From: Cladopsammia gracilis
Lineage: Eukaryota; Cnidaria; Anthozoa; Scleractinia; Dendrophylliidae
DNA length: 64,000 bases
Reading direction: 5' to 3'
NCBI GenBank assembly: GCA_022457155.1
Contig: JAJGOT010000039.1
Span: 2,091,501 to 2,155,500, forward strand
A program made the position numbers and the translations under genes. Below, piece by piece: positions 1-64,000 of this stretch (the first letter of the stretch is position 1; each line of letters begins with the position of its first letter). The notes beneath the pieces were generated by a model that did not search any database, was not told the DNA's origin, and worked only from the letters and a program-made list of their open reading frames with translations.

Positions 1-1
1 T

Positions 2-3000
2 GAGTCGTCGTCGTTCTCGCAAGCACGAGCATTTTTTGACCGTCTTGGTATACAAGGGCCATTCATTCTTGCTGTTGATGCCACACCAGTGATACCGTCT
101 TTAAAAGTCCGCGGTAACAGAATTATGGTATTGCTAAAGAAGGGGATGTTATCGTACGTACAGCAGAAGATATCATTCGAATAGCTGGAGATAGATCACT
201 TCCAAAAACTAAACTTGTGAATACGTTTGTATTAGCTCCAGTCTACGTATCCGAGCCATTCTATGTTCTTGTGCTAAGCCCAGTCATGTCAGGTGAGACC
301 TCAGAAACAGTTGCTAACTGGTATAAGGAAGCAGTTCGAATGGGTTTGGAAAATAACATTCGTATCATTGGTATTGGAGCAGATGGGGACTCAAAATTCA
401 GGAAGTTCTTTCTGGACAAATACGCCAAAGGCAAACAACGAAAAAATGGATTAACCGTCGATTACGAGGGATTTGACTTCTCCTCCGAAACGAAACAATT
501 CGGTACACAACTGTCCACCACAGTCATGCAGCCTGACTGGAGGCATTTGACTAAAAAATGGAGGAATCAGCTATTAAACACGAAGAGGCTGCTGCTGATG
601 GGAAAAAATGTCATCCTTATTGAGTACCTTATGGAAATCTATGAAACACACAAATTAGAGTCGGGATCATGGAAGTCGGACATATTTGTTCGAGACAAAC
701 AAAACGTTGATGCGGCAAAAAGAATTCTGCACCCTACGGTTTGCGAATGTCTAAAGAAATCCAATGATGCATTGACTAAAGGTTTGAGGGTATATCTTTC
801 GGTAGGTTCTTCTTTGCTTCACAGCTTTTCAGATACAAACTTATCGCCAAGGGAAAGAGCAAACCTTGCTTGGAAACCTGTGATCTTCCTCAGACTTTGG
901 AAAACTTGGGTCCTTTACGAAAAGTACAATCTAAACACGCACTTTATATCAGACCAAACGTACACTGATACAATTCTTGCAGGCCATTCCGTAATCTTGA
1001 ATATGCTAATATTTGCAAAGTATTTTCCAGATGTGCCATTTTGCCCCTGGTTTCTGGGTTCGGATTCTTGCGAAGTTCTTTTTTCTTATCTTCGTGGATT
1101 TACAAAAGGAAAAAATAATTTTAACTTCATGGAAATGTTAGACATAACAGCGCGAACTATCAGACTATTGGAGTTAAAGCACAAGAACAGACGGCAAGAA
1201 ATCCCAAAACAGAAAACTGCTTGGCCCAGTAATTTAGCAAGTGAAGTAATAGAAGGAATGAAGGACGCAGAGAGGGAAATGCTTAAAACCATGGAAGAAA
1301 TGGAAATTAACCCAGGACTGAGGGCGGCTCACGTTGTATACAAAAATCAACGAACTGGTGAACTGACGATTCTCAACTCACCAACGAATGCGTTTGTGTC
1401 AGAGAAATCAGCATTTCCAGACGAGTCATATATCGCACCTTTTGAAGAACTGTTCGATCTGGACAATAATATTTCGCTTAATAGCCTTGCACAAGAAGAC
1501 CCAACCACACTAGAATTAGCAGGCATCATTGCGCAGACTAGCTTAGAAGATCCAGAAAATGTGCTCGACGAAGGTGATCCAGAAAATTGTCAGCTTTTTA
1601 AGCGTGGAATTTGCAAGTTCCAGGAAGAAGGATTTGTAGAACCAAGAACCGTCCATTGGATAGGATGCGAGTTTCCCGATTGTCGGAAATGGTGGCATGA
1701 GATATGTCTAGGTATTAAATTCAAAACTGACGATGAACGAAAACATTATTCATTTGTTTGTCATGACCACGAGTGTGATATAGCCGAGTTATACCCTCAA
1801 CGAGAAAAATTAAAAGCGACAAAGGATAACAAATCAATTTTAGAAAACAATGAACTCTCTGTGCAGAATACACAAGAAAACAATGAAAAAAGACGAAGAC
1901 AACAGAAATATCGAGAGCTCAGACCAGAACAGTACGTTGAATACAATGGCCAAGTGTACCATATAGCAAATTTCCTTTCGCTACAAATTGGAAAAGCTTA
2001 TGTACCAACAAACTGGGCGCCTTTCAAGATGGCTTTCATTGTCTAGATGTGACTTTTATGACTCGATAGAAAGTTCCTTAAATACCGACAAAGCCACCCT
2101 TACCCTAGGAAATTTTGCCGCTCTATTTGTTCCAAATGTGGGATTAGTGGTGGGTAAAGTCATCAGAAAAGCCAGAACCCTGAAAGCGTCAACTTCTTTC
2201 CCTGTACTTAAATTGGACCAAGAAAGCTCAAAATTACCCAGTGTAACAGAACTTGTGATGTTAGAATTTGAAGGCGTCGAAAAGGAATCTGAAAATCTAC
2301 TGCCAAGTTCCTACACTGAAACCAAAAGATGCATTTGGTGTAATAGTAGGGAGTGTGTTCGCATTTTACAAGGTGAGGCTCATAACAGCAATTTTCAGAT
2401 GACGGAAGAGGATCAGGACTTCATCAATAATAAGCTTCCTGAGCTGGTCGAGAAAGAATTGAAGCGTTCAAAACAGGAAGAAAAAGAAAGACAAGAAAAA
2501 ATCAAACAACTGAAAGCAGGGGATCCGAAGGACATGACAGTTATTTTGCTTCGAGAAGTTTTGTTAGAAATGGGCGTTTCGTTTAAGTCAAGTGATTCAA
2601 AACAAAAGCTTATCGATAAAGTCACTCACGCAAGATCAAGCTTAAATATGACTCGGCCAGTCGATGGCACGGTAGACAGCGCGAGTAGGCTGATGCATGC
2701 GCAGGACAATTCATTAGAAATTTCTCAAGCACGCGACGTTAATTCTGCGTCGATTGATTTCAAGACCTACGGCTGGGGCAGTCGAACAACTTACTCGTCC
2801 GAAACTCAAGTCAATTTTGCATGCAAGTTTTTTGCTTATTACGATGATTTCGATCTTAAGAAAAAAATTGCTTTACTTGTTCACTTGCTATTTTTGTCAT
2901 CCATGTTAATAGTAAGCACTTCCTCCAATGTAATTGTTGTCATGCTGGAAATTGCTCTTCTCCTGTCAACGTCGCTTTTAGCCGCCCTCGAGGACATGGA

Positions 3001-3160
3001 CAGACTGATGGCGGCAGCGTTTTGGCTACTAATAATGATTCTTCACATATTGAACACCACTGCCTGTGTTGCAGTGAATGAAATTGTGCAACTTCTGTTT
3101 GAGTGTAACGGTGACAAACAGGGCAGAAACCATATCCTTCCTTCTAATATAGAAATGTAA
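2..3160 (+). pseudogene. P-element-like transposase with PHD-like finger and SAP-like motif, copy A, frameshifted
   Basis: This is the duplicate of the gene at 25585-29344 and lacks the first ~200 residues because the window starts inside it. A one-base T deletion near 122-125 breaks the frame: reading from position 2 hits a stop near 181. The main frame then runs to 2046. An extra A near 2010 shifts the frame again; without it reading continues to 3160, through the SAP-like motif. The order of motifs is a conserved aspartate in VDA (before the first break), GADGDS, the QPDWRHL block, SDSCEV, and a PHD-like WIGC-x4-C-x4-HEIC block. Copy A keeps an in-frame stretch with an extra Cys pair (CIWCNSREC) that copy B lacks. 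Role as transposase is inferred from the layout. Non-functional as it stands. Confidence 0.75.
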
Positions 3161-3272
3161 AAGAAAGTGCGTTTCATTATTTTACCGTCGTTTTGTTCTC
3201 TGCTACAAAATATATATCACTAAACATTGACATTCAGTTCGATATTTGGACGTTTTTCTATTTATTCCATTC

Positions 3273-3278
3273 AATAAA
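3273..3278 (+). promoter_or_regulatory. Polyadenylation signal AATAAA, transposase copy A
   Basis: AATAAA lies 113 bases after the stop at 3160 and upstream of the repeat-rich transposon end. Copy B has the same signal at 29457-29462. Confidence 0.5.
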
Positions 3279-3320
3279 AGTTGATTATGATTAGTCCTGC
3301 GTGATTTACTTATCAAGACA

Positions 3321-3525
3321 TGGATTCCGAACAAAATCGAATCCGATTGAGTTTGATTGTGTTGATTGTGTTCGATTGGTTCGATTGTGTTCGATTGGTT
3401 CGAAAATCGAACTCACAGCAAAATAGATGTTCGATTTTGTTCGATTACCGAACCCAATCGAACGATTGGTGTTCGATTGGGTTCGATTGATTTTGGTTCG
3501 ATTTTGTTCGATTGGATACGCTGAG
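3321..3525. repeat. Subterminal TTCGATT/AATCGAA repeats, right end of copy A
   Basis: About 200 bases are made almost only of TTCGATT, TTCGGTAATCGAAC-like and related words in both orientations, so the strand can fold on itself. The last bases, read on the minus strand, are CTCAGCGTATCCAATCG, matching the left terminus of copy B. Such clustered subterminal words are typical transposase-binding regions. Confidence 0.8.
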
Positions 3526-3960
3526 TTTCTAATAGCTTTCACACCGCAACTTTCAGTTTAACTCGGTGCCTTTGGCCACAGATATAAACTGTAATCTTTC
3601 GTCATTTCCAGGTTTAAAGCTATTTTTTACTGTTGTATAGATTATTGAGGTTAGTGTTTCATACTTTTGAACAAATGACACTACAATGCAATATTTTGTC
3701 GGCTTTAGTTCATACAATATTGTAATTAATAGACTATGTGTCTTTCAGCTAGCAGGATGGATCATGTTCTATTTTCGGCAAACTTCCGGTGTGACCAATT
3801 ATTAAAGAGTGCCACTGTTGAAATTTGAATTCAATTTCCGTTTTAAAATTTTTACTTCATCACTGGGAAGTAGCCTTTATTAAGATGATCACAATTTAAA
3901 TGAATACTACGATATCTTGCACATCTCTCTCTTCCAAAAAGGTTACTTTTCCTTTGGCCC

Positions 3961-3963
3961 TTT

Positions 3964-4014
<51 letters not shown>
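3961..4014. repeat. (TTTA)n microsatellite
   Basis: About 50 bases of TTTA in unit 1. The same locus is shorter in unit 3 (~30112-30149), unit 4 (~36703-36725) and unit 6 (~50359-50382), and nearly lost in unit 5, so it differs in length between duplicated units. Confidence 0.9.
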
Positions 4015-4016
<2 letters not shown>

Positions 4017-4874
4017 GTGTGAGCAACACAGGGTTTTAAGTGTTAGTCCTTTTATAAAACACTTGGTTATGTCCCACTTAACCGGTCCCCTTTTAAAATA
4101 AGAGAAAATAACCCGAGACGTCCCGAGCGAAAACTGTTACAACTATGCATCTGACCTTAAATGAATTAAAAGCTCAAAAACTTAAATTCTGATAAGTCTG
4201 ATAAAACAATAAGGCTCAAAGATCATATTTGGGCAAGAAACGTTTAAAACCCCGTTCAGTACAGCAGGAGTCTTTCTCTTTAAATATTGCTGACATTCTC
4301 CTTGATGTCAGCTAATACCTGCATAATAGAGTGAATTCGTATAACCCGTGCTTTATATGCTAATGAGCCGCGTTATATTCTAATGAGCTGTGTACAATAA
4401 AACAAAGGGAGTTGAGACGGCTGACTTTTTATTTGTTATAAAATTAATTAAAATATCACAGAAGCATTGCTAAGCGTATGCAAATTCAAACCAAGAGGTA
4501 ACAATTCAAGCATTTCAGTAATTAACAGCCTGTAAAAAACGAAACAAAGGACTGTAAACATGTCGGGTCTCAAAATTCCAGTCTTGTTTTATATTCAAAC
4601 TCGAGCAAAGGAAAACGAAAACTGAACCTTAAGATTGAACTAAACCGTAACAAATGTTTTTGTTTTCCTCAGTTTTTTTTTTCAAAGACCACACCTCTAT
4701 TGTTTTATTGTACACAGCTCATTAGAGTTTTCTCATAAAAGCGCAGAACCTTATGCAAATTAGGTCCTTGTTTTACGCAAATGCAAATAAACCCAATAAC
4801 TGTGTTAAATGAGTGGACAAAGCGTTTTGTGCCGTTAATTTTATTAATTCTCTTTCATATGTTACACATGTCAA

Positions 4875-5658
4875 TTAAACAGTCTTTTCAAGTTTTTCGA
4901 AAAGTCTTTCCATCCTTTCAAGAGTACTCATTGCCCTCTCACACATCCTTGTGTGAGAAGTCAGAGCTTCCTTTTGAAGATCTGAACGGCTAGATTTTGG
5001 TCTTTTGGCCTTCGGAATGGGGTCATCCACTTCTTCGCTTTCGTCTGTTTTCTTTTCTTCCCGAGCTTGGTCACGTCTCTTCTCTGGAACATTGGGTCTT
5101 GCGTATTGCATATCAACGTCCAAGTCCGAGTCTTGAGCGTCGACTAACCCGTCGTCGTCTTCAACGAGTTCCTCATTTTTTTTCTCATTCTTCTTTGCTT
5201 TCGGCCGGGAACTTGGGGCAGTCGGACACTTGATTGAGTTGACATGCTTCTGTACCCTTTTTGCAATTGTACTGATTGTTGACTTCCGGTAGTAACCTTT
5301 AACACTCTCTGGTACTTGTGAACTTGCTAGAATGAGTTTTTGCACCGTTTTTGAAACTGCCTCCCACCCTTTGGTTCCCTCTTTCATCCACCCTTCCTTG
5401 ATAATAGCAGCTTCCAAAGTTCCCGGTGTCTTTTTCACTGCAATTGTTAAATTACAAGAAAAATAAGTAAAGCCTTGAGACACAAGAGCTATACCAACCG
5501 TCAGTTACCAGTTCAACGTTTAAGCATAATGCATAAACATAATGTATTCAGAGAAGAATGGTGTAGTACTCACTTCTTTTCGACTTAGACAGCTGCGATG
5601 AACATGGGTCAGGGTTATTTCCAATATGCTCCGCAAACGGTCTCCAAATATTGGCCAT
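4875..5658 (-). CDS. Harbinger accessory protein (two exons, function unknown)
   Basis: The gene model has exon 1 at 5658-5574 (ATG followed by ANIWRPFAEHIGNN), a GTGAGT donor, and exon 2 at 5437-4875 after a TTGCAG acceptor. The splice keeps frame and gives 215 residues. The N-terminal half is basic with a patch around KEGWMKEGTKGWEAV. The middle is acidic (DDDGLVDAQDSDLDVD) followed by a Lys/Arg-rich stretch that could be a nuclear localisation signal. The C-terminus is a predicted short coiled coil (RAMSTLERMERLFEKLEK). Harbinger elements usually carry a second gene for a Myb/SANT-like DNA-binding protein; the position fits that role, but I do not recognise a clear Myb repeat. Confidence 0.6.
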
Positions 5659-5722
5659 GCTTGCGTTCGCAAGTCGAGTTGTGAGTTCGGTCTGTATTTA
5701 TACAAAATGTGACCCTCCACGA

Positions 5723-6280
5723 GAAAACCAGCAAAAAGGTGATGACACAGGCACGCTTTATTTAACACGGGCACACCAGCGTGACAACTCCGTGTAAAGA
5801 AACACGCTTAGCGTGCGATATCACTCTGTAAATCGTGTGATATGGCACGGTAGCACGCATAAAGTTATTATTTAATCGAAGAATTGGAGCAGAACAGCTT
5901 TGTTATCGGATGTTCTCAAAAGAAGCGCGATTGCTTAAAATCAATTTCGCTTCAGCAAAAATAAGCGAGAGCTCTACAGTGGCTGGGATAAAAGGTTATT
6001 AAACCAGCTTGGACAGCATGCGCCATATTTCTGGTGTGCATTTTGGTACGGCTTAAGTGCCATTTAGCTCACAAGCGTGTCATTTTGCACGGTCACACGA
6101 CTGGTCACACTTCTTTGTTCAACCGAACACGCGCCATCTTTTTACCGTGCAATATGAGACAAAAGAAAATTTTAATGAGGCGTGCATCGTCGCACGGTGC
6201 TACCGTGCTAAAGAAATTTTCTTTTGTTTAGCATGTTATAATAGTGTGCCCGTGTCATCATCACCTTTTTGCCGGTTTTC
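5723..6280. repeat. Inverted-repeat sequence in the Harbinger intergenic region
   Basis: A 33-base arm (5723-5755, GAAAACCAGCAAAAAGG...) is repeated in inverse form at 6247-6280. It spans the space between the two divergent Harbinger genes and is rich in short GCACG/CGTGC words. It may be a nested MITE or part of the shared promoter. No target duplication could be defined. Confidence 0.55.
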
Positions 6281-6407
6281 CCGTCGTTGTAAACATGTTT
6301 TGAATGAGAATCATAGTTGGTTAACATAATGTTTGAACTGTTCATTGTTTTCTAAAAAAACAGCAATTCTGAAAAGAATTACATAGCCTTGACGCTTCGG
6401 GCTAATC

Positions 6408-7561
6408 ATGGAGAACGTTACATTTCTACAGACATGCTACCTTCTGTGCACCATCATAACAAATTTGCCGGTTCCACTACCCAATGAATCCATAGCCCCT
6501 GAGTACGAGGACGAGTTGCTTGGCCCTAGTCCTTTGCTGCTGCATATTTTTACAGTTTTTAGTTAGTTTACCACCTTTGACAATATTGGGAAATATCAAC
6601 CTTCCACTTCCTCAAGTTCCTGTTTCCAGTTTGTCGAAATTCACATCGCTTCCAAGGAAAAGATGTGTTTACTTTATTTTCTAGACATGAATACATATTT
6701 TGGCTTTTAACTGGAGAAACAACGGAGTCCCTGAACGAATTAGTTGATGATGTGCGCGATGACATTTTAACATTACGAAGGGATGGCGAACAGAGAGCAA
6801 GGGAAGGTAGACCTTACACACTTGACATTGAAAATAGAGTCTTGCTTGTAATCATGTGGTTACGAAAATACTCTAGTATTGATGTGTTAGCTTCCATCTT
6901 TGATGTTAGTATGTCTACGGTGTCTGGAACTATTCATCAAATTATCCCAGTTCTCTGGCATTATTTTAGAAACCAAGTGACTTGGCCAGGTCGCAGAGAA
7001 TGGAGACGTCTTCGAAATACTTGGAGATACTTCCCAAATGCTGTGGGAGCTATCGACGGAACATACACCCCTATCTATAGACCCCTCACCGAAAATCAGC
7101 AGACCTTTTACAGTGGACATCGACATCGACACGTGATGAGTACTCAAATCGTTTGTGACTGCTTAGGTCCTATAAGATACATACAAAGTGGATTCCCAGG
7201 ACATTTAAACGATGCTGGAACCTATCTAAGAATGCAGCCGATTGGCCCTGGATTGATTTTAGACTTTCCACATGATTGTGAGCTACTAGCTGATCAAGGA
7301 TACGCCGGCCGTGCACCTCTACGTACAAGGTGGCGACAGGCACAACTACGACGTATACCGGCTAGATTGCGTCGTGAAGCCAGGAGGCACAATCGATACC
7401 ATAAAAAGTATAGAGTCAAAATTGAACATGTAATTAAACATATAAAAGATTATAAAGCATCCAGCAACATATGGAGACATCCACGCTGGTTCCAACCAGT
7501 GATTTTTGAGTTATGTGCATTCATGGCTGAAAGGCACATACGACTTTTCAAAACTCTTTGA
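6408..7561 (+). CDS. PIF/Harbinger transposase (HARBI1-like, DDE_Tnp_4)
   Basis: The main exon (6685-7561) follows a TTTTCTAG acceptor and encodes about 291 residues. A helical DNA-binding region (STVSGTIHQIIPVLWHYF) is followed by the nuclease core: Asp in AVGAIDGTY, Asp in GFPGHLNDAGTY, Asp in LLADQGYAG and Glu in KIEHVIKHIK, the expected DDE arrangement. It should cut and paste the surrounding element. There is no in-frame Met at the exon start. A possible first exon is 6408-6502 (MENVTFLQTC...) with a weak GTACGA donor that keeps frame, giving about 323 residues, near the usual length. The body shows no internal stop, so the copy may be young. Transposase identity is firm; exon 1 is tentative. 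Confidence 0.85.
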
Positions 7562-7652
7562 TATGATTTTTTTTCTTGATGTACAACAATTGTAATCCTT
7601 CTAGGTGAAAACAATTTTTTTTCACCATACAGGATCAATCGCCAGTTGATAA

Positions 7653-7687
<35 letters not shown>

Positions 7688-8624
7688 ATACAAACTGATA
7701 AACATTGGCTTCTCGAGAGTCAATTTGATATTTACGTTGACAAGAATATCAATTCCCTGAGTTTGCCACAGCGCGCGCAAAAGACGCCTGTTTTAATTTC
7801 AAAGAATGTCTATTTGCATTTTTCGTAAAGTGAGAAACGAATTTGCATAAGGTTCTGCGCTTTTATGAGAAATCTCTAATAGAATATAACGCGGCTCATT
7901 AGCATATAAAACACGGGTTATACGAATTCACTCTAACATGTCATAAATGTGATACGACAAAAAAAGGGTTTGCTAATAACGCAAACGTCACTTGACAATT
8001 TTTTCCTGTCCTGTGTCAAAGATGTAGACAGATTTTTCTTTCAATAAGCGAATGCCGCTTTACTGGTGAAAGTACTAATTCGTGAGTCTTAATTAGTCGA
8101 TGCCTTCAAGTCAACCCACTGAATTTTAAAAGCAGACATTTTACGCGACGTATTTGGTAAGAATGCCATTTCTTTCTCTATTTTTGGAGCAGCAGCCCTA
8201 TTTTCACTGCTTCCGTGATTTAAGGGCTCGCTGCTTTTTAAACAAAAGCTGTTTTAGATAGTCAGACCGAAACAGATACGTAAACCGTTTAACGATCAAG
8301 GCTTATTAGAATAAAAACAATTTCTGCACCACCTTCTGACCGACAGTAAATATATTTTGTCTCCCTTTAATAATAAAAAAAAGAAACTACCACAGCCGCC
8401 TTTAATAATCACTGTTTATTATAATATCATTGCTTCTATCGTCTATAAGCTCATTTTTGGTTATTCATTAGGAAATTGGGACGATATTTGGCATGTAGAC
8501 AGGGTAGATGTTGCCTGATTACAAGATTGTGCGGCAGTAGGCTTAGTTGGGTCGATCATATTAAGGTGTTGTGCAAGGTAATTATCCTTTGTTGCTGTCC
8601 TTTGTAATAAGCGAAATATCAACT

Positions 8625-8719
8625 AACTGCTTCTCGATGGTTTTCTTTTAAGAAAACCATCGAGAGGCAGTAAAATAGCAGTTGCTATGAAGTATTTTAA
8701 AAAATACTTCATAGCAACT
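8625..8719. repeat. Paired perfect palindromes upstream of GPCR 1
   Basis: Two adjacent hairpins sit head to tail. The first (8625-8672) has arms around CTCGATGGTTTTCTT and the second (8680-8718) arms around TTGCTATGAAGTATT. The pair is conserved at the same place in units 3, 4 and 6 and collapsed in units 2 and 5. Confidence 0.85.
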
Positions 8720-9271
8720 TCTAGTCAGATGACACGTCAGTGTTTAAAAACACGGTTGTTTATATATGTTGACTGGGTGCAGCAATTCATCAAAGGTACG
8801 AAGAACTCGTTCTTTTGTTATATATCTCTAAGCGTTTCACAGTTTAGTAATTCTGACCGCCAATCTTTTTTATTCTATGCCTTTATCATTACTTATTCAT
8901 TTCCAACGTGTTCTCGGCTGCAAACAGCTGCCACTAAGCACAAATTAAATTACTTGCCTCAGGTTCTTCAATAACCAAGAAAAAGTCAACTGAGCAAAAA
9001 GTAAACTCTTACTGCGTCAGTGCGGATTTCAATAATCAATTTTATCTCTTTCTGACTGGAGGCTGACCTATCGTCTCGGCTCGACTATATGTCTATCTAA
9101 TGTGTGTTTGTACATTAAGCGTACAAAATTGACATCGTTTAGTAGCTTTATTTAACTATCGACAAGCAGTTTTTGTGCCTCCTTCTTACCGAGAGTGAGT
9201 TTATTTTTTTATTTAAGGGTCTAGATAATAGCAGGTAAGTTATAATTTTCAGAGCAACGACAACAGGTTTG

Positions 9272-9601
9272 ATTTTAAAATACATGTTTCGACAATCCTT
9301 TGTCATCTTCAGTTTGAAATTTTAAGTTACAAAGTTGCATTTATAATAATTAATTGAAAATGCTAATGAGAGAAAACACTTTTAACAAAATAAATGAAAG
9401 AATACGTGACAATGCGTGAATATCAAGAAAGTTTTTTAAAACTTTCTTGATATTCACGCATTGTCACGTATTCTTTCATTTATTTTGTTAAAAGTGTTTT
9501 CTCTCATTAGCATTTTCAATTAATTATTATAAATGCAACTTTGTAACTTAAAATTTCAAACTGAAGATGACAAAGGATTGTCGAAACATGTATTTTAAAA
9601 T
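9272..9601. repeat. 330-bp near-perfect palindrome, unit 1 only
   Basis: Arms of 164 bases (9272-9435 and 9438-9601) are separated by two bases. Every other unit has only the left arm, ending at the matching point, so the right arm is a local inverted duplication in unit 1. Each arm contains a CTGAAGA-stem-GAAA motif, on the minus strand at 9283-9312 and the plus strand at 9561-9590. Confidence 0.9.
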
Positions 9602-10498
9602 TAACATTTAATTTTAAAAATTAATTTTAAAAATTAACATGATACAACTGTTGGTTCAAAGATGATCTAAGATGATAAAACAGACGCTTTTTATTAACTG
9701 ACACAGCCGCCTTCATGCCATTATCACGATCTTTCTTACTTAGGAAAAATGAATGGAGGAATATAATTAAAATTTTATAACTTCCACCAAAAAAGGCCCT
9801 TTTTTGGCAAAATGGTGATTAAAAAGAACCTGTATGCTTGGGTGCATATTATTTTTTATATATATCACTGAAATTTTCACAGTTTAGTAATTATAACCCA
9901 CCTTTTTTAATTGTGCAGTTTTATCATTGCTTACTGTATACATTTCCAAAGTGTTGTGCCCCGAGCTGCAAACTGATTATTAGTCGCATCAATTCAATTC
10001 AGCACGAAGTAAACTCCAATTGCGTTTTTTTTTTAATAACCAATTTTTCTGCCTTTCCAACTGGACGATCTTTAATGCTTACAATGTATACAGAGCCTGG
10101 CTTATCATTTTTATAAAAAAAATTTATATCTAACTAACAAAAGATTATTTGTTTGGCTGAGACATCTTCCAGTATACTTATCAAAGACGCGAAATATATA
10201 CGTTTCTATTTTCTGTTCAAGGTACAGCTGTGTTGAGTTCAAACCGAACGAACACTATATTCGATCTACATCTTCCAACGACGAATCAAATCAAACAAAC
10301 AACTGTAATCCTGAGGATAAAGGGTAGGTAGTCCAAGTAACTGAACGAAGTATGAAAGGAACATGTTCTGAACATCTGCAGGATTTTTAAATAATTTGGA
10401 GGGAAAAAAGCAAAGAAGTAAGATTTTGTCAATCTCACTGGGACAAAACCCGCGTTTCCATTATCACTTGCAGAGGAGGTCTTTACAAGTTCTTTACC

Positions 10499-11386
10499 AT
10501 GACACAAGCTGGAGACTTCTATTCAACGTCCGTCGCTAACTGCGTCTTCAACGCTGTCTTGTCTTGCACCGCTATCATGTTGAACATTATAACAATACAC
10601 GCGTTAAGAAAAACCTCGTCGTTGCCAAAAGCTTTAAAAACATTGCTCCTGAGTCTCGCTGTTTCTGATCTTGGTGTTGGTTTATTGGTGCAACCATTGT
10701 ACATTGTGCTTCTTGTCATGGAGATGGAACAAAATACTAACAACAATACTTATAACAGCATATTCATCGCGTATCTCATCCCGGTGGTTTCATTTTCTTC
10801 TGCTTCGTTCCTAGTTATTGTCGCTCTAAGTGTAGATAGATTCTTGGCTATTCATCTTCATCTCAGATACCAGGAACTTGTGACTCACAAGAGAGTTGTC
10901 GCTGTAGTGATCTCAATATGGGTGTTCACTGTATTTCTTTCGCTGATTAACTTGGACTGGAATCCAGAGAAAGTTCGTGTCATTATTTTCACAATTTTTC
11001 AGGTTGTTTGTTATGTAACAACAGGATTGCTTTACTGCAAGATATATGCAGCCGTACGACGCCACACAAATCAAATGCAAGCTTTACAAGTACAACAAGT
11101 AGCACCAAATGGTGACATGGCAAATGCTGCGAGGGTGAGAAAGACTGCATTTGCTACATTCTACTTGTATCTGGTGTTTTTGGCTTGTTATTTGCCAATA
11201 TTTTGTATCAATGTTGCTATTAGAAACTGTGGTCTTAATACCTTACTGAAGCATTTACAGTTTTATGCTTTAACGCTGGTGTTTCTTAATTCAAGTCTCA
11301 ATCCTCTGATTTACTGTTGGAAGATGAGACACACACGCCACGCTGTTATGGACTTAATGAGAAACATCTTTCCTGGTCACCACTGA
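10499..11386 (+). CDS. Class A (rhodopsin-like) GPCR, array copy 1
   Basis: This intronless gene encodes 295 residues with seven hydrophobic segments, at about 11-36, 48-73, 86-118, 132-152, 159-185, 215-241 and 253-276. Class A landmarks are Asn29 in TM1, LAVSD with Asp57 in TM2, Asp113-Arg114-Phe115 (DRF instead of DRY), Trp141 in TM4, CYLP instead of CWxP in TM6, and NPLIY at 268-272. The usual TM3 cysteine is missing and the second extracellular loop is very short, as in melanocortin-type receptors. An NNT glycosylation site lies in extracellular loop 1. The ATG is conserved in every copy. The ligand cannot be told from sequence. It probably signals through a G protein at the plasma membrane. 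Confidence 0.93.
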   Translation: MTQAGDFYSTSVANCVFNAVLSCTAIMLNIITIHALRKTSSLPKALKTLLLSLAVSDLGVGLLVQPLYIVLLVMEMEQNTNNNTYNSIFIAYLIPVVSFSSASFLVIVALSVDRFLAIHLHLRYQELVTHKRVVAVVISIWVFTVFLSLINLDWNPEKVRVIIFTIFQVVCYVTTGLLYCKIYAAVRRHTNQMQALQVQQVAPNGDMANAARVRKTAFATFYLYLVFLACYLPIFCINVAIRNCGLNTLLKHLQFYALTLVFLNSSLNPLIYCWKMRHTRHAVMDLMRNIFPGHH

Positions 11387-12439
11387 AGAGAGATGCTGAA
11401 AATCAGGCTGCACTTTTTCTCTATTAGGTATTAGGTAGGTATTAGGTATTAGAAAGGTATTAGGACGACACGAAAGAATACACCAGGGGTGAGTTCAATA
11501 GAATCACTTTATTGAATTAATGCCTAAATTTCGCTTTATTAAGCGTTTGAAATCTACGTTATTTTTTTTCCCATACAAAGTCTTAAATTTTTAAAACGGC
11601 TAGTTCTAAAATAGGGAACGGGGAATCGGGGAACGGGGAACGGGGAATCTCTAAAATGGGGAATCTCTAAAATGGGGAATCTCTAAAATAGGGAATCTAT
11701 AAAATAGGGTCTAGTTTCACTTTTATCGCCAGTAAGTCTCCCTCACATCTTCATTTGAACATTAACATTCTTTCTTACACTCATTGACTTTTTTTGGAAC
11801 ATTATAAGGAGTTTCGCTACATCTATGGTCAAATCTTTCTGTGTGTAGTTTAAAATCAGTTTTGTAACGGTCAGTTAATTAGATTTGAGTCATGTCATCA
11901 ACGACCACACCTATAATGCATCCATCTTCCTGACATTTTCCGGTGTTTGCCTACGAGAGGTAAGGCGGTATGAACCACAGAAACTCTCAAAGGCTGAAAC
12001 TCTTAAATTGAACCAAGACGTAAAAAAAGCCAGTGATTATTCGTACTACTCACAAGTTCACCTATTTTATTCGTAATCGTTGAAGCATGCCTTAACACGT
12101 TATCAAACACAGCCAACGAGTATACAAGCTTCTAATCAAATGAACCATGCACAATTTTATTTTTTCTTACTCCTAACATGAAAACTGGAGATCACAAAAA
12201 ACTAAACATGACTGCGAACAGTTTCCCCTTTCTTCCTAAGAAACCTAGGGAGAGCGGAAAGGTATTAATTATGCAAACCAAGGTCAGCGCTTCCGCGCGA
12301 CACATCTATTTGCCATTTTCTTGCGCCATAGAAAAACTTGAAGAACAAAACATCAAAGTACCCATGTGAAAAGGACTTGCTGGACTTTAATAAAAGGGTA
12401 TTTTGAACGCCATGGTCAAAACATGGCTAACATGAACGC

Positions 12440-12477
12440 TACTATGGCTACTATGGCTACTATGGCTACTATGAACG
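12440..12477. repeat. 9-bp tandem repeat (ATGGCTACT)n
   Basis: About four copies of ATGGCTACT in a row. Short ORFs across it on both strands look like by-products of the repeat. Confidence 0.8.
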
Positions 12478-14147
12478 CTAGAAACATATGCCAGATAAGT
12501 GAGAAAATCACCACACGTATTAAAATCACTACCGCTTGGGCTGCCTGTGGTACCGTGTGAAAAATTCGTCTTCCTAGGATAACAAATTCCTTCGTGCGAC
12601 CGCGCCGAAAGTGAGCACGAACGACGAATGTGAGCACTTCTTTTTTAAGTACACCAGAAACTAGTGAAGTTTTGTGGAAGAAAAAAAATACAGTCAAACC
12701 TGTATTGTCGATGTCCCAAAATTTTGTTCCCATGTTTACTGTAAAAACTGCCTCTTTTAAGCGAACACCTCAATTAAGCGGACATCGAATAAATGGTAAT
12801 TTGTCAATGTCAAAAACCTGTACTAACCGAACTCTTGCCACTGAAAATGAAACCCGAGTTTCCTTTGTTCAATTTGACATGTGTTATCCTTATTAGAGTG
12901 AAAAGCAAGAAAAAAGACGTTTTGCGGCGGCTCATTGTAGCAATTCAGAATCAATGCGAAAAATGATAGCACGATTCAGTTGGAAGGGGGACAGAGATGT
13001 TATCATGTTATCACAGCATCTCATCAAGGAACCTGCATATCTCAGTGTATTGAGCGAACGCCCTATTCGGACTGCAGAGCACAGAGGAACGAAGGAGAAA
13101 TACCGTCATACAGACTATGTAGTGACAAAAAGCATTTAAATTAATGACTGATAATTGCGGAGATAAAAAAAAATACTAAAAACTAATTGCGGAGATAACG
13201 CATTTATCCCACCCAAAAACGATATGTCTTGAGTTGCAGAAAAAAGAAAAAAATATATAGCATTACTTAAAAAAAGTTGGCATAAGTAACGACGATTTAC
13301 ACGCTGCGCTTTTTCGTTCCGAGGGGGTTTGCGGCCGTTAAGAGGCAGTACGCAGCTCTTACAAGGTCTTCTCTGATTTGCTTAGAAAACAATAGAACAA
13401 ACAACACAACAATAGCTAACAATAGACCCTAGACCTAAAAACAATAGAGCTGCATGATATACAGGTCCAATGAAATTAGAGGTTGTAAAGAGCTGCGTGG
13501 TATCTGGCCGTTAACAGTGGACAGATTAATTTTTTCCACTCCCTTTTCAATGCAAGTCGATGTTACATAGAGGTAAGCAAACGGGAAATTCCTTGTAATA
13601 TTGTAATTTTATGTACCGATTAACTTTCGGGTGTACAAGGGGGGGGGGGGGATGCCACCCCGCCATAAGGTTTTTCTTGAATTTTTGCAAGATTCCCAAT
13701 TTTTCCAAGATGAGTTAATTTTTTTGGTGATTTTTTCTTTTTAATAGTTGGTATTTTAGTTTTTGGATTATTATAAATTCTCAACTTAAAGATATCGCGG
13801 GTGACGACGGAGCGCCGCCTTTCTAATCTCGTACAGCCAACTAAAATCAAGATTGGAGGGAATACTCTTCTCGCAGTTCTCGTCCTACACGGTTTGGACC
13901 AACCGCGGGCATGACGCCGGCACGAGAAAACGCAAAGCGGTCACGTTCGCGAACTTACGCGATCTTGCAGATAAATTGAGCTTTTCTCTTCGGGTGTTAA
14001 AAAATGTAACGAGAAGTTGTTAATTTTTCTTTCAAACTTACGAAAAGCAAAGTGATTTTTTTTGGAGTTTTCGTGTGACGGTTTCGCAATCGAGACCGGA
14101 TATTTACACTTATGAACCAGACACTATAAGTGTCGCAGCATGATTTA

Positions 14148-14516
14148 AGGGTGGCGAATGGTAAATCCGAGACTCGCCGAGACGCCGAGACCCTTGTTTC
14201 AAAATCCGAGACCGCGACCGCAGCTACGTTATAAAATCCGAGCCCGAGACCCAATGCGGGAAAAAACCGAGCCCGAGACTTAGTGCCAAAAATATCCGAT
14301 TCACCTATCAAACAACAAACAAGGATGAAGAATGAGAATGCTTAACAAAAGTATCCGAGACTCCGAGACCTTGAGGAAAAAAATCGGAGACTCCGAGACA
14401 GAAAAAGCACCAGCCAAACGAGACTTTGAGACTTAAAACAAAAACTGCCGAGATTTCGAGACCGGACCAAAATTTTCCGAGACCCACGATTTTGAAGGTA
14501 CCATTCGCCACCCCTT
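14148..14516. mobile_element. Small inverted-repeat element filled with CCGAGAC words
   Basis: The ends are AGGGTGGCGAATGGTA and its inverse (with one extra G). The flanking duplication is GATTTA at 14142-14147 and 14517-14522. The interior is a loose tandem of CCGAGAC and GAGACC words. No coding capacity is seen. It lies inside the larger 11598-15239 element. Confidence 0.8.
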
Positions 14517-14549
14517 GATTTATCACACAATATGAAACAAAACACGGTG

Positions 14550-14798
14550 AGGGACGGACAATTTAATTTTTGTGGGGGAGGGGGGTGAGCAATTACCCAA
14601 AAAAAAAATTCCTGCAGAAGAAATTTAAGAGAAAAAATTAGTGCACAAGAAAGCACGTGAAAAAAAAAAAATTCAAGCATTTTGGTAAAAAAAATTCTTG
14701 CAAATAGTGATGATGAAAAAAAAAAATCACACCCAGAAGAAATTGCCCCAACCCCCCCCCTCCTCCCCTCCCTCCCCTACCGACAAAAATTAAATGGT
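14550..14798. mobile_element. Decayed MITE related to 57051-57310
   Basis: It starts GGGACGGACAATTTAATTTT and ends AAAAATTAAATGGTC, with the same internal order of A-rich words (CTGCAGAAGAAATTTAAGAG and others) as the complete element at 57051-57310. Long G, A and C runs interrupt it. The right terminus is replaced by (ATC)n followed by the CTTTATTTATACACGA 3' tail of another repeat. Confidence 0.7.
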
Positions 14799-15005
14799 CA
14801 TCATCATCATCAATCTTTATTTATACACGAAATCGTATCATAATTACATGGTCTTCCTAGGATGTCGTGTGAATTTACACTAGAGTACATCCCTAAATGA
14901 ACGTCATAACGCATCGCCTGATTTCTAGTTTGTAGCCATCTTGAATTTCAGTTTTATCGCGAGCGGACAGCTTTACTTACGGCCCTCGTAACAGCTGCTA
15001 TCAAG

Positions 15006-15230
15006 ATTCCCTATTTTAGAGATTCCCTATTTTAGAGATTCCCCATTTTAGAGATTCCCCATTTTAGAGATTCCCCATTTTAGAGATTCCCTATTTTAGA
15101 GATTCCCCATTTTAGAGATTCCCCATTTTAGAGATTCCCCATTTTAGAAATTCCCTATTTTAGAGATTCCCCATTTTAGAGATTCCCCGTTCCCCGTTCC
15201 CCGTTCCCCGATTCCCCGTTCCCTATTTTA
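15006..15230. repeat. 16-bp minisatellite, right end of the 3.64-kb element
   Basis: About eleven copies of GATTCC(C/T)(C/T)ATTTTAGA are followed by CCGTTCC repeats. The inverse array at the left end (about 11612-11706) is shorter. Confidence 0.9.
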
Positions 15231-15249
15231 GAACTAGCCTTTTTAAAAC

Positions 15250-15991
15250 GGTCGCCATGTAACCCAATACCGCTTTCATCCAAGGGTCACGTCCCGTCTC
15301 ACACACCGCAAAAAAAATTAAAAAAAAATGATAAATGTGCCATAAATTTCCCCGCCGTTTGTCTCGCTGTATGACAAGATCAGATTTCATTTTCGTGCAT
15401 GTGTCATATGCTAATTTGTAAAAAAATTTCGAACTCGAAGAAATGTTTTGAAAAATAAAGTTTATCGACTTATCAACCATATAAGGCCATACCCATAAAA
15501 TGTTTCGTTTCCCATCGCCCGACCGACCCATTTTTTTTGGAAAAGTAAAAAAAGAAGGAATTCAGATACAATATCTGACAAGAAAAATTTTAGTTTTTAA
15601 ACATGTGATCAAGGACATCAAGACTTTATTTTTATAAATAGAAATCTTTTACATGTAATGTATTATCCTCCATTGTAGATTAGGAATAAATTTGGATTTG
15701 GAAAACATTGGCAATCGAAAACACACGTGTAACCAAGTGTAACCAGGCCTTCTTACTAAGCATCGAGGCTTTTTTTTGGACTCAGGCTCCCTCGGTTAAT
15801 TTTTATTTGCCCGACCGACCGACCCACTTCCACGAGAGGGAAGGCAATGGGAAACGAAACATTTTATGGGGATGGTCTAAGGAGCATTTAGCAATCGAAT
15901 TTTGATTCGAACATTTCAAAAATGAATTCATTATTTGAAACGACCAACGGTTCAATTTTTAAATATACAGCCATGTTCCGTCACGCATGAC
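15250..15991. other. Non-unit spacer, no gene seen
   Basis: This is AT-rich sequence between the 3.64-kb element and the start of unit 2. It contains a short inverted repeat, CGAAACATTTTATGGG at about 15855-15875 and its inverse near 15493-15512, next to (CGAC)n-like words. No coding region is supported. Confidence 0.5.
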
Positions 15992-17184
15992 CAGTAATAC
16001 ATCCGTCTATAAGCTCATTTGTGGTTATTCATTAGCAAATTGGGACGATATTTGGCATATAGACAGAGTAGATGTTGCCTGATTACAAGGTTGTGCGCAG
16101 TAGGCTAAGTTGGGTCGATCATATTAAGGTGTTGTGCAAAGTCATTATCCTTTGATGCAGTGGCGTCTGTAATTAGCGAAATATCAACTATAAACTACCT
16201 CTCGATGGTTTTCTTAACACTTCATAGCAACTGTTAGTCAGATGATCATGTCAGTGTTTAAAAACACGGTTGTTTATATATGTTGACTGGGTGCAGCAAT
16301 TCATCAAAGATATGAAGAACTCATTCTTTTTTTATGTATCTCTGAACGTTTTACAGTTAAGTAATTCTAACCGTCAATCTTTTTTATTCTATGCTTTTGT
16401 CATCACTTATTCATTTTCAACGTCTTCTCAGCTGCAAACAGCTCAACTGAGCAAGAAGTAAACTCTTATTGCGTCAGTGATTTTAGTGATTTTATCTCTT
16501 TCTTACTGGAGGCTGACCTATCGTCACGGCTCGACCATTTGTCTATCTAATGTGTGTTTGTACATTAAGCGTATAAAATTGACATCGTTAAGTAGCTTTA
16601 TTTAACTATCGACAAGCAGTAATACCGAGAGTGAATTTATTTTTTTTTATTTAAGGGTATAGATGATAGCAGGCAAGCTATAATTTTCAGAGCAACGACA
16701 ACAGGCTTGATTTTAAAATACATGTTTCGACAATCCTTTGTCATCTTCAGTTTGAAATTTTAAGTTACAAAGTTGAATTTATAATAATTAATTGAAAATG
16801 CTAATGAGAGAGAGACAGAGAAAACACCTTAAACAAAATAAATGAAAGAATACGCGACAATGCGTGAATATAAAGAAGTTCTAAATTAACATGATACAAC
16901 TGTTGGTTCAAAGAAGGTTGTTTGTGGAAGCATGATCTAAGATGTTGAAACAAACGCTTTTTATTAACTGACACAACCGCCTTCATGCCATTATCACGAT
17001 CTTTCTTGCTTAGGAAAAATGAATGGAGGAATATAATTAAAATTTTATTACTTCCGCCAAATAAAGGCTCTTTTTTGGCAAAATGGGAGGATTTTTGGTG
17101 ATTAAAAAGAACCTGTATGCTTGGGTGCATGTTATTTTATATATATATGTTTATGGAGGAAAGAAACAAATGAACTACGCTTTC

Positions 17185-17227
17185 ATCCCGACAAGCCTGT
17201 TTCGTGGTTGCCCACTCATCAGGGGAT
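17185..17227 (-). ncRNA. Type I hammerhead ribozyme, left arm
   Basis: Read on the minus strand: stem I AUCCC, core CUGAUGA, stem II GUGG-GCAA-CCAC, core GAA, stem III ACA-GGCU-UGU, cleavage-site C, then GGGAU closing stem I. All conserved core bases are present and all three stems pair. It is identical in these parts to the right-arm copy. Confidence 0.85.
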
Positions 17228-17288
17228 TCAATAAGAATATTCTTTACCATCGCTTCTCATATACAATATAATTTACATAATAACAATA

Positions 17289-17836
17289 GTGTTTTCACAT
17301 GACGTCATAAAAATTAAATAATCTAAAGTACACATCCTACAAAGCTGTTTCTAACATGGTATGTGGATATCAGTGTTATAATCTTTCACAAAAAGTTACA
17401 GGTTTCAACGATGTTTCGTCTTCGATTTATAAAGGTTGTAAATGTGTCACGCAATTCGTCACGCTATTTCAGATAAGCCGTGAAAATAAACAAAATTGAA
17501 CTAGTTGAAAGTTATTAATGAATTATAGATGCTTATAAGCCGATTTCATGCCTCTTATAGTGAATACAATATTTTGTGATGAGATTTTTGTTGTCATTAA
17601 GACTTTAAAGTCTTTAAATTTTTGGCCGCGATGTTAGGGACACCAAGATGGCCGCTCCATACATTTCTTACTAAAAATGTCTATACTCATTCGCCTATAA
17701 CTCTATTGAATGAAATGCTCTTGCGCTTCAAAATTTGGCCCAGATGTGTAGTTTTAAACTCTCTACAATTCCATAAACATTTTAGAATCGAAAACTGCTT
17801 CTGAATTTTGATATGACGTCAGTGAAAACAGTCTAT
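17289..17836. mobile_element. MITE nested in the hammerhead element
   Basis: Ends TGTTTTCACATGACGTCATA and the inverse with one base missing. It splits the left arm of the hammerhead element exactly where the right arm is continuous. The flanks fit a TA target duplication. No coding capacity. Confidence 0.8.
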
Positions 17837-18275
17837 AACAAATCTATGCGGCGCGAAGTTTAACAGTTCAGCTGTTGCGTAGAAGGGCTTTGTTTCTATG
17901 GCGGCAAAAAGACACGAGTTCATTAAGTGTGTTAAGTGTAGAAAGTTTCGGTCGGCAAATGATTAGAAATTTTTCCTTTAGGCAGAGGTTGCATCGAACA
18001 CTATATTTCATGGCGCATCCTGTCTTCGCATTCACCGTACAACAGCTCAAGCAAAAGATGCAACCTCTGCCTAAAGGAAAAATTTCTAATCATTTGCCGA
18101 CCGAAACTTTCTACACTTAACAAACGTAATGAACTCGTGTCTTCTTGCCGCCATAGAAACAAAGCCCTTCTACGCAACAGCTGAACTGTTAAACTTCGCG
18201 CCGCATAGATTTGTTATTGTTATTATGTAAATTATTTTGTATATAAGAAGCGATGGTAAAGAATATTCTTATTGA

Positions 18276-18318
18276 ATCCCCTGATGAGTGGGCAACCACG
18301 AAACAGGCTTGTCGGGAT
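18276..18318 (+). ncRNA. Type I hammerhead ribozyme, right arm
   Basis: Stem I AUCCC (18276-18280) pairs with GGGAU (18314-18318). CUGAUGA is at 18281-18287, stem II with a GCAA loop at 18288-18299, GAA at 18300-18302, a minimal stem III with a GGCU loop at 18303-18312, and the cleavage-site C at 18313. Self-cleavage is predicted after 18313. The very short stem III is typical of the retroelement-type minimal hammerheads, which often act as dimers. Confidence 0.88.
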
Positions 18319-18753
18319 GAAAGCGTAGTTTATTTGTTTCGTTCCTCCATAAACATATACTTCGCTCTACATTAATGTATTGAGCACTGTTTTACGAATA
18401 TCCAGTTCTACACGTTATATATATATATCGCTGAAATTTTCACAGTTTAGTAATTATAACCCACCTTTTTTAATTGTGCAGTTTAAACATTGCTTATGCA
18501 TTTCCAAAGCGTTGACCCCAGCTGCAAACTGATTATTAGTCACATCAATTCAATTCAGCACGAAGTAAACTCACATTGCGTCCGGTGTTTTTTAATAACC
18601 AGTTTTTCTGCCTTTCTAACTGGACGATCTTTAATGCTTATATACAGCCTGGTTTATCATTTTTATTAAAGAAAATTTATATTTAAATAACAAAAGATTA
18701 TTTGTTGGGCTGACACATCTACCAGTATATTTAACAAAGACGCGAAATATATA

Positions 18754-18913
18754 CCTAATTCAATAAAGGTTGCTTTGGCAATTGGTCAATGGTAATTGGG
18801 CGTTGGCATTTGGGCAAACGGAACACAATGCAATGATTTGCTTGAGTGACCGCCAAACAATAGCTTCCCAATGCCCAATTACCAATGACCAAAGCAACCT
18901 TTAATGAATTAGG
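18754..18913. mobile_element. 160-bp hairpin MITE
   Basis: Ends CCTAATTC and GAATTAGG with about 45 bases of inverted matching. Other units read AAATATATACG at this place, so the target duplication is TA or TATATA. Confidence 0.85.
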
Positions 18914-19231
18914 TATATACGTTTCTATTTTCTGTTTAAGGTACAGCTGTGTTGAGTTCAAACCGCACAAATACTATATTCTACATCTTCCAACGACGAA
19001 TCGAATCAAGCAAACATCTGTAATCCTGAGGGAAAACGGTAGACATCAAATTATTTCACGAGTCCAAGTAACTGAACGAAGTATGAGAGGAACATGTTCT
19101 GAACATCTGCAGGATTTTTAAATAATTTGGAGGGGAAAAAAAGCAAAGAAGTAACATTTTGTCAATCTCACTGGGACAAAACCCGCGTTTCCATTATCAC
19201 TTGCAGAGGAGGTCTTTACAGGTTCTATACC

Positions 19232-20119
19232 ATGACACAAGCTGGAGACTTCTATTCAACGTCCGTCGCTAACTGCGTCTTCAACGCTGTCTTGTCTTGC
19301 ACCGCTATCATGTTGAACATTATAACAATACACGCGCTAAGAAAAACCTCGTCGTTGCCAAAAGCTTTAAAAACATTGCTCCTGAGTCTGGCTGTTTCTG
19401 ATCTTGGTGTTGGTTTGTTGGTGCAACCATTGTACATTGTGCTTCTTGTCATGGAGATGGAACAAAATACTAACAACAATACTTATAACAGCATATTCAT
19501 CGCGTATCTCATTCCGGTGGTTTCATTTTCTTCTGCTTCGTTCCTAGTTGTTGTCGCTCTAACTGTAGATAGATTCTTGGCTATTCATCTTCATCTCAGA
19601 TATCAGGAACTTGTGACTCACAAGCGTGTTGTTGCTGTAGTGATCTCAATATGGGTGTTCACTGTATTTCTTTCGCTGATAAACTTGAACTGGAATCCAG
19701 AGAAAGTTCGTGTCATTATTTTCACAATTTTTCAGGTTGTTTGTTATGTAACAACAGGATTGCTTTACTGCAAGATATATGCAGCCGTACGACGCCATAC
19801 AAATCAAATCCAAGCTTTGCACGTACAACAAGTAGCACCAAATGGTGAAATGGCAAATGCTGCGAGGGTGAGAAAGACTGCAATTGCTACATTCTACTTG
19901 TATTTGGTGTTTTTGGCTTGTTATTTGCCAATATTTTGTATCAATGTTGCTATTAGAAACTGTGGTCTTAATACCTTACTGAAGCATTTACAGTTTTACG
20001 CTTTAACGCTAGTGTTCCTTAATTCAAGTCTCAATCCTCTGATTTACTGTTGGAAGATGAGACACACTCGCCACGCTGTTATGGACATACTGAGAAACAT
20101 CTTTCCTGGTCACCACTGA
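19232..20119 (+). CDS. Class A GPCR, array copy 2
   Basis: Intact 295-residue receptor, almost identical to copy 1. Differences include Val for Ile in TM3 (LVVVALTVDRFLA), Asn for Asp in the second extracellular loop (NLNWNPEK) and His for Gln in the third intracellular loop (LHVQQ). Key features are kept: LAVSD, DRF, CYLP, NPLIY, absent TM3 cysteine. The frame is open upstream to 19127, but the ATG at 19232 is the one shared by all copies and is preferred. It ends GHH like copies 1 and 5. Confidence 0.92.
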   Translation: MTQAGDFYSTSVANCVFNAVLSCTAIMLNIITIHALRKTSSLPKALKTLLLSLAVSDLGVGLLVQPLYIVLLVMEMEQNTNNNTYNSIFIAYLIPVVSFSSASFLVVVALTVDRFLAIHLHLRYQELVTHKRVVAVVISIWVFTVFLSLINLNWNPEKVRVIIFTIFQVVCYVTTGLLYCKIYAAVRRHTNQIQALHVQQVAPNGEMANAARVRKTAIATFYLYLVFLACYLPIFCINVAIRNCGLNTLLKHLQFYALTLVFLNSSLNPLIYCWKMRHTRHAVMDILRNIFPGHH

Positions 20120-20295
20120 AGAGAGATGCTGAAAATCAGGCTGCACTTTTTCTCTATTAGGTATTAGGTAGGTATTAGGTATTAGAAAGGTATTAGGACC
20201 ACCTTTTTCCGAAATAGCGAGGCAATAATCATGTTTGCTTTCCAACAGAGCTGAGAAATAATGTTCTGTCGTGACAGTTTGAAAATCATTAACAC

Positions 20296-20560
20296 AAAAT
20301 CAAATCAAATCAATTTATTTAAGTGTCAAAGTATTTAGTACGCGAGTACTAATTGTGGACACTTCCCAGATCTAATTGGAATTTGGAAGTGTTGGTTTTT
20401 GAGGAGAGGGGAAAACCGTAGTACCCGGAGAAAAACCTCTCGGAGCAAGGAGAGAACCAACAACAAACTCAACCCACATATGACGCCGGGCCGGGAATCG
20501 AACCCGGGCCACATTGGTGGGAGGCGAGTGCTCTCACCACTGCGCCACCCCTGCTCCCCT
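20296..20560 (-). mobile_element. tRNA-derived SINE, unit 2
   Basis: On the minus strand it begins GGAGCAGGGGTGGCGCAGTG with an RNA polymerase III A box (TGGCGCAGTGG, 20537-20547) and a B box (GGTTCGATTCC, 20494-20504). It ends in a (GATTT)n tail. Units 5 and 6 have the empty site (AACACACTCTGCTAAAG). ORFs across it are chance. Confidence 0.88.
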
Positions 20561-20796
20561 AAAGACACTTTCATTTCACTTCGTGAACGTTATTTTAACT
20601 GGATCAAAATTTACACAACCATCTCTTTTATTTGGTTTTGTGCACTAGCTGTTATTTACAGAGTACTTTCAGATCAACCATTTTCTCGAAATTTGTTTTT
20701 TGTGGGGTATAATTATTCAAGTCTCCTTTGTTAGAATGGCACAATGGAATTCAGGGTGCATATAGGAACGCCAGGAGGTAGCAGTGTGCGTTCCTA

Positions 20797-20944
20797 TATG
20801 TTGTGGTGCAATTTTGTCCATGGTACAAATTTTCTTTTCCTTTGTTTTGGAGTATGGGAATGTATGATAATGTATGATAATGAGTTTTAAACAAAGGCAA
20901 ATATAATTTGCACCAAGGACAAAATTGCACCACAACATATACAA
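20797..20944. repeat. Unit-internal inverted repeat (old MITE)
   Basis: Arms read TATGTTGTGGTGCAATTTTG and the inverse, with a TATGATAATG duplication in the loop. The same structure occurs at 34832-34978, 40636-40782 and 48456-48596, so it predates the array. Confidence 0.75.
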
Positions 20945-21299
20945 ATGTGTACCGTTATGCAAATTGCCACGTAGTTGAAGCATAGCAGGTGCAGTTCTTG
21001 CTGAAAACAAAAGAAATTGAAAAAATCAGGCTTACATCAAGCACCACCCAAACCTGCACTTTAAAGAGTATTATATGTAATTATTATATTTAGACTAAGT
21101 TTATGTTTAAGTGAGGAAACCTGACTCATTATAAGCCTCGTGGTTTCTTTCAGGTCTCCTCGCCATTCACTTTTTTCTCTAATCCTTTATTATTTCCATT
21201 TTGCGCTGTAAAATGTTATATATATGGCAAATAAAGAATGAAATGAAAAAAAAATGAAATTATGGTATTTTTCGAAGTGGCCTATGAAATGCCTTCGTT

Positions 21300-21600
21300 T
21301 CGTTTGAACAATGGTTCACATTGCCAGAAAACAAACAAAGAAAGCCTCCGACCGAACACCTTTCGTAATCACCTTCAATCCAGCTATTTGTAATCCCTCC
21401 TCTGTTGTACGAAAACACCGTACCTTAACATTCTTCAATCCTCCACCCGCTGCAAACAAATTTTTCCTTCACCACCTGTCGTGGCTTATAGGAAAATTGC
21501 AAGCCTTCGTGACCTCCTGGTTCATACTAAACCAAGGAAACCAACCAGCGAGAAATATCAGATAGTGCCTCCAGCAAGATCTTACTGATGCAACCACCCG
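21300..21600 (+). pseudogene. Penelope-like element relic, unit 2
   Basis: A fragment encodes the linker between reverse transcriptase and the GIY-YIG endonuclease of a Penelope-like element (PFVITFNP, then FPSPPVVAY). The reading frame is broken: an insertion in the RKHLNILQSS region and later stops. Related fragments follow the receptor in units 3, 4, 5 and at 60955-61780. A CAAATAAAGAATGAAATGAA tail-like sequence precedes it. Confidence 0.6.
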
Positions 21601-21610
21601 CGCTGTTTGA

Positions 21611-21917
21611 GGTAAGGTAGGTAAAGTCGCACTCGGGCCACAATGGCCCACACGGCCGGAGCTTAACCCGTTTTCCGTAGCATGAAGCAACTAGGAATAT
21701 TGCTACTCCCCCCTGGATGGGATGCTAGTCCATCGCAGGGTTACCCCCAGCATTTTGTCGCCGGTACCCATTTATACACCTGGGTGGAGAGAGACAGTGT
21801 GGAGTAAAGTTTCTTGTCTAAGGAAACAACACGACGGCAGAGACCAGGCACCAAACCACCGACCTTCAGGTTGAAAGTCCGACGCGCTAACCACTAGACC
21901 ACCGTGCCGCCCACAAT
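21611..21917 (-). mobile_element. Second tRNA-derived SINE family
   Basis: On the minus strand it starts GGGCGGCACGGTGGTCTAGT, continues as a tRNA-like A box (GGTTAGCGCG) and runs for 307 bases to a CTTTACCTACCTTACC tail. The target duplication is GCTGTTTGA (21602-21610 and 21918-21926). It is absent from all other units. Confidence 0.88.
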
Positions 21918-22380
21918 GCTGTTTGACCAGTCAGTTTATTCAAACGCTGCTGCCCTACACGCTACCCGGCGTAATGGGCATGAGTGAGTGACCTGTCTAC
22001 AGAAAAAGAACAAGAGAAAAAACTTCCCATGAAGTCTAGAATTTCTATGTCTTTCAAACGATCACGATCGATCCATCTTTTAAAGAATTGCACCAAGCCC
22101 TTGGCCAACATATGCAAACTTGCTTGAGACGATAAATCCTACCTAGCTTTTATTTAACCGGGAAAACTAACCTAATTTTCGCGTTATGAACATTTTCATA
22201 TTTTCTCGCGCAATCGTGAATACAGGGGCTAGTTTCTTGAAGAAACGGTGGACTGGTGGTTTTAAGAACTGAGTTGATAAGGAACAATAGTTGACCGCTT
22301 TTAAATGATTAAAAAGGTTACGTTTCGAGTTCTATCATTACGTCTGAGCATTCGGTCACTTTTTTCTTTTTTCTACCCGG

Positions 22381-22603
22381 CGTATCCAATCGATCGTTCG
22401 GTAATCGAACCCAATCGAACACCAATCGTTCGATTGGGTTCGGTAATCGAACGAAATCGAACTCACAATAAAATTTGGTCAATCGAACAAAATTGAACGT
22501 TCGATTACCGAACAGTGAACAATCGAACCCAATCGAACGTTCGATTACCGAACAACCAACCATCGAACTCAATCGAACTCAATCGAACGTTCGATTACCG
22601 AAC
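22381..22603. repeat. Subterminal repeat field, left end of transposon copy B
   Basis: Repeated TTCGGTAATCGAAC, CCAATCGAACG and their inverses fill the region. The right end (29512-29706) carries the same words in inverse order. Confidence 0.9.
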
Positions 22604-22794
22604 TCCTGTCTGTTTATACTGCGGACATATTGTACGGTGCACTGTCCCCCTAATCCTTTTTTTGGCGATTCGCCATACCCCGGGATAGGACGAGTTGTCT
22701 GCACAATAGCCACGTGCACACTAGTCAGCCACGTGGTTGGGTGAAATTTTGCAAAAGGTCGAATCACTGCTAGCTTTGGTGAACCCAAAAAGAA

Positions 22795-23332
22795 ATGTCT
22801 AGAGCGTCAAGAACCCGAAGCGATTTCCAGGAGACCCGGGAGGAGACTGAAAACATTGAAATTACATGTACTGTAAAAGGATATCAAGAATGTCCTTTTA
22901 GCGTTGATGTGGGAGAAGAGTTTCGAATTTTTAAGAAGATCGGTTCCAAAGGAAGAGCGTTTAAAGTGACTAACACTAGAGGCCAGTTAGGACATCTTGA
23001 TCGGGCGATGGTCTCGCCTCTTTGGCTCTTTAAGGACGGAATGAATTGGTGAGTAGTGATCCGATTAAGGGCAAAATAGATCGCGTTCGAACGGTGCAAA
23101 TGCCATGACCCTGAGGCTTGACCTGACTGACGGGCTGATTAATAAACCCTGATATTTTTTTTACAGCACAGTTATTGGAAGGCCCTTCGATGATCCAAAA
23201 GGAAGATGGCGTGTTGGTGGAGGAATTAACGTCCCAGTAAGAGTGGAAACGGAAGGAGCTCGAAACAAGATTATGGAATTAAAGAACGATCTCTTAAAAC
23301 TTGGTATTAGGGCAATAATGCGGGAAAGATAA
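22795..23332 (+). CDS. HIRAN-like small protein of the transposon
   Basis: Two exons: 22795-23048 (GTGAGT donor) and 23167-23332 (TTTTTTTTACAG acceptor), joined in frame to give 139 residues. The C-terminal two thirds resemble a HIRAN domain: a beta-rich start (ITCTVKGYQ), FKVTNTRGQLGHLDRAMVS (compare the G-x-x-VGHL helix start of HIRAN), then CTVIGRPF. HIRAN domains bind DNA 3' ends in repair helicases such as HLTF. Here it stands alone, so a DNA-end role in transposition is only a guess. An AATAAA at 23435-23440 follows. Splice sites look intact, suggesting recent coding function. Confidence 0.6.
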
Positions 23333-23949
23333 ATTTACAAGCTGTCCGGGAATCTAGCGGGCGTTTACCGGATATCAGGATGTGTTTGTTGTGTAAACCT
23401 GCATGTCGCGTGCCTGAATTAAAAAAAAATGACAAATAAAGTGAAAATCGTTTTTAAAAAAGTATGTCACTGGACATTCCTAATACCGATGCACAGCTCA
23501 AAACATACAAAAAAGATACTCGGGAAAGATAAGATCGGTAACCTCAAAGAAAACCCCGGGTGTGAACGACGGAAATGGGACCACCAAGATGACAGCAAAA
23601 TATCTGAAATATATAACAAAAGAAATCTTTATTGGCTCTTTACAATTACAATACTCTAATGAAAACCGTAGCAAAGAGCTAGAAAACAGCCGGGAAAATA
23701 GAACATGGACAAGCATTTTAAACAGTTTTGTCTGACTGGGTGGTATCTTGCTTCCCGGTTTTCTGGTGTCCTGACGACATGGATGAGTATTGCCCCGGCT
23801 GGTAATCGCCAGATTTCGCCCTTCTTCTGTGGTTTTGAAACCACACGTCAACCTGTCAACATTGATGATGCATGAGATAAAGTTACAATTCAATTGGTCA
23901 TATTCCCGCATATTTCCACGTGCGTCTTGGTTATGTCCGACTTTATTAA
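23333..23949. other. Transposon-internal spacer
   Basis: This lies between the HIRAN-like gene and the zinc finger exon. An A-rich tract and AATAAA (23435-23440) are at its start. The rest has ORFs on both strands without recognisable motifs. An upstream exon of the zinc finger gene may hide here. Confidence 0.4.
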
Positions 23950-24266
23950 AAATGAATTTATTCTGGGGATTTTGGTTGCTTATAGGAACCACCACCCTAT
24001 CAATACCAGAGTTAACAAACGGAGCACCAACCTTTCAACAGCTTATAAGTCAGCTTTGCGAGAAAGGGTTCGCAGAAGATATATCGTCCTCTAATGATTT
24101 TGAGACCTCCTTACGATGTGTTAGATGTAATGAAAACTTAACGTTTGGACAGGGGCAGGGGCTTTGGACCTTAAAACGACATTCCAAGAAGGACAGCCAT
24201 AAAATTAAAACTGCCTGGACGATCAATGATCAATACAGAGTTATTTCCCTGAAAAAGTCTGGTTAG
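23950..24266 (+). CDS. BED-like zinc finger fragment of the transposon
   Basis: The supported part is near 24042-24266, after a possible acceptor (CCTTTCAACAG). It encodes a region with CVRC, a Trp, then H-x5-H (LRCVRCNENLTFG, WTLKRHSKKDSH), the spacing of a BED or C2H2-like finger that would bind DNA. The frame is open upstream from an ATG at 23950, but that part looks hydrophobic and random, so the true start or upstream exon is unknown. It ends at TAG and overlaps, on the other strand, the tail of the CUT gene, so the two genes converge. Confidence 0.4.
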
Positions 24267-24289
24267 CATTTTACATTTTCGAAGCCCGG

Positions 24290-24922
24290 GGCTTAATAAT
24301 CTTACCTTGTCTTTTCCAATCTTGATTGACTTGGCCAGCTTATCCAGCGTTTCGCTTTGTGGTTTTCCATTACACTGGAGGAAAATTTCGTCCAGCATTA
24401 CTTGCTGCCACTTTTCAAACTTCGCAGGCTGTTGTTTTGCTGGGGGCTCATTTGTTTCTGTGTTGTTGCCTGGTCCTTAGAAATTGCAGCCGGTCGCTTT
24501 CTCCTCTTTGCACCAACGTCGTCAAGAAATGAGCGTCGAGATGCTTCGTCTTTGAGAAAGTCGCGTATCCTTATCCACGATTCTTTTCCAGCGCCCTTGG
24601 GTAGTGAAGCAGGCGGTCGCTTTAGCATGTTGGTGAATGTTGACTTTGACCGGTTGATATACTTGGCAAAATCTGAGCGAGCTACCCCCTTTCGTTCCAG
24701 CCACTTTGATATTTTATCTGCTATCTCCTTAGGGCCTTCATCCTCCTCTCCCTCATCCGTGTCGTCTTCTTGCGCCACATTCTGGACATTTATCTCGTGT
24801 ATCTCCAGAGCAGAATTTTCCAGCTCCACCACCTCAAACTGAATCGATCCTTGAAGCTCTCTCAAGGCATCTTGGAGCATACCTTTCTGATCATCCTCCA
24901 CTGTTATTTTTAACGTGCTCAT
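24290..24922 (-). CDS. CUT-domain protein with homeodomain-like tail, carried by the transposon
   Basis: From ATG at 24922, 174 residues are open. An acidic stretch (DDTDEGEEDEG) precedes a CUT domain at about 65-140 (EIADKISKWLERKGVARSDF, then FTNMLKRPPAS and WIRIRDFLKDE), with the typical helix spacing. A basic RRKRP follows. After this the frame changes: a second frame (about 24410-24295) reads KFEKWQQVMLDEIF and LDKLAKSIKIGKDK, like helices 1 and 2 of a homeodomain, ending at a GTAAGA donor-like site. The shift may be a mutation or an unseen intron; helix 3 was not found. CUT-homeodomain proteins bind DNA. Start codons of this gene and the transposase face away from each other. Confidence 0.6.
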
Positions 24923-25584
24923 GTTTTCTGCTAATGCAAATGTTAACGCTTTCGCAAGATAGTTCCCGGTTTATAATATTCTGCCGTATTACGATCCGTT
25001 ACTTATTTCCGGTCATTTCCAGGTCTTATATCGAGTTTCTTCAAGTCATCAGACGGAAATCCCCGTGGACATCACACACCGGAAACCACAAAAGTGAATC
25101 AAGAGCCTGTCTGTAGCCCTGGACAGCCCTTTGACACACAATCTATTGCAGATGTTTCAGTTGTGAAGAGTATTTGTCAAATGGATGAAGTTTGTAAGGT
25201 TCGTAAATATTTTAACTTACTATCAATGTGTGCCTTTGGCAAATTTGAAGTAAGCTTAATTAAATTTGGAGAGAGGGACTAAGCTTTTACGTACGGATTT
25301 ACGATAACCCCAGGGATAAGTTATGAAACGAAACAATGAAATGAAAAAAATGAATTGAGGATGATGATGATGATGATGATGATGATCACTGAAACATTCA
25401 AACTTTTTGGTGCGTTTAAGATTTACGTAACAAAGTAACCCCGAAACCCGCAAACTGTTTCAGACTTGTATATCCGTCAATCTTTGATTTCCTTTATCAA
25501 AACAGGGTGTAAAAAGAAAAAAAGATGAAATGGAGGTAGACAAGGGAAAGACACTGGCAACATCTTCTTTCCATTTTTCTTTCC
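24923..25584. promoter_or_regulatory. Divergent intergenic region of the transposon
   Basis: This separates the CUT gene (minus) from the transposase (plus) and should hold both promoters. It includes a short plus-strand ORF (25094-25202, MNQEPVCSPGQPFDTQ...) ending at a GTTCGT donor-like site, and an acceptor-like TATCAAAACAG at 25496-25506, so a 5' exon of the transposase is possible. A (GAT)n tract lies at 25360-25386. Confidence 0.4.
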
Positions 25585-28500
25585 ATGGAGGAGATGTACA
25601 ATCAACAACGTCAAAAAGTGGCCGTTGAGTCGGAAGTTATTGTCAATGCTGCCATTAATGCTGCTGTCTTTACTGAAATGAAAGCAAACGACGAGCGCAA
25701 AAAGTTAGTGGAATTAAGTCGAAGCCTCAAAGATCAATTTCGAAATGAGATTATGCTACCGCAGTCACTTAATATTGATTTAATTAAAAACTTTGTTTTT
25801 GCAAATGAAGAAATGGAGCATCGTTCACACGCTTCAACTAAACTGCTGCAAGAAATGACCTTCCAAATTTGCGAGTACTTTGCTATGAAAGAGGTTTTGC
25901 ACAAGCAAATGAACGAACGTGCAGTTGTCCATCCAACACTGAATAAATTTGCGGAAATGTTATCAAATCCGGAAAAAGACAATAACAACGAGCTTCTTGC
26001 TATCGTTTCTGATCTCATTACAAACAACGGGAAAAGGACTGGAAAGCAATGGTCTGATAGCAGCAAGTCACTTTTTGCGTTTATTTTGGACTATGGTGGA
26101 CCAGCTTTAGTGAGTCGAGTTAGGGAAACTATGGGTGGCCCTTCACTCACAACATTATACAAAACAGTTCGATTGCCTTATACTATTCCGCAAAAACTTG
26201 AGTCGTCGTCGTTCTCGCAAGCACGAGCATTTTTTGACCGTCTTGGTATACAAGGGCCATTCATTCTTGCTGTTGATGCCACACCAGTGATACCGTCTTT
26301 AAAAGTCCGCGGTAACAGAATTTATGGTATTGCTAAAGAAGGGGGTGTTATCGTACGTACAGCAGAAGATATCATTCGAATAGCTGGAGATAGATCATTT
26401 CCAAAAACTAAACTTGTGAATACGCTTGTATTAGCTCCAGTCTACGTATCCGAGCCGTTCTATGTTCTTGCGCTAAGCCCAGTCATGTCAGGTGAGACCT
26501 CAGAAACAGTTGCTAACTGGTATAAGGAAGCGGTTCGAATGGGTTTGGAAAATAACATTCGTATCATTGGTATTGGTGCAGATGGGGACTCAAAATTCAG
26601 GAAGTTCTTTCTGGACAAATACGCCAAAGGCAAACGACGAAAAAATGGATTAACCGTCGATTACGAGGGATTTGACTTCTCCTCCGAAACGAAACAATTC
26701 GGTACACAACTGTCCACCACAGTCATGCAGCCTGACTGGAGGCATTTGATTAAAAAATGGAGGAATCAGCTATTAAACACGAAGAGGCTGCTGCTGATGG
26801 GAAAAAATGTCATCCTTATTGAGTACCTGATGGAAATCTATGAAACACACAAATTAGAGTCGGGATTATGGAAGTCGGACATATTTGTTCGAGACAAACG
26901 AAACGTTGATGCGGCAAAAAGAATTCTGCACCCTACGGTTTGCGAATGTCTAAAGAAATCCAATGATGCATTGACTAAAGGTTTGAGGGTATATCTTTCG
27001 GTAGGTTCTTCTTTGCTTCGCAGCTTTTCAGATACAAACTTATCGCCAAGGGAAAGAGCAAACCTTGCTTGGAAACCTGTGATCTTCCTCAGACTTTGGA
27101 AAACTTGGGTCCTTTACGAAAAGTACAATCTAAACACGCACTTTATATCAGACCAAACGTACACTGATACAATTCTTGCAGGCCATTCCGTAATCTTGAA
27201 TATGCTAATATTTGCAAAGTATTTTCCAGATGTGCCATTTTGCCCCTGGTTTCTGGGTTCGGATTCTTGCGAAGTTTTCTTTTCTTATCTTCGTGGATTT
27301 ACAAAAGGAAAAAATAATTTTAACTTCATGGAAATGTTAGACATAACAGCGCGAACTATCAGACTATTGGAGTTAAAGCACAAGAACAGACGGCAAGAAA
27401 TCCCAAAACAGAAAACTGCTTGGCCCAGCAATTTAGCAAGTGAAGTAATAGAAGGAATGAAGGACGCAGAGAGGGAAATGCTTAAAACCATGGAAGAAAT
27501 GGAAATTATCCCAGGACTGAGGGCGGCTCACGTTGTATACAAAAATCAACGAACTGGTGAACTGACGATTCTCAACTCACCAACGAATGCGTTTGTGTCA
27601 GAGAAATCAGCATTTCCAGACGAGTCATATATCGCACCTTTTGAAGAACTGTTCGATCTGGACAATAATATGTTGCTTAATAGCCTTGCACAAGAAGACC
27701 CAACCACACTAGAATTAGCAGGCCTCATTGCGCAGACTAGCTTAGAAGAAGATCCGGAAAATGTGCTCGACGAAGGTGATCCAGAAAATTGTCAGCTTTT
27801 TAAGCGTGGAATTTGCAAGTTCCAGGAAGAAGGTTTTGTAGAACCAAGAACCGACCATTGGATAGGATGCGAGTTTCTCGATTGTGGGAAATGGTGGCAT
27901 GAGATATGTCTAGGTATTAAATTCAAAACTGACGATGAAAGAAAACATTATTCAGTTGTTTGTCATGACCACGAGTGTGATATAGCCGAGTTATACCCTC
28001 AACGAGAAAAATTAAAAGCGACAAAGGATAACAAATCAATTTTAGAAAACAATGAACTCTCTGTGCAGAATACACAAGAAAACAGCGAAAAAAGACGAAA
28101 ACAACAGAAATATCGAGAGCTCAGACCAGAACAGTACGTTGAATACAATGGCCAAGTGTACCATATAGCAAATTTCCTTTCGCTACAAATCGGAAAAGTT
28201 TATGTACCAACAACTGGGCGCCTTTCAAGATGGCTTTCATTGTCTAGATGTGACTTTTATGACTCGAAAGAAAGTTCCTTAAATACCGACAAAGCCACCC
28301 TTACCCTAGGAAATTTTGCCGCTCTATTTGTTCCAAATGTGGGATTAGTGGTGGGTAAAGTCATCAGAATAGCCAGAACCCTGAAAGCGTCAACTTCTTT
28401 CCCTGTACTTAAATTGGACCAAGAAAGCTCAAAATTACCCGGTGTAACAGAACTTGCTGTGTTAGAATTTGAAGGCGTCGAAAAGGAATCTGAAAATCTA

Positions 28501-29344
28501 CTGCCAAGTTCCTGCACTGAAACCAAAAGTAGCGAGTGTGTTCGCATTTTACAAGGTGAGGCTCATAACAGCAATTTTCAGATGACGGAAGAGGATCAAG
28601 ACTTCATCAATAATAAGCTTCCTGAGCTGGTCGAGGAAGAATCGAAGCGTTCAAAACAGAAAGAAAAAGAAAGACAAGAAAAAAATCAAACAACTGAAAG
28701 CAGGGGATCCGAAGGACATGACAGTTATTTTGCTTCGAGAAGTTTTGTTAGAAATGGGCGTTTCGTTTAAGTCAAGTGATTCAAAACAAAAGCTTATCGA
28801 TAAAGTCACTCACGCAAGATCAAGCTTAAATATGACTCGGCCAGTCGATGGCACGGTAGACAGCGCGAGTAGGCTGATGCATGCGCAGGACAATTCATTA
28901 GAAATTTCTCAAGCACGCGACGTTAATTCTGCGTCGATTGATTTCAAGACCTACGGCTGGGGCAGTCGAACAACTTACTCGTCCGAAACTCAAGTCAATT
29001 TTGCATGCAAGTTTTTTGCTTATTACGATGATTTCGATCTTAAGAAAAAAATTGCTTTACTTGTTCACTTGCTATTTTTGTCATCCATGTTAATAGTAAG
29101 CACTTCCTCCAATGTAATTGTTGTCATGCTGGAAATTGCTCTTCTCCTGTCAACGTCGCTTTTAGCCGCCCTCGAGGACATGGACAGACTGATGGCGGCA
29201 GCGTTTTGGCTACTAATAATGATTCTTCACATATTGAACACCACTGCCTGTGTTGCAGTGAATGAAATTGTGCAACTTCTGTTTGAGTGTAACGGTGACA
29301 AACAGGGCAGAAACCATATCCTTCCTTCTAATATAGAAATGTAA
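25585..29344 (+). pseudogene. P-element-like transposase with PHD-like finger and SAP-like motif, copy B (one frameshift)
   Basis: The first frame runs 25585-28770 (1061 residues). One extra A in a run of seven near 28680 (six in copy A) pushes the remainder, to 29344, into another frame. In order: a helical N-terminus; Asp in AVDATPV (~232); GADGDS (~332); QPDWRHLIKKWRN (~382), like the PHL-K-RN block of P-element/THAP9 transposases; Glu in SDSCEVFFSYLR (~561); a PHD-like region (~737-800) with WIGC-x4-C-x4-HEIC and CHDH; then a Lys/Glu-rich stretch and a SAP-like motif (LLREVLLEMGVSFKSSDSKQ). Proposed role is excision and insertion of the element in the nucleus. Tail beyond the SAP is doubtful, see findings. 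Confidence 0.75.
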
Positions 29345-29456
29345 ACGAAAGTGCGTTTCATTATTTTACCGTCGTTTTGTTCTCTGCTACAAAATATATA
29401 TCACTAAACATTGACATTCAGTTCGATATTTGGACGTTTTTCTATTTATTCCATTC

Positions 29457-29462
29457 AATAAA
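29457..29462 (+). promoter_or_regulatory. Polyadenylation signal, transposase copy B
   Basis: AATAAA at the same distance from the stop as in copy A. Confidence 0.5.
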
Positions 29463-29511
29463 AGTTGATTATAATTAGTCCTGCGTGATTTACTTATCAA
29501 GACATGGATTC

Positions 29512-29706
29512 CGAACTAAATCGAATCCGATTGAGTTTGATTGTGTTGATTGTGTTCGATTGGTTCGATTGTGTTCGATTGGTTCGAAAATCGAACTCAC
29601 ACAATAGATGTTCGATTTTGTTCGATTACCGAACCCAATCGAACGATTGGTGTTCGATTGGGTTCGATTGATTTTGGTTCGATTTTGTTCGATTGGATAC
29701 GCTGAG
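29512..29706. repeat. Subterminal repeat field, right end of transposon copy B
   Basis: Matches the right end of copy A with few changes, and is inverse to the left field at 22381-22603. Confidence 0.88.
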
Positions 29707-30115
29707 TTTCTAATAGCTTTCACACCGCAACTTTCAGTTTAACTCGGTGCCTTTGGCCACAGATATAAACTGTAATCTTTCGTCATTTCCAGGTTTCAAG
29801 CTATTTTTTACTGTTGTATAGATTATTGAGGTTAGTGTTTCATACTTTTGAACAAATGACATACATACAATATTGTAATTAATAGACTATGTGTCTTTCA
29901 GCTAGCAGGATGGATCGTGTTCTATTTTCGGCAAACTTCCCGTGTGATCAATTATTAAAGAGTACCACTGTTGAAATTGAATTCAATTTCCGTTTTAAAA
30001 TTTTTACTTCATCACTGGGAAGTAGCCTTTATTAAGATGATCACAATTTAAATGAATACTACGATATCTTGCACATCTCTCTCTTCCAAAAAGGTTACTT
30101 TTCCTTTGGCCCTTT

Positions 30116-30152
<37 letters not shown>

Positions 30153-30462
30153 GTGTGAGCAACACAGGGTTTTAAGTGTTAGTCCTTTTATAAAACACTT
30201 GGTTATGTCCCACTTAACCGGTCCCCTTTTAAAATAAGAGAAAATAACCCGAGACGTCCCGAGCGAAAACTGTTACAACTATGCATCTGACCTTAAATGA
30301 ATTAAAAGCTCAAAAAATTAAATTCTGATAAGTCTGATAAAACAATAAGGCTCAAAGATCATATTTGGGCAAGAAACGTTTAAAACCCCGTTCAGTACAG
30401 CAGGAGTCTTTCTCTTTAAATATTGCTGACATTCTCCTTGATGTCAGCTAATACCTGCATAA

Positions 30463-30911
30463 TAGAGTGAATTCGTATAACCCGTGCTTTATATGCTAAT
30501 GAGCCGCGTTATATTCTAATGAGCTGTGTACAATAAAACAAAGGGAGTTGAGACGGCTGACTTTTTATTTGTTATAAAATTAATTAAAATATCACAGAAG
30601 CATTGCTAAGCGTATGCAAATTCAAACCAAGAGGTAACAATTCAAGCATTTCAGTAATTAACAGCCTGTAAAAAACGAAACAAAGGACTGTAAACATGTC
30701 GGGTCTCAAAATTCCAGTCTTGTTTTATATTCAAACTCGAGCAAAGGAAAACGAAAACTGAACCTTAAGATTGAACTAAACCGTAACATATGTTTTTGTT
30801 TTCCTCAGTTTTTTTTTCAAAGACCACACCTCTATTGTTTTATTGTACACAGCTCATTAGAATATAACGCGGCTCATTAGCATATAAAACACGGGTTATA
30901 CGAATTCACTC
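30463..30911. mobile_element. Hairpin MITE, uninterrupted copy
   Basis: Same element as at 4327-7933, without the Harbinger insertion. Arms of about 75 bases start GAGTGAATTCG on each side. No coding capacity. Confidence 0.88.
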
Positions 30912-31604
30912 CAACATGTCATAAATGTGATACGACAAAAAAAGGGTTTGCTAATAACGCAAACGTCACTTGACAATTTTTTCCTGTCCTGTGTCAAATA
31001 TGTAGACAGATTTTTCTTTCAATAAGCGAATGCCGCTTTACTGGTGAAAGTACTAATTCGTGAGTCTTAATTAGTCGATGCCTTCAAGTCAACCCACTGA
31101 ATTTTAAAAGCAGACATTTTACGCGACGTATTTGGTAAGAATGCCATTTCTTTCTCTATTTTTGGAGCAGCAGCCCTATTTTCACTGCTTCCGTGATTTA
31201 AGGGCTCGCTGCTTTTTAAACAAAAGCTGTTTTAGATAGTCAGACCAAAACAGATACGTAAACCGTTTAACGAACAAGGCTTATTAGAATAAAAACAATT
31301 TCTGCACCACCTTCTGACCGACAGTAAATATATTTTGTCTCCCTTTAATAATAAAAAAAAGAAACTACCACAGCCGCCTTTAATAATCACTGTTTATTAT
31401 AATATCATTGCTTCTATCGTCTATAAGCTCATTTTTGGTTATTCATTAGGAAATTGGGACGATATTTGGCATGTAGACAGGGTAGATGTTGCCTGATTAC
31501 AAGATTGTGCGGCAGTAGGCTAAGTTGGGTCGATCATATTAAGGTGTTGTGCAAGGTAATTATCCTTTGTTGCTGTCCTTTGTAATAAGCGAAATATCAA
31601 CTAA

Positions 31605-31697
31605 CTGCTTCTCGATGGTTTTCTTTTAAGAAAACCATCGAGAGGCAGTAAAATAGCAGTTGCTATGAAGTATTTAAAAAATACTTCATAGCAACTT
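31605..31697. repeat. Paired palindromes upstream of GPCR 3
   Basis: Hairpins 31605-31652 and 31657-31697, same sequence and order as in unit 1, with the second loop two bases shorter. Confidence 0.85.
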
Positions 31698-33252
31698 CTA
31701 GTCAGATGACACGTCAGTGTTTAAAAACACGGTTGTTTATATATGTTGACTGGGTGCAGCAATTCATCAAAGGTACGAAGAACTCGTTCTTTTGTTATAT
31801 ATCTCTAAACGTTTCACAGTTTAGTAATTCTGACCGCCAATCTTTTTTATTCTATGCCTTTATCATTACTTATTCATTTCCAACGTGTTCTCGGCTGCAA
31901 ACAGCTGCCACTAAGCACAAATTAAATTACTTGCCTCAGGTTCTTCAATAACCAAGAAAAAGTCAACTGAGCAAAAAGTAAACTCTTACTGCGTCAGTGC
32001 GGATTTCAATAATCAATTTTATCTCTTTCTGACTGGAGGCTGACCTATCGTCACGGCTCGACTATATGTCTATCTAATGTGTGTTTGTACATTAAGCGTA
32101 CAAAATTGACATCGTTTAGTAGCTTTATTTAACTATCGACAAGCAGTTTTTGTGCCTCCTTCTTACCGAGAGTGAGTTTATTTTTTTATTTAAGGGTCTA
32201 GATAATAGCAGGTAGGTTATAATTTTCAGAGCAATGACAACAGGTTTGAGTTTTAAAATGCATGTTTCAACAATTCTTTGTCATCTTCAGTTTGAAATTT
32301 TAAGTTACAAAGTTGAATTTATAATAATTAATTGAAAATGCTAATGAGAGAAAACACCTTTAACAAAATAAATGAAAGAATACGTGACAATGCGTGAATA
32401 TCAAGAAAGTTTTACTTTAACATGATACAACTGTTGGTTCAAACAAGGTTGTTTGTGGAAGCATGATCTAAGATGTTGAAACAAACGCTTTTTATTAACT
32501 GACACAACCGCCTTCATGCCATTATCACGATCTTTCTTACTTAGGAAAAATGAATGGAGGAATATAATTAAAATTTTATAACTTCCACCAAATAAAGGCT
32601 CTTTTTTGGCAAAATGGGAGGATTTTTGGTGATTAAAAAGAACCTGTATGTTTGGGTGCATATTATTTTTTATATATATCACTGAAATTTTCACAGTTTA
32701 GTAATTATAACCCACCTTTTTTAATTGTGCAGTTTTATCATTGCTTACTGTATACATTTCCAAAGTGTTGTGCCCCGAGCTGCAAACTGATTATTAGTCG
32801 CATCAATTCACGATTCAGCACGAAGTAAACTCCAATTGCGTTTTTTTTAATAACCAATTTTTCTGCCTTTCTAACTGGACGATCTTTAATGCTTACAATG
32901 TATATAGAGCCTGGCTTATCATTTTTATAAAAAAAATTTATATCTAAATAACAAAAGATTATTTGTTTGGCTGAGACATCTTCCAGTATACTTATCAAAG
33001 ACGCGAAATATATACGTTTCTATTTTCTGTTTAAGGTACAGCTGTGTTGAGTTCAAACCGAACGAACACTATATTCGATCTACATCTTCCAACGACGAAT
33101 CAAATCAAACAAACAACTGTAATCCTGAGGATAAACGGTAGACATCAAATTATTTGACGAGTCCAAGTAACTGAACGAAGTATGAAAGGAACATGTTCTG
33201 AACCCGCGTTTCCATTATCACTTGCAGAGGAGGTCTTTACAAGTTCTATACC

Positions 33253-34143
33253 ATGACACAAGCTGGAGACTTCTATTCAACGTCCGTCGCTAACTGCGTC
33301 TTCAACGCTGTCTTGTCTTGCACCGCTGTCATGTTGAACACTATAACAATACACGCGCTAAGAAAAACCTCGTCGTTGCCAAAGCCTTTAAAAACATTGC
33401 TCCTGAGTCTGGCTGTTTCTGATCTTGGTGTTGGTTTATTGGTGCAACCTTTGTACATTGTGCTTCTTGTCATGGAGATGGAACAAAATACTAACAACAA
33501 TACTTATAACAGTATATTCATCGCGTATCTCATTCCGGTGGTTTCATTTTCTTCTGCTTCGTTCCTAGTTATTGTCGCTCTAAGTGTAGATAGATTCTTG
33601 GCTATTCATCTTCATCTCAGATACCAGGAACTTGTGACTCACAAGAGAGTTGTCGCTGTAGTGATCTCAATATGGGTGTTCACTGTATTTCTTTCGCTGA
33701 TGAACTTGGACTGGAATCCAGAGAAAGTTCGTGTCATTATTTTCACAATTTTTCAGGTTGTTTGTTATGTAACAACAGGATGGCTTTACTGCAAGATATA
33801 TGCAGTCGTACGACGCCACACAAATCAAATGCAAGCTTTACAAGTACAACAAGTAGCACCAAATGGTGACATGGCAAATGCTGCGAGGGTGAGAAAGACT
33901 GCATTTGCTACATTCTACTTGTATCTGGTGTTTTTGGCTTGTTATTTGCCAATATTTTGTATCAATGTTGCTATTAGAAACTGTGGTCTTAATACCTTAC
34001 TGAAGCATTTACAGTTTTATGCTTTAACGCTGGTGTTTCTTAATTCAAGTCTCAATCCTCTGATTTACTGTTGGAAGATGAGACACACACGCCACGCTGT
34101 TATGGACATAATGAGAAACATCTTTCCTGGCAGTCACCACTGA
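33253..34143 (+). CDS. Class A GPCR, array copy 3
   Basis: Intact receptor of 296 residues; it ends GSHH because of a 3-base insertion also present in copies 4 and 6. Changes from copy 1 include Val for Ile in TM1 (CTAVMLNT), Pro for Ala in the first intracellular loop (LPKPLK), Met for Ile in NLDW loop entry (SLMNLDW), and Trp for Leu in TM5 (TGWLYC). All class landmarks are retained: LAVSD, DRF, CYLP, NPLIY. The upstream flank lacks about 70 bases seen in the other units just before the purine-rich leader. Confidence 0.92.
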   Translation: MTQAGDFYSTSVANCVFNAVLSCTAVMLNTITIHALRKTSSLPKPLKTLLLSLAVSDLGVGLLVQPLYIVLLVMEMEQNTNNNTYNSIFIAYLIPVVSFSSASFLVIVALSVDRFLAIHLHLRYQELVTHKRVVAVVISIWVFTVFLSLMNLDWNPEKVRVIIFTIFQVVCYVTTGWLYCKIYAVVRRHTNQMQALQVQQVAPNGDMANAARVRKTAFATFYLYLVFLACYLPIFCINVAIRNCGLNTLLKHLQFYALTLVFLNSSLNPLIYCWKMRHTRHAVMDIMRNIFPGSHH

Positions 34144-34318
34144 AGAGAGATGCTGAAAATCAGGCTGCACTTTTTCTCTATCAGGTATTAGGTAGGTATT
34201 AGGTATTAGAAAGGTATTGGGACCACCTTTTTCCGAAATAGCGAGGCAATAATCATGTTTGCTTTCCAACAGAGCTGAGAAATAATGTTCTGTCGTGACA
34301 GTTTGAAAATCATTAACA

Positions 34319-34595
34319 CAAAATCAAATCAAATCAAAATCAAATCAATTTATTTAAGTGTTAAAGTATTTAGTACGCGAGTACTAATTGTGGACACTTC
34401 CCAGATCTAATTGGAATTTGGAAGTGTTGGTTTTTGAGGAGAGGGAAAAACTGGAGTATTGGGAGAAAAACCTCTCGGAGCAAAGAGAGAACCAACAACA
34501 AACTCAACCCACACATCACGCCGGGCCGGGAATCAAACCCGGGCCACATTGGTGGGAGGCGAGTGCTCTCACCACTGCGCCACCCCTGCTCTCCT
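34319..34595 (-). mobile_element. tRNA-derived SINE, unit 3
   Basis: Same family and same insertion point as 20296-20560; B box has one change (GGTTTGATTCC). The tail is a longer (GATTT)n tract. Confidence 0.85.
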
Positions 34596-35339
34596 AAAGA
34601 CACTTTCATTTCACTTCGTGAACGTTATTTGAACTGGATCAAAATTTACACAACCATCTCTTTTATTTGGTTTTGTGCACTAGCTGTTATTTACAGAGTA
34701 CTTTCAGATCAACCATTTTCTCGAAATTTGTTTTTTGTGGGGTATAATTATTCAAGTCTCCTTTGTTAGAATGGCACAATGGAATTCAGAGTGCATATAG
34801 GAACGCTAGGACGTAGCAGTGTGCGTTCCTATATGTTGTGGTGCAATTTTGTCCATGGTACAAATTTTCTTTTCCTTTGTTTTGGGGTATGGGAATGTAT
34901 GATAATGTATGATAATGAGTTTTAAACAAAGGCAAATATAATTTGCACCAAGGACAAAATTGCACCACAACATATACAAATGTGCACCGTATGCAAATTG
35001 CCAAGTAGTTGAAGCATAGCAGGTGCAGTTTGTGCTGAAAACAAAAGAAATTGAAAAAATCAGGCTTACATCAAGCACCACCCAAACCTGCACTTTAAAA
35101 GAGTATTATATGTAATTATTATGTTTAGACTAAGTTTATGTTTAAGTTTGGAAACCTGACTCATTATCAGCCTCGTGGTTTCTTTCAGGTCTCCTTGCCA
35201 TTCACTTCTTTGTCTCTAATCCTTTATTATTTCCATTTTGTGCTGTAAAATGTTATATATATGGCAAATAAAGAATGAAATGAAAAAAAAAGATGAAATT
35301 ATGGTATTTTTCGAAGTGGCCTATGAAATGTCTTCGTTT

Positions 35340-35640
35340 CCTTTGAACAATGGTTCACATTGCCAGAAAACAAACAAAGAAAGCCTCCGACCGAACACCT
35401 TTCGTAATCACCTTCAATCCAGTTCTTTTTAATCCCTCCTCTGTTGTACGAAAACACCTTAACATTCTTCAATCCTCTACCCGCTGCAAACAAATTTTTC
35501 CTTCACCACCTGTCGTGGCTTATAGGGAAATTGCAACCCTTCGTGACCTCCTGGTTCATACTAAAACAAGGAAACCAACCAGCATGAAATATCAGATAGT
35601 GCCTCCAGCAAGATCTTACTGATGCAACCACCCGCGCTGT
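35340..35640 (+). pseudogene. Penelope-like element relic, unit 3
   Basis: Open for 90 residues (PFVITFNPVLFNPSS, RKHLNILQSS, FPSPPVVAYRE) then a stop just before the CNHPRCLTC-like region. Represents the linker before the GIY-YIG domain; nothing else of the element remains. Confidence 0.65.
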
Positions 35641-36282
35641 TTGACCAGTCAGTTTATTCAAACGCTGCTGCCCTACACGCCACCCGGCGTAATGGGCATG
35701 AGTGAGTGACCTCTCGACAGAAAAAGAACAAGAGAAAAACTTCCCCTGAAGTCAAGAATTTCTATGTCTTTCAAACGATCACGATCGATCCATCTTTTAA
35801 AGGAATGCACCAAGCCCTTGGCCAACATATGCAAACTTGCTTGAGACGATAAATCCTACGTAGCTTAACTGGAAAAACTAACTTAATTTTCGCGTTATGA
35901 ACATTTTCATATTTTCTCGCGCAATCATGAATACAGGGGTTAGTTTCTTGAAGAAACGGTGGACTGGTGGTTTTAAGAACTGAGTTGATAAGGAACAATA
36001 GTTGACCGCTTTTAAATGATTAAAAAGGTTACGTTTCGAGTTCTATCATAACTTCTGAGCATTCGGTCACTTTTTTTATCTTTTTTCTAATAGCTTTTCC
36101 ACCGCAACTTTCAGTTTAACTCTGTGCCATTGGCCAGAGATATAAACTGTAATCTTTCGTCATTTCCAGGTTTAAAGCTATTTTTTAGTGTTGTATAGAT
36201 TATTGAGGTTAGTGTTTCATACTTTTGAACAAATGACTACAATGCAATGTTTTGTCGGCTTTAGTTCATACAATATTGTAAT

Positions 36283-36470
36283 CGCGTTCGAAGAACGCAA
36301 TTCTAATTTGGTTCGTGTTGGTTGTCCTGTGGTTTACATGCAGTAAAATTTGAGATTTTAAAATTTGGTAGACGTTCTTCCAAATAGCCGCCCTATTGCT
36401 TTTTCCAGGGGCTCATTTCCGCCGGAAGTTCCTTCGAACGCGCCTTCATAATCTCCGATTACTGCTAGTT
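36283..36470. mobile_element. Small inserted element, unit 4
   Basis: About 187 bases are absent from all other units, between ATATTGTAAT and TTAATAGAC. Inverse words GCGTTCGAAG and CTTCGAACGC lie near the ends. Likely a MITE; the duplication is unclear. Confidence 0.55.
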
Positions 36471-37714
36471 AATAGACTATGTGTCTTTCAGCTAGCAGGA
36501 TGGATCATGTTCTATTTTCGGCAAACTTCCGGTGTGATCAGTTATTAAAGAGTGCCACTGTTGAAATTTGAATTCAATTTCCGTTTTAAAATTTTTACTT
36601 CATCACTGGGAAGAAGCCTTTATTAAGATGATCACAATTTAAATGAATACTACGATATCTTGCACATCTCTCTCTTCCAAAAAGGTTACTTTTCCTTTGA
36701 CCCTTTTTATTTATTTATTTATTTTTAGTGTGAGCAACACAGGGTTTTAAGTGTTAGTCCTTTTTAAAACACTTGGTTATGTCCCACGTAACCGGTCCCC
36801 TTTTAAAATAAGAGAAAATAACCCGAGACGTTCCGAGGGAAAACTGTCACAACTATGCATTTGCCTTAAATGAATTAAAAGCTCAAAAAATTAAATTCTG
36901 ATAAAACAATAAGGCTCAAAGATCATATTTGGGCAAGAAACGTTTAAAACCACGTTCCGTACAGCAGGAGTCTTTCTCTTTAAATATTGCTGACATTCTC
37001 CTTGATGTCAGCTAATACCTGCATAACATGTCATAAATGTGATACGACAAAAAAGGGGTTTGCTAATAACGCAAACGTCACTTGACAATTTTTCCCTGTC
37101 CTGTGTCAAAGATGTAGACAGATTTTTTTTTTTCAATAAGCGAATGCCGCTTTACTGGTGAAAGTACTAATTCGTGAGTCTTAATTAGTCGATGCCTTCA
37201 AGTCAACCTACTAAATTTTAAAAGCAGAAATTTTACGCGACGTATTTGGTAAGAATGCCATTTCTTTCTCTATTTTTGGAGCATTGGCCCTATTTTCACT
37301 GCTTCCGTGATTTAAGGGCTCGCTGCTTTTCAAACAAAAGCTGTTTTAGATAGTCAGACCGAAACAGAGACGTAAACCGTTTAACGAATAAGGCTTATTA
37401 GAATAAAAACAATTTCTGCACCACCTTCTAACCGACAGTAAATATATTTTGTCTCCCTTTAATGTAAAAAAAGAAACTAGCACAGCCGCCTTTAATAATC
37501 ACTGTTTATTGTAATATTATTGCTTCTATCGTCTATAAGCTCATTTGTGGTTATTCATTAGGAAATTGGGACGATATTTGGCATATAGACAGGGTAGATG
37601 TTGCCTGATTACAAGATTGTGCGGCAGTAGGCTAAGTTGGGTCATATTAAGGTGTTGTACAAGGTAATTATCCTTTGTTGCTCAGTGTCGTCTGTAATAA
37701 GCGAAATATCAACT

Positions 37715-37807
37715 AACTGCCTCTCGATGGGTTTCTTCTAAGAAAACCATCGAGAGGCAGTTAAATAGCAGTTGCTATGAAGTATTAAAATACTTCATAG
37801 CAACTGC
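37715..37807. repeat. Paired palindromes upstream of GPCR 4
   Basis: Hairpins 37715-37762 and 37767-37807, as in units 1 and 3. Confidence 0.85.
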
Positions 37808-39439
37808 TAGTCAGATGACACGTCAGTGTTTAAAAACACGGTTGTTTATATATGTTGACTGGGTGCAGCAATTCATCAAAGCTACGAAGAACTCGTTCTT
37901 TTGTTATATATCTCTAAACGTTTCACAGTTTAGTAATTCTGACCGCCAATCTCTTTTATTCTATGCTTTAATTTTTTTATTTTACTTTTTTATTTTACTT
38001 ATTCATTTCCAAAGTGTTCTTGGCTGCAAACAGCTGCCGCTCAGCATGAATTAAATTACTTGCCTCGGGTTCTTCAATCACCAAGAAAAAGTCAACTGAG
38101 CAAAAAGTAAACTCTTACTGCGTCAGTGCGGATTTCAATAATCAATTTTATCTCTTTCTGACTGGAGGCTGACCTATCGTCACGGCTCGACTATATGTCT
38201 ATCTAATGTGTGTTTGTACATTAAGCGTATAAAATTGACATCGTTTAGTAGCTTTATTTAACTACCGACAAGCAGTTTTTGTGCCTCCTTCTTACCGAGA
38301 GTGAATTTATTTTTTTATTTAAGGGTCTAGATAATAGCAGGCATGTTATAATTTTCAGAGCAACGACAACAGGTTTGATTTTAAAATACATGTTTCGACA
38401 ATCCTTTGTCATCTTCAGTTTGAAATTTTAAGTTACAAAGTTGAATTTATAATAATTAATTGAAAATGCTAATGAGAGAAAACACCTTTAACAAAATAAA
38501 TGAAAGAATACGTGACAATGCGTGAATATCAAGAAAGTTTTAAATTAACATGATACAACTGTTGGTTCAAAGATGATCTAAGATGATGAAACAAACGCTT
38601 TTTATTAACTGACACAATCGCCTTCATGCCATTATCACGATCTTTCTTACTTAGGAAAAATGAATGGAGGAATATAATTAAAATTTTATAACTTCCACCA
38701 AAAAAGGCCCTTTTTTTGGCAAAATGGTGATTAAAAAGAACCTGTATGCTTGGGTGCATATTATTTTTTATATATATCGCTGAAATTTTCACAGTTTAGT
38801 AATTATAACGCACTTTTTTTAATTGTGCAGTTTTATCATTGCTTACTGTATACATTTCCAAAGTGTTGTGCCCCGAGCTGCAAACTGATTATTAGTCGCA
38901 TCAATTCAATTCAGCACGAAGTAAACTCCAATTGCGTTTTTTTTTTTTTAATAACCAATTTTTCTGCCTTTCCAACTGGACGATCTTTAATGCTTACAAT
39001 GTATATAGAGCCTGGCTTATCATTTTTATAAAAAAAAATTATATCTAAATAACAAAAGATTATTTGTTTGGCTGAGACATCTTCCAGTATACTTATCAAA
39101 GACGCGAAATATATACGTTTCTATTTTCTGTTCAAGGTACAGCTATGTTGAGTTCAAACCGAACGAACACTATATTCGATCTACATCTTCCAACGACGAA
39201 TCAAATCAAACAAACAACTGTAATCCTGAGGATAAACGGTAGACAGCACTGAAATTATCTGACGAGTCCAAGTAACTGAACGAAGTATGAAAGGAACATG
39301 TTCTGAACATCTGCAGGATTTTTAAATAATTTGGAGGGGAAGAAAAAAAAGCAAAGAAGTAAGATTTTGTCAATCTCACTAGGACAAAACCCGCGTTTCC
39401 ATTATCACTTGCAAAGGAGGTCTTTGCAAGTTCTATACC

Positions 39440-39927
39440 ATGACACAAGCTGGAGACTTCTATTCAACGTCCGTCGCTAACTGCGTCTTCAACGCTGTCT
39501 TGTCTTGCACCGCTATCATGTTGAACATTATAACAATACACGCGTTAAGAAAAACCTCGTCGTTGCCAAAACCTTTAAAAACATTGCTCCTGAGTCTGGC
39601 TGTTTCTGATCTTGGTGTTGTTTTTTGGTACAACAAGTAGCACCAAATGGTGACATGGCAAATGCTGCGAGGGTGAGAAAGACTGCATTTGCTACATTCT
39701 ACTTGTATCTGGTGTTTTTGGCTTGTTATTTGCCAATATTTTGTATCAATGTTGCTATTAGAAACTGTGGTCTTAATACCTTACTGAAGCATTTACAGTT
39801 TTATGCTTTAACGCTGGTGTTTCTTAATTCAAGTCTCAATCCTCTGATTTACTGTTGGAAGATGAGACACACTCGCCACGCTGTTATGGACATACTGCGA
39901 AACATCTTTCCTGGCAGTCACCACTGA
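39440..39927 (+). pseudogene. Class A GPCR, array copy 4, internal deletion
   Basis: The first 61 residues are normal up to the TM2 motif LAVSDLGV. The sequence then jumps to the third intracellular loop (VQQVAPNGDM), losing TM3, TM4 and TM5, about 400 bases. The junction also shifts the frame and brings a stop at 39640. The downstream part (TM6, TM7 and tail, ending GSHH) is open from 39625. It cannot make a seven-helix receptor. Confidence 0.9.
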
Positions 39928-40118
39928 AGAGAGCTGCTGAAAATCAGGCTGCACTTTTTCTCTGAGAAAGAGGCAACTATTAGGTATTAGGTAGGTATTA
40001 GATATTAGAAAGGTATTAGGACCACCTTTTTCCGAAATAGCGAGGCAATAATCATGTTTGCTTTCCAACAGAGCTGAGAAATAATGTTCTTTCGGGACAG
40101 TTTGAAAATCATTAACAC

Positions 40119-40399
40119 AAAACCAAATCAAATCAAATCAAAATCAAATCAATTTATTTAAGTGTCAAAGTATTTAGTACGCGAGTACTAATTGTGGACA
40201 CTTCCCAGATCTAATTGGAATTTGGAAGTGTTGGTTTTTGAGGAGAGGGGAAAACTGGAGCATTCGGAGAAAAACCTCTCGGAGCAAAGAGAGAACCAAC
40301 AACAAACTCAACCCACACATCACGCCGGGCTGGGTATCGAACCCGGGCCACATTGGTGGGAGGCGAGTGCTCTCACCACTGCGCCACCCCTGCTCTCCT
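40119..40399 (-). mobile_element. tRNA-derived SINE, unit 4
   Basis: Same family and insertion point as in units 2 and 3, with A and B boxes kept (GGTTCGATACC, one change). Confidence 0.85.
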
Positions 40400-41154
40400 A
40401 AAGACACTTTCATTTCACTTCGTGAACGTTATTTGAACTGGATCAAAATTTACACAACCATCTCTTTTATTTGGTTTTGTGCACTAGCTGTTATTTACAG
40501 AGTACTTTCAGATCAACCATTTTCTCGAAATTTGTTTTTTGTGGAGTATAATTATTCAAGTCTCCTTTGTTAGAATAGCACAATGGAATTCAGAGTGCAT
40601 ATAGGAACGCTAGGACGTAGCAGTGTGCGTTCCTATATGTTGTGGTGCAATTTTGTCCATGGTACAAATTTTCTTTTCCTTTGTTTTGGGGTATGGGAAT
40701 GTATGATAATGTATGATAATGAGTTTTAAACAAAGGCAAATATAATTTGCACCAAGGACAAAATTGCACCACAACATATACAAATGTGCACCGTATGCAA
40801 ATTGCCAAGTAGTTGAAGCATAGCAGGTGCAGTTTGTGCTGAAAACAAAAGAAATTGAAAAAATCAGGCTTACATCAAGCACCACCCAAACCTGCACTTT
40901 AAAAGAGTATTATATGTAATTATTATATTTAGACTAAGTTTATGTTTAAGTTTGGAAACCTGACTCATTATAAGCCTCGTGGTTTCTTTCAGGTCTCCTT
41001 GCCATTCACTTTTTTGTCTCTCATCCTTTATTATTTCCATTTTGTGCTGTAAAATGTTATACACTGTATATATGGCAAATAAAGAATGAAATGAAAAAAA
41101 AAATGAAATTATGGTATTTTTCGAAGTGGCCTATGAAATGTCTTCGTTTCGTTT

Positions 41155-41465
41155 CAGTGAACCATGGTTCACATTGCCAGAAAACAAAGAAAGAAAGCCT
41201 CCGACCGAACACCTTTCGTAATCACCTTCAATCCAGTTCTTTTTAATCCCTCCTCTGTTGTACGAAAACACCTTAACATTCTTCAATCCTCTTCCCGCTG
41301 CAAACAAATTTTTCCTTCACCACCTGTCGTGGCTTATAGGGAAATTGCAAGCTTTCGTGACCTCCTGGTTCATACTAAAACAAGGAAACCAACCAGCGTG
41401 AAATATCAGATAGTGCCTCCAGCAAGATCTTACTAATGCAACCACCCGCGCTGTTTGACCAGTCA
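41155..41465 (+). pseudogene. Penelope-like element relic, unit 4
   Basis: The same 90-residue linker fragment as in unit 3, ending at a stop (TAA instead of TGA). Confidence 0.62.
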
Positions 41466-42587
41466 GTTTATTCAAACGCTGCTGCCCTGCACGCCACCCG
41501 GCGTAATGGGCATGAGTGAGTGACCTGTCTACAGAAAAAGAACAAGAGAAAAAACTTCCCCTGAAAATGGTCTAGAATTCCTATGTCTTTCAAATGATCA
41601 CGATCGATCCATCTTTTAAAGAATTGCACCAAGCCCTTGGCCAACATATGCAAACTTGCTTGAGATAATAAATCCTACGTAGCTTTTATTTAACCGGGAA
41701 AACTAACTTAATTTTCGCGTTATGAACATTGTCATATTTTCTCGCGTAATCATGAATACAGGGGTTAGTTTCTTGAAGAAACGGTGGACTGGTGGTTTTA
41801 AGAACTGAGTTGATAAGAAACTAAATTTGACCGCTATCAAAGGATTAGAAAGGTTACGTTTCGAGTTCTATCATTATGTCTGAGCATTCGGTCACTTTTT
41901 TTTTCTTTTTTCTAAAAGCTTTTACACCTTAACTTTCAGTTTAACTCGGTGACTTTGGCCAGAGATATAAACTGTAATCTTTCGTCATTTCCAGGTTTAA
42001 AGCTATTTTTTGCTGTTGTATAGATTATTGAGGTTAGTGTTTCATACTTTTGAACAAATAACTATAATGCAATATTTTGTCGGCTTTAGTTCATACAATA
42101 TTGCAATTAATAGACTATGTGTCTTTCAGCTAGCAGAATGGATCATGTTCTATTTTCGGCAAACTTCCGGTGTGATCAATTATTAAAGAGTGCCACTGTT
42201 GAAATTTGAATTCAATTTCCGTTTTAAAATTTTTACTTCATCACTGGGAAGTAGCCTTTATTAAGATGATCACAATTTAAATGAATACTACGATATCTTG
42301 CACATCTCTCTCTTCCAAAAAGGTTACTTTTCCTTTGACCCTTTTTATTTATTTTTTTTTTAGTGTGAGCAACACAGGGTTTGAAGTGTCAGTCCTTTCA
42401 TATGTCCCACGTTACCGGTCCCCTTTTAAAATAACAGAAAATAAGCCGAGACGTCCCGAGCGAAAACTGTTACAACTATGCCTCTGACCTTAAATGTATT
42501 AAAAACTCAAAAAATTAAATTCTGATAAAACAATAAGGCTCAAAGATCATATTTGGGCAAGAAACGTTTAAAACCACGTTCCGTACA

Positions 42588-42983
42588 AGAGGGTCCACAA
42601 TAGGGTTCTCAGTTCCCGCCTCCCCACCCATTTTTCCCTAGCCACCCCGCCATCCCGCCTCTTTTTACGTTAAAATCCCGATCCCGCTGTCATCTTCTTT
42701 TTAAATTACCTGAAAGTCGATACAGCTATACACAAAGGATCCATTTGTAGACCTTCGCACGCTGGCCAATTCAGTCAATTCATGAGGTCACATTCAGATT
42801 GTAATCCCGTATCCTGCGATACTATACCTCACGATTCCCGCATCCTGACCCCTCAAAAACACGAAATCTCGCTCCCACTCGTAGTTAAAATCCCGCTTCC
42901 CGCTACTGTTTTTAACTCGCATCCCGAATCCCGTCCTCAAAATAGGCCGGATCCCGCATCCCGCCAAACGTATTGTGTACCCT
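42588..42983. mobile_element. Small inverted-repeat element filled with TCCCGC words
   Basis: Ends AGAGGGTCCACAATA and the near-inverse TATTGTGTACCCT. Flanked by CGTACA (42582-42587 and 42984-42989), while other units read CCGTACAGCAGG. The interior is a loose tandem of ATCCCGC/TTCCCGC words. No gene. Confidence 0.8.
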
Positions 42984-44426
42984 CGTACAACAGGAGTCTT
43001 TCTCTTTAAATATTGCTGACATTCTCCTTGATGTCAGCTAATACATGCATAACATGTCATAAATGTGATACGACAAAAAAAAGGGTTTGCTAATAACGCA
43101 AACGTCACTTGACAATTTTTCCCCGTCCTGTGCAAAGATGCTGACAGATTTTTCTTTCAATAAGCGAATGCCGCTTTACTGGTGAAAGTACTAATTCGTG
43201 AGTGTTAATCAGTCGATGCCTTCAAGTCAACCTACTGAATTTTAAAAGCAGAAATTTTACGCGACGTATTTGGTAAGAATGCCATTTCTTTTTCTATTTT
43301 TGGAGCATCAGCCCTATGTTCACTGCTTCCGTGATTAAAGGGCACGATGCTTTTCAAACAAAAGCTGTTTTAGATAGTCAGACCGAAACAGATACGTAAA
43401 CCGTTTAACGAACAAGGCTTATTAGAATAAAAACAATTTCTGCACCACCTTCTGACCGACAGTAAATCTATTTTGTCTCCCTTTAATGAAAAAAAAAAAA
43501 AGAAACTGGCACAGCCGCCTTTAATAATCACTGTTTGTTATAATATTATTGCTTCTATCGTCTATAAGCTCATTTGTGGTTATTCATTAGGAAATTGGGA
43601 CGATATTTGGCATGTAGACAGGGTAGATGTTGCCTGATTACAAGATTGTGCGGCAGTAGGCTAAGTTGGGTCGATCATATTAAGGTGTTGTGCAAGGTAA
43701 TTATCCTTTGTTGCTGTCGTCTGTAATAAGCGAAATATCAACTCTCGATGGTTTTCTTTTATTAAAATACTTCATAGCAACTGCTAGTCAGATGACACGT
43801 CAGTGTTTAAAAACAAAGTTGTTTATATATGTTGACTGGGTGCAGCAATTCATCAAAGCTACGAAGAACTCGTTCTTTTGTTATATATCTCTGAACGTTT
43901 CACAGTTTAGTAATTCTGACCGCCAATCTTTTTTATTCTATGCTTTTATCATTACTTATTCATTTCCAACGTGTTCTCGGCTGCAAACAGCTGCCACTCA
44001 GCACAAATTAAATTTCTTGCCTCGGGTTCTTCAATCACCAAAAAAAAGTCAACTGAGCAAAAAGTAAACTCTTATTGCGTCAGTGCGGATTTCAATAATC
44101 AATTTTATCTCTTTCTAACTGGAGGCTGACCTATCGTCACGGCTCGACTATTTATGTCTATCTAATGTGTGTTTGAACATTAAGCGTACAAAATTGACAT
44201 CGTTTAGTAGCTTTATTTAACTACCGACAAGCAGTTTTTGTGCTTCCTTCTTACCGAGAGTGAATAATCACTTTTATTTAAGGGTCTAGATAATAGCAGG
44301 TAAGTTATAATTTTCAGAGCAACGACAACAGGTTTGAGTTTTAAAATACATGTTTCGACAATCCTTTGTCATCTTCAGTTTGAAAGTTGAATTTCTAATA
44401 ATTAATTGAAAATGCTAATGAGAGAA

Positions 44427-44963
44427 CTATGAAGAACTCATTCTTTTTTTATGTATCTCTGAACGTTTTACAGTTAAGTAATTCTAACCGTCAATCTTTT
44501 TTATTCTATGCTTTTGTCATCACTTATTCATTTTCAACGTCTTCTCAGCTGCAAACAGCTCAACTGAGCAAGAAGTAAACTCTTATTGCGTCAGTGATTT
44601 TAGTGATTTTATCTCTTTCTTACTGGAGGCTGACCTATCGTCACGGCTCGACCATTTGTCTATCTAATGTGTGTTTGTACATTAAGCGTATAAAATTGAC
44701 ATCGTTAAGTAGCTTTATTTAACTATCGACAAGCAGTAATACCGAGAGTGAATTTATTTTTTTTTATTTAAGGGTATAGATGATAGCAGGCAAGCTATAA
44801 TTTTCAGAGCAACGACAACAGGCTTGATTTTAAAATACATGTTTCGACAATCCTTTGTCATCTTCAGTTTGAAATTTTAAGTTACAAAGTTGAATTTATA
44901 ATAATTAATTGAAAATGCTAATGAGAGAGAGACAGAGAAAACACCTTAAACAAAATAAATGAA
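44427..44963. repeat. Second copy of a unit segment, unit-2 type
   Basis: Unit 5 already has this segment (about 43865-44425) in its own version. The repeat carries the unit-2 diagnostic changes (ATCTCTGAACGTTTTACAG, TTTTCAACGTCTTCTCAGC and the GAGAGAGACAGAG tract) and matches 16312-16850 almost exactly. Confidence 0.88.
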
Positions 44964-45327
44964 AGAATACGTGACAATGCTTGAATATCAAGAAAGTTTT
45001 AAATTTAATATGATACAACTGTTGGTTCAAAGAAGGTTGTTCTCATTTGATATGCAAATTAGTGGAAGCATGATCTAAGATGATGAAACAAACGATTTTT
45101 ATTAACTGACACAACCGTCTTCATGCCATAACCACGATCTTTCTTACTTAGGAAAAATGAATGAGGGAATATAATTAAAATTTTATTACTTCCACCAAAT
45201 AAAGGTTCTTTTTTGGCAAAATGGGAGGATTTTTGGAGATTAAAAAGAATCTGTATGCTTGAGTGCATGTTTTTTTTATATATATCGCTGAAATGTTCAC
45301 AGTTAAGTAATTATAACCCACCTTTTT

Positions 45328-46478
45328 ACTCGTGGCGAAGCACACGAGTTATAAATCCGGCGTTGACTTTTCTTGTTTTTTTTTTCGTGTCACATTAGCG
45401 CATGCAAATTTATGCACGCATATTTAAGTCTATATAGACGACTATATGGCTTTCGGCCATGAAATACATACCGTAAAATCTCTCCGTTTGTGTACTCGAG
45501 AAGCAAGATAAAGAACTACTGCGTACAACTGCACACTTTCAAGACAATTCAAGGCGTTCATGGATGGATAGGACCGTTTGATATTGTGTTCGCCGCTTAT
45601 TCCTGTGGGATTTTTGCTCTGGCAAGTTCTGTGTTTTATATATTAAACTTGCTATTTGCTTAGCGATCGAGCTCCGGGTCGAGCTTAAGTGTCAGCTACT
45701 GAATCTAGTGAATGCAGTGTAGTCTTACTTTTAAACCCGTGTATACGTGAAAGCATGATGAACAGGTTATCGGCAAGGGTGTTTAAATAAAATTCATTCT
45801 CTCACTCACTCACTCACTCACTCACTCACTCACTCGCTCCTTCCATCAGCTGTAAACTTAGTGAGCAAATGCTTTGTTACGAACACGTTTCGTAACAGGA
45901 ATTCAACGTGAATCCAACGATAACAATAATTAATTTGATGTAAACGAATATAGACAACAATAAGCTTACAGATGTTTCGCATTTGGAGTTTTTAGTGCAA
46001 CATTAAAATCAATCTAAAAGGATTTTGCAACCTAAACACGCGTTCTGATGCATATCTACCTTAAAATAATAAAATTTAGTTCGAAGATAGTATGTGCTCT
46101 TGGACAGCGCAGTGATTGAGTTTGTGGCTTAGTCCCGGACGGCCCCACTTTGAATCTCAGTGATGTCCCACTTTTTTTTTTCTTTTTCGAACTGGACATT
46201 ATGAAAGTGATGTACTTTTTTTTTTTTCGTTCGTCAAAAATCCTTACGTTTAATTTAAAAATATATATATATCGAACTGTGTCAGTGTGAAAACGTATTA
46301 AAGCTTACGGCAATATTGTGTTACGCGTTAGCATTTCTTCTTCTCGGGTTGGCTCTTAGGAGCCTTTGATTAGATATAATTTTAAGCTTATGTTTCTCTG
46401 TAAAAGCACTCAAATCACTTGGGAATCAATGCTGCAATGAGTTAAAGGCGCCACGAGTTCAAGTTGTGTACAGCTTCT
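45328..46478. mobile_element. 1.15-kb insertion of unknown type, unit 5
   Basis: Absent from all other units, which read straight from the CACCTTTTTT tract to AATTGTGCAG. It starts with a small palindrome (CTCGTGGCGAAGCACACGAG) and contains (CTCA)n at 45800-45837 and a tRNA-like stretch near 46105-46170. No ORF with recognisable motifs. Confidence 0.6.
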
Positions 46479-47091
46479 TGTTTAATTGTGCAGTTTATCA
46501 TTGCTTACTGTAAGCATTTCCAAAGTGTTGTGCCCCGAGCTGCAAACTGATTATTAGTCGCATAATTCAATTCAGCACGAAGTAAACTCCAATTACGTCC
46601 GGGGTTTTTTAATATCCAATTTTTCTGCCTTTCTAACTGGACGATCTTTAATGCTTGCAATGTATATAGAGCCTGGCTTATCATTTTTATTAAACAAAAT
46701 TTATATATAAATAACAAAAGATTATTTGTTGGGCTGAGACATCTAACAGTATATTTAACAAAGACGCGAAATATATACGTTTCTATTTTCTGTTTAAGGT
46801 ACAGCTGTGTTGAGTTCAAACCGAACGAATACTATATTCGATCTACATCTTCCAACGACGAATCAAGTCAAACAAACAACTGTAATCCTGAGGATAAACG
46901 GTAGACATCAAATTATTTGACGAGACCAAGTAAGTGAACGAAGTATGAAAGGAACATGTTCTGAACATCTGCAGGATTTTTAAATAATTTGGAGGGAAAA
47001 AAGCAAAGAAGTAAGATTTTGTCAATCTCACTGGGACAAAACCCGCGTTTCCATTATCACTTGCAGAGGAGGTCTTTACAAGTTCTTTACC

Positions 47092-47979
47092 ATGACACAA
47101 GCTGGAGACTTCTATTCAACGTCGGTCGCTAACTGCGTCTTCAACGCTGTCTTGTCTTGCACCGCTATCATGTTGAACATTATAACAATACACACGTTAA
47201 GAAAAACCTCGTCGTTGCCAAAACCTTTAAAAACATTGCTCCTGAGTCTGGCTGTTTCTGATCTTGGTGTTGGTTTATTGGTGCAACCATTGTACATTGT
47301 GCTTCTTGTCATGGAGATGGAACAAAATACTAACAACAATACTTATAACAGCATATCCATCGCGTATCTCATCCTGGTGGTTTCATTTTCTTCTGCTTCG
47401 TTCCTAGTTATTGTCGCTCTAAGTGTAGATAGATTCTTGGCTATTCATCTTCATCTCAGATACCAGGAACTTGTGACTCACAAGAGAGTTGTCGCTGTAG
47501 TGATCTCAATATGGGTGTTCACTGTATTTCTTTCGCTGATGAACTTGGACTGGAATCCAGAGAAAGTTCGTGTCATTATTTTCACAATTTTTCAGGTTGT
47601 TTGTTATGTAACAACAGGATTGCTTTACTGCAAGATATATGTAGCCGTACGACGCCACACAAATCAAATTCAAGCTTTACAAGTACAACAAGTAGCACCA
47701 AATGGTGAAATGGCAAATGTTGCGAGGGTGAGAAAGACTGCAATTGCTACATTCTACTTGTATCTGGTGTTTTTGGCTTGTTATTTGCCAATATTTTGTA
47801 TCAATGTTGCTATTAGAAACTGTGGTCGTAATACCTTACTGAAGCATTTACAGTTTTACGCTTTAACGCTGGTGTTCCTTAATTCAAGTCTCAATCCTCT
47901 GATTTACTGTTGGAAGATGAGACACACTCGCCACGCTGTTATGAACATACTGCGAAACATATTTCTTGGTCACCACTAA
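47092..47979 (+). CDS. Class A GPCR, array copy 5
   Basis: Intact 295-residue receptor ending GHH. It is the most changed copy at otherwise fixed places: Thr for Ala (IHTLRK), Ser for Phe and Leu for Pro at the start of TM3 (SISIAYLILVV), Val for Ala before TM6 (MANVARVRK), Arg for Leu in the third extracellular loop (NCGRNTLL), and Asn for Asp plus Leu for Pro in the tail (VMNILRNIFLG). LAVSD, DRF, CYLP and NPLIY are retained. Whether the TM3-entry changes alter ligand binding cannot be judged from sequence. Confidence 0.92.
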   Translation: MTQAGDFYSTSVANCVFNAVLSCTAIMLNIITIHTLRKTSSLPKPLKTLLLSLAVSDLGVGLLVQPLYIVLLVMEMEQNTNNNTYNSISIAYLILVVSFSSASFLVIVALSVDRFLAIHLHLRYQELVTHKRVVAVVISIWVFTVFLSLMNLDWNPEKVRVIIFTIFQVVCYVTTGLLYCKIYVAVRRHTNQIQALQVQQVAPNGEMANVARVRKTAIATFYLYLVFLACYLPIFCINVAIRNCGRNTLLKHLQFYALTLVFLNSSLNPLIYCWKMRHTRHAVMNILRNIFLGHH

Positions 47980-48718
47980 AGAGAGATGCTGAAAATCAGG
48001 CTGCACTTTTTCTCTGAGAAAGAGGCAACTATTAGGTATCAGGTAGGTATTAGGTATTAGATAGGTATAAGGACCACCTTTTTCCTTCTTTGTTTACACA
48101 AGCAGTACTCGAAGAAATAGCGAGGCAATAATCATGTTTGCTTTCCAACAGGGCTGAGAAATAATGTTCTGTCGTGACAGTTTGAAAATCATTAACACAC
48201 TCTGCTAAAGACACTTTCATTTCACTTCGTGAACGTTATTTGACTTATTTGAACTGGATCAAAATTTACACAACCATCTCTTTTATTTGGTTTTGTGCAC
48301 TAGCTGTTATTTACAGAGTACTTTCAGATCAACCATTTTCTCGAAATGTTTTTTTTTTTTTTTGTGGGGTGTAATTATTCAAGTCTCCTTTGTTAGAATG
48401 GCATAGTGGAATTCAGAGTGCATGTAGGAACGCTAGGGCGTAGCAGTGTGTGTTCGTATATGTTGTAGTTCAATTTTGTCCATGGTGCAAATTTTCTTTT
48501 CCTTTGTTTTGGGGTATGGGAATGTATGATAATGAGTTTTAAACAAAGGAAAATAAAACTTGCACCAAGGACAAAATTGCACCACAACATATACAAATGT
48601 GCACCATATGCAAATTGCCAAGAAGTTGAAGTATAGCAGTCGAATAGCACGTGCAGTTCGTGCTGAAAAATCAGGCTTACATCAAGCAACGCCCAAACCT
48701 GCACTTTAAAGAGTAATA

Positions 48719-48843
48719 AACAATATAAGAAAGGCTGACTGTACAGTTGGGAAAAAATGTATATTTCTAATATTTCGTCAGGCACGGCCTGACTTCTTCA
48801 GGGTACTGATTATAGGCAACATCGTTACAATTCAAATAACCAA
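48719..48843. mobile_element. 125-base insertion with CTGAAGA hairpin, unit 5
   Basis: Interrupts the unit between TTTAAAGAGTA and AGAGTATTATATG. On the minus strand (48801-48772) it reads CUGAAGA, a GUCAGGC/GCCUGAC stem, then GAAA. This resembles the terminal motif near Penelope-like relics. Confidence 0.6.
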
Positions 48844-49084
48844 GAGTATTATATGTAATTATTATATTAAGACTAGTTTATGTTTAAGTGAGGAAACCTG
48901 ACTCATTATAAACCCCGTGGTTTCTTTCAGGTCTCCTCGCCATTCACTTTTTTTTCTCTAATCCTTTATTATTTCCATTTTGCGCTGTAAAATGTTGTAT
49001 ATATGGCAAATAAAGAATGAAATGAAAAAACAAAATGAAATTATGGTCTTTTCGAAGTGGCGTATGAAATGTCTTAGTTTCGTT

Positions 49085-49390
49085 TGAACCATGGTTCACA
49101 TTTCCAGAAAACAAACAAAGAAAGCCTCCGACCGAACACCTTTCGTAATCACCTTCAATCCAGCTCTTTGTAATCCCTTCTCTATTGTACGAAAACACCT
49201 TAACATTCTTCAATCCTCCACCCGCTGCAAACACATTTTTCCTTCACCACCTGTCGTGGCTTATAGGAAAATTGCAAGCCTTCGTGACCTCCAGGTTCAT
49301 ACTAAACCAAGGAAACCAACCAGCGAGAAATATCAGATAGTGCCTCCAGCAAGATCTTGCTGATGCAACCACCCGCGCTGTTTGACCAGT
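49085..49390 (+). pseudogene. Penelope-like element relic, unit 5
   Basis: Linker fragment open for 90 residues (PFVITFNPALCNP, RKHLNILQSS, FPSPPVVAYRK), then a stop. Confidence 0.62.
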
Positions 49391-51367
49391 CAGTTTATTC
49401 AAACGCTGCTGCCCTACACGCCACCCGGCGTAATGGGCATGAGTGAGTGACCTGTCTACAGAAAAAAAACAAGAGAAAAAACTTTCCCTGAAGTTTTCTA
49501 TGTCTTTCAAACGATCACGATCGATCCATCTTTTAAAGAATTGCACCAAGCCCTTGGCCAACATATGCAAACTTGCTTGAGACGATAAATCCTACCTAGC
49601 TTTTATTTAACTGGGAAAAATAACTTAATTTTCGCGTTATGAACATTTTCATATTTTCTCGCGCAATCATGAATACAGGGGTTAGTTTCTTGAAGAAACG
49701 GTGGATTGGTGCTAAGTCGGGTGGGGGGAGGGGTGGGGAGTGAAATACGAAAATGTGGTTTTAACAACTGAGTTGATAAGGAGCAACATTTGACCGCAAT
49801 AAATGGTTTTAAGAACTGAGTTGATAAGGAACAATAGTTGACCGCTTTTAAATGATTGAAAAGGTTACGTTTCGAGTTCTATCATTATGTCTGAGCATTG
49901 GGTCACTTTTTTTTTTTCTTTTTTGTAATAGCTTTTACACCCGCAACTTTCAGTTTAACTCGGTGCCTTTGGCCAGAGATATAAACTGTAATCTTTCGTC
50001 ATTTCCAGGTTTAAAGCTTTTTTTTTACTGTTGTATAGATTATTGAGGTTAGTGTTTCATACTTTTGAACAAATGACTACAATGCAATGTTTTGCCGGCT
50101 TTAGTTCATACAATATTGTAATTAATAGACTATGTGTCTTTCAGCTAGCAGAATGGATCATGTTCTATTTTCGGCAAACTTCCGGTGTGATCAATTATTA
50201 AAGAGTGCCACTGTTGAAATTTGAATTCAATTTCCGTTTTAAAATTTTTACTTCATCACTGGGAAGTAGCCTTTATTAAGATGATCACAATTTTAATGAA
50301 TACTACGATATCTTGCACATCTCTCTCTTCCAAAAAGGTTACTTTTCCTTTGACCGTTTTTATTTATTTATTTATTTATTTTTAGTGTGAGCAACACAGG
50401 ATTTTAAGTGCTAGTCCTTTTATAAAACACTTGGTTATGTCCCACGTAACCGGTCCCCTTTTAAAATAAGAGAAAATAACCCGAGACGTCCCGAGCGAAA
50501 ACTGTTACAACTATGCATCTGACCTTAAATGAATTAAAAGCTCAAAAAATTAAATTCTGATAAAACAATAAGGCTCAAAGATCATATTTGGGCAAGAAAC
50601 GTTTAAAACCACGTTCCGTGCAGCAGGAGTCTTTTTCTTTAAATATTGCTGACATTCTCCTTGATGTCAGCTAATACCTGCATAACATGTCGTAAATGTG
50701 ATACGACAAAAAAAGGGTTTGCTAATAACGCAAACGTCACTTGACAATTTTTTCCTGTCCTGTGTCAAAGATGTAGACAGATTTTTCTTTGAATAAGCGA
50801 ATGCCGCTTTACTGGTGAAAGTACTAATTCGTGAGTCTTAATTAGTCGATTCCTTCAAGTCAACCTACTGAATTTTAAAAGCAGAAATTTTACGCGACGT
50901 ATTTGGTAAGAATGCCATTTCTTTCTCTATTTTTGGAGCATCAGCCCTATCTTCACTACTTCCGTGATTAAAGGGCGCGCTGCTTTTCAAACAAAAGCTG
51001 TTTTAGATAGTCAGACCGAAACAGAGACGTAACCGTTTAACGAACAAGGCTTATTAGAATAAAAACAATTTCTGCACCACCTTCTGACCGACAGTAAATA
51101 TATTTTGTCTCCCTTTAATGAAAAAAAGGAAACTAGCACAACCGCCTTTAATAATCACTGTTTGTTATAATATTATTGCTTCTATCGTCTATAAGCTCAT
51201 TTGTGGTTATTCATTAGGAAATTGGGACGATATTTGGCATGTAGACAGGGTAGATGTTGCCTGATTACAAGATTGTGCGGCAGTAGGCTAAGTTGGGTCA
51301 TATTAAGGTGTTGTGCAAGGTAATTATCCTTTGTTGCTGTCTTCTGTAATAAGCGAAATATCAAAAA

Positions 51368-51463
51368 ACTGCCTCTCGATGGTTTTCTTTTAAGAGAACC
51401 ATCGAGAGGCAGTTAAATAGCAGTTGTTATGAAGTATTAAAATAATACTTCATAGCAACTGCT
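51368..51463. repeat. Paired palindromes upstream of GPCR 6
   Basis: Hairpins 51368-51415 and 51419-51463, with two substitutions in the arms compared with unit 4. Confidence 0.83.
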
Positions 51464-53150
51464 TGTCAGATGACACGTCAGTGTTTAAAAACACGGTTGT
51501 TTATATATTTTGACTGGGTGCAGCAATTCATCAAAGCTACGAAGAACTCGTTCTTTTGTTACATATCTCTGAACGTTTCACAGTTTAGTAATTCTGACCG
51601 CCAATCTTTTTTATTCTATGCTTTTATCATTACTTATTCATTTCCAACGTGTTCTCGGCTGCAAACAGCTGCCACTAAGCACAAATTAAATCACTTGCTT
51701 CGGGTTCTTCAATCACCAAGAAAAAGTCAACTGAGCAAAAAGTAAACTCTTACTGCGTCAGTGATTTTAATAATCAATTTTATCTCTTTCTAACTGGAGG
51801 CTGACCTATCGTCACGGCTCGACTATATGTCTATCTAATGTGTGTTTGAACATTAAGCGTATAAAATTGACAAGTAGTTTTTGTGCCTCCTTCTTACCGA
51901 GAGTGAATTTATTTTTTTTATTTAAGGGTCTAGATAATAGCAGGCATGTTATAATTTTCAGAGCAACGACAACAGGTTTGATTTTAAAATACATGTTTCG
52001 ACAATCCTTTGTCATCTTCAGTTTGAAATTTTAAGTTACAAAGTTGAATTTATAATAATTAATTGAAAATGCTAATGATAGAAAACACCTTTAACAAAAT
52101 AAATGAAAGAATACGTGACAATGCGTGAATATAAAGAAAGTTCTAAATTAACAAGATACAACTGTTGGTTCAAAGAAGGTTGTTCCCATTTGATATGCAA
52201 AGCTTCCTTTATCTTAAACTGAAAATTGGTGGAAGCATGATCTAAGATGTTGAAACAAACGCTTTTTATTAACTGACACAACCGCCTTCATGCCATTATC
52301 ACAATCTTTCTTACTTAGGAAAAATGAATGGAGGAATATAATTAAAATTTTATTACTTCCGCAAAATAAAGGCTCTTTTTTTTTGGCAAAATGGGAGGAT
52401 TTTTGGTGATTAAAAAGAACCTGTATGCTTGGGTGCATGTTATTTTTTATATATATCACTGAAATTCTCACAGTTTAGTAATTATAACACCCTTTTTTAA
52501 TTGTTTTTATATATATCGCTGAAATTTTCACAGTTTAGTAATTATAACCTTGCAGTTTTATCATTGCTTACTGTATGCATTTCCAAAGTGTTGAGCCCCG
52601 AGCTGCAAACTGATTATTAGTGGCATAATTCAATTCAGCACGAAGTAAACTCCAATTACGTCCGGGGTTTTTTAATAACCAATTTTTCTGCCTTTCTAAC
52701 TGGACGATCTTAAATGCTTACAATGTATATAGAGCCTGGCTTATCATTTTTATTAAACAAAATTTATATTTAAATAACAAAAGATTATTTGTTGGGCTGA
52801 GACATCTACCAGTATATTTAACAAAGAAATATGTACGTTTCTATTTTCTGTTTAAGGCACAGCTGTGTTGAGTTCAAACCGAACGAGTACTATATTCTAC
52901 ATCTTCCAACGACGAATCAAATCAAACAAACATCTGTAATCCTGAGGATAAACGGTAGACATCACTGAAATTATTTGACGAGTCCAAGTAAGTGAACGAA
53001 GTATGAGGGGAACATGTTCTGAACATCTGCAGGATTTTTAAATAATTTGGAGAGAAAAAAAAGAAAAGAAGTAAGATTGTGTCAATCTCACTGGGACAAA
53101 ACCTGCGTTTCCATTATCACTTACAGAGGAGGTCTTTACAAGTTCTAACC

Positions 53151-54041
53151 ATGACACAAGCTGGAGACTTCTATTCAACGTTGGTCGCTAACTGCGTCTT
53201 CAACGCTGTCTTGTCTTGCACCGCTATCATGTTGAACATTATAACAATACACGCGCTAAGAAAAACGTCGTCGTTGCCAAAACCTTTAAAAACATTGCTC
53301 CTGAGTCTCGCTGTTTCTGATCTTGGTGTTGGTTTATTGGTCCAACCATTGTACATTGCGCTTCTTGTCATGGAGTTGGAACAATATACAAACAACAATA
53401 CTTATAACAGTATATTCATCGCGTATCTCATCCCGGTGGTTTCATTTTCTTCTGCTTCGTTCCTCGTTGTTGTCGCTCTAAGTGCAGATAGATTCTTGGC
53501 TATTCATCTTCATCTCAGATATCAGGAACTTGTTACTCACAAGCGTGTTGTTGCTGTAGTGATCTCAATATGGGTGTTCACTGTATTTCTTTCGCTGATG
53601 AACTTGGACTGGAATCCAGAGAAAGTTCGTGTCATTATTTTCACAATTTTTCAGGTTGTTTGTTATGTAACGACAGGATTGCTTTACTGCAAGATATATG
53701 CAGCCGTACGACGCCACACAAATCAAATTCAAGCTTTACAGGTACAACAAGTAGCACCAAATGGTGAAATGGCAAATGCTGCGAGGGTGAGAAAGACTGC
53801 AATTGCTACATTCTACTTGTATCTGGTGTTTTTGGCTTGTTATTTGCCAATATTTTGTATCAATGTTGCTATTAGAAACTGTGGCCTAAATACCTTACTG
53901 AAGAATTTACAGTTTTACGCTTTAACGCTGGTGTTCCTTAATTCAAGTCTCAATCCTCTGATTTACTGTTGGAAGATGAGACACACTCGCCACGCTGTTA
54001 TGGACATACTGCGAAACATCTTTCTTGGCAGTCACCACTGA
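53151..54041 (+). CDS. Class A GPCR, array copy 6
   Basis: Intact receptor of 296 residues ending GSHH. The frame is open upstream to 53079, but the ATG at 53151 is the one shared by all copies. Differences include Ala for Val next to DRF (LSADRFLA), Ala for Val in TM2 (YIALLV), Leu and Tyr changes in the first extracellular loop (MELEQYTNNNTYN) and Asn for His before TM7 (LLKNLQFY). The glycosylation site NNT, LAVSD, DRF, CYLP and NPLIY are kept. It is the last copy before unit homology ends. Confidence 0.92.
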   Translation: MTQAGDFYSTLVANCVFNAVLSCTAIMLNIITIHALRKTSSLPKPLKTLLLSLAVSDLGVGLLVQPLYIALLVMELEQYTNNNTYNSIFIAYLIPVVSFSSASFLVVVALSADRFLAIHLHLRYQELVTHKRVVAVVISIWVFTVFLSLMNLDWNPEKVRVIIFTIFQVVCYVTTGLLYCKIYAAVRRHTNQIQALQVQQVAPNGEMANAARVRKTAIATFYLYLVFLACYLPIFCINVAIRNCGLNTLLKNLQFYALTLVFLNSSLNPLIYCWKMRHTRHAVMDILRNIFLGSHH

Positions 54042-54099
54042 AGAGAGCTGCTGAAAATCAGACTGCACTTTTTCTCTGAGAAAGAGGCAACTATTAGGC

Positions 54100-54375
54100 A
54101 TTACCAGAAACTCATAATTAAGTGGGTTGAAACGTGCAACTGTCTCTTGTACGCTTCAAAACAAGCTTCCGATTATTCAATTTGCTAAGAAGTTGTTACA
54201 GCCATATTTGGAAAATCAAGATAAAAATATTAATCAATCAATTAGCTAGTACAACTTGCTTCCGATCTCGAGGGACCGAGGGGTTTCCAAATATGGTACT
54301 AAGCACAAAATGAATATTCGGAAGCTGTGAATGCGCTTTACACGTTTCAACCCACTTATGGGTTTCTGGTATTAC
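54100..54375. mobile_element. MITE downstream of GPCR 6
   Basis: Inverted ends around TACCAGAAACTCATAA and TGGGTTGAAACGTG, about 40 bases. It replaces the GGTATTA tract seen after the other receptors. No coding capacity. Confidence 0.78.
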
Positions 54376-54655
54376 AGTAATCACCACCTTTTTCCTTCTT
54401 TGTTTACACAAGCAGTACTCGAAGAAATAGCGAGGCAATAATCATGTTTGCTTTCCAACAGGGCTGAGAAATAATGTTCTGTCGTGACAGTTTGAAAATC
54501 ATTAACACACTCTACTAAAGACACTGTCATTTCACTTCGTGAATGTTAATTGAACTGGATCAAAATTTACACAACCATCTCTTTTATTTGGTTTTGTGCA
54601 CTAGCTGTTATTTACAGAGTACTTTCAGATCGACCATTTTCTCGAAATTTGTTTT

Positions 54656-55318
54656 TGGGGGTCAAAATAAAGGTTTCGGAATGATCTTTCATCCCAAAAA
54701 ATATTGAAAAAGAGTGAAAATTGACGTTGTTTTTTTTTTATGACGCGCGATATTTTTTTCAGCGCTGTTTCCACAGAGTGAATTTTTGGCTTGTATAGGA
54801 CACTTTAAAGAGCTAAAACTCAAAAGGAATTAGTTCGATTTTCCTCAAATTTGGACAGTAGCAAGGTTAAAATATAACTCCAGTCTAGTTATTCTAGTTT
54901 TCGTTCGCCCTATTTCGAAACTATTCTGTAACTTTTCACCGAAATTGAATATCGGAAAACCAAGACAATTTTTTGGGCGCTTCGGGTCCGAAAACCCGAG
55001 ATCAAATCAAATTAGCAAAATAAAATAATACACTGGAGACACCCTCGAAGATAGACTGTAACCTTAAGTCCTGCTCACGCATAACGAAATGTTTACACTT
55101 CTAGAAATATTTTGGTACATAACACTAATTTTGACTCATTTGAATAGCAAAGAAATTTATCACCCAACAGTTATTTCCTCAGCTTAAGGGCGGGATTCTA
55201 CCTGAATTTGAAGGAAATCTTAAGAGGTTTAAAGAAGGGAAAGAAGAAAGAAAATGATTTTTGGAACACCAACAGACAGTTGATACCCACGCAAAAGCAC
55301 CCCAGGTTGCTAGTGGAC
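54656..55318. other. Non-array flank, no gene seen
   Basis: Unique AT-rich sequence right after the last unit. No ORF or repeat structure stands out. Confidence 0.5.
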
Positions 55319-55321
55319 TAA

Positions 55322-55441
55322 GGCCCAGTTCAAACGTCGAACTTCACATGTGCCGAACCTAATACAAATGAGCAAAATCTATTGTTCTTGCTAATTTGCA
55401 TTAGGTTCGGCACATGTGAAGTTCGACGTTTGAACTGGTCC
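55322..55441. mobile_element. 120-bp hairpin MITE
   Basis: Arms GGCCCAGTTCAAACGTCGAA and the inverse pair over about 50 bases. TAA flanks both sides (55319-55321, 55442-55444). Confidence 0.88.
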
Positions 55442-55466
55442 TAACTTGGTGTCCGTCTATTCAACC

Positions 55467-55573
55467 ATTATAGCGCGAAAGCGCGCGTGATATCGCCTAA
55501 TACTTAGCCGACGAGGCCGTAGGCCAATTCGGCTAAAATTAGGCGATATCACGCAAGCTTGAGCGCTATAATA
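55467..55573. mobile_element. Second short hairpin element
   Basis: Arms ATTATAGCGC...GTGATATCGCCTAAT and the inverse, with AGCCGA/TCGGCT near the loop. It is followed by a ~180-base direct duplication beginning TAATTCA(A/G)CACATTGATAAC (about 55579 and 55755). Confidence 0.8.
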
Positions 55574-57050
55574 GTTTTATAATTCAACACATTGATAACA
55601 AAGCACAGTTTGAAGAAAAAATATCGCCGAAAAGCCTTTTATTTTAAAAAAACTTACATATGTTTTACCGCGCGAAACTTGCAACATTACACAGTTCATG
55701 AATGAAAGTGGCGCCTTTGTCAATATTGTGCAAGTTTGAACACTATAACTGTTTTGTAATTCAGCACATTGATAACATCACAGTTTCGAGAAAAAATTCA
55801 TTGAGATATACAACCTTTCATGAAGTAAAAAGGCTAACAACAATATTTTACCTCGCACCATTTCTTAAACAACAAGCAACGAATGCCGAAAGTTTTGCCA
55901 AGCTAAAATTACTAAGTAATTTTGCGTACACAATCAGTTGAGAGTTTCTATGAAGAGCTTTCAAAGAACGGGACAGAGTAGCGACTACAAGAATTAAAAC
56001 ACAGTAAAATGGCATAGAATGTCTTAGTTACAAGTGTTTCGCATCTTAAAAAGTTCAATTCAGAATCAAAACAAATTGAACAAACACACGGCTACGAACC
56101 TAAACATAGCAGCGAAAAGTCGGAAAGAACTGCAGCGTGGACAGTATTGTCTTACAAACATTCACAGCTAAAGGATACAAAAAACGGTTAAAACATCGTA
56201 CCTGTAGTTGATTTGGCTTTTTAGTCCCTTTCATCAGCACCAAATTTTCAAACATCGAAGTACGAGCTGAGTCGATCAACAAACTTGGAATACTCATTTT
56301 TTAGCTCCTACAGCCGTAATGACGAGATCAGAAACTTTTCTGAGGAAACATCAAGTCTATATCATATTCCAGAGGTGATTACCAAAGGAATTTTACGAAA
56401 ATTGTGATCCTTCATTCACTCCTTGTCGAGCGGTTTTAAAACTTTGAACCAGTTTTCATTCAGCTACGCCAAGAAACACTGCGACCGCGACAACGCGAAA
56501 ATTTCGCGCCTTTTTTGTCCAATCATGTGAACAGTATTTTTCTCTTTTCTTTTCTTCTCTTTTTTTCTTTCTTTACCCTTTTTTAACTAATAGTTCACGC
56601 ATTTTTTCGCCCCAAAACACGAAATTGCAGGCAGCAGTCATTTTCACTTTCCTTCAAAATGCGAAATTTACCGCCATCGCTGGTTATACGTCATGTTGAC
56701 ATAACGTATATCGATAACTTTTTGACCATATTTGGGCAGTGTATCAATGTGTTGAATTATAATAATTATTATCTGCAAGTTCTAATTTCAAAACTTCACT
56801 AAAATCTTCAATATTTCTTATTTCTCTAAATTTTTCGAATCCCAAAAACTATTTCCTCCCCAAATTACTCAAAAATCACCCAAAAAATTACAAAACCCAC
56901 AACATAGATTCATAAGATCAGTGAAGGGTTTTTGGATTGCTGGAAACGAGTGAACGAGATATTTCCATTAAAGCCATGTACCTCGAAGCCAGCATCTAAC
57001 ATGTCTTCGACACTTAACACCTCGCGGACCACGTAAACCACTTTCTATAA
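55574..57050. other. Intergenic sequence, no gene seen
   Basis: Contains the duplicated segment above, a CT-rich tract at about 56528-56585 and short ORFs without motifs. Confidence 0.5.
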
Positions 57051-57250
57051 GGGACGGACCATTTAATTTTTGTGGAGGGGGGGGGGGGGGGGGGGGGGGT
57101 TGGGCAATTACGAACAAAAATTTCTGCAGAAGAAATTTAAGAGAAAAAAAATCGTGCACAAGAAAGCATGTGAAAAAAAAGTCAAGCATTAAGGTAAAAA
57201 AAATTCTTGCAAATAGTGATGCTGGAAAAAAAAATCCTCCCCCCCCCCCC

Positions 57251-57297
<47 letters not shown>

Positions 57298-57310
57298 AAT
57301 GGTCCGTCCC
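57051..57310. mobile_element. 260-bp MITE with poly-G and (CA)n tracts
   Basis: Ends GGGACGGACCATTTAATTTT and its inverse, flanked by TAA. A long G run near the left, a C run and (CA)n near the right. Related to the decayed copy at 14550-14798. ORFs through the CA tract are artefacts. Confidence 0.88.
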
Positions 57311-59985
57311 TAACCGTCTATGTTCTATACAGTAATACCGCGTAACCGTTAACCAAGAAAGTTCTCGATGTCCCAGGCACGGCATTCTGCAGTTATTCTC
57401 TTGCGTGGTCTTTCCAACTTTGCATTTTTAACGACCGCAGCTACATGTATTTCCCACGGGCACACTTATCATTGCTATCTTTGGCATTCGCAGCTTTTGC
57501 CAATTTTTCATTCCTTGATTTGCGCAATTCACTTGACTCCAATCAGCCATTTTTCAACTTTGCTCCGCCGGGATAGGACTTCCATTATGTGGGCTTTGGT
57601 TTGCCCACATACATGTAATGTTATTTCTATTTTCACCAAGGCTTGCAAAGGCGGGTTTCACCGCTAGGATAGGATAGGAAACCTTTATTTATACACGATA
57701 TGTTTAAAAGCTAAAAGCTTGTGGGGTCGTGTAATTAAAAATACACATGCAGTCACTAAGATAAATTTTCTAAATAATAACTTAAAAATAATTATACTCC
57801 AATTATTCTAGTAACTGGATTCACACATCAGATCAATTATATACACTAGAAATACGTGTCTTGCAGAACCTCGCGAAGCTCGGGGGAGGATGCACTGCAA
57901 AATTTTAGCGATGTGGGAGGGAGAGATGGAATTTCTGATTTAAATGGAGAGATTGGGTTGCTTGCTGGCAATGACCTCATTTAAAGTTGAGACAATTTCG
58001 TTCTCAGTCTCTTCAATTTAACTTGTACTTTGTGCCCTGTCTTCCTGGAGAGCTGGTGTTGGTCAGTGTTGGGTTTTGAGCTGTGGGTCACTGTAACTGC
58101 CATGGGACTGCCCCCCCCCCCCCCCCCCCCATCTTCGGTCCAGGACAATATGCAGTGGTGTTCTGTTTATTTTGATTGTCTTAATTAAATTCCATTCCTC
58201 CTGTGCCCTTTACATACTGCTATAGTTTTTGTTCTATATACTGGGGATCAAACAATTGGTAATGCAATTTTCTATTCATTTGAATGGTTGAGATCACAGG
58301 AGGTTACTGCTGCTGAAAAGTGATGTTGTCCAAAAAATAACAACTCAATGGTGAAAGTGGCATGAGATTCTCCCAGCAGTAACAATACTATATTTTGGAT
58401 ACAGGTCATGGGAATTACAAAATTGATTACAAAACATGAATATTCAAGATGAAGCAACAGATTCTCTGCAAATACCATAAGCAATGTATAGAGACCTGGA
58501 TGGAGAATTTGTAGGTTAAGACCAGGACTTAGGCCTTCATGACCAGTTAGCGCCTTTAAAAATCTTGAAATCAAAATTAATTTGTTGATGTACATTCTCC
58601 TTACTGGTGTCAATGCAGTTCACATAGCCATATAACTACAGTGAATTTGTATTCAATTTCCACAGACAACTTATGTTGAAGGTGATCAGGTTCTCAATTT
58701 GTATACTCTATGTACTTGCTCGTACACTGATATTGTGAGGAGATTTAAGATACTGATCACCGTTCCAATAATAAATGTGAAGCAGTAATGTTGATGTGTC
58801 ATGTGTTTAGCTACATGTATACGGTTGCTACACATTGACATAAGCTGGTCATGATTGCTAACAGAAAATTTTTTTCCTAACAAAATGTTTTTATCCAAAT
58901 TGTAAACAGAAATTCTCCTTATTTCTTATTGAACTATTTTATGAATGCTGTAAACTCAAGATACTGTATACGTATACAACCCGATCACTGTTTCATTCAC
59001 AAACAATGCTACATCATGTAAATGTTGTATATTTGGGAAATAATTTCCACCTGTGTGATCTGTAGTTTTGATCATTTATCTGTAGTTTTGATCATTTAAA
59101 AAGTTCCTTAGTGACGTTAGTGAGAATATCAATAAACATCAAATTACAGTGTGTAGTAAGAGATTATTTTTCAGTGTTTGATTATCCTCTCAGTAGTTTA
59201 GCCGGTGATTTGAGCTACATTTCTTAATCGCTCTTCTTCTCTGAGCCTTTCCTGTAATCAATGTTTGCTTTTCCCTACGTACCGTATCAGGCATGAAAGA
59301 TATTCGTCACGAGTATTTAGCTGATCGTGTAATTCTTGCCGCCTCTCGTTGCGTCTACAAACAGAATCATTTTGTCCAACACTTCCAGTCGGTGTCGCCT
59401 CTCCTGATCGGTTTCGTTCAGAATTCTAATGGCGGCATTTTGTCAAGGCGTTTGAACCTAGTCAAACGGTGTGCCTAGGCTGTTCGAAGTCTTTGTAATG
59501 TATGCTCTCGTTGTCCGTCTTCATTGCTCGATCGCGATGGCGCTGAATTTCAAGTCACCGTTCAGCGGAGTTTCGGTAGTTAATTTTCACGGACAAGGAT
59601 TTCCAGCCACTTCTGGAATCCAGCGTTGTTGTCTTTGTTGTTCTTTCTCATTTGCATCAGAAATTGGTTGTGTTTCATCGAGAGTAAACATTTTTTGACA
59701 GACTATGGTTAAACGGCCGCCGGCACGGCCGCCATGAATAAACATAATACGCCATTGTCAGCGGTCGCGATTTTTGTTGCCAGGCAACTGCCGGACACCT
59801 TCAAGTATATATATATATAAATATATTTTTCGCTCGAATTCACGCGGCTCAGCTCCCGAGGGACGACAAATTTATTAACCTCGCTACGCTCGGGCCTTCG
59901 GCCCTCCCTTCGCGAGGAATAATCTTTTAACTTAAAATTTAAAGTCGATGCGGATGTAACACTAAAATTATAGTCCATAAAAGTC
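57311..59985. other. Gene-poor spacer
   Basis: At 57664-57700 lies a repeat end (GGATAGGATAGG then CTTTATTTATACACGA) related to the one near 14805. A pure C run sits at 58111-58131 and an AT dinucleotide tract near 59805-59828. A CG-rich hairpin-like stretch is at 59860-59925 (CCTCGCTACGCTCGGGCCTT). No coding region can be supported. Confidence 0.5.
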
Positions 59986-60555
59986 TTAGAAGACTCTTAG
60001 CATACCGGCTAGATCCTTATACCCAGTATCTTTAGCCATGTCTTTATTTATTTTTGTCAACGTATTCCAAAGAATGAAACCCCTATATGCAATAGAATTT
60101 TTCATATATCGCGTGTTGAAGCGTGGGACTAATAAAGAATCTTTTGCCCTGAGTGAAGTTGTGAGGATTTGCTTCTTGATGATGCAGCTACTTAAAGTAT
60201 CCGGTAATCTCTCTTTGGTTGCCTTATGTATTAATTTAAAAATAGATAATTTATAATAAAAATACAAAGTTGTCCGCTGTGATAGTTCTAGTACTTCGGC
60301 AGACGCCATGTCCTTAGGTAAGTTTAAAATTATTCTAGCGGCTCTACAGTGAAGTCTTTCGAGCGAATTAAAATTGTGTAAGTTACAGCACGACCCCCAC
60401 ATAACAATTCCATAATTTACAGAAGGCTAAATTACTTTAAAATAGAAATCTAAGAGAGTTGTACGTGGCAGAAATCTTGATCTCTTGAGCAGGCTTAACT
60501 TCTTCGCAAAACTCTTTTTAAGTTCTAGTGTGTGGGGAATCCAGCTGATGTCTAC
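59986..60555 (-). pseudogene. LINE reverse transcriptase C-terminal relic
   Basis: On the minus strand the fragment reads DISWIPHTLELKKSFAKKLS, one in-frame stop after YFKVI, then YGIVMWGSC, LERLHCRAARIIL, and a tail with VPRFNTRYMKNSIAYRGFIL and WNTL. This is the region after the polymerase domain in Jockey/CR1-like LINE proteins (LERLQ-RAARII and Y-NSL-Y-G...WN-L). The 5' part is missing and the stop shows it is dead. Confidence 0.75.
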
Positions 60556-60681
60556 TTAGACGATTCTTACGGAGCTGCCTATCCGTCAGTCTACTGCGCG
60601 GCATTTACGCGACTTCAGGAACTACACGTATTTGACAAACGACACAAACTAGGTTTGCAATCATCTAGGATGATAACTCAG

Positions 60682-60834
60682 TGATTATCGGGTAGTTTCT
60701 TGGTGTTGCGGATGGTGTGATCACTAAATGACGTAAAACAAAAGATTCAAAAGACACTGAACAATACCCACACCACAACACAAAACCTAACCAACAATGG
60801 CTTCCGCAACACCAAGAAACACCCGATTATTGAT
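60682..60834. mobile_element. Small hairpin MITE
   Basis: Inverse arms TTTCTTGGTGTTGCGGA (60696-60712) and TCCGCAACACCAAGAAA (60803-60819), with matching ATTATCGGGT/ACCCGATTAT outside. Confidence 0.8.
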
Positions 60835-60954
60835 ACCGAAAAGATGACTACAACCTCGTCCCCAGCGCCTCTCCGAGTTCAAAATGGCGGGCGGAGAAAC
60901 CGCTGGGCAAAGATGCTAAAATACTCTAAAAATCCTGGAGCATTTTGTCGCGTG

Positions 60955-61780
60955 TAAAACGTAAAATGTCTTCGTTTCGTTTGAACAATGGTTCAGATTG
61001 CCAGAAAACAAAGAAAGAAAGCCTCCGACCGAACACCTTTCGTAATCACCTTCAATCCAGCTCTTTGTAATCCCTCCTCTGTTGTACAAAAACACTTCAA
61101 CATTCTTCAATCCTCCACCCGTTGCAAACAAATTTTTCCTTCACCACCTGTCGTGGCTTATAAGAGAAGTGCAAGCTTTCGTGACCTCCTGGTTAATACT
61201 AAACTAAGGAAACCAACCAGCGAGAAAGATCAGACAGTGCCTCCAGCAGGAGCTTACAAATGCAACCACCCACGCTGTTTGACCTGTCAGTTTATTCAAC
61301 AAGGCCAAAAGAAATACACTTTTTTACTACTAAAGAGGAACGTTGTATTTATAATCACATAACATGTAATTCTAAAAACCTGATCTATATGATCCAATGT
61401 AAAAAATGTTTTAAACGTAATATACCATGTCAATACATCGGAGAAATGAAAACGCAAACTAAATGAACGCTTTGGTGAACATCGCCGCTCTGTAGAGAAT
61501 CCACATCATCTCAGCTGCCCTGCTTCTATATCAGAACACTTTAATCTACCGGGACACTCTACTAAGGATATGCAACTTATACCACTATACGTAATAGCAG
61601 AGACTCTCTATGAAAAGCGCGTGAAGCATATCTCATGGACAAAAAAAAGAGACGTTAGAACCACTTGGAATCAACAGACGCGACGAACTACATTAACTTT
61701 CTCATCACTAGTCAGTTTAGTTTATCACCCGTCAAACCCTTCACCAATGATATTCATTGTTTTTATTATTACAACGTTTT
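60955..61780 (+). pseudogene. Penelope-like element relic with GIY-YIG endonuclease remains
   Basis: The longest Penelope-like fragment in the window. Linker (PFVITFNPALCNPSS, FPSPPVVAY), then CNHPRCLTCQFIQ, a frame change, and NHITCNSKNLIYMIQCKKC with QYIGE, a GIY-YIG-type core and its cysteine pair. Further frame changes follow before SEHFNLPGHSTKDMQL and a decayed C-terminus. Multiple frameshifts and stops make it non-functional. The reverse transcriptase part is missing. Confidence 0.8.
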
Positions 61781-61810
61781 TACAGTTGTAATCATTTATA
61801 GTGCTAGCCC

Positions 61811-61840
61811 CTGAAGAAGCTTTGTTTTGCAAAGCGAAAT
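61811..61840 (+). other. CTGAAGA-stem-GAAA motif after the Penelope-like relic
   Basis: CTGAAGA, one unpaired A, a GCTTTG/CAAAGC hairpin, then GAAAT. It looks like a hammerhead-derived or hammerhead-like terminal motif but has one extra base before the stem, so it is not canonical. Confidence 0.5.
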
Positions 61841-62142
61841 ATTTGCTTCTGCTTGTGTTTTTCTGCCACTGATCTAGGTCTGGAAACCCAGATCCGGCCA
61901 TTCTCAACGGTTTGTTACAGTGATCGTTCATTCTATGTTTCCTTTTATAGCTGCCAATCGCTGGAAATAATCTTCGAAAATGCCATTTCATCATTTGCAC
62001 CTGACAAAATTGCCCCACAATTCTTACAGTATTTCGACAGCCATGTTCTTCCTCCGCTCCGTCAATTTGGAAGCGGAGAAGACCTGGGAATGAGGTTGAA
62101 ATGACTTCAGGAGTATCCGTGACGTCACTGCATTACGAAAGC

Positions 62143-62184
62143 TGCCCGAGCGCTTGTGCCCGAGCGCTTGTGCCCGAGCGCTTA
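62143..62184. repeat. 14-bp tandem repeat
   Basis: Three copies of GCCCGAGCGCTTGT (the last diverging), upstream of the TRIM gene. Confidence 0.85.
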
Positions 62185-62444
62185 CTAAGTGCCCGAACGA
62201 TTTGCCTCTTTGAGTACTTTATTTTTATTTAAAATTACCAGTTCTCTGCCGGTGTGAATTGAATTTTGTCATGGGTCAAATAGAAATTGATGTGATTGGC
62301 TGCTTAAATAAACTGATACGTGATGTTATGAAATCACTTATTCCGAGAACCTTTCTATTCCGAGAATCGACAATACAATAGGTAGTAATAGCGCGTTTGT
62401 ATTCATAAATTCCGCTTCAAGTTCTATCTGCGTTGCACTTAGAG

Positions 62445-64000
62445 ATGGAGTCTCTGTTGAAAAAACTTAAAAAACATGTTGAATGTTCGATTTGCTTGGA
62501 CGATTTCACTAATCCGAAGACCATAGCGTGTCTTCACACGTTCTGCTGCGAATGTATAAAGAAACACGCACTTCTGAGTCAGACAGGAGGTCAGTTTCGT
62601 TGTCCCGAGTGCCAGACACAAATTGGCATCCCCGAAGGAAACCGATTTGATCAGTTACCGACCAGTTTTCATCACAATAGCTTACTCAGCCTTCTCGCTG
62701 TTCTACAAAGTGGCGATGGAAGTGAGATTAGTTGCGGAGTTTGCAAGAAAAAGAGCATTAAAACATGTTATTGTTTTGACTGTGAGAAATTACTATGCAG
62801 TGACTGTGCGGACGCCCACATGGATCATGCAATTGAGCCGCTTGAAAAGGCTGCAGACGGCGAAAGAGCCAACATTTTAGCAGGAGCCGAGCTGATGAAA
62901 CAAAAGTACCAAAGTTTTAGTGATGCGATTCGTCAATTTGAGGAAACAGCCGCCAATCTTGAAACTAACATCACGGCAGCCAAACAACAAGTGTCTCGAG
63001 CAGCCAAAGAAATGATCGCAGCGATTCACGAACGCGAGCGCGTGGTAATTATGGCCCTCGAGAACGCGAGAGAATCGAGAATGGAGAAATTAGACGCCGC
63101 AAAGAGACAAGTTGAGATATTAGCAAAACAGATCAACCAAACAACAGAGTTTGCCAGTGAGCTCGTTCAGAGAAGTTCGAGTGCGGACATCATGCAAAAC
63201 AAGAGAAATTTAGAAGAGCGATTTCAGGAGCTCGGTAAAACTGCACTCCCAGCACTTCCGGTTGGGCCGTTAATAAAGTTCATTTCGACTTGCACACCAG
63301 ATGACGCGAGCCTGGGGTTCATAAGCGAAACAGACCCAAATAGATCAACTGTGGAAGGACTTGGTCAAAATTTCCAGGCTGGTGTGGAAGCAGAGATTTC
63401 GATTTGCCCTAAAACATACGACGGACAAATCAGTAACCGTCAGCATGAGGATCGAGTTGAAGTACTGGTGGAGCCTGCTGACCAACTGGAAAGTTTGATA
63501 ATCAATAAAAAAGGGTTTTCAAATTTCCAGGTGAAATTTGTTCCTAAACTACCAGGTGCCTACCAAATCTCCGTAAAGATAAACGATGAGAACCTTTCTC
63601 AGAGTCCTTTCACTATTGACGTGTTTGCGCGACTGCTTGAAATTCAGGGCGAGTTAGAGTTAGAAAATGAAGTTCTAAAAAACCCAGCTGGGATTGCTGT
63701 AAATAGAAAAGGATTAATCGCCGTAGCAGACCATGAAGAGCACTGTATTCTAATATTCAATAAAGAAGGAGAGTATGTGCGAAAACTGGGTTGCTATGGA
63801 AATCAACCCGGGGAGCTGTGCGGCCCAGCTGATGTGACATTCATAAACGATGATGAGATTCTGGTGGCAGATGAATGTAATCACCGAATACAGCACTTCA
63901 ATATTTGCACAGGATACTGTGTAAACATCTTTGGAAAGAAAGGAACAGGAAAAGGAGAGTTTAAGGATCCGTTCAGTGTTTGTATGGACAGTCAGGGACA
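62445..64000 (+). CDS. TRIM-NHL protein (RING, B-box, coiled coil, filamin repeat, NHL), 3' end outside window
   Basis: Open from ATG at 62445 for 518 codons to the window edge, with no stop. The RING finger is C3HC4: Cys14, Cys17, Cys29, His31, Cys34, Cys37, Cys53, Cys56. A B-box follows with Cys97, Cys100, Cys110, Cys113, Cys118, Cys121, His125 and His128. Residues ~140-280 are a coiled coil, ~302-395 a filamin-type immunoglobulin repeat ending SPFTIDVF, and from ~401 NHL repeats begin (NPAGIAVN, GPADVTFINDDEILVADECN). This is the TRIM2/3/71 layout. Expected role: RING E3 ubiquitin ligase, self-associating through the coiled coil, with the NHL propeller binding RNA or protein. The ATG is the first in frame and sits five residues before the KKLKKHVEC start typical of the family. 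Confidence 0.93.
   Translation, partial: MESLLKKLKKHVECSICLDDFTNPKTIACLHTFCCECIKKHALLSQTGGQFRCPECQTQIGIPEGNRFDQLPTSFHHNSLLSLLAVLQSGDGSEISCGVCKKKSIKTCYCFDCEKLLCSDCADAHMDHAIEPLEKAADGERANILAGAELMKQKYQSFSDAIRQFEETAANLETNITAAKQQVSRAAKEMIAAIHERERVVIMALENARESRMEKLDAAKRQVEILAKQINQTTEFASELVQRSSSADIMQNKRNLEERFQELGKTALPALPVGPLIKFISTCTPDDASLGFISETDPNRSTVEGLGQNFQAGVEAEISICPKTYDGQISNRQHEDRVEVLVEPADQLESLIINKKGFSNFQVKFVPKLPGAYQISVKINDENLSQSPFTIDVFARLLEIQGELELENEVLKNPAGIAVNRKGLIAVADHEEHCILIFNKEGEYVRKLGCYGNQPGELCGPADVTFINDDEILVADECNHRIQHFNICTGYCVNIFGKKGTGKGEFKDPFSVCMDSQG

Follow-up and report, generated by a model that had tools for sequence, protein, structure and literature searches.

The 7331-bp insertion at positions 22376-29706 of the window (the whole 64,000-nucleotide stretch of Cladopsammia gracilis DNA analysed) is probably a decayed copy of a cnidarian cut-and-paste DNA transposon lineage with young relatives in the same genome. 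It would encode three proteins: a large transposase, a small HIRAN protein and an opposite-strand CUT-homeodomain protein. Identity, protein content and the mechanism proposed below form one joint reading, to which this probability applies.

Element ends and target site duplications

The boundaries of the element are defined by the following features.

22376..29706, forward strand: whole element, 7331 bp
22370..22375 and 29707..29712: left and right copies of the target site duplication TTTCTA
22376..22393, forward strand: left terminal inverted repeat CCCGGCGTATCCAATCGA
29689..29706, reverse strand: right terminal inverted repeat
22394..22603: left subterminal array of AATCGAAC-type repeats (AATCGA 14 times, both strands, first 250 bp)
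29510..29688: right subterminal array of AATCGAAC-type repeats (AATCGA 12 times, both strands, last 250 bp)
35997-36173, 41827-41998, 49833-50012: empty sites, the last with TTTGTA

A second, longer pair of inverted repeats lies at 22403-22462 and 29610-29669 (60 nt, 98% complementary). Fused with a single TTTCTA, the flanks are 92-94% identical to the three uninterrupted sites in the window. The exact ends, duplication and empty sites described in an earlier sequence-only reading are borne out by these inverted repeats and uninterrupted sites. The insertion lies within a receptor gene array, in one of its spacers. L009, another copy flanked by this duplication, spans the left edge of the window (window 1-3525; full length 7213 bp) and, because its flanks are shared with the window copy, represents a segmental duplicate of the same insertion. 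Across 23 insertions the duplications differ from one another, measuring 6 bp in 16 and 7 bp in 7; this count leaves out L009 as a duplicate of the window insertion, L013 and L010, whose right ends are missing, and C969 and L058, each with a single end. The termini are of the CCCGG..CCGGG type or CCAGA..TCTGG. A search of the phage DNA collection gave no lead.

Gene content across lineages

The coding features of the window copy are arranged as follows.

22795..23048, forward strand: HIRAN-like gene, exon 1
23167..23332, forward strand: HIRAN-like gene, exon 2 with stop codon
23720..23848, reverse strand: CUT-homeodomain gene, last exon, homeodomain helix 3 (VWFQNHRRRAK)
24305..24476, reverse strand: CUT-homeodomain gene, first part of the homeodomain, in a different frame from the CUT exon
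24398..24922, reverse strand: CUT-homeodomain gene, CUT-domain exon (Pfam CUT 7.3e-9)
23952..24261, forward strand: transposase exon 1, encoding a hydrophobic start and a BED-like zinc finger, CxxC...H..H
25023..25198, forward strand: transposase exon 2, PCNA-box-like motif LISSFF
25506..29344, forward strand: transposase main exon
26158..27378, forward strand: P-element-like RNase H/DDE core, including an insertion domain (P0001 residues 192-598)
27847..27972, forward strand: PHD-like finger, weak in the window copy (0.09) and clearer in relatives
28294..28635, forward strand: possible chromo-barrel/tudor-like domain, weak
28709..28801, forward strand: HeH/LEM (SAP-like) domain (Pfam HeH 2e-6; score 27.8 bits, cut-off 28.9)
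29033..29308, forward strand: hydrophobic C-terminal helices, membrane-type

CUT-homeodomain and HIRAN genes accompany the transposase in four diverged lineages of this one genome, in two gene orders and with transposases 30-62% identical. The recurrence agrees with the earlier view of a transposon lineage with several genes and speaks against a one-off capture. The four-gene cargo of that reading is replaced by three genes: the supposed separate BED-like gene is the start of the transposase, since finger and core share one 1441-codon reading frame in L057 and the finger, judged by eye, begins two Clytia proteins. In the literature searched for a transposon-borne homeodomain, HIRAN or CUT with a transposase, the gene set was not found in titles and abstract openings; within the same scope, neither was such a set found for a transposase at the nuclear envelope or with PCNA.

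The opposite-strand partner, CUT/homeodomain-like in the sequence-only reading, is an ONECUT-type CUT-homeodomain protein. A CUT domain is followed by a homeodomain, the arrangement of the ONECUT/CUX class, and the homeodomain match reaches 6.1e-11 once two exons are joined. The frame changes between the CUT exon and the homeodomain; a break in the frame or a short intron that escaped notice would account for this. Transposase exon 1 is nested in an intron of this gene. Wherever a transposase locus has a linked CUT match, the match lies upstream on the opposite strand (25 of 25). An upstream match is absent at 10 of 35 transposase loci; in the three of these inspected (L009, L010 and L059), the CUT gene is decayed, part-deleted or deleted.

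The HIRAN family is recognised through the L057 counterpart. Its exon 1 alone scores 24.4 bits, marginally below the Pfam HIRAN cut-off of 24.7, and its two exons, joined at a point chosen by the analyst, score 26.1 bits against the same curated cut-off. In Pfam scans of the window, C1178 and C699 proteins on their own, no HIRAN match appears. A profile alignment connects the window protein to the L057 counterpart (E 9.3e-6), and the three proteins are putatively assigned to HIRAN solely by such a link to this sister lineage. The earlier HIRAN-like call stands at the family level and lacks a Pfam match for the window protein alone.

Transposase architecture

The transposase consists of a BED-like finger, a PCNA-box-like motif, a long helical stretch, the core, PHD and HeH/SAP domains, and a hydrophobic tail. 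The window copy carries two frame breaks, one before 25585 and one between about 28586 and 28770. At the level of the modelled fold, the core appears as a P-type RNase H core with an insertion domain and strongly resembles the P element; residues 231-280 of the model, directly after the first conserved aspartate, have pLDDT values of 47-63. The PHD-like finger and SAP-like motif noted earlier are supported in relatives, and the PHD finger was not found in L057.

A PCNA-box-like motif is present in seven of nine members, against an expectation of 0.15 when these stretches are shuffled. The nine are members with a readable stretch, chosen by the analyst, and the stretches were picked after the motif had been seen; L057 and P0028 lack its strict form. 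An N-terminal signal peptide is not claimed, because a Kyte-Doolittle mean of 1.6 over 19 residues is reached in only two of four lineages (C699 2.05, L057 1.67, window 1.21, C1178 1.10) and the Clytia proteins begin right at the finger.

The hydrophobic tail is found in anthozoan members except L057 and P0019. It was compared in 10 relatives picked for extending past the HeH domain, with P0025, P0026 and P0027 left out. Between C1178 and C699, dN/dS is 0.135 in the core, where synonymous sites are near saturation, and 0.558 in the tail, a value that makes strong constraint there harder to argue. Searched against the PDB, the tail model gave nothing at E 0.001 or better; its leading matches, small helical domains with a best E of 0.73, point to no particular fold for these helices. 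In HeH/LEM inner nuclear membrane proteins, an HeH domain and transmembrane helices occur together at the nuclear envelope, and the transposase is likewise predicted to combine an HeH domain with hydrophobic helices.

Subterminal arrays and the CUT motif

ATCGAT arrays are present at the element ends in three of the four lineages. Array density is similar on the left and right (ATCGAT 11/8 and 13/9; AATCGA 14/12), and gene-less short copies retain both arrays. The left array adjoins the HIRAN gene in the window but the 3' part of the CUT-homeodomain gene in sister lineages. The core motif of CUT-homeodomain proteins is given as ATCGAT in published work (PMC4077741). In the window lineage ATCGAT occurs at chance level (1 observed against a shuffle mean of 1.1), and ATCGAA/AATCGA is present instead in 26 copies; CUT binding there would therefore require altered specificity. 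The proposal that the CUT protein reads the ends draws support from the three ATCGAT lineages and the published motif, but not from the window lineage with its ATCGAA.

Relation to known transposons

Members of the P superfamily carry an N-terminal THAP zinc finger and generate 8-bp target site duplications. The likeness to P element/THAP9 transposases suggested by the sequence-only reading is strong at the fold level but falls short of establishing membership of the P superfamily. Up to E 10, the Pfam matches listed for nine members include neither a P family nor THAP (filters discard weak matches), and the A2 profile found no P element among the PDB sequence matches listed to the same limit. 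In place of THAP the N-terminus bears the CxxC...H..H, BED-like finger; duplications are 6-7 bp, and PHD, HeH, the tail and two partner genes are additional. A protein search with the A2 profile retained none of 7987 scored candidates, whereas single-sequence searches did work.

Dada, whose description places it as a distant relative of MuDR, hAT, P and Kolobok, resembles the element in its 6-7 bp duplications, DxxH motif and large, mostly intron-containing genes (PMC3706591). Dada transposases are further characterised by CCCC zinc fingers at the N-terminus and CCHC ones at the C-terminus. Dada differs in lacking terminal inverted repeats, which the window element has, and in targeting snRNA/tRNA genes (PMC3706591), whereas the 23 insertions here have differing duplications and the window one lies in a receptor-array spacer; the portion of the Dada description consulted mentions no CUT or HIRAN gene. 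Kolobok lineages, of the same C/DxxH group, carry accessory exonucleases, RecQ helicase, His-Me nuclease and KolX, and duplicate TTAA, or 3-5 bp in KolobokP, rather than 6-7 bp; no CUT-homeodomain or HIRAN is among the accessory proteins named in the excerpted account (PMC9587614). In the KDZ group (Kyakuja-Dileera-Zisupton), 8-bp duplications are given for Zisupton, longer than the 6-7 bp found here, and IS3EU has TAYGG..CCRTA ends with 6-bp duplications (PMC12730594), unlike the termini observed here.

Three fungal (Mycena) proteins, P0020, P0030 and P0031, match the core by profile over 469 columns (E 1.2e-31) and differ in carrying a Ulp1-like protease at the N-terminus, for which Pfam matches range from weak to borderline. 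PIF/Harbinger elements encode a second, DNA-binding protein beside the transposase. They work alike in that the element supplies its own DNA-binding partner, but their transposase is unrelated, the partner is Myb/SANT rather than CUT-homeodomain, and duplications are 0-3 bp. A Myb/SANT protein is also carried by Nuwa (PMC12730594).

Proposed mechanism and alternatives

In the proposed mechanism, the CUT-homeodomain protein would bind the end arrays (ATCGAT or its diverged form) and gather or mark both ends. The transposase would cut at the CC...GG termini and join to the target with a 6-7 bp stagger. HIRAN domains elsewhere hold DNA 3' ends, and the HIRAN protein may accordingly be an end-processing factor that handles exposed 3' ends or aids donor-site repair. 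Contact of the transposase with PCNA and its anchoring in a membrane are further conceivable steps. We doubt, while still entertaining it, a wider reading in which the element founds a new superfamily-level lineage. Its own CUT protein would read the ends, specificity and repeats changing together between lineages, from ATCGAT to ATCGAA. The anthozoan transposase would be a membrane protein, with two or three membrane-type helices after an HeH/LEM-like domain, and would cut and join at the inner nuclear membrane.

A regulatory role, in keeping with CUT-homeodomain proteins being transcription factors, is a serious contender, if somewhat short of an even chance: the protein would bind the arrays to activate or repress its own element and would not itself take part in the cutting or joining reactions. 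In every arrangement described above a gene adjoins the left array, and Cux1 lowers reporter activity through ATCGAT (PMC4077741). Against regulation, though not decisively, the two ends carry arrays of about equal density, which are found past the transposase stop as well and persist in short copies that have no genes. A coupling of HIRAN and the PCNA-box-like motif to host replication forks, with jumping during or behind replication in place of end processing, seems unlikely on balance. The excess of the motif over shuffles and the presence of HIRAN in the fork remodeller HLTF speak for it; the choice of stretches after the fact and the two members without the strict form speak against it. 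It is very improbable that the element simply belongs to the P superfamily, or to a related C/DxxH one, and picked up host exons from its surroundings, with the partner genes riding along as passengers. The P-like fold, the occurrence of CUT, homeobox and HIRAN domains as host genes, and the loci devoid of a CUT match would suit such a capture, but it does not account for the same genes in four lineages and two orders, the invariant placement of the linked CUT gene, or ends that fit the CUT motif in three lineages.

A selfish element that carries a CUT-homeodomain factor together with the factor's known word at its ends offers a test case for protein-DNA co-evolution, each lineage supplying one factor plus its own array. 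Conserved membrane-type helices in the tail of a DNA transposase would, if true, be surprising, and would raise the question of transposition confined to the nuclear envelope. By position, 25 of the 52 CUT-domain matches in the genome are transposon genes and not developmental regulators, so cnidarian homeobox gene counts could mislead.

Insertion of the window element and its copies

The window spans C1003:2091501-2155500. The window element measures 7331 bp, is bordered by TTTCTA on either side, and carries terminal inverted repeats together with a subterminal inverted repeat of 60 nt. Flanks fused with a single TTTCTA give three uninterrupted matches in the window (35997-36173, 41827-41998 and 49833-50012), such empty sites being at hand because the window is built of tandem related units. 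The ends, the TTTCTA duplication and the empty sites claimed by the sequence-only reading are borne out, and its observation as a whole, a large multi-gene transposon, holds. The copy at window 1-3525 (part of the 7213-bp copy L009) has a duplication and flanks identical to those of the window insertion; to judge from these sequences, the two are a single insertion, duplicated afterwards along with its unit.

Searching the genome (878 Mb, 1469 contigs) with the protein of the window transposase (P0001) yields 57 matches, grouped into 35 loci. Three further lineages are distinguished. The C1178 type comprises nine young copies with 42% identity to P0001 and frames of 1188-1280 codons, a stop interrupting one; elements C1178 and C1112 agree at 99.9% of positions over 7911 bp. 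The C699 type comprises five young copies (39-40% identity to P0001, a stop in two). The L057 protein shares 33-36% identity with the C1178 and C699 types and 30% with P0001, and its 7120-bp element has the ends CCAGACATAAC and the duplication TTAAGT. Contig C1029 carries a pair of L057-type copies in tail-to-tail orientation (216114, +; 224864, -). A 39-bp word flanking the L057 element on its left (L057 1913-1951) recurs inverted past the right end (L060) at 92%.

The window-element DNA gives at least 165 matches (40 of 1111 first-look candidates scored). Among the matches listed, many are short copies retaining bases 1-203 and about 6690-7327 of the element, those measured being mostly 859-864 bp. 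Paired ends are present in 18 of 20 fetched stretches, loci L010 and L013 being the exceptions. The sequence-only reading proposed that the duplication length be read across several copies; with the window insertion counted once, L009 excluded, and C1178, C1112, C699, L059 and L057 included, it is 6 bp in 16 and 7 bp in 7 of 23 independent insertions. By group, the 6-bp and 7-bp counts are 15 and 3 in the window family, 0 and 4 in the C1178 and C699 types, and 1 and 0 for L057.

Gene content and order

The HIRAN gene (+ strand) has two exons in all four lineages, with joins placed by hand at corresponding points. Its Pfam match exceeds the cut-off in L057 only; none is obtained for the window, C1178 and C699 proteins. 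At locus L011 (C1391:255580-256930), an element of 1153 bp retains both ends and has a duplication of 6 bp. It matches the window element in bases 1-960 and 7173-7327 only, and therefore holds the HIRAN gene, both exons readable, without the transposase.

Each lineage also carries a CUT-homeodomain gene.

CUT-homeodomain genes and their domain matches
Window: - strand; CUT 7.3e-9, homeodomain 6.1e-11
C1178: - strand; CUT 2e-17, C1178-type homeodomain by tblastn
C699: - strand; CUT 1.5e-13, homeodomain 9.9e-17
L057: - strand; CUT 1.2e-23, homeodomain 6e-15

The closest PDB entries to the L057 protein are HNF6 and ONECUT2, with both domains covered. C1178, C699 and L057 share one arrangement, with CUT followed by HIRAN and then the transposase. 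The window lineage instead starts with HIRAN, and its CUT gene and first transposase exon are interlaced on opposite strands. This exon (23952-24261) lies inside an intron of the CUT-homeodomain gene (23720-24922), and an intron of the transposase contains the CUT exon of the opposite strand; in the sister lineages the genes stand side by side.

A genome-wide CUT family search, with all 64 candidates scored, retains 52 hits. Twenty-five lie within 9 kb upstream of a transposase locus (35 loci), where about 0.02 would be expected under uniform scatter, and all 25 are on the strand opposite to the transposase. Nine of the remaining 27 have the bit scores seen in copies of the transposon: 82.5 in four cases, 63.0 in one and 51.6-51.7 in four. 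Further hits beyond the linked 25 are therefore probably transposon genes. An upstream hit is absent at 10 of the 35 loci, three of which were examined: in L009 and L010 the CUT gene has been disrupted or has lost part of its sequence, and L059 (contig C393) has an internal deletion. The top CUT hit of the genome (L061, C288:950498-950716; 111 bits, 320-codon frame) is perhaps the host's own ONECUT-type gene.

Motif arrays in the element ends

ATCGAT, the CUT-homeodomain core motif (PMC4077741), was counted in the outer 250 bp of both ends against 300 dinucleotide-keeping shuffles; the portion of PMC10515288 available gives no motif.

ATCGAT in ends; shuffle mean (maximum); count per 500 bp of element interior
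C1178: 19; 2.1 (7); 0.07
C699: 22; 2.8 (6); 0.19
L057: 15; 1.2 (5); 0.08

The L057 ends additionally contain ATCAAT 14 times, against a mean of 2.75 and a maximum of 8 in shuffles. The window-lineage ends contain one ATCGAT, the chance level, and 26 AATCGA/ATCGAA. The central guess of the sequence-only reading, a multi-gene lineage with CUT perhaps serving end recognition, gains strength from the ATCGAT arrays of the other three lineages, but not from the window lineage. At the position of RSQG in HNF6, the CUT domain has RSQG in L057, RKQS in C1178 and C699, and RSKS in the window; the sole lineage without Q is the one with differing arrays. This single change is a hint that absence of Q may be tied to the differing array.

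Relation to known elements

By fold, the nearest superfamily is P. However, the window element lacks the duplication length and THAP features of P, and shares neither the missing inverted repeats nor the targets of Dada; it is therefore filed in neither. PIF/Harbinger elements are assisted by a Myb/SANT protein. The likeness lies in having a DNA-binding partner of their own, Myb/SANT there and CUT-homeodomain here; by analogy, the window element would work like a P-fold cut-and-paste element aided by its own DNA-binding protein. Paper searches, which took in portions of PMC3706591, PMC12730594, PMC9587614, PMC10515288 and PMC4077741, turned up no account of this combination of genes; Repbase and Dfam lie outside that scope and may list the element under P or an unclassified name.

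Protein searches find the same family in Desmophyllum pertusum, Oculina patagonica and Clytia hemisphaerica, and distant relatives in Mycena fungi, for which comparing profiles gives E 1.2e-31 across 469 columns. The names of these species suggest an anthozoan host for the window element. The Mycena proteins P0020 and P0030, relatives of the transposase core, bear a Ulp1-like protease at the N-terminus (weak to borderline Pfam matches) and, by eye, the PCNA-box-like words SLYSFFGK and SLEGFFGF.

Hydrophobic tail of the transposase

Ten relatives were aligned because they continue past the HeH domain (P0002, P0005, P0006, P0009, P0010, P0011, P0012, P0022, P0023 and P0024). All ten contain, within the final 120 residues, a 19-residue stretch with a mean hydropathy of 2.21-2.84, exceeding everything elsewhere in the same protein. 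The window, C1178 and C699 transposases have such a tail likewise; none is seen in L057, in the related protein P0019 or, by eye, in two Clytia proteins. Its presence in most anthozoan-type members and a dN/dS of 0.558 in the tail versus 0.135 in the core indicate a feature conserved in kind under weaker constraint. The tail may span a membrane, perhaps the inner nuclear membrane, which has proteins combining HeH with a membrane helix.

Neighbouring genes

The transposon lies in a spacer of a tandem array of closely alike single-exon frames (313-338 codons), which we take to be rhodopsin-like receptor genes.

Frames in the window
10391-11383, +, array frame
19103-20116, +, array frame
33202-34140, +, array frame
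46984-47976, +, array frame
53046-54038, +, array frame
4878-5504, -, frame in the spacer adjoining the duplicated copy
6581-7558, +, 326-codon frame in the same spacer, presumably a PIF/Harbinger-looking transposase
62409-63998, +, frame reaching the window edge, presumably of TRIM/NHL type
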